The translations under genes were made by a program, and so were the position numbers. The notes under the pieces are model-generated. The model was not told where the DNA came from. It made no database searches and worked only from the letters and a program-made list of their open reading frames with translations. A DNA stretch of 64,000 nt, taken from the NCBI GenBank assembly GCA_019096065.1, contig JAGUCH010000005.1, positions 1 to 64,000 on the forward strand, written 5' to 3'. Every line of letters starts with the position of its first letter. The stretch's first letter is position 1. The DNA is from Paracyclopina nana (lineage: Eukaryota; Arthropoda; Copepoda; Cyclopoida; Cyclopettidae). This document shows, piece after piece, positions 1 through 64,000 of the stretch.

Positions 1-3000
1 TAACTCCAACTCCAACCTAACCTAACCTAACCTAACCAACTAACTCCAACCTAACCTAACCTAATCCCAACCTAACCTAACCCAACCTAACTCTAACCTA
101 ACCTAACCTAACCTAACCTAACTCCAACTCCAACCTAACCTAACCTAAACTTCAATCCTAACCTAACCTAACCTAACCTAACCTAACCTAACCCCAACCT
201 AACCCAATCCCAACCTAACCCAACCTAACCTAACCCCAACCTAACCTAACCTAACCTAACCTAACCTCCAACCTAACCTAACCCAACCTAACCTAACCTA
301 ACCTAACTTCCAACCTTCCAATCCCAACTAACCTAACCTAACCTAACCTAACCTAACCTGTCCAACCTAACCTAACCTAACCTAACCTAACCTAACCTAA
401 CCTAACCTAACCTAACCTAACCTAACCCAACCTAACCCTTAACCTAACCTAACCTAACCTAACCTAACCTAACCTAACCTAACCTAACCTAACCTAACCT
501 AACCTAACCTAACCTAACCTAACCCAACCTAACCTAACCTAACCTAACCTAACCCCAACCTAACCTAACCTAACCTAACCTAACCTAACCTAACCCCAAC
601 CTAACCTCAACCTAACCTAACCTAACCTAACCTAACCTAACCTAACCTAACCTAACCCCAACCTAACCCAACTCAACCTAACCTAACCTAACCTAACCTA
701 ACCTAACCTAACCTCCAATCCCAACCTAACCTAACCTAACCTAACCTAACCTAACCTAACCTAACCTAACCCAACCTTTCCTAACCTAACCCAACCTAAC
801 AACCCAACCTAACCTAACCTAACCTAATCTCCAACCTAACCTAACCTAACCTCCAATCCCAACCTAACCTAACCTAACCTTAACCTAACCTAACCTAACC
901 TAACCTAACCTAACCTAACCCAATCCCAACCCAACCTAAACCTAACCTAACCTAACCTAACCTAACCTAATCCCAACCTAACCCAACCTAACCCAACCCC
1001 AACCTAACAATCCCAACCTAACCCAACCTAACCTAACCTAACCCAACCTAACCTAACCCAACCTAACCTAACCTAACCTAACCTAACCTAACCTAACCCA
1101 ACCTAACTCAACTTCCAACCTAACCTAATCCTAACCTAACCCAACCTAACCTAACCTAACCTAAATCCCAACCTAACCTAACCTAACCTAACCCAACCTA
1201 ACCCAATCCCAACCTAACCCAACCTAACCTAACCTAACCTAATCCTAACCTAACCTCAACCTAACCTAACCTAATCCCAACCTAACCTAACCTAACCCAA
1301 TCCCAACCTAACCTAACCTAACCTAACCTAACCTAACCCAACCTAACCTAACCTAACCTAACCTAACCCAACCTAACCTAACCTAACCTAACCTAACCTA
1401 ACCTAACCTAACCTAACCTAACCTAACTCAACCTAACCTAACCTAACCTTAACCTAACCTAATCCCAACCTAACCTAACCTAACCTAACCTAACCTAACC
1501 TAACCTAACCTAACCTAACCTAACTTAACCTAACCTAACATAACCTAATCTAACCAATCCCAACCTAACCTAACCTAACCCAACCTCCAACCTAATCCCA
1601 ACCTAACCTAACCTAACCTAACCTAATCCCAACCCAACCTAACCTAACCCAACCTAATCCCAACCTAACCTAACCCAACCTAACCCAACCTAACCTAACC
1701 TAACCCAACCCAACCTAATCCCAACCTTAACCTAACCTAACCTAACCTAACCTAACTCCAACCTAACCTAACCTAACCTAACCTAACCTAACCTAACCTA
1801 ACCTAACCTAACCTAACCTAACCTAACCTAACCTAACCCAACCTAATCCTGTCCTAACCTAACCCAACCTAACCTAAACCTAACCTAATCTGTCCTAACC
1901 TAACTCCAACTCCAACCTAACCTAACCCAACCTAACCTAACCTAACCTAACCTGGCAACCCAACTCTAACCTAACCTAACCTAACCTAACCCAACTCTAA
2001 CCTAACCTAACCTAACCTAACCTAACCTAACCTAACCTAACCTAAATCCCCCAACCTAACCTAACCCAACCTAACCTAACCTAACCTAACCTAACCTAAC
2101 CTAACCTAACTCCAACTCCAACCTAACCTAACCTAACCTAACCCAACCCCAACCTAACCTAACCCAACCTAACCTAATCCCAACCTAACCTAACCTAACC
2201 TAACCTAACCTAACCTAATCCCAACCTAACCTAACCTAACCTAACCTAACCTAACCTAACCTAACCTAACCTAACCTAACCTAACCTAACCTAACCCAAC
2301 CTAACCTTAACCTAACCTAACCTAACCTAACCTAACTCCAATCCTAACCTAAATCCCAACCTAACCTAACCTAACCTAACCTAACCCAACCTAACCTAAC
2401 CTAACCTAACCTAACCTAACTTCCAACCTAACCTAACCCAACCTAACCTAACCTAACCCAACCTAACCTAACCTAACCTAACCTAACCTAAATCAACCTA
2501 ACCTAACCTAACCTAACCTAACCTAACCTAACCTAACCTAACCTAACCTAACCTAACCTAACCTAATCCCAACCTAACCTAACCTAATCCCAATCCTAAC
2601 CTAACCTAACCTAACCTAACCTAACCTAACCCAACCCAACCCAACCTAACCTAACCTAACCTAACCCAACCTAACCTAACCTAACCTAACCTAACCTAAC
2701 CCAATCCCAATCCCAACCTAACCTAACCAACCTAACCCAACCCAACCTCCAATCCCACCTAACCTCCAATCCCAATCCTAACCTAACCTAACCTAACCTA
2801 ACCTCCAACCTAACTCCAACCTAACCTAACCTAACCTAACCTAACCTAACCTAACCTAACCTAACCTAACCTAACTTAAGCTAACCTAACCTTAACCTTA
2901 ACCTAACCTAACCTAACCTCCAATCCCAACTCAACCCAACCTTAACCTAACCTAACCTAACCTAACCTAACCTAACCTAACCTAACCTAACCTAACCTAA

Positions 3001-6000
3001 CCTAACTAAACCTAACCTAACCTAATCCCAATCCTAACCTAACCTAACTCAACCCAACCTAACCTAACCTAAATCCCAACCTAACCTAACCTAACCCAAC
3101 CTAACCCAACCTAACCCAACCTAACCTAACCCAACCTAACCTAACCTAACCTAACCTAACCTAACCTAACCTAACCTAACCTAACCTAACCCCAACCTAA
3201 CCTAACCTAACCTAACCTAACCTAACCCAACCTAACCTAACCTAACCCAACCCAAACCTAACCTAACCTAACCTAACCTAACCTCCAACCTCCATCCTAA
3301 CCTAACCTAACCTAACCTAACCTGAACCTAACCTAACTCCAACCTAACCTAACCTAACCCCAACTCTAACCCAACCTAACCTAACCTAACCTAACCTAAC
3401 CCAACCCAACCAACCCCAATCCCAACCTAACCCAACTCTAACCTAACCTAACCTAACCTAACCTAACCCAACCTAACTCTAACCTAACCTAACCTAACCT
3501 AATCCTAACTTAATCCCAATCCTAACCTAACCTAACCTAACCTAACTCTAACCTAACCCAACCTAACCCAATCCTAACCTAACCTAACCTAACCCAACCC
3601 CAACCTAACCTAACCTAACTCCAACCCAACCTAACCTAACCTAACCTAACCTAACCTAACCTAACCTAACCTAACCCAACCTAACCCAACCTAACCTAAT
3701 CCCACCCTAACCTAACCTAACCTAACCTAACCTAACCTAACCTAACCTAACCCAACCTAACCTAACCTAACCTAACCTAACCTAACTTCCAACCTAACCT
3801 AACCTAACCTAACCTAACCTAACCTAATCCTAACCCAACCTAACCTAACCCCAATCCTAACCTAACCTAACCTAACCTAACCTAACCTAACCTAACCCAA
3901 CTCAAACCTAACCTCCAATCCTAACCTAACCTAAACCTAACCTAACCAATCCCAACCTAACCTAACCTAACCTAACCTAACCTAACCTAACCCAACCTCC
4001 AACCTAACCTAACCTAACCTGTCTTCCAATCCCAACTCAACCTAACCCAACCTAACCTAACCTAACCTAACCTAACCTAACCTAACCTAACCTAATTAAC
4101 CTAATCCCAATCCCAACCTAACCTAACCTAACCTAACCTAACCTAACCTAACCTAACCTAACCTAACCCAACCTAACCTAACCTAACCTAACCTAACCTA
4201 ACCTAACCTAACCTAACCTAACCTAACCTAACCTAACTCTAACCTAACCTAACCCCAACCTAATTCTAACCTAACCTAACCCAACCTAACCTAACCTAAC
4301 CTAACCTAACCTAACCTAACCTAACCCAACCTAACCTAATTCCTAACCCAACCTAACCCAACCTAACCCAACCTAACCTAATCCCAACCTAATCCTAACC
4401 TAACCTAACCTAACCTAACCTAATCCCAACCTAACCTAATACCTAACCTAACCTAACCTAACCTAACCTTAACCTAACCTAACCTAACCTAACCTAACCT
4501 AACCTAACCTAACCTAACCTAACCTAACCTAACCTAACCTAACCCAATCCATCCTATCCTAACCTCAACTAACCTAACCTAACCTAATCTAACCTAATCC
4601 CAACCTAACCTAACCTAACCTAACCTAACCTAACCTAACCTAACCTAACCTAACCTAACCTAACCTAACCTAACCTAACCTAACCTAACCTAACTCTAAC
4701 CTAACTCTAACCCTAATCCCAACCTAACCCAACCTAACCTCTAACTCAACCTAATCCCAACCTAATCCCAACCTAACCTCTAACCCAACCTAACCTAACC
4801 TAACCTAACCCCAACCTAACCTAAACTTAACCTAATCCCAATCCTAACCTAACCTAACTCTAACCTAACCCAACCCAACCTAACCTAATCCTAACCTAAC
4901 TTCCAACCTAACCCAACCTAACCTAACCTAATCCCAACCTAACCTAACCTAACTCAACCCAACTCAACCTAACCTAAATCCCAACCCAACCTAACCTAAT
5001 CCCAACCTAACCTAACCTAACCTAACCTAACCTAACCTAACCTAACCTAACCTAACCTAACCTAACCTCCAACCTAATCCCAACCTAACCTAACCCAACC
5101 TAACCTAATCCCAACCTCCAACCCAACCTAACCCAACCTAATCCCAACCCAATCCCAACTCAACCTAAATCCCAACCTAACCCCAACCTAATCCCAACCT
5201 AACCTAACCTAACCTAACCTAACCAAACCTAACCTAACCAATCCCAACCTAACCTAACCTAACCTAACCTAACCTAACTCCAATCCCAATCCCAACTCTA
5301 ACCTAACCTAACCTAATCCTGTAACCCAACCTAACCTAACCCAACTCCAATCCCAACCTAACCTAACCTAACCTAACCTCAGTCCCAACCTAACCTAACC
5401 CAACCCAATCCCAACCTAACCTAACCTAACCTAACCTGAACCTAACCTAACCTAACCTAACCTAACCCAATCCTAACCTAACCCCCCAATCCCAACCTCC
5501 AATCCTAATCCTAACCTAACTAAACCAACCTAACCTAACCTAACCTAACCTAACCTAATCTAACCTAACCTAACCTAACCTAACCTAACCTAACATAACC
5601 CAATCCAAACTCAACCTAACCTAATCCCAACCTAATCCTAACCTAACCTAACCTAACCTAACCTAACCTAACCTAATCCCAACCTAACCTAACCTCCACC
5701 TCTAACCTAACCCAACCCAACCTAACCCAACCCAACTCAATCCCAACTCAACCTAATCCCAACCTAACCCAACCTAACCTAACCCAACCTAACCTAACCC
5801 AACCTAACCTAACCTAACCCAACCTAACCTAACTCAACCTAACCCAACCTAACCTAACCTAACCTAACCCAATCCTAACCTAACCCAACCTAAATCCCAA
5901 CTCTAACCTTAACCCAATCCCAACCTAACCCAACCTGACCCAACCTAACCTCCAACCTAACCTAACCCAATCCCAACCTAACCTAACTCCAACCTAACCT

Positions 6001-9000
6001 AACCTAATCCTGTCCTGGTCCTAACCTAACCCAACCTAACCTAACCTAACTCTAACCTAACCTAATCCCAACCTAACCTAACCTAACCTTAACCCATCCC
6101 AACTTCCACAATCCTAACCTAACCTAACCCAACTCAACCTAACCTAATCCTAACCAACCTAACCCTCTCCAATCCCAACCCTAACCTAACCTAACCTAAC
6201 CTAACCTAACCTAACCTAACCTAACCCCAATCCCAATCCCAACCTACCGAATCCCAAATCCTAACCTAACCTAATCCTAATCCCAACTCCAACCTAACCT
6301 CCAACCTAACCTAATCCCCAACCTAATCCCAACTCTAACCTAACCTAACCTAACCTAACCTAACCTAACCTAACCTAATCCTAACCCAACCTAACCTAAC
6401 CTAACCTAACCCAACCTAACCTAACCTAACCTAACCTAACCCAACCCAACCTAACCCAACCCTAACCTAACCTAACCTAACCTAACCTAACCTAACCTAA
6501 CCAATCCCAACCCAACCTAATCCCAACCTAACCTAACCTAACCTAACTCAACCTAACCTAACTCAACCTAATCCCAACCTAACCTAACTCTAACCTAACC
6601 TAACTCTAACTTAACCTAACCTAACCTAACCTAACCTAACCTAACCTAACCAATCCCAACCTAACCCAACCTAACCTAACCTAACCTAAATCCCAATCCC
6701 AACCTAACCTAACCCAACCCAATCCCAACCTAACCCAACCTAACCTAACCTAACCTAACCTAACCTAACCCTAACCTAACCTAACCTAACCCAATCCCAA
6801 TCCCAACCTAACCTAACCTAACTCTAACCAATCCCAACCTAACCCACCCAATCCCAACCTAACCTAATCCCTAACTTCAACTAACCTAACCTAACCTAAC
6901 CTAACCTAACCTAACCCAACCTAACCTAATCCCAATCCTAACCCAACTTAACCTAACCTAACTCTAACCCAACCTAACCTAACCTTAACCTAACCCAACC
7001 CAATCCCAACCTAACCCAACCTAATCCCAATCCCAACTCTGAACCTAACCCAACCTAACCTAACCTAACCTAACCTAACCCAACCTAACCTAACCTAATC
7101 CCAACCTAACCTAACCTAATCCAACCTAACCTAACCTAACCTAACCTAACCTAACCTAACCTAACCTAACCTAACCTAACCTAACCTAACCTAACCTAAC
7201 CCAACCTAACCCAACCCCAACCTAACCCAACCTAACCCAACCTAACCTAATCTAACCAACCTAACCTAACCTAACCTAACCTAACCTAACCTAACCTAAC
7301 CTAACCTAACCCAACCTAACCTAATCCCAACCTAACCCAACCTAATCCCAACCTAACCTAACCTAACCTAACCCAATCCCAACCTAACCTAACCTAACCC
7401 AACCTAACCTAACCCAACCCAACCTAACCTAACCTAACCCAACCTAACCTAACCTAACCCAACTCTAACTTAACCTAACCTAACCTAACCTAACCCAACC
7501 TAACCTTAACCTAACCTAACCCAACCTAACCTAACCTAACCTAACCTAACCTAACCTAACCTAACCTAACTCTAACCTAACTTAACCTAACTCTAACCTA
7601 ACTTAATCAACTGTAACCTAACCTAACCTAACCTAACCTAACCTAACCTAACCCAATCCCAATCCCAATCCCAACCTAACCTAACCTAACCTAACCTAAC
7701 CCAACCCCAACCTAACCTAACCTAACCCAACCCAACCCAACCCAACCTCAACCTAACCTAACCTAACCTAACCTAACCCAACCTAACCTAACCTAACTCC
7801 AACCTTAACCTAACCTAACCTAACCTAACCTAACCCAACCTAACCTAACCTAACCTAACCCAACCTAACCTAACCTAACCTTACCTTACCTAACCTAACC
7901 TAACTTAACCTAACTTAATCTAATCTAACCTAATCCCCAATCCCAACCTAACCCAACCTAATCCCAATCCTAACTCAACCTAACCTAACCTAATCCCAAC
8001 CTAATCCCAACCTAACCTAACCTAACCTAACCTAACTTCAACCTAACTCTAACCTAACTCAATCCTAACCTAACCTAACTCTAACTTAACCTAACCTAAC
8101 CTAACCTAACCTAACCTAACCCAACCTAACCTAACCTAACCTTAACCTAACCTAACCTAACCTAACCTAACCTAACCTAACCTAACTCTAACCTAACCTA
8201 ACCTAACCTAACCTAATCCTAACCTAACTCTTAACCTAACCTAACCTAACCTAACCTAAACCTAACCTAATCCCAATCCCAACTCTAACCTAACCTAACC
8301 TAACCTAACCTAACCCAACCTAACCTAACCTAACCTAACCCAATCCCAACCTAACCTAACCAAACCTAACCCAACTTAACCAATCCTAACCTAACCTAAC
8401 CTAACCTAACCTAACCTAACCTAACCCAACCTAACCTAACCTAACTCTAATCCCAACTCTAACCTAACCTAACCTAACCTAACTCTAACCTAACCTAACC
8501 TAACCTAACCTAACCTAACCTAACCTAACCTAACCCAACCTAACCCAACCTAACTCTAACCTAACCTAACCCAACCTAACCTAACCTAATCCCAATCCCA
8601 ATCCCAACCTAACCTAATCCCAACTCTAACCTAACCTAACCAACCCCAACCTAACCCCAACCTAACCTAATCCTAACCTAACCTAATCCCAACCTAACCC
8701 CAACCTAACCCTAATCCTAACCTAACCTAACCTAACCTAACCTAACCTAACCTAACCCAACCTAACCTAACCTAACCTTAACCTAACCTAACCTAACCTA
8801 ACTCCAATCCCAATCCCAATCCCACCTAACCTAACCTAACCTAACCTAACCTAACCTAATCCCAACCTAACCTAACCTAACCTAACCTAACCCTAACCTA
8901 ACCTAACCTAACCTAACCTAACCCAATCCCAATCCCAACCTAACCTAACCTAACCTAACCTGTCCTAACCTAACCTAACCTAACCTAACCTAACCTGAAT

Positions 9001-12000
9001 CCTAACCTAACCTAACCTAATCCAATCCCAATCCTAACCTAACCTAATCCTAATCCTGTTCCAATCCTAACCTAACCTAACCTAACCTAACCTAACCCAA
9101 CTCAACCCAACCTTAACCTAACCTAACCTAACCCCAATCCCAATCCCAATCCCAACCTAACCTAACCTAACCTAACCCAACCCAACCTAACCTAACCTAA
9201 CCTAACCTAACTCTTAACCTAACCTAACCTAACTCAACCTAACCTAACCTAACCTAATCCCAACCTAACCTAACCTAACCTAACCTAATCCAACCTAACC
9301 ATCCAACCTAACCTAACCCAATCCTGCAATCCCAATCGTAATCCTTAACTTAACTTAACCTAACCTAACCTAACCTAACCTAATCCCTAACCTAACCTAA
9401 CCCATCCCAACTTTTGGTCCCAACCTAAACCTAACCTAACCTAACCCAATCCCAACCTAACCTAACCTAACCCAACCCAACCTAACTCTAACCTAACCTA
9501 ACCTAACCTAATCCAACCCAATCCAATCTAACCAATCCCAACCTAACTTAACCCAATCTAACCTAACCTAACCTAACCTAACCTAACCTAACCCAACCTA
9601 ACCTAACCTAACCTATACCAACCAGTCCCAACCTAACCTAACCTAACCTCCAACCTTAACCCATCCTAACCTAACCTAACCTAACTCAACTCAACCTAAC
9701 TTTAACCTAACCTAACCTAACCTAATCTAACCTAACCTAACTTAACCAATCCCTAACCTAACCTAACCTAACCTAAACCTAATCTAACCTAACCTAATCC
9801 CAACCCTAACCTAACCTAACTCTAACCTAACCTAACCTAACCTAACCTGTTCCAACCTAACCTAACCTAACCCAACCTAACCTAACCTAACCTAACCTAA
9901 CCTAACCTAACCTAACCCAATCCTAACCTAACCTAACCTAATCCTAACCTAACCTAACCAATCCCAATCCCAACCTAACCTAATCCCAACTCAACCCAAC
10001 CTAACCTAACCTAACCTAACCTAACCTAACCTAACCTAACCCAACCTAACCTAACCTAACCTAACCTAACCTAACCTAACCTAACCCAATCCCAATCTAA
10101 CCAATCCCAACCTAACCTAATCCCAACCTAACCTAACCTAACCTGGCACCCAACCCAACCTAACCTAACCTAACCTAACCTAATCCCAACCTAACCTAAC
10201 CTAACCTAACCTAACCCAACCTAACCTAACTCTAACCTAACCTAACCTAACCTAACTCTAACCTAACCTAACCTAACCTAACCTAACCTAACCTAACCTA
10301 ACCTAACCTAACCTAACCTAACCTAACCTAACCTAACCTAACCTAACCTAACCTAACCTAACCTAACCTAACCTAACTTCAACCTAACCTAACCTAACCC
10401 AACCCAACCTAACCTAACCTAACCTAACCTAACCTAACCTAACCTAACCTAATCCCAACCTAACCCAACTTCAACCTAACCTAACCTAACCTAACCTAAC
10501 CTAACTCTAACCTAACCTAACCTAACCTAACCCAACCTAACCTAACCTAACCCAACCTAACCTAACCTAACCCAACTCAACCTAACCTAACCTAACTCTA
10601 ATCCCAACCCAACCTAATCCTAACCTAATCCCAACATAACCTAACCTAACCTAACCTAACCTAACCTAACCTAACCTAAACCTAACCTAACTTAACATAA
10701 CCTAACCTAACTCTAACCTAACCTAACCTAACTCTAACCTAATCTAATCCAACCTAACCTAACCTAACCTAATCCCAATCCCAACCTAACCTAATCTAAC
10801 CTAACCTAACCTAACCTAACCTAACTCTAATCCTAACCTAACCTAACCTAACCTAACCTAACCTAACCTAACTTCTAACCATAACCTAACTTCAACTCAA
10901 CTCTAACTCCAACCCAAACCCAACCCAACTCTAATCCCAACCTAACCTAACCTAACCCAACCTTAACCTAACCCAACCTAACCCAACCTAACCTAATCCT
11001 AACCTAACCTAACCTAACCTAACCTAACCTAACCTAACCTAACCTAACCCCAACCCAACCTAACCTAACCTAACCTAACCTAACCTAACCCAACCTAATC
11101 CTAACCTAACCTAACCTAACCTAATCCTGCAATCCCAACTCTGCAACCTAACCTAACCTAACCTAACTCTAACCTAATCCTAACCTAACCTAACCTAACC
11201 TAACCTAACCTAACCTAACCTAACCTAACCTAACCTAACCTAACCTAACCTAACCCAACCTAACCTATACCTAACCTAACCTAACTCTAACCTAACCTAA
11301 CCTAACCTAACCTAACCTAACCTAACCTAACCTAACCTAACCCAACCTAACCTAACTCTAACTTCAACCTAACCCAATCCTAACCTAACCTAATCCTAAC
11401 CTGAATCCCAACCTAACCCAACCAACCTAACCTAACCTAACCTAACCTGTAACCTAATCCTAACCTAATCCTAACCTAACCTAACCTAACCTAACCTAAT
11501 CCTAACCTAACCTAACCTAACCTAACCCAACTCTAACCTAACCTCAACCTTAACCTAACCTAATCCTAACCTAACCTAACCTAACCTAACCTAACCTAAC
11601 CTAACCTAACCTAACCTAACCTAATCCTAACCTAAATCCTAACCTAACCTAACCTAACCTAACCTAACCCAACCTAACCTAACCTAACCTAACCTAACCT
11701 AACCTAACCTAACCCAACCTAATCCTAACCCAACCTAACCTAATCCCAACCTAACCTAACCTAACCCAACCCAACTTTAACCTAACCTAACCTAACCTAA
11801 CCTAACTCTTAACCCAACCTAACCTAACCTAATCCTAATCCTAACCTAACCTAACCTAACCTAACCTAACCCAACCTAACCTAAACCTAACCCTAACCTA
11901 ACCCTAATCCCAACCTAACCTAACCTAACCTAACCTAACCTGCAACCTAACCTAACCTAACCTAACCTAACCCAACCTAACCTAACCTAACCTAATCCTA

Positions 12001-15000
12001 ACCCAACCTAACCTTAATCCCCTAACCTAACCTAACCCTAACCTAACCTAACTCCAACCTAACCTAACCTAACCTAACTCTAATCCTAATCCTAACCTAA
12101 CCTAACCCAATCCCAACCCAACCTAACCTAACCTAACCTAACCTAACCTAATCTCATAACCTAACCTAACCTAACCCTAACCTAACCTCCAACCTAACCT
12201 AACCTAACCTGGAACCTAACCTAACCTAACCTAACCCTAACCTAACCTAACCTAATCCTAACCTAACCTCCAACCTAACCTAATCAGTCCCAACCTCTAA
12301 CCTAACCTAACCTAACCTAACTCTAACCTAATCCTAACTCTAACCTAACCTAATCCCTAATCCTAACCTAACCCAACCTAACCTAACCCAACCTAAATTC
12401 CTAACCTAACCTAACCTAATCTCTTAATCCTAACCTAACCTAACCCTTAACTCTCAACCTAACCTAATCCCAATCCTAACCTAACCTAACCTAACCCAAC
12501 CTAACCTAACCTAACGCCTAACCTAACCTAACCTAACCCAACCTAACCTAATCCTAACTCCAATCCTCCAACCTAACCTAACCTAATCCCAACCTAACCT
12601 AACCTAACCGTGCAACCTAACCTGTCCAACTCAACCTAACCTAACCTTTAACCTGAACCCCAACCTAACCTAACCTGCAATCCCAAATCCCAAATCCTAA
12701 CCTAACCTAACCTAATCCTAACCTAACCTAACCTAACCTGCAACCTAACCTAACCTAACCTAACTCCAACCTAACCTAAATCCTAACCTAATCCTAATCC
12801 TAACCTAACCTAACCCTAATCCTAACCTAACCTAACCTAACTCTAACCTAACCTAACCCAATCCTAACCTAACCTAACCTAACCTCCAACCTAACTGCAT
12901 CCTAACCTAACTCATAATCCCAACCCCAACCCAACCTAACCTAACCTAACCTAACCTAACTCCAACCTAACCTAACCCAACCTAACCTAACCCTAACCTA
13001 ATCCCAATCCTAACTTCTAACCTAACCTAACCCAACCTCCAACCTAAATCCTAACCTAACTGCTAACCCAACCTAACCTAACCTAACCTAACTCAATCTA
13101 ACCTAACCTAACCTAACTCTAACCTAACCCCCAACCTAACCTAACTCTAACCTAACCTAACCTAACCTAATCCTAACCTAACCTAACCTAACCCAACCTA
13201 ACTCCAACCCAACCTAACCTAACCTAACCTAACCTAATCCTAACCCCAACCTAACCTAACCTAACCCAGTAACCCCAACCTAACCAATCAACCTAACCTA
13301 ACCTAACTCTAACCTAACCTAACCTAACCCAACCTAACCCAACCTAACCTAACCTAACCTAACCTAACCTAACCTAACCTAATCCTAACCTCAACCTAAC
13401 CTAACCTAACCTAACCTCCAATCCTAACCCCAACCTAACCTAACTCTTAACCTAACCTAACCTAACCTTAATCCTAACCTAACCTAACCTAACCCAATCC
13501 CAACCTAACCCAATCCTAACCTAACCTAACTCTAACCTAACCTAACCTAACCCAATCCTTAACCTAGAACCCAATCCTAACCTAACCTAACCTAATCCCA
13601 ACCTAACCTAACCTTAACCTAACCTAACCTAACCTAACCTAATCCCTAACCTAACCTAACCTAACCTAAATCCCAACCTAACCTAACTCTAACCTAACCT
13701 AACCCAACCCAACCTAACCCAACCTAACCTAACCTAACCTAACCTAACCTAACCTAACCTAACTCTAACCTAACTCCAATCCTAACTCTAACCCTTAACC
13801 TAACCTAATCCCAACCTAACCTAACCTAACCCAACCTCACCTAACCTAACCTGAACCCAATCCCCAACCTAACCTAACCTAACCTAACCTAACCTAACTT
13901 GGTTCTAACCCACACCTAACCTAACCCAACCTAACCTAACCTAACCTAAACCTAACCTTCCAACTCTAACCTAACTCTAACCTAACCTTAACCTAACCTG
14001 TAATCCTAACCCAACCTAACCTAATCCTAACCTAACCCAACTCTAACCCAACCTCCAACCCAACCTAACCTAACCTAACCTAACCTAACCTAACCTAACC
14101 TAACCTAACCTAACCTAACTCAACTCAACCTAACCTAACCTAAACCTAACCCTAACCTAACCTGTTCCAACCTAACCTAATCCTAACCTAACCTAACCTA
14201 ACCTAACCTAACCTAATCTCTAACTCTAACCTAACCTAACCCCAACCTAACTTCTAATCCTAACCTAACTCCAATCCTAATCCCAACCTAACCTAACTCT
14301 AACCTAACTCTAACCTAACCTAACCTAACCTAACCTAATCCTAACCTAACCTCCCAACTCTAACCTAATCCTAACCTAACCTAACCTAACCTAATCGCAA
14401 CCTAACCTAACCTAACCTAACCTAACTTCTAACCCTAACCTAACCTAACCTGAACTCCAACTCTTAACCTAACCTAACCTAACCTAACCTAACCTAACCT
14501 AACCTAACCTAACCTAACCTAACCTAACCTAACCTAACCCAACTCTAATCTCTAACTCTAACCTAACCCAACCTCAACCTAACCTAACCTAACCTAACCT
14601 AAACTTCTAACCTGAACCTAACTCCAACCTAACTCTGTTCCAACCTAACTTCTAACTCTAACCTAACCTAACTCCTAATCCCAACCTAACCTAACCTAAC
14701 TCCAACCTAACCTAACTCCAACCTAACCCAACCTAACCGAACCTAACCTAACCCCAACCTAACCTAACCTAACCTAACCTAACCTAACCTAACCTAACCT
14801 AACCTTAACCTAACCTAGTTCAACCTAACCCAACCTAACTCCAACCTAACCTAACCTAACCTAACCTAACCTAACCTAACCTAACCTAACCTTAACCTAA
14901 CCTAACCTAACCTAACCTAACCCAACCCAACCTAACCTAACCTAACCCAATCCCAACCTAACTCTAACCTAACCTAACCTAACCTAATCCTAACCTAACC

Positions 15001-16035
15001 TAACCTAACCTAACCTAACCCAACCCAACCTAACCTAACCTAACCTAACCTAACCTAACCTAACCTAACCCTGAACCTAATCCTAACCCAATCCTAACCT
15101 AACCTAACTCTTAACCTAATCCTAACCCTTAACTCTAACCTAACCTAACCTAACCTAACCTTAACCTAACCTAACCTAACCTAATCCCAACTCTAACCTA
15201 ACCTAACCTAACCTAATCCTAATCCTAATCCTGTAATCCCAACCTAACCTAACCTAATCCTAACCCAACCTAACCTAACCCAACCTAACCTAATCTCCAA
15301 CCTAACCCCAACCTAACTCTAACCCTAACCTAATCCCTAACCTAACCTAATCCCTAACCCCAACCTAACCTAACCTAACCCTAACCCAACCTAACCTAAC
15401 TCCAACCTAACCCAACCTAACCTAACCTAACCTAACCTAACCTAATCCTAAATCCTAACCTAACTTCTAACCTAACCTAACCTAATCCCTAACTCTAACC
15501 CTAACTCTAAATCCTAACCTAACCTAACCTAACCTAACCTAACCTAACCTAACTCTAACCTAACCTAACCTAACCTAACCTTAATCCCAATCCTAACCTA
15601 ACCTAACCCCAACCTAACCTAACCTAACCCAACCCCAATCCCTAACCTAACCTAACCTAACCTAACCTAACCTAACCTAATCCCAATCCTAATCCTAACC
15701 TAATCCTAACCCAACCTCCAACTCCAACCTAACTCCAATCCTAACTCTAACCTAACCCAACCCAACCTAACCTAACCTAATCCCAACCTAACCTAATCCT
15801 AACCTAACCTAACCTAACCTAACTCCAACCTAACCTAATCCCAACCTAACCTAACCTAACCCAACCTAACCTAACCTAACCTAAACCTAACCTAACCTAA
15901 CCTAACCTAACTCTAACCTAACCTAACCTAACCTAACCTAACCTAACCTAACCTAACCTACAACCCAACACTAACCTAACCTATACTTCTAATCCTAACC
16001 TAACCTATACAACTAATCCTAACCTGCAACCTAAC
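1..16035. repeat. Telomeric (CCTAA)n array, degenerate
   Basis: Almost every base belongs to CCTAA or a close variant (CCCAA, TCCCAA, CTCTAA, CTCCAA, TCCTAA). Read on the minus strand this is TTAGG, the ancestral arthropod telomere repeat, running toward base 1, so base 1 lies at or near a chromosome end. Runs of perfect repeat alternate with variant units throughout, and variants become frequent and include CCTGAA, CCTGCAA and CTTCTAA toward 16 kb. I see no gene or retroelement inside it. The two short inner arrays further in are perfectly regular, so some of this variation may be consensus error rather than biology. Confidence 0.97.
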
Positions 16036-16938
16036 GTAAGTTACCCATTACATAAAAAGATGATCTTCAAGATGATCCATGATGATCCTGGGTATGCTTG
16101 CAAGTAAACGACGTAACTGGAAGCTGATTTTTGGCATGGTGGTAGACCTTGCCCCTGGCTACCTCTTCACCAAAAATCAGCTGATTCCACGTGTACGTTT
16201 TTGGGGCAGCCCTCAATACGTGTCAAAGTTAGGTTAGGCCCAAGCTCCCAGGCCTTAGGCCTAGGTGAAAAATTTCATTAATAAAAAAGATGCCCCTCAT
16301 CAAGATGAACAACTTTCCCTATGACCACTTTGCTCCAGCACCAACTCTGGCTTTACTACATAAGGTTTTCCGAGAGCCTCAATCACTACATAGGGTATAT
16401 ATATACTACTATGGATTCTTTGTACCAAACTGCAGACAACTGCACTAACGCCCCTGGCCCCGCCCCCAGGGGCCTAGGGGCCCCGGGGCTGGTACCCCCG
16501 GGTTCCTTAGGGTCAGGGCTACGCACTGGCGTTGGAATTGGCCCTCTACCCCAATCGGGCCCCAAGTTAGCCCCACCCCAGCTAACGGAGCAAACGACTA
16601 GAGACAGGGACTTTAACTTTTCACCCATTGGGGAATCGCTAAGCGATTCGCCCATTACCCTACCGCGATCTACAGCAACCTACCGCAACCCCCAGATGAC
16701 CTGGGGCCTAGGACCCTGATTTTGACCCCGATTTTGGGCCCTGCCCCACTATATACCCCGTTTCTTAACTACTGAGCACATTACTGACCCACTATACCTT
16801 ACATAGACCCTAACTTTGGCCCCCTGACCCCGATTTTGACCCCGTTTGGGGGGGGCCACCCCAAATATGGACCCCGTTTTTTTCGCAGATTTTCACTCGG
16901 AACGAGCCCAAAACTGACTTTTGAGATACAGCTGAGTC

Positions 16939-17172
16939 CTTTATGGAGCCAACTCAGCACAGTCAGCTGATTTCAAAACTGCTGAGTCACTTTCTCAGCA
17001 CTCTGTATCTCGGAAACTGTGAGAGATATCAAAAAACTTATTTAGCAAAAGTTGCTCAGCACCCCAAAATACCCTTATATACCAAGTCTCAGCATCTCAG
17101 CCAAGTGACTCAGCAATCCAAAATGAGCAAATACAGCAAAGTCATTGAAGCAAAAGTGTTTGCAAATAAATC
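16939..17172. repeat. Inverted-repeat arm, left, subtelomeric copy 1
   Basis: From TTTATGGAGCC through CTCAGCACAGTCAGCTGATTT, CAGCACCCCAAAATA and CAGCAAAGTCATTGAAGC to GCAAATAAATCA, this stretch matches the reverse complement of 21031-21265. The arms are about 235 bp and enclose about 3.9 kb. In copy 2 the arms are at 23638-23872 and 27735-27969. Confidence 0.85.
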
Positions 17173-17325
17173 AAACATCATTTTGACCGAGTCTCAGCAA
17201 AGTAAACAACCGACTCAGCAACACAAAATGACAAGATACAGCAAAGTCATTGAAGCAAAAGTTGTTGCAAATAAATCAAACATCATTTTGACCGAGTCTC
17301 AGCGAAGTAAACAACCGACTCAGCA
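17104..17325. repeat. 108-bp tandem duplication in the subtelomeric unit
   Basis: Two adjacent 108-bp units, each running from a CAAAATGA core through CAGCAAAGTCATTGAAGC, GCAAATAAATCAAACATC and TTTTGACCGAGTCTCAGC to AAGTAAACAACCGACTCAG. Because 108 is divisible by three, one frame stays open as a repeated peptide in copy 1. In copy 2 (about 23805-24027) an extra A in CAGCAAAAGTCAT breaks that frame, which argues against a protein. Confidence 0.85.
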
Positions 17326-18345
17326 ACTCTAAATGTTGAGCTACAGAGCTGAAATTTGATATGCAAGTAGCCCTTGATGTCCCCATCATTTCTTATTTTA
17401 TAAAATTTTCTGACAGACCGCTCCTTCTGGGACCCGATTTCCACACTTTGACCCCCAATATCTCAGCAACGGAGCGTCTCAGCACACTTCAATTTAGTGT
17501 TTTGAAGTCAGGCCGAGCTCCTCTACAAGTCTTGGTTCATAGTCAAGTCCATAAAATGACTTGCCAAAAAGTCGAGTTTTCCTAAGGGGGTAGCCTTAGA
17601 AAAAGTGACCGATTTTTCAAAGTGCTCGGATCGAGCAGAAACTTGGTACGATTGTTCTCCGTCACATTCTGAGCAGATAATCCCAAGTAAACATATGCCC
17701 AAAAACGCTCAGCAGCTGAGTTATTCAGGCTCCCATTTGACCCCATTTTCAGGTTTTTGCATCAGAACTCAGCAGAATGATGAGATATATGAAATGTCTT
17801 TACTGATAAATGATCACTGTCTTATGGGCTATTAGAAAGTGTCATCAGAATTTATCACAGCTCAGCTGGTTCTCTGCTGAGCAGGGTTTTATGCTGAGCA
17901 TATCTGGCTGAATAACTCCGCTGCTGAGCTGCTGAGCGCCAAATCCTTTGGTGTGCTGACTTATTGCATCTAGTAGATCATTTGTGCCAAGTCTCAGCCC
18001 AATCGGAGAACTCAGCGAAAATGAGCACTTTTTCAGGGGGCTCAGCAGCAGTAAACTTTGACGATCGATATCTCAGCAACGGAGCGTCACAGCTCGGATC
18101 AATTTACTGTTCTGAAGTCGTGCTGAGCTCCTCTACCACTTTGTACTTCAAAGCCAAGTCCACAAGTCCACTTCCAAGTCCGCTGGTTCTGTACTGCTGA
18201 GCGCTCAGCGCTATCTCAGCTCGTAGTTGTCCGATTTTAAAACTGTTTACTTCTGTGGAATCCTGAGACTCAGCAGATCATTTTTTCATTTCATAGCAAA
18301 GTTCATATCTCCACTTTTACTGGCGCTACCTCTTAACGAAAAGCC

Positions 18346-20010
18346 CTATGTAGTACGTAGTACATAGAGCTGCGTTTCATCCGTCTATTCAATACGAAAA
18401 TTCGAAAAATGCTCCGATTTTGGACCTCTTTACAGTTTTGGAAATGGGAGACCAAACTGAACACTTTTTGCTAAATAGTAAACAAGATAGCTCCGCTAGA
18501 AGTCTCCGTAAAGCTCAGCAGTTAGGCTTCTATTAAGCGAAAACTTTGGCGCGCGATATCTCCGGTTCTAGACCAGATATTTTGCCACAATTTGATGCTA
18601 TGAAGTCAGGGCAACCTCCTCTACAAGGTTTCAAGGTGTCAAAGACCGTAGACCGACTTTAATTTGATCGCTCGAAATTTGACGCGAGCCGTTTTTCGCG
18701 GAAAATTCCACTTTAGAATGCAATAAAGTCTTCAAATTCATGAAAAAGTCCAAGAAAACAATAAGAGGAAGCTTAGGAGGAAGAATTGACCCATTTCGGG
18801 CAGTTTTAAGCCCCAAAACAAGCCGAATTCGGGCCCAAATGCAAAAGTAAACAAAGTCTCTATATAGTAAACTTCGGCGCGCGATATCTCAGCAACGGAG
18901 AGTCTCAGATCACTTCTTTTTGCACCCAGAGATTCGTCTTGACATTCTCTATCACTTTTATAAGTAAGCAACTCAGCATCTCCGCTTTCAGTCTCCGTAA
19001 AACTTACCCGCTAGGCTGCTATTTAGCGGTACCGGCGCTCAGCGCTATCTCAGCTCGTTATTGTCCGATTTTAAAACTATTTATACCAATGGAATCCTGA
19101 GACTCAGCAGATCATTTTTTCATTTCATAGCAAACTTGATAAGTCAACTTTTACTGGCTCTACTTCTTAACGAAAAGCCCTATGTACTACGTAGTACATA
19201 GAGCTGCGTTTCATCCGTCTATTCAATACGAAAATTCGAAAATTGCTCCGATTTTGGATCTATTTACAGTTTTGGAAATGGGAGACCAAACTGAACACTT
19301 TTGCTACATAGTAAACAAGATATCTCAGCTCCTTGTCTCCGTAAAACTCAGCAGACGGATGCTATTAAGCGGTAAACTTTGGCGCGCGATATCTCCGGTT
19401 CTAGACCAGATATTTTGCCCCAATTTGATGCTATGAAGTCAGGGCAATCAGCTCTACAAGGTCTTTTTAGTAATCAAAGGCCGTAGACCGACTTTAATTT
19501 GATCGGCGAAAATTTGACGCGATCCGTTTTTCGCGGAAAATTCCACTGTAGAATGCAATAAAGTCATCAAATTCATGAAAAGTCCAAGAAAACAATAAGT
19601 AGAAGACTTGGCACTAAGAATCGCCGCATTTCGAGTAGTTTTAGGCCCCAAAACAGGCCAAATTCGTGCCCAAAATGAAAAGTAAACAAAGTCTATAGTA
19701 GTAAACTTCGGGAGCTATATCTCAGCAACGGAGAGCCTCAGATCACTTCTTTTTGCACCCAGAGATTCGTCTTGACATTCTCTATCACTTCTATAAGTAC
19801 TCAAAGTCCCTCAGCGCATTTTCGTTTACGAAGTTCTGTACTGCTGAGCGCTCAGCGCTATCTCCGCTTGTATTTATCCGATTTTAAAACTGTTTACACC
19901 TATGGAATCCAGAGACTCAGCAGAAACTACTTTTACTTAATAGCAAAATTGATATCTCCACTTTGCGCCCGCTACTTAACGAAAAGCTCTATGTACTACG
20001 TAGTACATAG
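18346..20010. repeat. Three internal modules with 22-bp palindromes (copy 1)
   Basis: A palindrome with core TACTACGTAGTA flanked by CTATG and CATAG lies at 18346-18367 (one mismatch, TAGTACGTAGTA), 19180-19201 (perfect) and 19989-20010 (perfect). Each follows AACGAAAAG and precedes similar sequence, so these are about 820-bp direct repeats of one module. Shared parts include GAAAATTCGAAAA, TTACAGTTTTGGAAATGGGA, GGCGCGCGATATCTCCGG and TTTTTCGCGGAAAATTCCAC. Confidence 0.88.
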
Positions 20011-21030
20011 CACTGTACTTAAAACTCGTTAAGCATGCGAAAATTCGAAAAATGCCCCGATTTTGGAACTCTTTACAGTTTTGGAAATGGGAGACCAAAC
20101 TGAACACTTTTGCTAAATAGTAAACAAGATAGCTCAGCTAGAAGTCTCCGTAAAGCTCAGCAGTTAGGCTGCTATTAAGCGAAAACTTTGGCGCGCGATA
20201 TCTCCGGTTCTAGACCAGATATTTTGCCACAATTTGATGCTATGAAGTCAGGGCAACCTCCTCTACAAGGTTTCAAGGTGTCAAAGGCCGTAGACCGACT
20301 TTAATTTGATCGCTCGAAATTTGACGCGAGCCGTTTTTCGCGGAAAATTCCACTCTAGAATGCAATAAAGTCTTCAAATTCATGAAAAAGTCCAAGAAAA
20401 CAGTAAAAGGAAGCTTGGCTGCAAGAATTACCGCTTTCCCGGCACTTTTAGCCCCAAAAACTGGCCAAATTCGAGCTAAAATGCAAAAGTAAACAAAGTC
20501 TATAGTTGTAAACTTCGACCCGCGATATCTCCGCAACGGAGCGTCTCAGCTCACTTCAATTTACTGTTTTGAAGTCGTGAGCTCATTCTCTACAACTTTT
20601 GCTTCAAAGTCATTTTCATATCTCAGCATTTACTCCCGCTCGAACTCGCACTTTTTGTGCTGAGCCAATTCCAAAATTCAAAGATGGAATCAAAAAGTTT
20701 ACTTATAAAAGTTCTAGAGAATGACTTTATGTATTCATGTATCAAAGGGCTTGGCAAGAGGGCAAGCCGTTGGCCCACAATCCTTGGAAGAGACATTATT
20801 CACTACAATGAACTTTGCGAATCAATATCTCAGCAACGGAGCGTCTCAGCTCACATCCATTTACTGTTATGAAGTCGTGCTGAGCTCCTCTACCACTTTG
20901 CATATCATAGTCAAGTCCATAAAATGACTTGGGAAAAAGTCGAGTTTCCCAAGGCCAGAGCCTTAGGGATTTTTCGACGATTTCGTCAAAAGCGGCCTAG
21001 CTCAAAAACAAGACCAGTTCTGAACTCAGT

Positions 21031-21265
21031 GATTTATTTGCAACAACTTTTGCTTCAATGACTTTGCTGTATCTTGCCATTTTAGGGTGCTGAGTCACTT
21101 TACTGAGATGCTGAGATTCGGTATGTTTACATATTTTGGGGTGCTGAGCAACTTTTGCTAAATAAGTTTTTTGATATCTCTTACCGTTCCGGCCCTACCG
21201 AATGCTGAGAAAACGACTCAGCAGTTTTGAAATCAGCTGACTGTGCTGAGTAGCCTCCATAAAGG
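21031..21265. repeat. Inverted-repeat arm, right, subtelomeric copy 1
   Basis: Reverse complement of the left arm at 16939-17172: GATTTATTTGCAACAACTTT, GCTTCAATGACTTTGCTGTA, TTTTGGGGTGCTGAGCAACT and AATCAGCTGACTGTGCTGAG all recur inverted. Divergence between the arms is clearly higher than between the two 6.5-kb units, so the inversion is older than the tandem duplication. Confidence 0.85.
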
Positions 21266-22524
21266 AAAGTGCTGGGAGCCAGAATCCAAAGTTTCATCGA
21301 GTTTGGGTGAAAAATAAGCCATCTAGGGCGGGTTAAAGTTTTGGGGTGACTCCCCAAGTCGGGGTCACGGACCGGGTCCTCGTAGCCCAAATCGGGGTCC
21401 AGAATCGGGTTCAGCACCCCCAAAAACCCTATAGAGGACACCGAGCACGTCCCGATATCTCAAAGGACCCCCGAGTTACCCCCAGGGCCCAAACTTGCCC
21501 CAAAACCTGCGCGCGCCACATGGCCCGCGACCGCCCAGCTATCGCTATTTGCCGGTCCGATCGGGTCGCGCGATACGGCAAATGAAAGCTGAGGCCAAAC
21601 TGAACAACTTTTATTTTATGGGTCATTGGGGTCAGACCCCCCCAAGAGGTAGTTGGAGTACATAGGGTACCCCATTTGGGACCCTGCGGGTACTAGGAGT
21701 GGAGCTAGCGCCAATCTGACTGCAGATTTGGATTCCCCACCCCTGAAAACCTGTCCGAGGACACCTCAGCCGACCCGATAGGCCACTCCACGTAGGAGTT
21801 GACCTCAGCCTGGGGGGTGGCTTCCTGCCAAAAAGTGCAGTTCACTAATAAAGTACCCCCAAATCGGGTCCTAACCCGATTTTGACAACTGATTGGGGTT
21901 CCCAGAGCCCAAGTTTCATAATAAGAATGAGAGGGTGTGGCCCCTGGGCCACTCCTTCTGAATCTTGGCGGGGTCAGCCTGCAAGGTTTCACTGTCTCTT
22001 CCGCCCCTAGCTCCCCAAATCTTTGCCCTCTTGGAACGGGACCAACGCCATCGGGTTCCCAGAGTTTGAAATCAATTTGGTGTTTTTTTTTCAGCCCATT
22101 CTACCTATGAAAATGAGGTCAACCCTGGCCTCAAAGTTGAAAATGGAGGCCAAAAAGTGAAAAATCGGGTTAAAACGATGATCCTTATGAAGCGAGCGGG
22201 CCAATCTAGAAGGTGGGCAAAAAAATTTCACTAATAGAAGTTGTAGGGCGTGTCATGAATGGGCTAGGATATAAAGGGTGGGCCGAGAGGGCACACCCCG
22301 TCCCGCCCATGGGCGGAAGAGACACCTTTTACAGATGAAACATAGAGTAAAACGGTTTTTTTAACCTAGCGGCCGAAATCAAAGGTGAATCGTGAAGGAC
22401 CATAAAATATCAAATTACCTACATGAAAATCGGGTTTTTTTGTATTAATGAAGTTTTTCAAGAGGGCAAGCCCCCAGGGCCCCAGGCTACGGAAGAGACG
22501 AGGATCATCCTTAGGTTAACTTAT

Positions 22525-22730
22525 CCTAACCTAACCTAACCTAACCTAACCTAACCTAACCTAACCTAACCTAACCTAACCTAACCTAACCTAACCTAAC
22601 CTAACCTAACCTAACCTAACCTAACCTAACCTAACCTAACCTAACCTAACCTAACCTAACCTAACCTAACCTAACCTAACCTAACCTAACCTAACCTAAC
22701 CTAACCTAACCTAACCTAACCTAACCTAAC
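22525..22730. repeat. Interstitial perfect (CCTAA)n array between subtelomeric units
   Basis: About 41 uninterrupted CCTAA units in the same orientation as the terminal telomere. They join the right end of unit 1 (GGTTAACTTAT) to the left end of unit 2 (GTAAGTTACCC). Confidence 0.97.
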
Positions 22731-25700
22731 GTAAGTTACCCATTACATAAAAAGATGATCTTCAAGATGATCCATGATGATCCTGGGTATGCTTGCAAGT
22801 AAACGACGTAACTGGAAGCTGATTTTTGGCATGGTGGTAGACCTTGCCCCTGGCTACCTCTTCACCAAAAATCAGCTGATTCCACGTGTACGTTTTTGGG
22901 GCAGCCCTCAATACGTGTCAAAGTTAGGTTAGGCCCAAGCTCCCAGGCCTTAGGCCTAGGTGAAAAATTTCATTAATAAAAAAGATGCCCCTCATCAAGA
23001 TGAACAACTTTCCCTATGACCACTTTGCTCCAGCACCAACTCTGGCTTTACTACATAAGGTTTTCCGAGAGCCTCAATCACTACATAGGGTATATATATA
23101 CTACTATGGATTCTTTGTACCAAACTGCAGACAACTGCACTAACGCCCCTGGCCCCGCCCCCAGGGGCCTAGGGGCCCCGGGGCTGGTACCCCCGGGTTC
23201 CTTAGGGTCAGGGCTACGCACTGGCGTTGGAATTGGCCCTCTACCCCAATCGGGCCCCAAGTTAGCCCCACCCCCAGCTAACGGAGCAAACGACTAGAGA
23301 CAGGGACTTTAACTTTTCACCCATTGGGGAATCGCTCAGCGATTCGCCCATTACCCTACCGCGACCTACCGCAACCTACCGCAACCCCAGATGACCCTGA
23401 GGGGCCTAGGACCCTGATTTTGACCCCGATTTTGGGCCCCGCCCCCACTATATACCCCGTTTCTTAACTACTGAGCACATTACTGACCCACTATACCTTA
23501 CATAGACCCTAACTTTGGCCCCCTGACCCCGATTTTGACCCCGTTTGGGGGGGGCCACCCCAAATATGGACCCCGTTTTTTTCGCAGATTTTCACTCGGA
23601 ACGAGCCCAAAACTGACTTTTGAGATACAGCTGAGTCCTTTATGGAGCCAACTCAGCACAGTCAGCTGATTTCAAAACTGCTGAGTCACTTTCTCAGCAC
23701 TCTGTATCTCGGAAACTGTGAGAGATATCAAAAACTTATTTAGCAAAAAGTTGCTCAGCACCCCAAAATACCCTTATATACCAAGTCTCAGCATCTCAGC
23801 CAAGTGACTCAGCAATCCAAAATGAGCAAATACAGCAAAGTCATTGAAGCAAAAGTGTTTGCAAATAAATCAAACATCATTTTGACCGAGTCTCAGCAAA
23901 GTAAACAACCGACTCAGCAACACAAAATGACAAGATACAGCAAAAGTCATTGAAGCAAAAGTTGTTGCAAATAAATCAAACATCATTTTGACCGAGTCTC
24001 AGCGAAGTAAACAACCGACTCAGCAACTCTAAATGTTGAGCTACAGAGCTGAAATTTGATATGCAAGTAGCCCTTGATGTCCCCATCATTTCTTATTTTA
24101 TAAAATTTTCTGACAGACCGCTCCTTCTGGGACCCGATTTCCACACTTTGACCCCCAATATCTCAGCAACGGAGCGTCTCAGCACACTTCAATTTAGTGT
24201 TTTGAAGTCAGGCCGAGCTCCTCTACAAGTCTTGGTTCATAGTCAAGTCCATAAAATGACTTGCCAAAAAGTCGAGTTTTCCTAAGGGGTAGCCTTAGAA
24301 AAGTGACCGATTTTTCAAAGTGCTCGGATCGAGCAGAAACTTGGTACGATTGTTCTCCGTCACATTCTGAGCAGATAATCCCAAGTAAACATATGCCCAA
24401 AAACGCTCAGCAGCTGAGTTATTCAGGCTCCCATTTGACCCCATTTTCAGGTTTTTGCATCAGAACTCAGCAGAATGATGAGATATATGAAATGTCTTTA
24501 CTGATAAATGATCACTGTCTTATGGGCTATTAGAAAGTGTCATCAGAATTTATCACAGCTCAGCTGGTTCTCTGCTGAGCAGGGTTTTATGCTGAGCATA
24601 TCTGGCTGAATAACTCCGCTGCTGAGCTGCTGAGCGCCAAATCCTTTGGTGTGCTGACTTATTGCATCTAGTAGATCATTTGTGCCAAGTCTCAGCCCAA
24701 TCGGAGAACTCAGCGAAAATGAGCACTTTTTCAGGGGGCTCAGCAGCAGTAAACTTTGACGATCGATATCTCAGCAACGGAGCGTCACAGCTCGGATCAA
24801 TTTACTGTTCTGAAGTCGTGCTGAGCTCCTCTACCACTTTGTACTTCAAAGCCAAGTCCACAAGTCCACTTCCAAGTCCGCTGGTTCTGTACTGCTGAGC
24901 GCTCAGCGCTATCTCAGCTCGTAATTGTCCGATTTTAAAACTGTTTACTTCTATGGAATCCAGAGACTCAGCAGAAACTACTTTTACTTCATAGCAAACT
25001 TGATATCTCCACTTTTACTGCCGCTACTTCTTAACGAAAAGCTCTATGTACTACGTAGTACATAGAGCTGCGTTTCATCCGTCTATTCAATACGAAAATT
25101 CGAAAAATGCTCCGATTTTGGACCTCTTTACAGTTTTGGAAATGGGAGACCAAACTGAACACTTTTTGCTAAATAGTAAACAAGATAGCTCCGCTAGAAG
25201 TCTCCGTAAAGCTCAGCAGTTAGGCTTCTATTAAGCGAAAACTTTGGCGCGCGATATCTCCGGTTCTAGACCAGATATTTTGCCACAATTTGATGCTATG
25301 AAGTCAGGGCAACCTCCTCTACAAGGTTTCAAGGTGTCAAAGACCGTAGACCGACTTTAATTTGATCGCTCGAAATTTGACGCGAGCCGTTTTTCGCGGA
25401 AAATTCCACTTTAGAATGCAATAAAGTCTTCAAATTCATGAAAAAGTCCAAGAAAACAATAAGAGGAAGCTTAGGAGGAAGAATTGACCCATTTCGGGCA
25501 GTTTTAAGCCCCAAAACAAGCCGAATTCGGGCCCAAATGCAAAAGTAAACAAAGTCTCTATATAGTAAACTTCGGCGCGCGATATCTCAGCAACGGAGAG
25601 TCTCAGATCACTTCTTTTTGCACCCAGAGATTCGTCTTGACATTCTCTATCACTTTTATAAGTAAGCAACTCAGCATCTCCGCTTTCAGTCTCCGTAAAA

Positions 25701-28700
25701 CTTACCCGCTAGGCTGCTATTTAGCGGTACCGGCGCTCAGCGCTATCTCAGCTCGTTATTGTCCGATTTTAAAACTATTTATACCAATGGAATCCTGAGA
25801 CTCAGCAGATCATTTTTTCATTTCATAGCAAACTTGATAAGTCAACTTTTACTGGCTCTACTTAGTAACGAAAAGCCCTATGTACTACGTAGTACATAGA
25901 GCTGCGTTTCATCCGTCTATTCAATACGAAAATTCGAAAATTGCTCCGATTTTGGATCTATTTACAGTTTTGGAAATGGGAGACCAAACTGAACACTTTT
26001 TGCTACATAGTAAACAAGATATCTCAGCTCCTTGTCTCCGTAAAACTCAGCAGACGGATGCTATTAAGCGGTAAACTTTGGCGCGCGATATCTCCGGTTC
26101 TAGACCAGATATTTTGCCCCAATTTGATGCTATGAAGTCAGGGCAATCAGCTCTACAAGGTCTTTTAGTAATCAAAGGCCGTAGACCGACTTTAATTTGA
26201 TCGGCGAAAATTTGACGCGATCCGTTTTTCGCGGAAAATTCCACTGTAGAATGCAATAAAGTCATCAAATTCATGAAAAAGTCCAAGAAAACAATAAGTA
26301 GAAGACTTGGCACTAAGAATCGCCGCATTTCGAGTAGTTTTAGGCCCCAAAACAGGCCAAATTCGTGCCCAAAATGAAAAGTAAACAAAGTCTATAGTAG
26401 TAAACTTCGGGGAGCTATATCTCAGCAACGGAGAGCCTCAGATCACTTCTTTTTGCACCCAGAGATTCGTCTTGACATTCTCTATCACTTCTATAAGTAC
26501 TCAAAGTCCCTCAGCGCATTTTCGTTTACGAAGTTCTGTACTGCTGAGCGCTCAGCGCTATCTCCGCTTGTATTTATCCGATTTTAAAACTGTTTACACC
26601 TATGGAATCCAGAGACTCAGCAGAAACTACTTTTACTTAATAGCAAAATTGATATCTCCACTTTTGCGCCCGCTACTTCTTAACGAAAAGCTCTATGTAC
26701 TACGTAGTACATAGCACTGTACTTAAAACTCGTTAAGCATGCGAAAATTCGAAAAATGCCCCGATTTTGGAACTCTTTACAGTTTTGGAAATGGGAGACC
26801 AAACTGAACACTTTTGCTAAATAGTAAACAAGATAGCTCAGCTAGAAGTCTCCGTAAAGCTCAGCAGTTAGGCTGCTATTAAGCGAAAACTTTGGCGCGC
26901 GATATCTCGGTTCTAGACCAGATATTTTGCCACAATTTGATGCTATGAAGTCAGGGCAACCTCCTCTACAAGGTTTCAAGGTGTCAAAGGCCGTAGACCG
27001 ACTTTAATTTGATCGCTCGAAATTTGACGCGAGCCGTTTTTCGCGGAAAATTCCACTCTAGAGATGCAATAAAGTCTTCAAATTCATGAAAAAGTCCAAG
27101 AAAACAGTAAAAGGAAGCTTGGCTGCAAGAATTACCGCTTTCCCGGCACTTTTAGCCCCAAAAACTGGCCAAATTCGAGCTAAAATGCAAAAGTAAACAA
27201 AGTCTATAGTTGTAAACTTCGACCCGCGATATCTCCGCAACGGAGCGTCTCAGCTCACTTCAATTTACTGTTTTGAAGTCGTGAGCTCATTCTCTACAAC
27301 TTTTGCTTCAAAGTCATTTTCATATCTCAGCATTTACTCCCGCTCGAACTCGCACTTTTTGTGCTGAGCCAATTCCAAAATTCAAAGATGGAATCAAAAA
27401 GTTTACTTATAAAAGTTCTAGAGAATGACTTTATGTATTCATGTATCAAAGGGCTTGGCAAGAGGGCAAGCCGTTGGCCCACAATCCTTGGAAGAGACAT
27501 TATTCACTACAATGAACTTTGCGAATCAATATCTCAGCAACGGAGCGTCTCAGCTCACATCCATTTACTGTTATGAAGTCGTGCTGAGCTCCTCTACCAC
27601 TTTGCATATCATAGTCAAGTCCATAAAATGACTTGGGAAAAAGTCGAGTTTCCCAAGGCCAGAGCCTTAGGGATTTTTCGACGATTTCGTCAAAAGCGGC
27701 CTAGCTCAAAAACAAGACCAGTTCTGAACTCAGTGATTTATTTGCAACAACTTTTGCTTCAATGACTTTGCTGTATCTTGCCATTTTAGGGTGCTGAGTC
27801 ACTTTACTGAGATGCTGAGATTCGGTATGTTTACATATTTTGGGGTGCTGAGCAACTTTTGCTAAATAAGTTTTTTGATATCTCTTACCGTTCCGGCCCT
27901 ACCGAATGCTGAGAAAACGACTCAGCAGTTTTGAAATCAGCTGACTGTGCTGAGTAGCCTCCATAAAGGAAAGTGCTGGGAGCCAGAATCCAAAGTTTCA
28001 TCGAGTTTGGGTGAAAAATAAGCCATCTAGGGCGGGTTAAAGTTTTGGGGTGACTCCCCAAGTCGGGGTCACGGACCGGGTCCTCGTAGCCCAAATCGGG
28101 GTCCAGAATCGGGTTCAGCACCCCCAAAAACCCTATAGAGGACACCGAGCACGTCCCGATATCTCAAAGGACCCCCGAGTTACCCCCAGGGCCCAAACTT
28201 GCCCCAAAACCCGCGCGCGCCCACATGGCCCGCGACCGCCCAGTATCGCTATTTCCGGTCCGATCGGGTCGCGCGATACGGCAAATGAAAGCTGAGGCCA
28301 AACTGAACAACTTTTATTTTATGGGTCATTGGGGTCAGACCCCCCCAAGAGGTAGTTGGAGTACATAGGGTACCCCATTTGGGACCCTGCGGGTACTAGG
28401 AGTGGAGCTAGCGCCAATCTGACTGCAGATTTGGATTCCCCACCCCTGAAAACCTGTCCGAGGACACCTCAGCCGACCCGATAGGCCACTCCACGTAGGA
28501 GTTGACCTCAGCCTGGGGGGTGGCTTCCTGCCAAAAAGTGCAGTTCACTAATAAAGTACCCCCAAATCGGGTCCTAACCCGATTTTGACAACTGATTGGG
28601 GTTCCCAGAGCCCAAGTTTCATAATAAGAATGAGAGGGTGTGGCCCCTGGGCCACTCCTTCTGAATCTTGGCGGGGTCAGCCTGCAAGGTTTCACTGTCT

Positions 28701-29227
28701 CTTCCGCCCCTAGCTCCCCAAATCTTTGCCCTCTTGGAACGGGACCAACGCCATCGGGTTCCCAGAGTTTGAAATCAATTTGGTGTTTTTTTTTCAGCCC
28801 ATTCTACCTATGAAAATGAGGTCAACCCTGGCCTCAAAGTTGAAAATGGAGGCCAAAAAGTGAAAAATCGGGTTAAAACGATGATCCTTATGAAGCGAGC
28901 GGGCCAATCTAGAAGGTGGGCAAAAAAATTTCACTAATAGAAGTTGTAGGGCGTGTCATGAATGGGCTAGGATATAAAGGGTGGGCCGAGAGGGCACACC
29001 CCGTCCCGCCCATGGGCGGAAGAGACACCTTTTACAGATGAAACATAGAGTAAAACGGTTTTTTTAACCTAGCGGCCGAAATCAAAGGTGAATCGTGAAG
29101 GACCATAAAATATCAAATTACCTACATGAAAATCGGGTTTTTTTGTATTAATGAAGTTTTTCAAGAGGGCAAGCCCCCAGGGCCCCAGGCTACGGAAGAG
29201 ACGAGGATCATCCTTAGGTTAACTTAT
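22731..29227. repeat. Subtelomeric repeat unit, copy 2 (about 6.5 kb)
   Basis: Second copy of the block at 16036-22524, starting and ending with the same bases. I estimate very high identity (well above 95 percent by eye). Differences seen include CCCCAGC versus CCCCCAGC at about 23272, an extra A at about 23943, CTTAGTAACG versus CTTCTTAACG at about 25862, and TATCTCGG versus TATCTCCGG at about 26907. All internal modules, palindromes and inverted arms are retained. No convincing gene is present. Confidence 0.95.
25044..26714. repeat. Three internal palindrome modules (copy 2)
   Basis: Perfect 22-bp palindromes with core TACTACGTAGTA at 25044-25065, 25878-25899 and 26693-26714, matching the three module positions of copy 1. 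All three are perfect here, whereas the first in copy 1 has one mismatch. Confidence 0.88.
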
Positions 29228-29510
29228 CCTAACCTAACCTAACCTAACCTAACCTAACCTAACCTAACCTAACCTAACCTAACCTAACCTAACCTAACCT
29301 AACCTAACCTAACCTAACCTAACCTAACCTAACCTAACCTAACCTAACCTAACCTAACCTAACCTAACCTAACCTAACCTAACCTAACCTAACCTAACCT
29401 AACCTAACCTAACCTAACCTAACCTAACCTAACCTAACCTAACCTAACCTAACCTAACCTAACCTAACCTAACCTAACCTAACCTAACCTAACCTAACCT
29501 AACCTAACCT
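29228..29510. repeat. Innermost perfect (CCTAA)n array
   Basis: About 56 perfect CCTAA units that end at CCTTAGGTTGATG, where unique chromosomal sequence begins. This is the proximal boundary of the telomeric and subtelomeric domain. Confidence 0.97.
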
Positions 29511-29649
29511 TAGGTTGATGTGTTTTCTCATGCTGCTAATTCACCAGAGAAGTCATCACATCTCAGTCCATAAAAGGAATTTGAGGAGGAACAAAAAGCA
29601 TCTTTTTGTTGTTCAGCAGGCACTTTCCATGATCACACTAACTTCACTT

Positions 29650-30037
29650 ATGTCCTGTTCATGCACGTCCCAAACTCCTTAGAAAAATCCACGAAAAACA
29701 CCTCAAGGAGAAAGGAGAAAATTTTTCTCATGACAAGGGCTGACAGCTGATACAAAAAAAAATAATCAGATCGACTCTAAGCCCAACTTGAAAGTAAACA
29801 AATCTAATTTTGGCTATTAAGTGCTCCACATTTTAGTCCTTTTAAGTAAAAACAAAAGTTATATGTATCATCTTTTATGAAAGAAACATGATGAAAGATA
29901 GTATGTGTTCAGATGTGCTCAAAACCATAAAAAAGTAGCAAAAATTGCCATTAAAAACGCCGCTCGGCCCCAAGCAGAACTCGTAGAGTGTCAGTCAGCA
30001 ACAGGTATTTTGTCCATACCTTAAAAGGCATTCTTAA
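29650..30037. repeat. Dispersed repeat family B, copy 1
   Basis: Starts ATGTCCTGTTCATG and continues through CAAACTCCTTAG, CACGAAAAACACCTCAAGGA, AATCAGATCGACT, AACTTGAAAGTAAACAAATC, GCCATTAAAAACGC and GCTCGGCCCCAAGC to TTTTGTCCATACCTTAA. The same sequence recurs at 56786-57194. That copy ends in CATGAACAGGGCAT, the near reverse complement of its start, so the family probably had short terminal inverted repeats and this copy has lost one end. The rest of 29511-30085 holds nothing else I recognise. Confidence 0.8.
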
Positions 30038-30077
30038 CCTTGGGAAAGCAAAGAATCTGGCTTGAGAGAGAATCGCG

Positions 30078-30083
30078 TTTATT
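30078..30083 (-). other. Polyadenylation signal of SANBR homologue
   Basis: AATAAA on the minus strand begins two bases after the TGA stop of the SANBR-like gene (stop at 30086-30088), which implies a very short 3' untranslated region. Confidence 0.6.
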
Positions 30084-30085
30084 TC

Positions 30086-33000
30086 TCAATGTCTATTGAC
30101 TCTTGAGTACCTAGCTGAGCGCAAGCTCGCCGCTGAGCCCGGCCTGGGCAGCCTACTGGCAGCTATGCCCAAGGAGTTGTTTTGGTGGGCAGCTGTGGAG
30201 GTTCGATGCTGCAAATAGGCCATGTGGGTCTCCCTCCAGTCCTGCTCGAGCCTCAGAAAAGAGCCGCCAAATGGAGGCCCGAGGCAGGCAGTGAGGTTGG
30301 GAGCCGAGGCCACCGGCCGCAAGTAAGTGGAGACAGTGGGCGGGGCTTGGCCCTTTTGCCTCGCCATGTGCTGCTGCCTTCTGGCCAGGTACCTCATCAG
30401 GTCCCTCATGGCCATCTCTTCCCGCTCTCGCTGGTAGTCCTGGTTGGCCCGTATGGACCTCTCGCCGTCCCATCGGGCCCAGTTGGAGGGTTCGGTGGAT
30501 CCGGACCTGCTGCCGGTGGATCCGGACGCAGCTGAAGGTCCCCTGGCCATGCCGGAGAGAGCGGACTGGAAGGCGGTGGCCAGCAGGGTCTTGGACTTGT
30601 CCTTGTCCTTGCCGAGTTTGATTTCGATGCACAAATCACCAGCTGAAAATAATGATAAAAAACGTGCAATGCTACTACCAGTGTCTAGCCTACTTGTTTT
30701 GCTGTTGTTGCCCTTCAGCTTTGGGTCCGCCGCCACAACCGGCAAGGTTGGGTCGGCGAGGTCGTTCTCATCGTCTTCGGTGCCGTTGCCACCGTTGCCA
30801 AGGATGCTCACCTTGCTCGGCTCCTCCTTGTTGGTGGCCTGCTCGTGATCCTCCAGACCGCTCGAGCTGGACTCTTCGGACCCGGACAAGTCGTCCGTGG
30901 AGCTCTCGCTCGACTGCAGGGCCGGCTTCACCGGCAGCTTTGGCGCCCTCTTCAGCCTCCCATACAAAATCCGGGCAGCCTTGGAGGTGTCTGGAGATTG
31001 GTGATCATGATGCGAGGATGCCTGACTCTGGATGCCCCGAGCTGCTTGAACGGCCGAAAACAGTGAGTGGACACCTACACAAGCAAACATAATGAGACTG
31101 TTCACGAGGAGATTTTAAAAGCAGATCCATACTCTTTTTGAGCACTCCTTGAATGACCGAGGTCCTCAGGGTTTCCCAGAGCGTTCGATTCACCAGTCCC
31201 CTTCTCTTCCTCAGAGGAATCAGCGAGATTTCTGACACCATCAAATCCCCACTCAGATTCCAGGGCTCCTTATCCCTTAGGGATGAATGTGAACAATATG
31301 AATTGATGGACATTTTTTAATCCTTACAGTGATTTGGGCAGGGTGATGCTCGAGATGTCGGCTGCAATTTTGATGGTGGATTTCCTGGCCGGGCAGAGGC
31401 AAATCAAGTCTCGGTTGGCCATCAAAACCTTGTAGATCTTTGTGTCGGTCTCACTCCTGATCTTGACCCTGTGGTCCCTTGCCTGGCAGCCCTGCAATCA
31501 TAATTATGAGAAAATCGGCCATCAACTGGTTAACTATATTAACCTTGTGGTTGGCTGGCAAGGGCTGGAATCTGTAGATGGGCATTTGGCAGCAGAGGAA
31601 GGTTCCAAACGGCTGGGTGGAATTTTTGAACGGAATCCCAGGGAAGTCAGGATCTTGGGGATGAAAGCTGCAGAACTCGTGCAGATAGGCCGGAAAGTGG
31701 GAGGAGCAGAGCGAGCAATAGAGGGCGTGGCAAATGCCCCACAATCTCCAGAAGACTTTTCGCCACGATTTCAGCTCCACGCGAAGGCTTCGCAAAAAGT
31801 CGTTGAGATTAAAGTTGGGATCCCTGCAAAAAGTGCATCCAAACATGCAATCCTATTCTAATAACCAATGCAATGTGAAGCTCGTGGCGTGTTTTGCCCG
31901 CTTTTGACCACTTTCGCTAGAGCCGCGCCAAAACCGCTTTGCAAACATAAACAAAGCGAAACGCAGCCAGTTCGTGTCCGGACGCGCGTTTTTAAGCCCG
32001 TTGGCCTTCTTTTGAAGTTGAAAAGGGAAAATTCAAAGGCCATGGGGTCTTTCCGGAGAGGTTGTCAGAATGACGACAGTTTAAATTTACCTTTGGTGCT
32101 TAGGAACCACTTCCCCTCTTCGATTGATGACTGACCTCAGCGGATGGCATGGCAAAAGCCTTGCTAACTGTTGAGTGAGGTGCAGGCCACACAATTTACA
32201 GCGAAACAAGGTTGCTGCGGTGGCAAATATCTCCCTGTCTGGCTGTGGCATTGGTTCACACAGTGAACAAATCAACTTGGTGTACAGCCGGCTGTGAATT
32301 CTGTCCCTCCTGTCCATCAAATCCTCAACTTCAGTGGGCTTGTAGAGGTGGGACAGCCTGGCAGTCAAAAATGGAACATAAACCTTTTCCCCCAGAAAGC
32401 TGGACAAGTAGTACCTGGTCAGTAAAGGGTCCCCGAGGCAGTTGAGATTGTGGGTAGTCACGAGGACTTTGTTCATGTTCTGGTGCAAGAAAATGAGGGC
32501 GTAATCCACGAGTGGGCCCATCTTGAGGAATGAGGCGGAGACCAGGATGGAGACCACATTGTTGGCGCTCAACTCGGGCTCTTCCCGCCTCGGCTTAACC
32601 GGTTCGGCCTGGTCCTCATCCATCTCCTCCTCTTCATCATCGTCCTCGGCCTTGTTCTGGGCTCTCAGCCAGTCCATGAGCCACTCGAAAATGGTCACAT
32701 CACAGTGGACGGAAATGTCGACATCCTCCAGGCTCTGGCCCGAGGTGATGTCTCGGAAATAGCCCATGTGGCTGAGCAGCAAGTCTTGGGGGCAAGTGAA
32801 GTCCTTTTTGGCATCCCTGCTCTCATCGCACACATGAATGACCACTTCACGCCTACGATAATAACTCATTGAATTCCAGACCAACAAAATTGGCTGTACT
32901 CACTTCTTTTTGGACTCTTTTTTCAGGCTGATCAGGCTGGGGTCGACTTTCTTTCTGCTGTTGAGGGCCGAGGCCGAGGTTGACCTCCTCATGAGGCCGT

Positions 33001-33332
33001 CCGAGGTCATTTTGTGGCTGACCGGCATGGCCACGAGGCTGGTGGATGAATTGGCCCTTGAGAGGAGGCCAACAGCCTCGTCCTCTTTGCTCGAGCTCTC
33101 AGCAGCTGAGTGGGTCAAGTTGGTGGAGGTGAGCAGCGACCTCTGGTGGCCTCCTCCGCTCACAAGAGGCAACGCTGGATTACTACTGTTCACCGCGGAG
33201 CTGTTGTTGTTGTTGTTTGCGCAGCTGACAGCAGCTGATGATGAGGTCAGAAATGGCACCAATGGGTCAAGGAGGCCTTGGCGGATCACCTCGTCCAGTC
33301 CTTGTCCGAGGGCCTCATCCACTGAGCACAAC
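30086..33332 (-). CDS. SANBR: SANBR/KIAA1841-like BTB-domain protein (main exons)
   Basis: Homologue of SANBR (SANT and BTB domain regulator of class switch recombination), a BTB-fold protein that in mammals homodimerises and acts as a co-repressor. Exons in minus-strand order, from GT..AG signals with phases that all agree: 33332-32904, 32852-32091, 31823-31544, 31491-31328, 31275-31133 and 31074-30086. The last probably contains a further in-frame 51-nt intron at 30693-30643. Most introns are 51-58 nt; one is 267 nt. Diagnostic segments: VVIHVCDESRDAKKDFTCPQ, VDISVHCDVTIFEWLMDWL and SFLKMGPLVDYALIFLHQNM (BTB region); LRVELKSWRKVFWRLWG with a following CxxC region; and near the C-terminus WARWDGERSIRANQDYQRER. 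All have clear counterparts in the vertebrate protein as I recall it. Acidic, serine-rich linkers separate the blocks. No SANT domain is seen, so the 5' end is uncertain (see 34626-34960). It is the gene closest to the telomere. Confidence 0.88.
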
Positions 33333-33789
33333 CTGCTGAAAATCTAACTTATTCTTACTGCTTTTTCACTTAACAAAAAGAAATGCTTCAAGGTTTCACC
33401 CGTGGCTGTGATCTGGTTCAAAAGCGCTTCAAGAGTGAGTTGTGTAAGTCCTGCAGAGTGCACGGTGGGAGTCGTAAAGTTCATTTTATGTCCCCCATGA
33501 GGGGCAGGCACACTGTGCATTTGTCAGAAATCAGATAATCTCGCGTGATCCTCTTTTTTTAATATACTATATTATGTTGGTTGTCTCCCCCCCAAAAATA
33601 AGCTATTTTTCAGCTACTGACCTACTTTACTTTTTTACTCAACCTTAAAATAGCAATCCTAAAATAACTTTAATTTTCAATTTATTATGCCAATGATGTG
33701 TTCTTGCAGTGCTTTTCAGCACTTTTCTTGCCGGTTTATGCGGTAAAAGGAAAGTTACAGGGAAAAGCTGCCGTTTTTGTCTTCTCATA

Positions 33790-34351
33790 TTGACTTGAAG
33801 AAGGCCCTAACCCAAACTCTTTAATGCACCCAAAAAATATATAATTTCTGAAAGCTTATCTGTTCTTAGGGCTCAATTGGTTGTAATTTAAAAAAAATTC
33901 AAAAACGTCCAGCACCTACAGCTTATTATTTTTTGATATTATTAAGAGAAATGACTTCCTATGAAAAAAGAAGATCAAACTTTTTTTATTTCATAAGCAA
34001 GTCTGTACAATGTACTCACAGTGAGATATTTGCTGCCAAACTTATTATGCAAAATTATTCAAGTTGGTAGTTATCAACTTTTAGCATGGCTATATCTCCG
34101 TTTCTGTTCATCCTAGCGATTTTGCTATTTTTTTTTTTTTTTTTTTGAATTTTAGTGGGGATCATTGTAGCATTAAAAAAATGAGCCATTTTTGCGCTAA
34201 ACGTTTACATAATTTTTATTTATGTAATTGGAAGCGATAGGCCAGGATTTTTATTTTATCATCAAATTAACCCTTGGGACACACTCTTTCAGAAAACAAG
34301 GAATTCTCGGGTGTTGTAAGTAGTTTGGGTTAGGTCCTTTGCCAAGTCACT
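33790..34351. mobile_element. MITE-like element family A, copy 1 (in SANBR intron)
   Basis: About 560 bp bounded by inverted repeats of roughly 60 bp. The left end reads TTGACTTG, CCTAACCCAAACT, CACCC and TTTCTGAAAG; the right end carries the reverse complement (CTTTCAGAAAA, GGGTGTTG, AGTTTGGGTTAGG, CCAAGTCA). It has no coding capacity. The interior contains a T-rich run and TTTATGTAATTGGAAGCGATAGG. A second copy with the same termini is at 43686-44496. The size and structure fit a non-autonomous DNA transposon; the target-site duplication is unclear. Confidence 0.75.
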
Positions 34352-34625
34352 GTGAATTCTGCCAATAAAAAGAAAAGTTGAGAAATGCGGTGTTGTCCTG
34401 TTTTGCATTGAAATGGCTACTTTCAAAGGCCAATTTAGGAGAGGTTGCGTGACTCCCTAAGCAGAAAGTTCCGATTTAGGTTGCGTGAGTTAAAACTTTC
34501 GCATTCGTTTGATCAATATTTTTTTGGTGGTTCATGACACAACGTAACCTTGACATCGGAAACGATTTTCTGAGTATGAAAAATTGGTTTCTGGCTCTTT
34601 TAAAAAATGCAAGCAGCAAAATTAC

Positions 34626-34960
34626 CTGGCCATATCCCTTTTTGCCACATGGTGAACCCTGGAGAGGTTGTCTTTGTTGTTTTCATTCGGCTTAACCGGT
34701 TTGCTGGTATGAGCATCAGCTGACGCGGCGGGGGCGTTTTCGGCGCAGCAATTGCAAACTGTTTGCCTTCGGTTGTAGCAGCCTTGCAAAATCGGCCTTT
34801 TCACCAAGGACTCTTTCAGCTCGGACCAGAGTTCGTGAGCTCCTTTTGGCACGGCATTTAAATCTCCGCTTTTCAAGTCGGTTTTCTGCAAAAGCAATCC
34901 ATTGACATTTGCCGGAAATTCAAGCCTGAAGATCCGATTATTTTTGCCGTTGCATTCCAT
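34626..34960 (-). CDS. Probable 5' exon, possibly of the SANBR homologue
   Basis: A 335-nt open stretch starts at ATG (34960, context TCTAAATGG) and ends at a consensus donor CAG|GTAATT. It encodes 111 residues plus two bases. Its phase (two leftover bases) fits the acceptor CAGCAG|G at 33333 of the next SANBR exon, across a 1.3-kb intron holding a MITE. The peptide has a CNCCAENAP cluster and an ELWSELKESLVKRP segment, but I cannot match it to the SANBR N-terminus. It could belong to another transcript. An alternative SANBR start is an ATG at 33484, whose frame (NFTTPTVHSAGLTQLTLEAL) could join through a donor at ACGG|GTGAAA to an acceptor 14 bp inside the next exon. Confidence 0.5.
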
Positions 34961-34994
34961 TTAGAAAAGGCACATAGTTTGGCCTATCAGCAGG

Positions 34995-36011
34995 CTTTCC
35001 GAGGGGAATACTGTAAAAAGTCCGCAATGTCAAAAGTCCTGATATATAAAATCCTCATGTAAAAAGTCCTGATATATGAAGTCCTAATGTAAAAAGTCCT
35101 GATGTAAAAAATTACGCTCTGCAAAGACTATTCTTTTTACAAATATCAATAATTGTTTGATAAAATATTAAGGCATGTATTTCATGTATGAAACAAAATT
35201 ACGGACACTGCTTTTATTGAGTAATGTTTGACTTATCTAAAGATCTCCATTGACTTACGTCAAGACCAGAAAGGTGAATGGATGGGTCAAAGTAATCTTA
35301 GATTGGCCACTGTTTGTTTACTATTATTAACTAATTTGATTAAGAAAAAGTAAAAGTTGGCCAATAAAATTCTATCATAATTGCCGGTAAAAAAGTTTTT
35401 GATATCTGCCATGGTTTTGAAGTAACTGCACTATGCTAAATAACAACCTTTTCTCATCTTCCAAATGATTGTAATATTATAAGTACAGTGTAAATTAAGA
35501 ATTAAGTCCAAATTCAATATTTTGTATAAAATATATTATGTTCATTTTCCAATTTCAGAGGGGGTAAATAAAGCGCATTTTTTCTCTTCCTTGCAAAATG
35601 AGAGCGAAAGTTGGTCAAGAAAGTTTAGGTTAAAACCTTACCAGGAACACTGTGATACCATGATATTGTCAAAGAAATAAATTGTTTACATATATAAATA
35701 GATATTCCCCATACTACATAGGAATGCGCGCACGCGCTTGCTGAGAAATTAGTAATTAAGAGAAATTACAAATTGACTCTTTCTGGTCTTGCCATTTGGC
35801 GATGGAGATCTTTAGACTTATCATTGCAAGAGCCCTCTCTATTTTTATTCTTGTAAAAATTGGGACTTATGACATCCTTTGTTCACATAAAAGGACTTTT
35901 GATATCTGGTCTTTAAATGAGCGGACTTTTAGTATTTGGACTTTTTGCATCCGGACTTTTTTTATCTGGACATTTCACATCGCGGACTTTTTACAGTACA
36001 TCCTTTCCGAG
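34995..36011. mobile_element. Non-autonomous DNA transposon with 9-bp target duplication
   Basis: The element proper is 35004-36002. CTTTCCGAG flanks it on both sides (34995-35003 and 36003-36011). Termini: left GGGAATACTGTAAAAAGTCC, right the inverse of GATGTACTGTAAAAAGTCC. The ends are built of tandem short repeats: (A)AAAGTCCTGAT.TAT.AA on the left and GGACTTTT..ATCTGG on the right. There is no transposase frame. A 9-bp duplication is typical of Mutator-like elements. A shorter relative lies at 57394-57752. Confidence 0.75.
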
Positions 36012-36471
36012 TACGCAGAAATTGTGGCATGGCGTGATTACTTAGCATTGACGTGACACCTTCATGGAACTTTAAACAAAAAAGACGCAAAAAATGAAAA
36101 AAATATCATTTTAAGCCTTTGCAATGTGCAGAGCCAGTAGAAATTAGAGTAAGCATGATGTACGTCAAGATTAGTTGATATTACTGAGTTTTTCATTTTG
36201 TTATTTTGTGACTCGCAGACAAATTCAAAAATGTCAGTTGCTTTTCATTTAATGGTTGTTTAACATTAAAGAATTAGGAAAGAACATGGCTAGTTAAGAA
36301 AAAGCATGATATTCACAAGACTTCTTAGAAATAGTTGTATTTTTGGAGCAACTATTTTTTGCATATTTCGCTCAGTCTTGTTATTCATGAAAGAGCGACA
36401 TGATACAAAAAAGTAAATCACTTCATAAACAAATATGAATGAATGGCATCAGAAATCATTTGAGCAGAGAT

Positions 36472-36870
36472 TCATTCATCAGTGTTACAAAGGAATAGCT
36501 TGAAAAGTATCATTATGACAATTTGAAAAGCCGCAATAAGCATTAATGAAGGGTGAGACACTGGCCAAGTTACCAAACAAATATTGATCAATCTTTTCTC
36601 AGCATGCAAATCATCTAATGTAAAATATACTACCTGGAGAATATAGGAGAACTTGAGCAGGTCCACAATGTCTTTGAAGCCAGGAATTTCCCCAGATTTC
36701 TCCTTCTCAGCCAATTCTCTCATTCTGGCAAAATGCTGATCCTCCAGTGAGCTATTGGAAGAGGCTGAGATGCTGATCTCATTGACTCCAGAGCTGGAAC
36801 TGGAGCTTTTTGGCACAGCTATGGCATTTTGTGGCTCACCACTTCCACTGCAGTTGTTGCCTTCACTCAT
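36472..36870 (-). CDS. Unidentified small protein with C-terminal hydrophobic segment
   Basis: Frame of 132 codons from ATG at 36870. Residues about 1-50 are Ser/Asn-rich and low-complexity. Then comes a compact helical piece, FARMRELAEKEKSGEIPGFK followed by DIVDLLKFSYILQ, and then a hydrophobic stretch ending in KLFLCNTDE. The codons after YILQ are AT-rich, and CAG|GTAGTA there is a good splice donor, so the real gene may splice at about 36650 and the hydrophobic tail may be chance intron reading. The SGEIPGFKDI motif recalls short peroxisomal/PEX14-like helix motifs, but that is only a resemblance. It is divergent from the TEX9-like gene, with about 575 bp between starts. Confidence 0.45.
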   Translation of the reverse strand: MSEGNNCSGSGEPQNAIAVPKSSSSSSGVNEISISASSNSSLEDQHFARMRELAEKEKSGEIPGFKDIVDLLKFSYILQVVYFTLDDLHAEKRLINICLVTWPVSHPSLMLIAAFQIVIMILFKLFLCNTDE

Positions 36871-37445
36871 TCTTTTGCTTTTACTTCATTTTTGGCTACA
36901 ATGAATTCATGACTGTGGTGTATTATGTACAGCTGGTGTAATAACACTAAATGAAGAGACTGCTTTCTCTTGGAAAACCTTTTGGTACAGTGCGCCCCTG
37001 ATTTACTTTCTGTACTAAAAAGCAAAAAATAATTTGGGAATTTATCATTTACAACCAATCAACCAAACAATTGAGTTTTTCTTTCCTAAAAAGGTTAATT
37101 TTAAAGTGGTAACAATTTCAAAGCTATGAAGCCAATTTTCAAGCATTTGTTGCTGCTAATCATTTTATATGGGATTAATAATTGCAGCAAAAACTAAGTA
37201 GTAATTTGCTGCTGTAACCTTGTTTGACCCAGATTTGAAAACAAAATGCAGAAAAGTCACCTTGACCTTGTTTTTTCATAAGTGAAAAGGCCAAAAGACG
37301 AGAAAAATAATGGCTGTAGTTTCTTAACGGAAATAAAGAAAAGAAAAATCGCGCAACCTCTTTTAAATTATAGGAGATCATTGATCATACAAACAAAATG
37401 CTAACAATGTGTAATCAATAAGCAGCAAAAGCTCAAAGAAGAAGA

Positions 37446-38455
37446 ATGGACATCAAATCCAGAGAGGAAATTCTGCTCCAAAGAAATGCCAGCATTGGCA
37501 ATCTCAGCACCGAGAGCAGATCTCAGTCCATTTCTCCCAGCAGAATTCCCAGGCCAAGGTGTCCAAGTGCTGAGGATGAAAGGCCCCAAATGGAGGCCAA
37601 AAAGGCCACAAAAAAGAAGAAAATTAACTTGGCAATCCTGAACCAGAAAAAGAAGGAAATGGGAACCTCTGACCTTTTGAAGACCTTGGATGAATATGTA
37701 AACACTTCCAGTTATTAGAATAAAAGGGTTTGAGGGAATGTTGCAAAACTCTTTTTTTTAGAAAAAGGACAATACGAGGTTGGCTGATGAAATCAGGGGA
37801 TTGACCAGGGAAAAGGATCACATTCAAGCTCAGTTGGCAAGAAAGGTGAAAGTGGAGGAGAAAATGAGGCACGAATTGGAGAGTAATGCTTTGAAAATGA
37901 GAGAGGCTGAGAACGAGGCCAATATGTTCAGAAATATGTGTGAAAGGCAAGAACGTGAAATCAAGCAAAGGGATGCGTCGACCAAATCAGATACTGTCAG
38001 GCTTGCCCGCCAGGAAGAGCAGCTACAAAAGCTCAAAACTGACCTATTCAAAAGCCAAGAGGCTAACGCAGTGAGTCAAATGATAGAGAGGTTGCGTGAC
38101 TCTCAATTCGAAGGTTCCGATGCTACTTTCTTTGTTTTGCTATAGAGCCTGCGCGAGGAGCTGAGAAACCTGAAGGAAATGCACCAAAAGCATACCAATT
38201 TGAAGGACAAGCAAATTGAGCAATTACTGGATGGGTTTCAAAAGCAAATGCAACTGATTGATGTCTTGCGAAGGCAAAAGGTATATTTTTACTATATTAT
38301 TTTATTATCAGAATATTATTAGTTTCTTTCAGTTGCATCTTGAGGCTGCTCATATTTTGCAATACACAGAGGATGAGTTCCTCCAAACCTTGGATTGGAA
38401 GCCATTCGGTCACAGCGAAGAGTCGAATGGCAAAATGGTAAATCCTTCCGGATGA
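37446..38455 (+). CDS. Tex9: TEX9-like coiled-coil protein
   Basis: Four exons: 37446-37697, 37762-38070, 38146-38280 and 38333-38455. All junctions are phase 0 and the introns are 52-75 nt. The product is 272 residues. The N-terminus is basic and Ser/Lys-rich with RIPRPRCPSAED; the middle two-thirds is a long heptad coiled coil; the C-terminus, QMQLIDVLRRQKLHLEAAHI then LQYTEDEFLQTLDW, matches the conserved end of testis-expressed protein 9 (LIDVLKRQKMH..AA..L.FTEEEF..ALEW as recalled). The vertebrate protein is near 390 residues, so the N-terminal part is short or an upstream exon was missed. TEX9 is expressed in testis and associated with centriolar-satellite and ciliated or flagellated cells; the function here is inferred. 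The stop codon lies one base from the stop of the next, convergent gene. Confidence 0.75.
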
Positions 38456-38456
38456 T

Positions 38457-38933
38457 TCAACCAACGATTGTGGATTCACCAATATCAGTTGCATTAAATT
38501 CACTCACAACCACTGTGGAACTGCTTTCGCACTTTGACACCAGATGAGCATTTGACGAGATGATTGATATCGAGAATCCGGATGTGGCCCTTTTGATCTC
38601 CTCTTCCTGCTGCTTTTTGGCAGCCACTTGGAGTGTGCCAACCATTCGCATCTTGGCAAAAATCTTTGCCTTATTGACCACATTGGCATCAGCCGTCATG
38701 GCTTTTGCTCTCAAGTAGCGCTTGCAAGCATTGATCCTTGAGTCAATGGCATGTTTGGTATCTTCGGTGAATTTCGTGATGGCTGCATCAAAGTGGATGT
38801 AGACTATGATGAGAATAAGCAGAAGAAAGGATCCTGCCACCACGCCAGCCTTGATCCCCATGTTGCTGAAAAGGCCAGTTTGGCCTTCCTGATCACTCTC
38901 GTCATTCGTCATCATGATTATCCGATTTGTCAT
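38457..38933 (-). CDS. Small single-pass membrane protein, paralogue 1
   Basis: Intronless frame of 158 residues from ATG at 38933; a second in-frame start (MMTNDESD) is six codons on. Layout: acidic N-terminus, one transmembrane helix (GVVAGSFLLLILIIVYIHF), then a basic, helical region (FDAAITKFTEDTKHAIDSRI, CKRYLRAKAM, KIFAKMRMVGTLQVAAKKQQ) and a Ser-rich tail. The family is not recognised. It is clearly homologous to the next gene upstream (39021-39479), with well over half the residues identical from the helix to the C-terminus. FDAAITKF.EDTK and MSKCESSST/VSKCESSST are the best-kept blocks. Confidence 0.75.
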   Translation of the reverse strand: MTNRIIMMTNDESDQEGQTGLFSNMGIKAGVVAGSFLLLILIIVYIHFDAAITKFTEDTKHAIDSRINACKRYLRAKAMTADANVVNKAKIFAKMRMVGTLQVAAKKQQEEEIKRATSGFSISIISSNAHLVSKCESSSTVVVSEFNATDIGESTIVG

Positions 38934-39020
38934 CAACGGGAATAAGTCTTTAAAAGGCTTCACTTGGGAAATATTACATGGGTACGTGAGTATGCAAATT
39001 GAAAAGCCTTTAGAGATGAG

Positions 39021-39479
39021 TCAGCCAACAGTTGAGGAATCGCTCAAGTCATTTGTGGTGAAATCACTGGAAATGATGGTGGAACTGCTCTCACATTTGG
39101 ACATAGTATGAGCATCAGACGAGATGATTGTGACCGAGAGTCCGGTTGTGGCCTTTTTCAGCGTTTCTTCCTGCTCTCTCTTGGCAGCCAATTGGAGTGC
39201 TCCAATCATTCGTACTTTGGCCAAAATCTTGGCTCTGTCGCGTATCTTGAAATCAGCCTTGACAGCTTTGCGTCTCAAGCGACGTTTGTAGGCCTTGACC
39301 TTCGACTCAAAGGCCTTTTTGGTATCTTCGATGAATTTCGTAATGGCTGCATCAAAGTGTACGTACACAAAGATGAGTATAAGGATGACGACGGCTCCTG
39401 CCACTACGGCCAAAGTGATGCCATAGTTGCTGATAAGGCCAATTTGAGTGATATCAAAGGCCTCTTCTTCGCTTTGCAT
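39021..39479 (-). CDS. Small single-pass membrane protein, paralogue 2
   Basis: Intronless frame of 152 residues. The open frame extends upstream only to a TTG, so I place the start at ATG 39479 (MQSEEEAFDI). One transmembrane helix (AVVAGAVVILILIFVYVHF) is followed by FDAAITKFIEDTKKAFESKV, a strongly basic helix (KRRLRRKAVKADFKIRDRAK) and a Ser/Thr-rich tail ending SDSSTVG. It is a tandem duplicate of 38457-38933, in the same orientation, 87 bp apart. The positive residues after the helix suggest a cytoplasmic C-terminus. No known family. Confidence 0.75.
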   Translation of the reverse strand: MQSEEEAFDITQIGLISNYGITLAVVAGAVVILILIFVYVHFDAAITKFIEDTKKAFESKVKAYKRRLRRKAVKADFKIRDRAKILAKVRMIGALQLAAKREQEETLKKATTGLSVTIISSDAHTMSKCESSSTIISSDFTTNDLSDSSTVG

Positions 39480-39832
39480 AATACGAGAGTTGTTGGTGGT
39501 ATCGAAGCGCAAACACTAATATTGAGTGTGTTTGCACTTCCAGCCGTAAATAATAAATGAAGTAGGCAGGAATTAAAGGCCACCACTTCTTAGCTACTTG
39601 AGAAAGCCGCACGTTATGGTATTTCGGGTCCCTTGCAGTGCAGCAGTTACTGCAGTAATACCAGTTTATGAATGGTGGTTAATATACAATGTATCAAAAT
39701 GTGCACCACATTACAATAATTGGTATACATATAGTATACATAGTGCTTTATGAAAAGGCTACCACAAAAGCAATTTAACGTGAAAATAAGCAAGCACTTG
39801 GAGCCTTTTCTCAGAGAACTCGAAAATGACTT

Positions 39833-39838
39833 TTTATT
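39833..39838 (-). other. Polyadenylation signal for the 39859-42866 gene
   Basis: AATAAA on the minus strand, about 20 nt past the TGA of the longer-tail isoform (39859-39861). Confidence 0.6.
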
Positions 39839-39858
39839 GTAATATCCAACAAATCTGA

Positions 39859-42800
39859 TCAAGTTGTGGCTGCAAGGTTGGCAGAGCCGTGCAAGGGGTT
39901 ATCAAATCCTCGCACTGTTGGTAGCTGGGATCGAACCCGAGGCCTCAGGAAGAAGAAGTAGACCGCGCCACTCAAGCCACAACCAAGGACAATCATGAAA
40001 AAGGCCAAAAGAGCCATGTTACCTGTAAAAAAGGGAGATGGCATCAATTAATTCGCCCGTGAGTCAGCTAAATACCATTTGAGAACAAAAACGAGCAAGG
40101 CCACCCCTCCAATAAAGGCCAAGATCAACATGGCTAATCCAAGGCCGGCCATTGCACCTAGTATGTTGTAGTATATGAATTGTTTGACTTTCATATTATA
40201 AAAAATTGCATGTGCCTAGATTTAAGATTATTTTCTTTGTATTTTTTTGCTCTGGCCTGGCATAAGTCCCTTGGGTGCATTATTGCTTACTTAAATGGCA
40301 CTTTGTTGTTTGTTATACTGTTGGAAAGCTTGTAATCTCACCTGGAGTGTAAATTTCATTAGGGTTGGCCTTCGGATTGCTGGGCTGAGTTCTGTCCACG
40401 GTTTCAAAGTAGCTTTTGTCTGCATACAATGCACCAAAAGCCTGCAAAAAAGTAGGATTGCAATTTCATTCACGCCTTTTTCCCTTACTACACTTACTCC
40501 ACTGGTTGTGGGAAGTTCAACTTTAAAGGTGCCCTTTGAGACCACAGCATAGAGGTTGTCCAAGGCTTCTTTTAGAGGCCTTTTGGCCTCTTCCGGAATT
40601 TTGCCCTCATCCGGAACAATGCCCTGAGGGTAATCTAGCAGAGTGAACAAAACATAGAGGGCGTTCTGGTCTGGCTCTTGAAACAGCTCAATGTTTTGAA
40701 CTCGTATTGGTGTCACTCCGGCAGATGCCGCCACCGCTGCTCTCACTTGATCCCTGGCAAGCTTGAGGCCTTGGTAAATGTCAAAATTGGAGTCGTAGCC
40801 AAGCTTGAGCATCTTGTGGCTCACCATCTCTTTGGCAAAGCAAGCTGTCACGTCAAACAGGTTGAAGTCGGGCTCGCCCTGCTTAAAGCCTACTATGTTG
40901 TACATCACCCTTGCTGATAAGTCATTGTACCTCTGAAAATGGCCTGCTGAATTATGAGGAAACACAGCAAATCTTAGCTTACGTTTGCGTCATAGGTCTC
41001 AATTTTGACAGGTACATGATACTGCGGGTCTTCATTGCCCACAATGGCAAACCTGCCTTGACTGTACCAGATGGCTGTGGTGAAGTTTACGTAAGGCTCT
41101 GCGTCAGAGCCTTTCTTGGCCTCCATTGTCAAATAACTCTTCATTTCAATGCCTCTCTCAGCAAACTGCAGGAAAGTCAAATTCATAGGCTTGAATGACT
41201 AATTTAATGATCAACTTACTATGCCATTGTAGGCAAATTTCTTGTCAAACCCCCACATTTGATTGGGACTCTCCATGTCAATCGTTCCATCCGGATTGAT
41301 ATGGATGTCTCCAGAGGTATCGATGCCAATATACGATATTGTGCAGTTTCCGAAGGATTGGTAAGTCCTGTACTTCAATCCGGACATGAAATCCTTCACC
41401 TCATTCACAAATCCTTGACCGTCTCCAGCATATGGATCGTCCGGATTGCCAAAGTCGATTGGCTTGTAGTCAGTGCGGCTGACTTTCATAGGGAAGTCGT
41501 AATACTCTTGTCGTGGCGACACTACCCAGAACGGCTTGTGATCTGGGATTAAAAATAATGTCCTGACCATGGTGAATGCACAAGTGATCAAGTTTATCAT
41601 GCTGAATCAACTTTGATTGAATTCGCATCAACCACAATCATCAGTGAACATGGGTGTTTTCAGTTCAGATTGTTTGAGAATGCAAAACTTCTCACTTGTG
41701 ATTTGAACATGGGTTGGACACAAGTTGACAATTTTCAACATTTTCAACTTTTACCTTCTGCTTGCGGCTTGTAGTGGAATATAGCCTCAGATAAGTAAGA
41801 GTAGTACTCAGGCACTTGTGGTACGCTTTCAGTCATTTGACGCCCTGCACACCAGAGGTCACTGGGAGGATCAAAATAGCCATAGGGCCTGGCAACTAGG
41901 AAATTGCTGAACTCAAAGTAGACTTCAATGAATTTCGGTGCCTCATTGTGGAAAACTTCTTCTCCAGTCATGATTGCCTGAACTGGAACAGACACATTGG
42001 TGCCACCGGTGCTTAACCAGTTGTATTGATCTGCAAAATAGAATGATTCACAAAAAATCCCATTATTAGTTAGAAATAAATCCACATTTATATGCATCAA
42101 GAATGATAAAATTTGTTCACCTGACCAATAGTAAATAATGCTGAATGTTCCCTTTAGATCAGGTTCATCAACTTTAACTTCTCCCTTGAAAGTTTTGCAA
42201 GGGATTCCATTGACTTGAGCTGGATCTCCCTCTGTGTAACTACCATCCATATGAAGCATGTGGGCCACACTGGGAAAAGCTGCACAAAAAGCATGAAATA
42301 AGCCCTCAAAAATCAATCAGTTTTAGGGTGTTTTTACTGTTTCCACCAATTCCCATCACAGCTGCTAGCAAAGAGTTTTCATGCAAGTTGTCAGCATTGC
42401 AAAAAGTGGCTGAAACAAAGGAGGTGTAATAAATAGCAGGTGCATAAGGTGTGGAGGTGCACAAGCTCACCTTCAACTGGATTGCCAAAGGTGGCAACTG
42501 ACAGGAATTCTTTCACTCCGGAGATCTCAGGGTTGTAAATGATTGACTCAGCAAACACAAATGCATTTTGCTTTGAAGGTAGGACAATTTCTAAAATCAA
42601 GTCATATTTTGGTAATGCAGGTAAATTGAGATTTGTTCTTTACCGGACTCATATTTCAAGTAGGCCTTGTCTCCTTCAACGGCCTCAAAAAAGGACACAG
42701 AAAGGCCGGCCCCTTCTCCAAGTCCTTTTTCTGCTGATCGTCGTGCCTTATCCACAATATTTGCTTGGATCCTTGTTGAGTAATATTCCGGCAAAGTGGG

Positions 42801-42866
42801 CAGCTGGCCCCAACTAAGGCCAACCAAGAAGGCCAAAAAGGCCAAAATTAATTGGGCTCTATGCAT
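39859..42866 (-). CDS. Single-pass membrane glycoprotein with alternative TM last exons
   Basis: Exons: 42866-42644, 42590-42471, 42409-42338, 42279-42121, 42030-41755, 41542-41220, 41165-40983, 40932-40498, 40441-40342, then either 40157-40048 or 40022-39859. Every junction is GT..AG and in phase; most introns are 50-90 nt. The N-terminus is a signal peptide (MHRAQLILAFLAFLVGLSWG). The extracellular part is about 600 residues with few cysteines (TFCNADNLHENS, IPCKTFKG, LWCAGR, FGNCTIS) and sequons NVS, NCT and NFT. Two candidate last exons each begin in the same phase and encode Gly-x-Met-Ala plus a transmembrane helix. Exon 10 (GAMAGLGLAMLILAFIGGVA) has a short tail ending WYLADSRAN (666 aa in total). 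Exon 11 (ALLAFFMIVLGCGLSGAVYF) has a longer tail with GFDNPLHG (684 aa). Joining exon 10 to exon 11 would give an immediate stop, so they are alternatives. The family is not identified; a resemblance to arthropod LolA-like-domain proteins is only a guess. Confidence 0.85.
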
Positions 42867-43092
42867 CTTGAGCTGTACAGGCCAGACTCTAAAATGGTCA
42901 TTGCAAAGTACTGTTATCAGCACCTCACATCAATTTGTGGCTTTGATAATGTTTTTAATGCAATTTCACAGCTCAAGGGCGTATTATGTGGATAACCTCA
43001 AATTGCAATCATAGCTCCCCTCAGATACTAAAAAGATCAGCTTGAACTCAAGTCAAATTTTAGTGTCAACAAATGGATGCATGCTTAGAGTT

Positions 43093-43098
43093 TTTATT
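43093..43098 (-). other. Polyadenylation signal for the adhesion GPCR gene
   Basis: AATAAA on the minus strand about 100 nt beyond the receptor's TGA (43196-43198). Confidence 0.5.
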
Positions 43099-43195
43099 GC
43101 ATCAACCTCTCATATGAAAATCAGTAAAATGCAATATTCATTGGTCTTCATATGATGCTGAAGGTGGGCAAATGTCAGTTGATCCGATGCATAAT

Positions 43196-46100
43196 TCAAG
43201 CCTTGGCCTGTGCTTTGCCTTCATTGTCGGAAAGCTCCACTTCGTCGTTGTCAAGGCTGTCCGCAGAGTCATAGTCGCCATCATCTCCCTTTTCAATGTC
43301 CTCGTCCAGACTATCCGGTCCGGATGGCAAGCTTGACATTGAGACTGACCTTGAGCTCATCGCGGATCCAGAGTCACCGAACAAGGCTCCAAAGGCCATG
43401 CGATGCCTCCTTCGCCTCTTCGAAGAGGTCATGTACTTGAGCAGGGGCGAGCCTTTGGTGGTGTCATCGCCGAAGAGTCCAGCCCTGAACCTCCTGGAGC
43501 TCATGCCCAAAAAGGCCATGACAAAGACTCCGGACCAAGCGTTGAGCACTTGGAAGATGGGGAAAAAGTCGGGCATCTCCTTGTCCGGGAATTGCATGTA
43601 GGCAGGCAGAGCAAAGCCCCAAGTCATGCCAAAGATCATCACCATGATTGTCAATCCCGTGCCTAAATTGAATTGCAGTTGATCAATTGACTTGGCAAAG
43701 GACCTAACCCAAACTATTTACAACACCCAAGAATTATGTATTTTCTGGAAGCAATATCCTAGCCTATCACTTCCAGTAACATAAAAATGGTTCATTTTTT
43801 AGGGATAGTTAGCTTCAATGACCCCCACTAAAATTAAAAAATAAAACTTAACTTACTTCTTAGTAAAATCACTAGGGTATACAGAAAGGGTGATATAGCT
43901 ATGCTAAAAGTTGATTATTTCTAACCTGATTAATTTTGCATAATAAGTTTGGTAGCAAATATTAATAGTCTTAAAAAATAATAGATGCTAAACGTTTTTG
44001 AAAAATATGCTGTAATACGATTTCCTCGTGTTATAATTCAGTTTACCGATCCAACTCAGCTCTTTTACATCAAAGTTTTTTTAAGCAATTTGGGGGATAT
44101 TAAATACTTAATGGTCCTGGAACTTCATTAAAACACTCAAAAATCGTTTTTCAAAATTTAAAATTGTATATTTTGAGCTGTGGCATGAAAAATTGAGCCA
44201 TTAAATAACTGACCTCAGATTTCAAGATGGAAAAATACTCGTGTAATTACAGCCATCGCAGGCTCGGGCTAGTAAAGCTGTACTCGAGTTTTCCCATTTC
44301 AAAATCCTCTCTCAGCTCTTTACGAGCCCTACTTTATGATCCCTAGCTCGATATAAATATATATTATGTTATGTGAAGCTATAGGTCAGGATTGTTAAAT
44401 TACTACCAAATGAACCCTGAGAACATTAGCTTTCCAAAAAATGTATATTTTTTGGGTGTTGTAAAGAGTTTGTGTTAGGACTTTCTTCAAATCAATGTGC
44501 ACATGCCATTGATCCGGACGAATCCCGAATAATGATTAATAAAAGACCATTCCAGATTCAGCTATTCAGTGTTTTTCTTCAAAGTTTTACCTTGAGAGGA
44601 TAGCTGTTCGACAACACTGTCTTTCCTCGTCTTGGGCGTCGAGATGTTGAATACGATGACAAAGCAAAGTAGGACAGACAGGGCAGCCGCGATGAGCATG
44701 CCATAGAAGAAAATCATCTTGGTTTCATTGTACCAGCCGATGAAGGCCCTCGGGTCTCTGCCATAGTCCTCGCCGTACAAGTACATGGTTGCCCCGACAT
44801 CAATCATGGGCCATCCGTAGATCATGGGTATGTAGCCCCATGTCTTGCCCCCGATGATCCCGCCTGTGATGGCTCTGAAGGTGGCAAAGGACTCAGCGAG
44901 GAGGGAGAGGCAGAATGCCAGGAACCAGAACTGCTGGAACACAGAGATGGTGATGTTGTCGTGTCTGTCCTTCCGGATTGAGTCCGACTCTGCGACAAAC
45001 ATGGACACCAGTGCAACGAGACAGCAGAAGGCGCTGTTCAACCGGATGATGTGGAACATTTCCCATAGCCCCGTGTTGACAAAGACCACTGCCACAAAGA
45101 CCACCAGAATGAGGATGGACAGGGTGTATCCCACATATTTCACCGCCCACAGCCAGTCATACTCTGGCCCGTATTCTGGAGCTTGCACCATCTCGGCAAT
45201 CAGAGCTTTCAGAGAAAGCATGCTTATTTGATTAAAATGTACATGGGAGTTGTATCCATACCGAATGTTCCTGTGGTGTAGCATTCGCACACAGTGGACA
45301 ATTGCTCGGAGAGCACAGTGGTGCACTTGTCCGCTTCCCAGGCTCCATACCTGCCAATGGCCTCATTGTACACCACACACTTCCTCACCTCAATCTAGGA
45401 AAACATGGTCATATAATGTAGTAGATCCGGAATTGCAAGTATTTACGTTGGTGTCCAGGTCATCCTCGTGCCAGAGGAGTTTCCTCAGTGAGGTTTGGTG
45501 GTCGTAGTGGTAGAACCTGATGGTGATGGGCATGTACCTCATCTGCTCCGGGTCGAGCTTGCAGGAGGACAAGTCCTGCTCCAGTTTGTTGACGTTGGGG
45601 GACACCATGAGCTGCACACTCACCGGTTTGCTGTCCAGCTTCATTTCTCTGGCCCTGATGCTTTGGGGGTTTCGCAGTAGGGGTCCCATCTTGCCATAGC
45701 CATTGTAGATAGCGGTGAGAATGGTGAGCGCCTTGTTACCACAGAGGGACTCGTTGTTGAACTTGATGGTGGAGGGAATCTCGAGGAACTCTCGGTGGTC
45801 AGACCAGTGGGTGAAATTCTTGACGGTGTTGTTGGAGGCAAAGTCCCGGAGGTTGATCCGGGGTCCATACCTTTCGAGTGTGGCTGGGTACATCTTCATG
45901 GCAGTCATGGTGACAGCATTGGAGTGGGAATGGAACATCATCATCTTCTCGCTGGCATCGTAGTAGCCGGGAAAGTCCTCCTCCTCCCTCAAATCCGCGC
46001 TGTTCAGGTAATACATTGCATACTTTTCGATGCGCTTAACCAGTTTGGAGGCGCCCTCCTCATCCGGATCTAACACTATGGAATCCCAACCGGCTCGGTT

Positions 46101-49100
46101 GTCCTCAGTGTCCTCCAGAGGCAGGCTGGCAGTGGGAAGGACGGACTGAAAAACAAATAAGTATCTGGCTTTTTCGTTAGGTTTTTGGCCATATAATGAC
46201 TCACCCATCGCTTGGGCAAATATCTGGGCTTCTCCAGCAATTTGAGCCCGTCAAAGTTGAGCAGTTTCCTTGAGCTTTCGTACTCGAGGTTCTCCCTGTC
46301 ATAGTCTGCCTGCTCCTGTGGAGTTCTCGGGTACACTTTGCCAGAGTTTGAGGCTGCATTGCCGTTGTCCAAGCTGACTATGACAGGCGCGGCCAAATCC
46401 GCGCCGGCCAGCTCTTTGGCCTGGGCCGAAAACTGGGCCGAAACGATGCCCGCCATTTCCATTTGGCCAGGATCCTGCAGCTCCACCCGATCCAGCATCT
46501 CGTTCCACTTGTCCAAAGTCAGCCCCTCAAATTGTGGATCTAAAATGAATCCATCTAATTACCAACTGCTATTATTCAAAACTGAGACAATCCCAAATCA
46601 CTAATCAGCTGACGTTAACGCGCTGAATAGAATCCTTACATGAAATTGGCTCTGAAAATGATTTTAAAAGCTGAATTAAAAGTGTTCGAGCTGCACAATT
46701 GTGAATTTGAAGGATCCGGAGAAATTTCAGGACACTTTTACGAAGGTAAGAAATTGCAAAATTCGGGCAGCCGAAACGTGTTGTTTTTCTTTTAAAAAGT
46801 ACTAGTTTTCCTCAAATCTTTTCATTTTCAAAAGTGAAGTAACTGAGGTTTTTCATTGAAGAGAATAATGAGAAACTGCCAGTTGACAGCTTTTCAAAAG
46901 CCAATCCGGATTCTGGCTTTCGCGTTCACTCGGTTCTTTTTCACAGAAAAAAATGACATTCTCCTTACAAAATCAAAATCTTGAGCTTGTGCAAAGAGCA
47001 TGGCAAGCCTTAATACTTTTGATTTTTAGTACGCAATAAATCAACGGATTTCTTCAATACATTTCAGCATTGATTCAGTATGGCTCTAAAAAAGAATTCA
47101 TTTTTCCACATACACAAGTGTTTTCTTGATTCTAGCCAAAAAAATTAGAGAGCTAAAGCCTCAAAATTGCTGGAGTGAACAAAACAGAAAGCAAAGAAAG
47201 CCTTAAAAAATAAAATCTCGTTTTAGTTAAATTCCATGCGTTTTATGCGTAAGTTCGAATGTCCAACGGATCAATAAAGGCAAACTAAGAAAAATAGTAT
47301 AATAACAATTTCTTTGAAAGAAATTAGGCCCAAATCAATTCTAGGCTGATCTTTTTTACTGAGTTGAATTTATGCACATTTGGTATACGCATTCAGTACC
47401 ATGTCAATAGAATTGGCGTAGGGCGATCCTAGCGGCCTTAATTGGCAACAGCTGGGATTCTCGAGAATAAAACCACCGTAGTTTTTGGAGCTCGAGTAGT
47501 AGTTTGAAATAAAGGCCCCATTAAGCCATATATTAGAATTTTTAGTCAAGTTACGTTGCTAAAACAGCAACCTTACTTGATCAGTTAAGTTCAGCTTGTT
47601 CTAGTCAAGTTCGGTTCGTTTTAGTCATGTTCAGTTGACCGCTGAGCTGACACGCCAACGCGTTGTACATCAGCAGCTGGTGAGCAAAGTTAGCTTTTCT
47701 CAACTAAGCAAACTTCAGTTACTACGCATATGAGAACACTTTTTGTAGCTAAGCTCAGTTTGGCAACTGAACTTAGCCGGGCAAGTGAGCCAGTACTCCA
47801 TAAAATCAAGCTAAGTTAAGTTCTACCTAAATAAATATCTGGGAACGGAACTGAACTAAACTTAACTTTTTTCCCAACTTAACTTGACTAACAGGCCAAT
47901 ATGGGAACGCCCTATATATATAAAGTGTAACCACACTTTGAACTTTGATAGCATCCACTCCCGCGTGTTTCTTGTGACTGCCGGTAGGCGTCGCTGCTCA
48001 AAGTAAACACAAGAGTTACCGTATCCCGCCGTGAAGTAGAGGACCTCGTTGTGGGTGCGGTTGACCTGGAGCTTCCTGGTCCAGATGGTGAGCTCGTCGT
48101 AGGCGGTGCCCGGCCTGCAAAAGTCCGCGTAGCCGTTCATGTCCGCGTTGCGGTGGCAGCCCACCATGGCGATGGGGGGCGTGGTCGCCACTTTCCGCCA
48201 GCTCGGCTCGGTGTAGACGGGCAGGAGGGTGGGCCGGGGCTCCCAGCCGGTCAATGGCGGCCGGTCGAGCGGCTTGATGGCGTGTCCCACCTTCTCGGCG
48301 TTGACGTAGAGCTCGAGGCCGCCCCTGGTGGCGTAGGGCAGAGCGGGGTCGTCCCTGTAGGGCTCCCAGGTGATGCCGATGTTGCTCCAGGTCTGGTTGA
48401 GGAGTTGGCCGCGCACGCGGAGCTGCCAGACGTCCCTGTCGGTGCTGACGACGGCGATGAGGTCCATGCCCTCGTGGTAGATGGCGAGGCCGGGGTAGAC
48501 CCGCCCGTCCGACGCGTTGAAGTCGCCCCCCGTGCTCAACACATACTTGCGCGCGTGGCTCTTCTGCACGTTCAACACGTCCTCGCGGTAGGCCACCTTC
48601 TCCCAGATGCTCACCGAAATCCCGTTCTTGCACTCCTTCGGGTTCAGGATGCACTTGTCGCCCCGCTTCCCGAAATTCGACTTGACGATGCACTGCAAAC
48701 ATTAATTTACTCAGTCCTATGCAGACTGTCCCGTAGATTTCTGCACACTTAGAAATCAAAAGTGTGTGTTACAAATTCGGGAAATATTAGACACAATGGA
48801 TATCATTGGAAAGCTTGAATCTTGGGCCATCTTTTTTTGCTTCAATGGACAAAAGAAATTAAAAGTGAAAAAATGAGAAAACTTAATTTTCCTGAGGCAG
48901 CCTTAATTTTTTTCCCAAAAAAGCAAATTTGCCCAAACTGGCTTTTTTACCAACGCTAAGCCAATCCCGGGCATTTTTCGACATTTTTTTTTATGAAAAA
49001 AAAATCTTGCAGCACTGTGGTGGCTCATCGGAAAGCTAGACAATGGGAAAGGATATTTTTCATTACAAAGAAAAAAGACAATAAGGCCACTGCCAACTAA

Positions 49101-51253
49101 AAAAAATTCAAAATTAGTGTTTTAAGCGACACATCTTTGGGATTTTTTTGTTTATGAAGATCAAATGTTTAACCAATTTTAAGTGAAATTGAATCTATAA
49201 TTTTTTTCTTGAAAGTGTCTTTTCATCAAATAAAATCAGGGAAAATGGGGGTGAATTTGGAGTAACTATCAATTTTGTGGTCTAAATCAAAATTTGAATA
49301 AATACTTTTTAAAAATCTCAAAACTAGAAAAGATGGCTTAAGTTTCAAGCTTTCCAACGGTATCAATTGTGTTTGGTATTTCCAGAAGTTTTAACTCGAA
49401 CTTTTGATTTCAAAGTGTACAGAAATCTCTGACTGTATACAGAGTGCGGCGCCCAAGTTGCAAGTTTGTTTACTGCTTCAGAGCAGCAGTTTCGGAGCCG
49501 GATTCTGTACTCCTATCACTGCTTTAATGTACTACATTTCATATTTTAAAACGAAATGGGTCTGGTAACGCTGGTGATACGGATCTTTTTTTTTTTGGTT
49601 CATTACTAATTGTTTATAGAGCTGCCATGACTCCTTTTGGTTGCTATTCATTAACTATGCATGTGCCACCTTGTTGTCTTTGAAGAGCAGGAAAATGGCT
49701 TTTTCTAACAACATTTGGCCACCATATTGTCAATATTTAATAGCGTTGCCATGTGAAGGTTGCTAGGACTACTTTTGCTTACTACCTTTTGTTATATACT
49801 ATCTGGGAGCACTGTATGACTAGTCGGTTTCTCATTATCAAATATTTCTATTATTTCTTGTGGTCTTTGGCTCTTTTTAGCAATATTTGCCTCTTTTCAG
49901 CAATATTTGCCTCTTTTCAGCAAAAGTTGGCTCTTTACAGCAAAATTTGGCTCTTTACAACAATATTAGGCTCTTTTTAGCTATTTTTGGCTCTTTTTAG
50001 TAAAATTAGGCTCTTTTCAGCAGAATTTGGCTCTTTTCAGCAATATTTGACTCTTTTTAGCTATATTTGGCTCTTTTCAGCAATGATAGGCTCTTTCAGC
50101 AATATTAGGCTCTTTTTAGTAAAATTAGGCTCTTTTCAGCAGTATTTGGCTCTTTTCAGCAATATTTGGCTCTTTTTAGTAAAATTTGGCTCTTTTCACC
50201 AATATTAGGTCTTTTTCAGTTTCCCATTAAGTTGCAATGAAGGCAAAAAATAATTTCTAAGGACTGGTTTGCAGTCTTCAAATTGGACATGTCTGGTAGC
50301 GCTGTGAGGGGCCTTTGTTTACCTTGTTGTCCTTGAGCTGAATGGCGTCGCCGAAACCAAATGGCCCTCTGGTGTCGGCCAAAGGCTCCACTTTTCCCTT
50401 GGAGTTGACATAGGAAGTGTCGTCCTTGGTGCTGATCAACGGCCAGTAATAATCATTGGTGTCCTCATATTTCACCGCTAAAATGAACCAAAACAAAAAC
50501 TGGTCATAGCTGAAAAAACCTATTTTATTGATTCGGGATTTTTTTAAACGTTTACTTTTCGTGGCTCTTTTCATTCAGAATACTTTTGATTGAAACGAGC
50601 TTTTTTTAAGTAATTCAATATTTTTGCTCTAGCACTATTATATATTTAACGTTGAATTGTTAATGGGTTTTAAGTCTTGATTCCAGTGCTTTTCAGCAAA
50701 TTTGAAGGTGAACATTTTTTTGTTCAAATGACCCTCAGTGCACAATCAACTATTGTTTACTTGTCGAAAATATTGACAAGAAAGCGCAGCCTCATTTAGG
50801 GCTCACATGAAGGATAGAACCCAAAAATAGCCGAAATAAAAACAAAGAAAACCCCAGAAAGTGCTTTATCTAATGCCTTGCTCAAATAAGTCTAAAGTAT
50901 GTTTCTAGAGCATAAAATTAAGTAAGGGTTTTCTGAAATAATATCTAATTATATTGAGTGAGGGCATGTACAATCGGGACTTTAATTATTGAATAAAGAC
51001 AATTTTGAAACGGAAAAAACCGCACGAGTGAAGCTTTTCAATCCGAGCCTGCGAGGTTGGTAATTAAACGAGCTTTCTTCGTTTTGACGAAAAATGACCC
51101 ATGATTGATAAAAATAGCTCGATTTTAAACAACTTTTCAATTTTGACTCTTTGACAATTCAAAAGTGTTAAGGGTGATGGAATTTTAAAGTATACTCACA
51201 ATAAGGTGGCAAAGTCTTGAGGACAACCACGTCATCTGGCGGCGGAATTGTAC
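43196..51253 (-). CDS. Adhesion G-protein-coupled receptor, LamG/pentraxin-like ectodomain
   Basis: Exons: 51253-51200, 50477-50323, 48692-48020, 46539-46205, 46145-45447, 45394-45262, 45205-44591 and 43662-43196. All phases agree, giving about 1042 codons; the first exon with the signal peptide was not found. Ectodomain: DYYWPLIS onward and DVWQLRVRGQLLNQTWSNIG form a LamG/pentraxin-like fold with paired cysteines, followed by a GAIN-like region and a GPS-type motif (CVVYNEAIGRYGAWEADKC, then CECYTTGTF). Seven helices follow: WAVKYVGYTLSILILVVFVA, NSAFCCLVALVSMFVAE, FQQFWFLAFCLSLLAESF, WGYIPMIYGWPMIDVGATM, FFYGMLIAAALSVLLCFVIV, GLTIMVMIFGMTWGFALPAY and FQVLNAWSGVFVMAFLGM. The cytoplasmic tail has an RRRRHRM patch and ends in acidic repeats. 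Order and motifs fit adhesion GPCRs; the pentraxin-like domain recalls ADGRD receptors. The GPS lacks the usual His-Leu-Thr, so autoproteolysis is doubtful. Confidence 0.88.
43686..44496. mobile_element. MITE-like element family A, copy 2 (in GPCR last intron)
   Basis: Left end TTGACTTGGCAAAGGACCTA then CAACACCCAAGAATTATG; right end the inverse (TTTTTTGGGTGTTGTAAAGA, TTAGGACTTTC, TTCAAATCAA). These are the same terminal repeats as copy 1 at 33790-34351. It is about 810 bp, AT-rich and without a frame, and it enlarges the intron between the fifth and sixth helices of the receptor to about 930 nt. Confidence 0.75.
47525..47904. mobile_element. AAGTT-rich element with inverted ends (in GPCR intron)
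   Basis: Left end TTAGTCAAGTTACGTTG and right end the inverse of TTAGTCAAGTTAAGTTGGG, with CCATAT-like outer bases on both sides. The interior is packed with CAAGTT, AAGTTCAGTT and CTAAGTTAAG motifs in both orientations. About 380 bp, no frame. Interpretation as a small palindromic transposable element is inferred. Confidence 0.5.
49866..50215. repeat. 20-bp minisatellite in GPCR intron
   Basis: About 17 tandem copies of a degenerate 20-mer with consensus GGCTCTTTTCAGCAATATTT. Variants replace CAGC with TAGC, TAGT or CAAC. Short frames through it (LFSNI, LFSAI) are products of the repeat, not genes. Confidence 0.9.
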
Positions 51254-51720
51254 CTGAAAGTTAGCTGGAAAGAGACGGGAAAAGTTAGCTTGATGCCCTA
51301 TCTACATTCACACACCAGAAAAGCATTGATCACCAGTTAAAATTGAAATTATGTAAAAAAAAAGTTATTTAGAAATTATGCGCGAGTCTGCCCAAGCGTG
51401 GAAGCAAGGTCAGACTGTTTTCTGAATTTGTGTGTGTGTGTGGCTAGCGTTTCCACAGTGATTGAGCATTAGCAATTGACGAGATTAGAAAGCTGTGAAT
51501 TATTAACTAAGTTGCCACAGTATTTCTTATAATGGACAATGATACACAAAACTTTTGCCCGCTGCCAGGCAACCGCCAAAAACCCAAAAAGCAAGAAATC
51601 CTGGGAAAAATCCAGTTTTCCCACAAAATTCCAGCATCAATAAAAAGATGTGTAATAACAATCTTATATTACGCGTGTGGAGAAAGCATTGCCCAATGGG
51701 GATTCGCGTGCTTTCTAATG

Positions 51721-51820
51721 GCGAATCGCGGCGCAAAGTGCGGTTACATTCCCATCGGCGTTTCGCGGCGCGAAGCGCCGTTCGATGTTCAACGGCGTTT
51801 CGCGGCGCGAAACGCGTTTA
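51721..51820. promoter_or_regulatory. Cluster of E2F-like palindromes upstream of FoxD
   Basis: Three copies of a CGCGGCGC core: TCGCGGCGCAAAG at 51726-51738, CGGCGTTTCGCGGCGCGAAG at 51756-51775, and the same with CGAAACG at 51793-51814. The last forms 9-bp arms CGTTTCGCG/CGCGAAACG around one base and contains GGCGCGAAA, a match to the E2F consensus TTTSGCGC. The cluster sits 100-200 bp before the FoxD start codon, so it may be part of the promoter. Factor identity is inferred. Confidence 0.5.
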
Positions 51821-51920
51821 TGAATGAAAGCAGCGGGAATCGCGCTGACTCCTCCGCGCGCTTTCCCGTCGTGGAAAATAAAAAGCATCCCCGATCTCAG
51901 TCATTTCCCGCATTTCACCC

Positions 51921-53162
51921 ATGACAGACATCAACAACTTCCCGATGATGAACATCGAGAGCCTGCTCGCCTTGCAGCGGCACCACCGGGCTCTGATGGC
52001 CTCGGGCACGCCCCTCTTACCCGCCCCGCCCTTCTTCGCTCAGCATCAGCAGCAACTGCAGTCTGGCACGCCTCCCGTTACGAGTAACGGTCCGAGTAAC
52101 GGTCCGATGTTGCAAGAGGAGGAGAAGCCGGAGGAGGCTGCGGGTCAGCGCTCCGACTCCGAAGATTCGTGCCTGGAGTTCGAATCCTCGGAATCTTCAT
52201 CTTCTTCGAAGAATAATAAGAGCAGCAGCGTGGTGAAGCCGCCGTACTCGTACATCGCGCTGATCACGATGTCGATCCTGCAGAGCCCGAACAAGCGGCT
52301 GACGCTGAGCGGGATCTGCGACTTCATCCGCAACCGGTTCCCCTACTACCGCGAGAAGTTCCCCGCCTGGCAGAACTCGATCCGCCACAACCTCAGCCTC
52401 AACGACTGCTTCGTCAAGATCCCGCGGGAGCCGGGCAACCCCGGCAAGGGCAACTACTGGACCCTCGACCCGCTCGCCGAGGACATGTTCGACAACGGGA
52501 GCTTCCTCAGAAGGCGGAAGCGCTACAAGCGGCCCAGCCTCCCCGGCCACGCCCACTGGTCCGCCATGCTCGACCCCTACACCAGGAAGCTCCTCTCCCA
52601 GTACACCTTCCACCACCAACAGCAAAGTTTGAACAGTGCCACGCCCCCCAACCCCGCCCACTTTCCCCCGCCCACTTGCGAGTTCCCGCCGCCGCCGCCG
52701 CAGTTGCCGACATCATTCCCGTCGTTTCCGCTCATGCCACTCCCCCCGTTGAAGGCCCCGCCCCCGACTCCCTTGATGAATTGTGCGGCCCCGCCCCCTC
52801 CGAGCAGCCCGCCCCCCTGCAACAACAACTCGGCTGTGACGCCCAAGGCGGCTGGCTTCACCATCGACAACATCATGATGGGCAGCAGCTCGCGCTCCTC
52901 CTCCGAGAACGGAGGCAGCCCCGCCCCCCGGAACTCGGCCACGCCCACCCTGCCGCAGACTGTGAAGGAGGAGTTGGAGGAAAGTTTGCCGCCGTTGCCG
53001 CCAGTCAGGAGTGCCGAAGCTGGCCGCGCCGTTGCCGCCGCCGCCGCCGCTTCGGACTTTCTGAGGCCGCTTCCGCCCCAATTTTTCATGAAGAACCCGA
53101 ATTTGCCCACCTCCGTGTACGAGAGCATCGTCGCGGCCTCCTCGTGGCCGCGGCCGCACTAA
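51921..53162 (+). CDS. FoxD: FoxD forkhead transcription factor (intronless)
   Basis: Single-exon frame of 413 residues starting ATG in context CACCCATGA. An acidic, Ser-rich N-terminal third precedes the forkhead DNA-binding domain at about residues 106-205, from [18 protein letters not shown] through [40 protein letters not shown] and [17 protein letters not shown] to [17 protein letters not shown]. The domain, including [13 protein letters not shown], is typical of the FoxD class. Residues 313-320, FTIDNIMM, correspond to the C-terminal FSIENII-type (Engrailed-homology-1-like, Groucho-binding) motif of FoxD proteins. The rest is Pro-, His- and Ala-rich. FoxD genes act as nuclear repressors in neural and neural-crest-like or mesodermal fates. 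The gene is much more GC-rich than its flanks. It lies head-to-head with the known 5' part of the GPCR gene. Confidence 0.95.
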
Positions 53163-53439
53163 TTAGAGGTCGAACATTATATCAATGGACATCAGTAATT
53201 AACTTTTTGCTTCTTTCATTTCCTCATATGTGATACATGTTTACGAATTATTTAAACAACAACAAAATAGATCTTAGCCGAATTAATCAGACAATCGTAC
53301 TCTTTTTTCCGCGAATGTATTATTAAAAAGCGTTTATTCTTGCTTAAATAGTCTAATCTCTGCGCGCACCTAAGTTTTCATTTCACAAGTTTCAACACCT
53401 TTTTAGATCATCAGTTTTCCAGTTTTTCCAGGACAAACA

Positions 53440-53815
53440 TCGCTTATTTCACACCTTTTTCCCAAAAGAAATGTGCGATTTCACACCTTTATCAAAGTTT
53501 TGACACCTTTTATTTCATTTGTAAAGTTTTCCTTTCACACCTTATTCCAGGGCAAAAATCGTTGATTTCACACCTTTTTCGCAAAAGAAATGTGCGATTT
53601 CACATATTTTTTCTCCTTGTAATGTGCGTTTCACGTATTTTTTTTACTAGTAATGGTGCGATTTCACACCTTTTTCGCAAAAGAAATGTGCGATTTCACA
53701 CCTTTTTCGCTATAGATATGTGCGATTTCAGACCTTTTTCGCAAAAGAAATGTGCCATTTCACATATTTCTTCTAGTAATGGTGCGATTTCACACCTTTT
53801 TCCCACAATCACGGA
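53440..53815. repeat. Degenerate about 32-bp tandem repeat rich in T-box half-sites
   Basis: Imperfect tandem units with consensus ATGTGCGATTTCACACCTTT followed by TTCGCAAAAGAA. TCACACCT, the complement of the T-box half-site AGGTGTGA, is exact at 53449, 53481, 53535, 53568, 53664, 53696 and 53790, all in the same orientation. Decayed units carry CACATATT or CAGACCT. It starts about 280 bp after the FoxD stop. It could be a simple minisatellite or a homotypic regulatory cluster. Confidence 0.8.
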
Positions 53816-54249
53816 TAAAAATAAAGAAATCCTGGCTTATTCGACGAGTTCATCAGCAGTAGCAGCTAGGGGAATTGAATGTCTGCTCAATTAGTATTAA
53901 AGTCTGCTGTGACAAAAGAATGGCAGGGATCAATTTCAAGTTGGGGGGGAGGAAAAGCTCGAATTTGAGCTCGGCTGGGTGATCATCAAAGCTGCTTTCA
54001 AAGCGCGACAACGGCGGCGGTTTTCTTCATTTGCCAGCACGTGTGTACATATACTATGTGTATATACATCATTTTAAGTTCACCTACATCAATGCTACTA
54101 TGCATCGCAAAACGACTAATTTGTAATATTTAAGAAAAAAGTACGCTTAAAAATGCATTTTTGCTTTCTATTCCCACAAAACTTTAGTAGTAATTTTGAC
54201 TTTGTGTACAGTGTCGCAAAACACAAAAACTAGTTTTTTCCACCTCATT

Positions 54250-54310
54250 TCACACCTACTCGACACTCTTCGCACCTTCACTGCCCTAAATCACACCTTA
54301 TTTCACACCT
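54250..54310. promoter_or_regulatory. Second small cluster of TCACACCT sites
   Basis: Three further exact TCACACCT sites at 54250, 54291 and 54303, plus a TTCGCACCT variant at about 54269, outside the tandem array but in the same orientation. The rest of 53816-55080 shows only AT-rich sequence and a CTG/CAG trinucleotide run at about 54702-54722. Confidence 0.45.
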
Positions 54311-55084
54311 TTGTGCCAAGTAACATAATCTAAAATGGCCAATTGAAGCCATTTTGTGTCATCTCGAAATTGATATTCAGTCATTTTTAATTTTTTTCTT
54401 CTGCCAAATGGGCAGGTGAACTCAGCCTACAAATGAAAAATACGGGCTTAATGTGATCACTACTACTATTGGTGCTTTTCAATTTCACACCCGAGTGCCA
54501 ACTTGTCATAATTATTTTGGATGCTACTTTCAGAGTTTTAGGAGAAGCAATTTGTGTCGCCAAACTGTCTGGCAAAATGACAACAGGAAACCCCAGCAGC
54601 AGCAGCCGTCTTCAAATTTCCAAAACTAGTAATGAGGATCACAGAATTACACATATATAGTATATGAGTATGGAAAAGCGGCAATCTGTCAGTGGCGACC
54701 TCTGCTGCTGCTGCTGCTGCAGGGGTCACCAAATTCCTACTCTGGGCCGAGTCCGTCGCCGGCCTTTTGAAAATGACTCCTTTTCAAAAAACCCAAAATT
54801 ACTCTCTTTTTGAAAATAACCGAGTTTCAACTTTAATTGAGAAGTTCTTCAAGGCTGATATTTTGGCGAAATAATGTGAATAGATTCATTTTTTTTATCT
54901 TAAATCAGGCCAAATTTTTATTGAAAAACTTATTAGGCCAATTCAACAGGTTAAAATGATGGGTTTTTTGCACATTTTTTCAGCACAAAATCGGCTTTAA
55001 AAATGCTATAAAAATATGACTATTCAACTTGTTTCGCTCATTTGAAATAGTTAAAAATTGATTTTTAAAAATTAGTGTACATAC

Positions 55085-55273
55085 CAAGCCCTGGTCTTCT
55101 ACGGACACTTGACAAAAGTCGGCATGGAGTCTGCCAAGTTTAACAACATCAACATTTGCATCTGGGCACAGCGGGGCGCGGGCCTGGTAAACCCCTCTCC
55201 AAGGAATGGGGCTTGAGGTCCGGCCTCCCCAGTGTGATGCGACGGGGATTGCCATAATGAAGATGAGTGTCAA
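55085..55273 (-). CDS. Orphan exon-like frame with hydrophobic start
   Basis: Open stretch ending at donor TTG|GTATGT. It reads FLTLIFIMAIPVASHWGGRT, then a Pro/Cys-containing segment (RAPLCPDANVDVVKLGRLHA, DFCQVSVEDQGL). It looks like a signal-peptide exon followed by mature sequence, but the only in-frame ATG is inside the hydrophobic part (55255). It could be an upstream exon of the GPCR gene, which would place FoxD inside a GPCR intron. However, its phase (0) does not fit the first known GPCR exon, which needs one leftover base, so at least one more exon would be required. Confidence 0.35.
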
Positions 55274-55429
55274 GAAGCAACATCTGTTTGTTCATTTTAC
55301 ACACAAACACCAAAATATTCCTCTTCTTTCGGCTATAAGCGGGAAGTGATGTTTACTTAAATCACCCAAATTGTACATTTGCTTACGATTGCACAAATTT
55401 CGCACCATAAGGAAAGTCCTGAAATCCTG

Positions 55430-56092
55430 CCTGCCACAGTGGATGATTCCTCTCTTTTGCCGCGCATGTCAAAACCTTAAATCAATTGAAAAAAAAAACG
55501 TTTTATCAATTTTCAAAAAAAGAACCCTTTATTTTTTTTTCAATTTGAAACAACCTTTAGTTTTTTCAATTTGGAAAAAAAACCCATTTAGTTTTCTGAT
55601 TTCAAAATCATACAATTTTAGGCTGGTAAAAAAATGCACTTATGTAGAACAACACTGGTTCTAACTAATGCATTTGGTTTTTTTTTAATATATAGTTTTT
55701 CAACAAATAATGAGATAATTTGGGATGCGCTTCAAAATAATCCGCTGTGCAGAACACTTTCAAATGAGGTATTGTAAGATATTTTAAATCATACTTTGAA
55801 GTAGAAAGGTACCCACTTGTTATTAGTCTACATAATACAAAAATGACTTTGGATGCGCGTCAAAATAATCCAGTGTGGTCCACAATACATTCCAAATTAA
55901 GGCAGAATTAGGTTGTTAATTTTGTGGATTCTTATATTTAAAAAAAATAATTTTAAAGATTTTGAAAATAACCCACTGTGAACAATGATTTTTTTCAAAT
56001 TATGGCATAAAAGCTTTATTAGCGCTTTTTTTTCACAGAACGAAAGTCAGTCGTAAGATTTTGGATGTGAAATAATCCACCGTGGAAATGAG
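55430..56092. repeat. Repeat with AATAATCCACTGTG motifs and inverted ends
   Basis: AATAATCC(A/G)(C/G)(T/C)GTG-type motifs recur at about 55735, 55865 and 56078, with AATAACCCACTGTG at 55970. The left edge has the inverse, CACAGTGGATGATTCC, at 55437. Two units also share TTGGATGCGCNTCAAAATAATC. This could be a decayed DNA element with subterminal repeats. A further CCACTGTGGAAAT lies at about 56442. Nothing coding is seen from 55340 to 56780. Confidence 0.45.
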
Positions 56093-56785
56093 GGCAAATC
56101 ATGAATGATTGGATAGGCAGCTTTCTAATTTTTGAAATCTGCCAATTTCACCCATTTTACTGCTATATATAATGTGCTATTTGACACGGCTTATCAGCAA
56201 TGTTTTGTACTTGCTGCAAAAACTGTGTAACTAATAATGTACAAACAAGAAAGCAGGTGTGAGATATGGGCGGTGTCTTTGCACTTTTATGGCTTTCACA
56301 ATGATTGCTCAAAACTGCACAACTAGTAATAAATATTGTCATTTAAAAGTAGTTACTGTAAAAAGCTTGAATTTGCGGGTTTTGAGCAAGATTTATAGCT
56401 AAAAAATACACTTTTCCATGTATTTTTTTTCATGTTTAAAATCCACTGTGGAAATATAAATGTGCTGTTTGCAAATAAAACACATCCAATCTGGTCAAAT
56501 TTCCAAATGTCCAAAAACAGCCAATACAACCCACACAAGATGATTGACCTCAATAACATAAGGAAACACAGTTGGCTGGTGCCGAAAAGATAAAAGGAAA
56601 AAATCTAGAATTACAGTGACCGGAAATATGTAGTGACGTGCTCCAACTCGGGGCGGGGGTTGTCCCCAATTTGGAGTAATATTTAGCAGACTGCGTGGCG
56701 CCTCAGCTGAAACGGCATTTGCACCCCATCCATCTATTTGCCCATCATTAAGACGGCAACGATTTTAGTCACTACATATGCTCTA

Positions 56786-57194
56786 ATGTCCTGTTCATGT
56801 GCGCCACAAACTCCTTAGGAAAAGGCACGAAAAACACCTCAAGGAAAGGAGAAAAATTGTCTTTGACAAGCGCCAGCTGATGCTGAAAAAATCAGATCGA
56901 CTTTAAGCCAACTTGAAAGTAAACAAATCTAATTTGGGCTATTAAGTGCTCTACATTTTGATCCTTTTGAGCAGAATCAAAAGTTAAATTACATCTTTTA
57001 TCAAAGAAACGTGATGAAATATAGTTCGTTTTAAAATATGCTGAAAACCATGCGACAAAATAACAAAAATTGCCATTAAAAACGCTGCTCGGCCCCAAGC
57101 TGAACTTGTAGTGTGACAGTCGGCAACAGATTCACTTTTACTTAAGACAATTTTGTCCATACCTTAAGGCATTCTTAATACATGAACAGGGCAT
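56786..57194. mobile_element. Dispersed repeat family B, copy 2
   Basis: A 409-bp element opening ATGTCCTGTTCATG and closing CATGAACAGGGCAT, an imperfect terminal inverted repeat. Most of its length matches 29650-30037 at roughly 80 percent by eye. No coding capacity. Confidence 0.75.
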
Positions 57195-57393
57195 AAATCA
57201 ATTTCAAATGTACTTCTCATGCAGCTTTTTTTTTTGGCCAAATTGGCAGCTGATAAAGGGACCAACTTTTTCGATAGATGGCGCTGTGTATCTGGGTACC
57301 TTACGCCTTTATTGCAAGCCTTGCCTTTATCTTGCCAAATGTGGAATATTTACTATGTATGGTTGAGTTGAGCAAGGCCTCAGTTTTGACTTT

Positions 57394-57752
57394 GAATGCT
57401 GTGAAAAGTCCACACTGTCAAAAGTCCCTATGTAAAAAGTCGACTCTACCAAGACCTGCTAAAGTTGTCGTAACTCTCTACAAATTTCCATGCATGTTAA
57501 GAATTATCATACCTTGAGATACAAAAGACATTAAAAAAAACTTAAAATATAGCAAAAAGCCTCGCATAGGCGAGTAACTTTGGCGAAAAAGCAGCTAGCG
57601 TTGAAAAACATGAAAAATAGGGATTTTTCCGAAAAACGTCAAAATTGTCATATTTTGGCATTATTTTGACTTATCCAGTTTGACTCTAAAGGACTGTTGA
57701 TATCTGGTCTTTTTTTGACCGCACTTTGTTTATCTGGACATTTCACAGTACA
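57394..57752. mobile_element. Short relative of the 35.0-36.0 kb transposon
   Basis: Left end GAATGCTGTGAAAAGTCC followed by TGTCAAAAGTCC and ATGTAAAAAGTC. Right end GTTGATATCTGGTCTTTTTT, TTTATCTGGACATTTCACAG, TAC. The same terminal modules occur at 35004-36002, in the same order and orientation, but with fewer repeats. No clear target-site duplication. Confidence 0.65.
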
Positions 57753-58140
57753 ATTAAAGCTTCAGGACCTTTAATTAAAAGCTAGAGAGTGTTTTAAAAG
57801 CTGTAGAATTTGTAATTTTCAAAGTTGTGTTTAGGCTATTTGTCAACTTTTAAATATATGATATTCAGGTGATTTCAGCCATGAAAGTATTGAACATGCT
57901 CTTTTAGGTGGTGTGTCTCAATTGGAAAAAGCTGCGAAAGTGAAGTGTCAACACTTCTTTAGCTCTGGCTTCCTTGGATTGGTGAGATAAACCCGATTAC
58001 AGCTCTTATAAAGAGAGGAGCACTTCACACATCTGTTATCCCCCGGCCATGACATCAGCAACGAATTGTCAAAGGGAAATCTGCTGGAGGCAAAATGACA
58101 CGGCTCATAGCCAATCGGCTTGATCGTAATACAATTTCAG

Positions 58141-58281
58141 CTACTTGACGACATGGCAAGGCTCGACATTTGGCGAGCCATGCAACGACTACAAATGGCT
58201 TGTGGAAGCATTTTAACGTTTAACGCCAAGTTACATTTCTGGGACATGCCTAGTTTGCACAAAGAGTCGACAAAAGCCAAG
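58141..58281 (+). CDS. Exon-like island, 47 codons, unknown gene
   Basis: Open from an acceptor (ACAATTTCAG|CTACTTG) to a consensus donor (GCCAAG|GTGAGC), exactly 141 nt, phase 0 at both ends. It reads LLDDMARLDIWRAMQRLQMA, then CGSILTFNAKLHFWDMPSLH and KESTKAK. The family is not recognised. Its 3' two-thirds has a decayed inverted copy at 58568-58671. Real exon status is inferred from splice signals and amino-acid composition only. Confidence 0.4.
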
Positions 58282-58567
58282 GTGAGCATTTTGAGTGGGG
58301 CACAAGTGAATCATGAAGGCTTTCATAAATGCTCAGCCTTCGTTTTGCGCCAATTAGAGGGATGAGAACACTCAAGCCTGACATCTCCACTGAACCCTAA
58401 TTCATTTTCAAGAAGCTGCTGCTGCTCTCAGTCGCTCTTCCATGACTTCTCACATAACTTATATTTGTAATCAGCAGACTCACTTTGAAACTATTCCAAA
58501 CGAGCAGCGGCATTCCAAGCGCATGTAATATCTGTAATCAAGCCTTGCCCGTACACTTGGGGAAGCA

Positions 58568-58671
58568 TCGAAATGCTCACCTTGGCTTTTGTCGACTCTT
58601 TGTACAAACTAGTTGTGTCTCAGAGATGTAATTTGGCGTGAAGAGAGAATATGCTTTTGCAAGCCATTGCT
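58568..58671 (-). pseudogene. Decayed inverted copy of the 58.2 kb exon-like island
   Basis: On the minus strand, ATGGCTTGCAAAAGCAT through AACTAGTTTGTACAAAGAG and TCGACAAAAGCCAAG|GTGAGC parallels 58192-58295. The last 40 bases, including the donor, are almost identical, but an in-frame TGA follows AKLHL. The arms are separated by about 270 bp, making a large inverted repeat. Confidence 0.5.
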
Positions 58672-59569
58672 TTTCAAAAACAAAGCATCATCTTAAACAG
58701 CGTTTAACAAAACATTGTGATCAACTTGTCGAGCCTGAACAACCATGAAGTATCCCAGCAAGGAAAATGAGGCGTTTGGCAATGCTCACAAAACCAGTCG
58801 TGGAAAGCAAGTTTGCAGCAGGAAATGTGGCTTAAGAGCATGTAACAACTTCATCCTCTGCTTGTCAAGAGGCAAAATAGTTACTTATGTAAAGGGTGGC
58901 CGTGTAGAAAGAGTAAAACTTACTCATATTCTAATAGGGTCAAGCCACTTTTTGCCCTGTCATCTATCTTTTTTTCTCACAGGCCCAGCTCATCTGCAGA
59001 CTCTCGTCTCATACACTATTATTAGACGTTAGATGGGCAGGGCCAATGGGTAGGATCAAAGCTAAGCCACACATGGAAATGGGCATGGATCAGTGGGTGT
59101 GGTAAAGACTTTGGATACTCACTTTGTCGCGTTCTTGTCATAACAAATGACTGCCACTTTGTCTTGTTCATCTCTGCAGCAGCAGTTGAAACATGATTCG
59201 TCACAAATTGAGCAGCATGAGAAAAACCCGGACTTGGAGTGAAAAACTGGCAGCAAATGCCAAAAAAGAGAAAATGAGTTAATCTTACAATCATCCCGAG
59301 TGTCAGTCATGCAAAGATATTGACAAAGAATTTGGAAGCCTCATTAGGTCAAGTTTGTTTGTGTGTGTGAGTTCTTTTTCACAACAACAATTGGCGGCGG
59401 CGGCAGATTTAATGTTTGGCAACAGGATTAGCCAGCTTCTCAATTTGGCGCGCTTTTCGCAAACAGCCAACACTGGCCGGCAGTTTCACATTTCAAGAAA
59501 AAGAAAAAAAAACCCGCACTTTTTTTTGTTTTCAAACAAAATGCTTTTTAAAAGTACTTAATTTCCATA
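58672..59569. other. Non-coding interval with weak frames
   Basis: Two weak frames occur (plus 58745 onward, minus 59310-59127, the latter with a donor GACAAA|GTGAGT and a Cys-rich alternative frame). Neither has enough support to call. Otherwise nothing is seen. Confidence 0.4.
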
Positions 59570-59638
59570 GCTCAGTGGTAGAGCGTCGTATTCTAATTCC
59601 AACTGCCTGAGGTTCGGTTCTAGGTCTTGGTTTTTCTA
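59570..59638 (+). pseudogene. tRNA-like sequence (pseudogene or SINE head)
   Basis: A perfect internal A-box region, TAGCTCAGTGGTAGAGCG, is followed 33 bases later by GAGGTTCGGTTCTAG, a weakened B-box. The anticodon stem and T stem do not pair properly, so this is probably a tRNA relic rather than a functional tRNA. Confidence 0.45.
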
Positions 59639-59639
59639 A

Positions 59640-61277
59640 TTTCCTAGGAATTTGATTAGTTCCATAAAATAAAATTTCTCCATGTTGGCCCCAAAATGGA
59701 AAAGAAAAAAAAAATTATGTCCTACAAACTGCTGAGAAAGGACCCATAAGAGAGCTGAGTTGGTAAACTGAATTATGGCACGAGGAAACCTATTTTGGCC
59801 ACCCAAATCTTCCCTGCTGCATTTTGCCAGCTCTAATCTGGCGGAAATTATCTGTTTTGCCAATAGCATCAGAGATTATTTCAATGGAATGTTTGGGATT
59901 TCATGACTCTGCTGTGTAGCTACTTAGTTACTTGAGCAAATACTGGTCCTGCTTTGATTGCAGCCGCAGACTTCAAAAGCAAACTCCTATCAGCTCAAAA
60001 ATCACACAGAGGGACAAAAAGTGCATTATTATCAAGTTGACAAATTTTTTCCTAATCCCCCTGCAGCAGCTGACAAAAATGATCCACTACTAGCTGCTCC
60101 CCTCTCATCAAAACTACTAAGTGACATTGACAGAAATTCATTCAAATAAAGTCTCAATTGGCTCTCAAAATGCTTTTTGAACTAGCTGGCTGCAGTAGAA
60201 AATATTTTTTTTTAATACTGCATCATGTGGAACACTAGAGCTCACTTTTGGGGGCTTTTTTATTGCTGTTTGCCCAAGATGACATCATGACAAAAGGGTA
60301 TTATTCATGGAAAACTGTCTGACTCAAAACTCACATGCTTTGTCAAATAAAAAATACAAGCTATAAAACTAAACAAACATCTAAGCCTTCTGAAAATCAG
60401 GCAGTTAAACAAGTCTAGTCAAGTCTCGGCTATTTAGAACAAGAGCTATTTTGCAAATCTTTAATAGTATGTAAATATGTATTTATTCCTAAGCGATGTT
60501 TTTCTTCTAAACAATTCCATTGTACGGGACTGAAAACACAATCTGGCAAAGGCAATCGAGTGTCATTCCCATTTTAGGAGATTGGTAGAAATTGCTATGG
60601 CAAAGTCATGAAGCTGTCGATAAAAACTAGTGAAGGCATGAATTGAAAGCAGAGTCGAAATACAATTTCACATTTGCGGTTGGTCCTCACTTTAGCATAT
60701 GAATTATTTTAGTTGAGCACAACAGTGGTATATCACAATTACAATTGGGGTTGTTGGCTCTTTTTCCTGGTTTCCAAACAGCTCTATTTGAGCAGGGAGA
60801 ATGGGAGCTTTTTATGCTCCTCAGCAGCCTACAAACTACTGAGATGAATAGATTTTCATGGCTGGCTAAAGTATATTAGCTATAGAGAACAGTTTAGTGT
60901 GTGCACAACTTATGAATGACGAGTTCATGGATTAGGAATTACAGTTCAAGCACCAGTAGGGACAATATTTTGCTAACTACATAAATGACACACACCCAAA
61001 AAAAAAATGCCATCAAAAAAAATTATCGATATTCAGCGTGGAAAGTAATGAACAACCGGGATTTGTTTCTTATGCATCACTAGTTTTGACGACTTGTCTC
61101 ATTTATGAAATATTCAATTTATGCCAATCACCATTTATGGGAATGACTCTCGATTGTTTTTTGCCAATTCTGCTTTCAGCGCTCAACAATAATATTGTTC
61201 GATAATATGCTTTATGCGACACTCGAATTGAGCATTTTATTATTATCGTCCCAAGCACGTGGGAATGTTGCCTTGAG
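59640..61277. other. Non-coding interval
   Basis: AT-rich sequence without convincing frames, RNA genes or long repeats. Frames here are short and lack splice or start context. Confidence 0.5.
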
Positions 61278-61412
61278 GCATCCGGAAAGGGAAAATGTTT
61301 TGCGGGCATACTAATAATGGCTATTGTTGGGTGGGTCAACAGTGTGGTAAACATTCCCATATATGAAGGAGAACTGGTTAAGCCATCACTTTCATACACA
61401 TCAGAGCCTGAG
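61278..61412 (+). CDS. Exon-like island with hydrophobic segment
   Basis: A 45-codon open stretch from a possible acceptor (CCTTGAG|GCATCC) to a donor (CCTGAG|GTGAGC). It encodes FAGILIMAIVGWVNSVVNIP, then IYEGELVKPSLSYTSEPE, a membrane-helix-like run followed by a polar segment. The family is unknown. It shares strand and donor type with 58141-58281, so both might be exons of one plus-strand gene with long introns. Confidence 0.35.
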
Positions 61413-61603
61413 GTGAGCAAACATATGACGATAAGGATTAGCCTTTGATTATGGCCCTTATAATATTATGGGAAAGCAAACAATTCCTCAGCTAATGATT
61501 GCTTTGGCTTGCCTTTGAACTTGCCGTTTGACATCATTATGAGAATAAAAACTGTTGACAGCATTCATTCCAGCTTCACAGGAAATATTTTTTTTTTGGT
61601 GGT

Positions 61604-61821
61604 TCACCAAGGAGATCCCAAGGGAGGAGCTTGCGGGCAGGATTTTCTGCCAAAGATTTGGTTGCAGGCAGCAGCCACATTTCTGATCAGGTTAGGCCCC
61701 CACTTTTGTGCTGAGTCATCCACAACTGACTCCTTTTTGAGGCAGTCATAGCCGCCAAATTCGCAAATTCGGTAGTGATGCGAAAGCCCTTCAGTGATGC
61801 TGATTGTCATCTGTCTTTTCC
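61604..61821 (-). CDS. Probable terminal exon of a Cys-containing protein
   Basis: From acceptor TATTTTCAG|GGAAAAG to a TGA stop, 71 codons plus two leading bases. It reads ISITEGLSHHYRICEFGGYD, CLKKESVVDDSAQKWGPNLI, RNVAAACNQIFGRKSCPQAP. Four cysteines and a well-formed acceptor suggest a real last exon of a secreted protein. The upstream exon (needing one leftover base) was not found with certainty; 62430-62505 on the same strand is a candidate. Confidence 0.4.
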
Positions 61822-61935
61822 CTGAAAATAGAAATATTTCAAAACCTTGGAAGCATTATTCAGCTCAGTTGGCGGGAGGAACAATAATTTACTTTAGTTA
61901 GTGATGCGGGCTTTCAAAGTTGAGCATAGAACAAC

Positions 61936-62145
61936 ATGAACAACTCTGCTATGCTGCAGAAGCTGTTAGTTTTGGCCATATTACATATGTGTGGCACTGT
62001 AAACATTTGCTCATCCAAAGTTCATCCAACTTGGACCAGCAGCTCCAGAGTTGGGAGGAAAAAACTGGTGATTTGGAATGCAATTGTTTGCAGTGCTGCT
62101 CCAATTGGGGCAAAGACTTTGACAGCTTTGCCTAACGAAGTATAG
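61936..62145 (+). CDS. Candidate secreted microprotein
   Basis: A 69-codon frame starting MNNSAMLQKLLVLAILHMCG, which looks like a signal peptide, then VHPTWTSSSRVGRKKLVIWN. GRKK resembles an amidation/dibasic processing site of peptide precursors. An overlapping frame (Cys-rich CNCLQCCSNWGKDFDSF) is open over the same bases, so the choice is unsure. No splice or polyadenylation support was seen. Confidence 0.25.
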   Translation: MNNSAMLQKLLVLAILHMCGTVNICSSKVHPTWTSSSRVGRKKLVIWNAIVCSAAPIGAKTLTALPNEV

Positions 62146-62429
62146 TGAAAGGCCACGCCTTTCTCCCTGTGTGTTTCAGCTGCAGGACAAGTATTGCCAT
62201 GACAAGAGGAATAACAATTTCAAAGTGATAAATGGAGGCCGTGTGTGTGTAATCTTCAAATTCCCCAACAACTTCTGAGCTTCAGCTTTGAATGACAACA
62301 AAACGAAACAACATTGTTGGATGTAGAAGTGCAAAACACATTATTAGTCTTGGGCTTTCTAAAAAACGACACTGTGGGGCTTTTTAAAGATGCCCCCAAA
62401 AAAATAATCTCGGGTTGGCTAAAATTAAT

Positions 62430-62505
62430 CACAAGGGTTCCCACTCTGATGCAGTTGGCTTTGTTGCGAAAGCAGTCAATGCACGCATATAACTTTTCAA
62501 ACTGC
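62430..62505 (-). CDS. Cys-rich exon-like island, minus strand
   Basis: After acceptor ATTTTGCAG|TTTGAAAAG the frame reads FEKLYACIDCFRNKANCIR with a possible donor AGA|GTGGGA. The DNA from ACTGCTTTCG to GTGG resembles the plus-strand island at 62648-62710. Function unknown. Confidence 0.3.
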
Positions 62506-62647
62506 AAAATGTACCATACCTATTAAATGAATGTCAGTTATTATGAGTGTTTACAATAATTATAATTTTTAAAAAGAGAAAAAATCCATTTTGAGTAATG
62601 TTTCCTATTTATTAATGATTATTATGATACTTTTCTGTCATTGCAGT

Positions 62648-62710
62648 TGGCGTCCAATAACTGCTTTCGTTACAAGTCAAACTGCACAGGAGTGGAAACC
62701 CCGGCAATTT
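62648..62710 (+). CDS. Cys-rich exon-like island, plus strand
   Basis: After acceptor TCATTGCAG|TTGGCG the frame reads LASNNCFRYKSNCTG with a possible donor GGA|GTGGAA. It is the divergently oriented partner of 62430-62505. Beyond it, 62711-64000 shows no convincing gene, only AT-rich sequence and one copy of a 15-mer repeat at about 63804. Confidence 0.3.
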
Positions 62711-64000
62711 GTCGCTTCAAACATGATATTGTTTTTTTCTCGCCTTTTTGCTAAGCGTTTGCCCCGCAGTGCTCTGAGTGTCGTTGCCGGATCCCTCCTT
62801 TTCTTTCTTTGTACATTACCGAGGTGTGAATTCAACTCTAATCCCACTACTTCAAAGAGCAGACGGTCACACTTAAACAAATAGCTGATGAAGAAGAAAG
62901 CTGAAACTCAAATATTATTAGTCATCTCTCAATATACAACTACAACTATAGCATGTGCACTCTTTCCAATTTCTTCAGCATTCTTTTGAGATTTGTACTA
63001 GATTTACAGCAAGCACATTCCATTTGTGATAGATTCCAGCAAAGCTAGAAAACTGCACTGCAAAAGTTGGTGATTCAATTCCAGAGTGAATTGTTTCATA
63101 CAGTTTATGATTTACAAATAAATCTCCCCTGAGCCAGAAAAAAAGGTGAGCTTAACAGACTCGCCTGAGTGCGCCCCATCATCACTACACTGCTGTGCTT
63201 TATGCTTGTTTTTTGGCTCGAATTAAAATGGGGAGAAAAAGATCTGTATTAGTTTTTTGTGTACACACAACTACAGCTGCTCTCCTTCTTTGTGCCAAAT
63301 AGACGTCCAAGGTCTGATGTCCTCATTGCCACCCATTTCATATCCATATTATGTACTAGAAGAGAGCTGCTAATTCCCCTACTAGCTCATTCATGATTAG
63401 ATCATCAACAAAGTCCTTCATTGAGACACAGTGTGTCCATTGGGGCATGAAAAAAAGATTTGCCCACGTGCCACACATGCTTTCCCCCTCCCACTTCTTC
63501 TTTTCCCCCTGAGGCCACAATAACCTTTATTTTTGTGAAATTTCAGCTGCCCTCATTATGGCAGCAGCACAAAGAGTCCATTACAACTTTTTAAAACTGA
63601 CCAACAATCGATGTGTCATGCTCACTTTTCAAATTGGAACAGCCACAAAGAAGAAGGAGTCTCTTGTATTATCCAAGTAAAGTTGTCAAAATTTGTCTGA
63701 CAAATGACCTCGAAAAGCTTCAAAACAGATTCGGGGATCGGATGTCACAAATAGTAGTTTTGCCACTAGTTCGTCATGCTTTGCAACTCTAGTTGGGCTT
63801 AGTGAGGTTGCGTGACTCACAACTGCACACTCAGCATCGAGTTGGGAATTTGTCATCACTTAATTTGTGCAGCCCATGTGACTAATCGTCAACACATAAC
63901 GACAACAAATGATCATAGTGTTATTTCACCCACCAAAAAGCTAGTTTAAGGCCTAACAATAACATGTTTGCTTGTTCAGCTTCTGGCAGATTAATTACAC

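Follow-up and report, generated by a model that had tools for sequence, protein, structure and literature searches.

Where does the protein encoded by this gene end? Behind its last shared exon, a single donor faces two acceptors on the minus strand, and the segment that follows each of them encodes a membrane helix and a tail, so that the locus raises the question of which of these ends is used, and whether both are. We find that the proximal segment (9a) and the distal segment (9b) are a genuine pair of alternative membrane-anchor coding segments; use of the proximal site is doubtful. In the reading that we prefer, with a probability of roughly 0.6, the gene encodes a type I surface protein and has two competing 3' splice sites in its terminal exon, a distal default site and a weak proximal one.

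The window, by which we mean the whole stretch of DNA analysed (positions 1-64,000), comprises the initial 64 kb of contig 5, one of 10 contigs in an assembly of 92 Mb. Positions 1-16100 are occupied by a degenerate CCTAA (TTAGG telomere) array of ~16 kb, with 2161 exact copies of CCTAA in 16,100 bases. TTAGG telomere repeats are typical of arthropods, and because the array spans its first ~16 kb, the window starts at a chromosome end. A subtelomeric tandem duplication (16200-22734 and 22895-29437) has 99.3% identity over 6.55 kb, its left edge being unmapped since the search began at 16200, and contains diverged (~85%) internal repeats of 1.5 kb; at 29220-29510, self-matches whose offsets are multiples of 10 point to a tandem array of short period. 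On the minus strand, two adjacent single-frame ORFs (38457-38963 and 39021-39512; 168 and 163 residues) align end to end and have one membrane segment each as judged by eye, and one of the two matches DUF4718 below threshold (19.8 bits against a cut-off of 27). A segment of a secretin-type seven-transmembrane receptor lies at 44562-45326, also on the minus strand (7tm_2, 27.0 bits against a cut-off of 20.6), and 46208-45390 and 43654-43196 resemble, by eye, exons of the same gene.

The gene under study has nine shared exons (42866-40342), which were placed from open frame plus splice site and whose exon and intron phases are consistent throughout. They are separated by introns of, in order, 53, 61, 58, 90, 212, 54, 50 and 56 nt, and encode 630 residues plus one base of the next codon at the exon 9 donor. 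The product is probably a cell-surface protein.

Table 1. Coordinates of the gene's exons, its two possible ends and the associated signals (window positions).
Feature	Positions	Strand	Description	Basis
Exon 1	42644..42866	minus	start codon and probable signal peptide	gene model; signal peptide by eye
Exon 2	42471..42590	minus		gene model
Exon 3	42338..42409	minus		gene model
Exon 4	42121..42279	minus		gene model
Exon 5	41755..42030	minus		gene model
Exon 6	41220..41542	minus		gene model
Exon 7	40983..41165	minus		gene model
Exon 8	40498..40932	minus		gene model
Exon 9	40342..40441	minus	last shared exon; phase-1 end at donor CAG/GTGAGA	gene model, splice model
Segment 9a	40048..40157	minus	C-terminus 1: transmembrane helix, tail KWYLADSRAN, TAA; weak acceptor ACATACTAG/G	
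9b acceptor region	40023..40067	minus	CTGAC (-42), CTCAC (-38), TTAAT (-26), TTGAT (-22), tract CCATCTCCCTTTTTTACAG	loose YTNAY search
Segment 9b	39859..40022	minus	C-terminus 2: transmembrane helix, 28-residue tail with GFDNPLHG, TGA; strong acceptor	
AATAAA	39833..39838	minus	would serve both forms	hexamer search

Both segments are in phase with the same phase-1 donor, across introns of 184 nt (to 9a) and 319 nt (to 9b) by their coordinates. Segment 9a reads GAMAGLGLAMLILAFIGGVALLVFVLKWYLADSRAN and then TAA, and 9b reads GNMALLAFFMIVLGCGLSGAVYFFFLRPRVRSQLPTVRGFDNPLHGSANLAATT and then TGA, giving full-length products of 666 and 684 residues, respectively. In these respects, the initial annotation was accurate: AG followed by GT at 40157 and at 40022 completes a glycine in each case (G-A-M-A... 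and G-N-M-A...), and its coordinates, phases and peptides, including the 9a tail ending in WYLADSRAN and the GFDNPLHG of the 9b tail, were all confirmed. It had also stated that 9a and 9b joined together would stop, and as one block their translation does end at the 9a TAA. The two starts are 135 nt apart and so lie in the same frame, with this TAA as the single stop between them; in one mRNA, both could be translated only by read-through of the stop.

The initial annotation had described the segments as alternative transmembrane last exons. Two in-phase C-termini that encode transmembrane segments are indeed present, but the segments do not behave as separate last exons. The gap between the 9a stop and 9b is 25 nt, shorter than each of the eight introns between shared exons (50-212 nt), and the sole AATAAA on the minus strand from 40341 to 39600 is the copy at 39838, which follows both segments. 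Separate alternative last exons were rejected on this ground, AATAAA being absent between 9a and 9b. Variant hexamers occur in the same stretch at 40243 (AATACA), 39752 and 39670 (both CATAAA). Given the common frame, the gap of 25 nt and the single AATAAA, we regard them as competing acceptors of one terminal exon, and the arrangement would be that of alternative 3' splice sites: two acceptors in phase with one donor, upstream of shared sequence and a common polyadenylation hexamer.

A membrane-like segment in phase with a donor may arise by chance, and the strength of 9a has to be judged against suitable nulls. The best Kyte-Doolittle mean over 19 residues is 2.97 in 9a and 2.28 in 9b. Among 964 non-coding ORFs of 36-70 codons, 58 have a segment of at least 1.6 in their final 36 codons and none has one of at least 2.97. 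Markov copies of the 319-nt intron (n = 5000) attain at least 1.6 in 290 cases, 2.0 in 68, 2.5 in 5 and 2.97 in none; for 615 genomic stretches starting with GTRAG, genes included, the corresponding counts are 47, 12, 3 and 1. Since 290 of 5000 Markov copies attain 1.6, the presence of any membrane-like in-phase segment is unremarkable and it is the strength of 9a that counts: 9a is too hydrophobic for a chance ORF. Its GC content is 0.48, against 0.32 in the preceding intron. The codon score of 9a (0.10 per codon) is attained by none of the 58 hydrophobic null ORFs and is the lowest of the gene, with 0.12 for 9b and 0.12-0.24 for the nine shared exons. Synonymous codon use does not discriminate (-0.02 for 9a and -0.03 to 0.08 for exons 1-9, with values at least as high as that of 9a in 7 of the 58 null ORFs). 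Codon usage therefore adds little on 9a.

The strengths of the splice sites were scored with a model built from 81 short introns, drawn from 20 stretches of 10 kb and from window positions 17001-64000, and seeded with GTRAG donors picked without an acceptor model (52 donors, length peak 50-65 nt). Two earlier models were set aside after their output was inspected: one had collapsed to one intron and the other was contaminated by chance sites, with 481 "introns" and no length peak near 55 nt. The exon 9 donor scores 8.31, exceeding 75% of the 81 model introns. For the 9b acceptor, the score is 9.62, and only 0.4% of the AGs in the sample score as high; for the 9a acceptor, it is 1.39, a value equalled or exceeded by 32% of them. 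The other acceptors of the gene score from 5.76 to 14.32. The 9a acceptor is below all 81 model introns (minimum 2.55), which were themselves chosen partly by acceptor score; in a set of 26 introns (46-68 nt) that was picked independently of the acceptor model, 6 acceptors score lower than that of 9a, and several of these look misassigned. Both discarded models also placed 9b above 9a (6.49 versus -7.17 in the first and 6.69 versus -2.34 in the second). YTNAY is the branch-point consensus, and in a loose search for it, the 9a acceptor has TTCAT (-19) and TTTAT (-42) as its only branch-like motifs and has no pyrimidine tract. As the 9b acceptor is strong and the 9a acceptor weak, 9b is the expected default, and the 9b terminus is likely to be so used. 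The 9a site would need help or is unused, and the 9a form may be minor, regulated or unused.

The same contrast between a strong 9b acceptor and a weak 9a acceptor would also be seen if only 9b were used and 9a were a recent intronic relic, i.e., an older terminal segment that has lost a good splice site. The codon usage of 9a, low in score and neutral at synonymous choices, fits this explanation. A relic should decay, however, and 9a keeps an uninterrupted frame of 35 codons that is in phase and encodes a strongly hydrophobic segment. We consider this explanation unlikely, while giving it real weight. The converse, that 9a is the main terminus and 9b a minor one, would suit the more hydrophobic anchor of 9a and its position nearer to the donor, across the shorter of the two introns, but the acceptor scores favour 9b and make this very unlikely. 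Lower still we rate the suggestion that 9a, or each of the two segments, forms a small stand-alone ORF with its own ATG as start. GCAATGG and AACATGG do resemble the consensus start context, and upstream of 9a no stop interrupts its frame as far as an in-frame ATG at 40194; against this, the good exon 9 donor needs a partner, and a protein with a signal peptide and a terminal membrane helix fits the spliced model. Read-through of the TAA, joining 9a and 9b in one protein with a two-helix C-terminus, is scarcely credible, for although 9a, TAA and 9b form one frame without another stop, the 9b tail would end up outside the cell, the strong 9b acceptor would be left unexplained and TAA TTG is not known as a leaky stop context.

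Under the preferred reading of two competing sites in one terminal exon, splicing to the strong distal site at 40022 would yield the 684-residue form, in which the transmembrane helix is followed by a basic tail of 28 residues carrying GFDNPLHG, while splicing to the weak proximal site at 40157 would yield the 666-residue form, in which another helix of higher hydrophobicity is followed by a tail of ten residues. The latter form would end at the TAA at 40048, and 9b would then be 3' untranslated sequence. A stop codon in the last exon is not expected to trigger nonsense-mediated decay, and decay of the 9a form is not expected because its stop has this position. While the sequence, the frames, both helices and the site scores are plain observations, we infer that both forms are made, with the distal one as the default, and that the difference in tail alters trafficking or signalling. 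Retention of the last intron would make the protein stop after PGEITSFPTV without a membrane helix (40341-40311, minus strand); judging from the reading frame, a soluble form could possibly arise in this way. The first three branch-point-like motifs of 9b (CTGAC, CTCAC and TTAAT) overlap the final codons of 9a or its stop, and because these matches sit there, the uses of 9a and 9b would, by motif, overlap on the RNA. It is conceivable, but quite unlikely, that this amounts to a compact switch in which the last codons and stop of 9a double as the branch-point region of 9b, the two sites interfere and, together with intron retention, three C-termini result (a soluble form, a short-tailed anchor and a long-tailed anchor).

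Two further proposals of the initial annotation fared less well. From the matching starts of 9a and 9b, it had suggested an exon duplication, but GT after AG dictates glycine, so that these starts are weak evidence, and free alignments are at chance level. In a fixed register anchored at the splice sites, which was picked post hoc, 9 of 30 residues are identical (P by shuffling 0.011 for identity, 0.032 for the BLOSUM score), as are 35 of the first 80 bases (codon-shuffle P = 0.035); free local alignment of the two segments finds no significant similarity in protein (P = 0.51), DNA (P = 0.17) or upstream flanks (P = 0.26). Duplicated mutually exclusive exons were rejected for want of significant similarity between 9a and 9b. 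GFDNPLHG had been put forward as an NPx-type sorting signal, which is likewise not supported. The NPxY consensus needs Tyr or Phe after NPx, and FDNPLH has His in the aromatic position. Nor is GFDNP enriched: the genome contains its codon pattern 4 times, against 0 and 1 for controls and 3 for the reversed peptide, and none of the other three places follows a membrane helix by eye.

Searches for relatives place the gene in no family. Pfam gave no match for the two full-length proteins (E 1) or for the exon-8 piece (E 10), and the best match in the PDB, to pyruvate phosphate dikinase over 66 residues (E 0.01), was rejected as a chance match to an unrelated enzyme. In DNA and protein searches of its own 92-Mb genome, the region matches only itself at the sensitivity of those searches, of which the protein searches scored 1 to 6 first-look candidates. 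Pattern matches in viral_contigs (1) and genome_contigs (8) include no relative; these are bacterial, archaeal and viral collections, where an animal gene is not expected. For the exon-8 piece of 119 residues, a one-sequence AlphaFold model had a mean pLDDT of 38.2 and could not be used. The literature searches turned up nothing on this gene, although this does not mean that the gene is unpublished. LolA-like metazoan surface proteins offer a possible likeness, as a lead only, and we do not file the gene as a member. By eye, it shares with them a pair of ectodomain stretches with faint similarity, a third domain and a helix at the C-terminus; it differs in having no Pfam match and no convincing PDB match, and its two stretches compared with each other give a BLASTP E of 1.2, which is not significant, and 19% identity in a forced alignment. 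PMC12419801 treats bacterial LolA and is not relevant to this gene.

Two complete helices in one exon and one frame, with one stop between them, are a tidy arrangement that is mechanistically ordinary if used. If both forms are made, a single choice of acceptor sets the anchor and the cytoplasmic tail for one ectodomain. Terminal exons in which alternative 3' splice sites change the C-terminus form a well-known general class, and the gene resembles this class in having one donor, two acceptors and one poly(A) signal and in that the upstream choice makes the downstream coding part 3' untranslated; it is unlike the class in that each choice encodes a complete membrane helix. In Drosophila, the alternative exons 17.1 and 17.2 of Dscam encode the transmembrane segment, and the choice between them directs the protein to dendrites or axons, as described in the relevant passages of PMC2566808 and PMC3364881. 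This is the closest parallel that we found, being likewise a choice between two transmembrane-coding segments in a surface protein. The Dscam segments, as presented there, are mutually exclusive internal exons that are followed by further endodomain exons and whose use is proven, whereas our two segments share a single terminal exon, bring entirely different tails and are candidates for use. If both forms are made, the gene would offer a small and easily tested case of a splice-controlled surface protein like that of Dscam exon 17.
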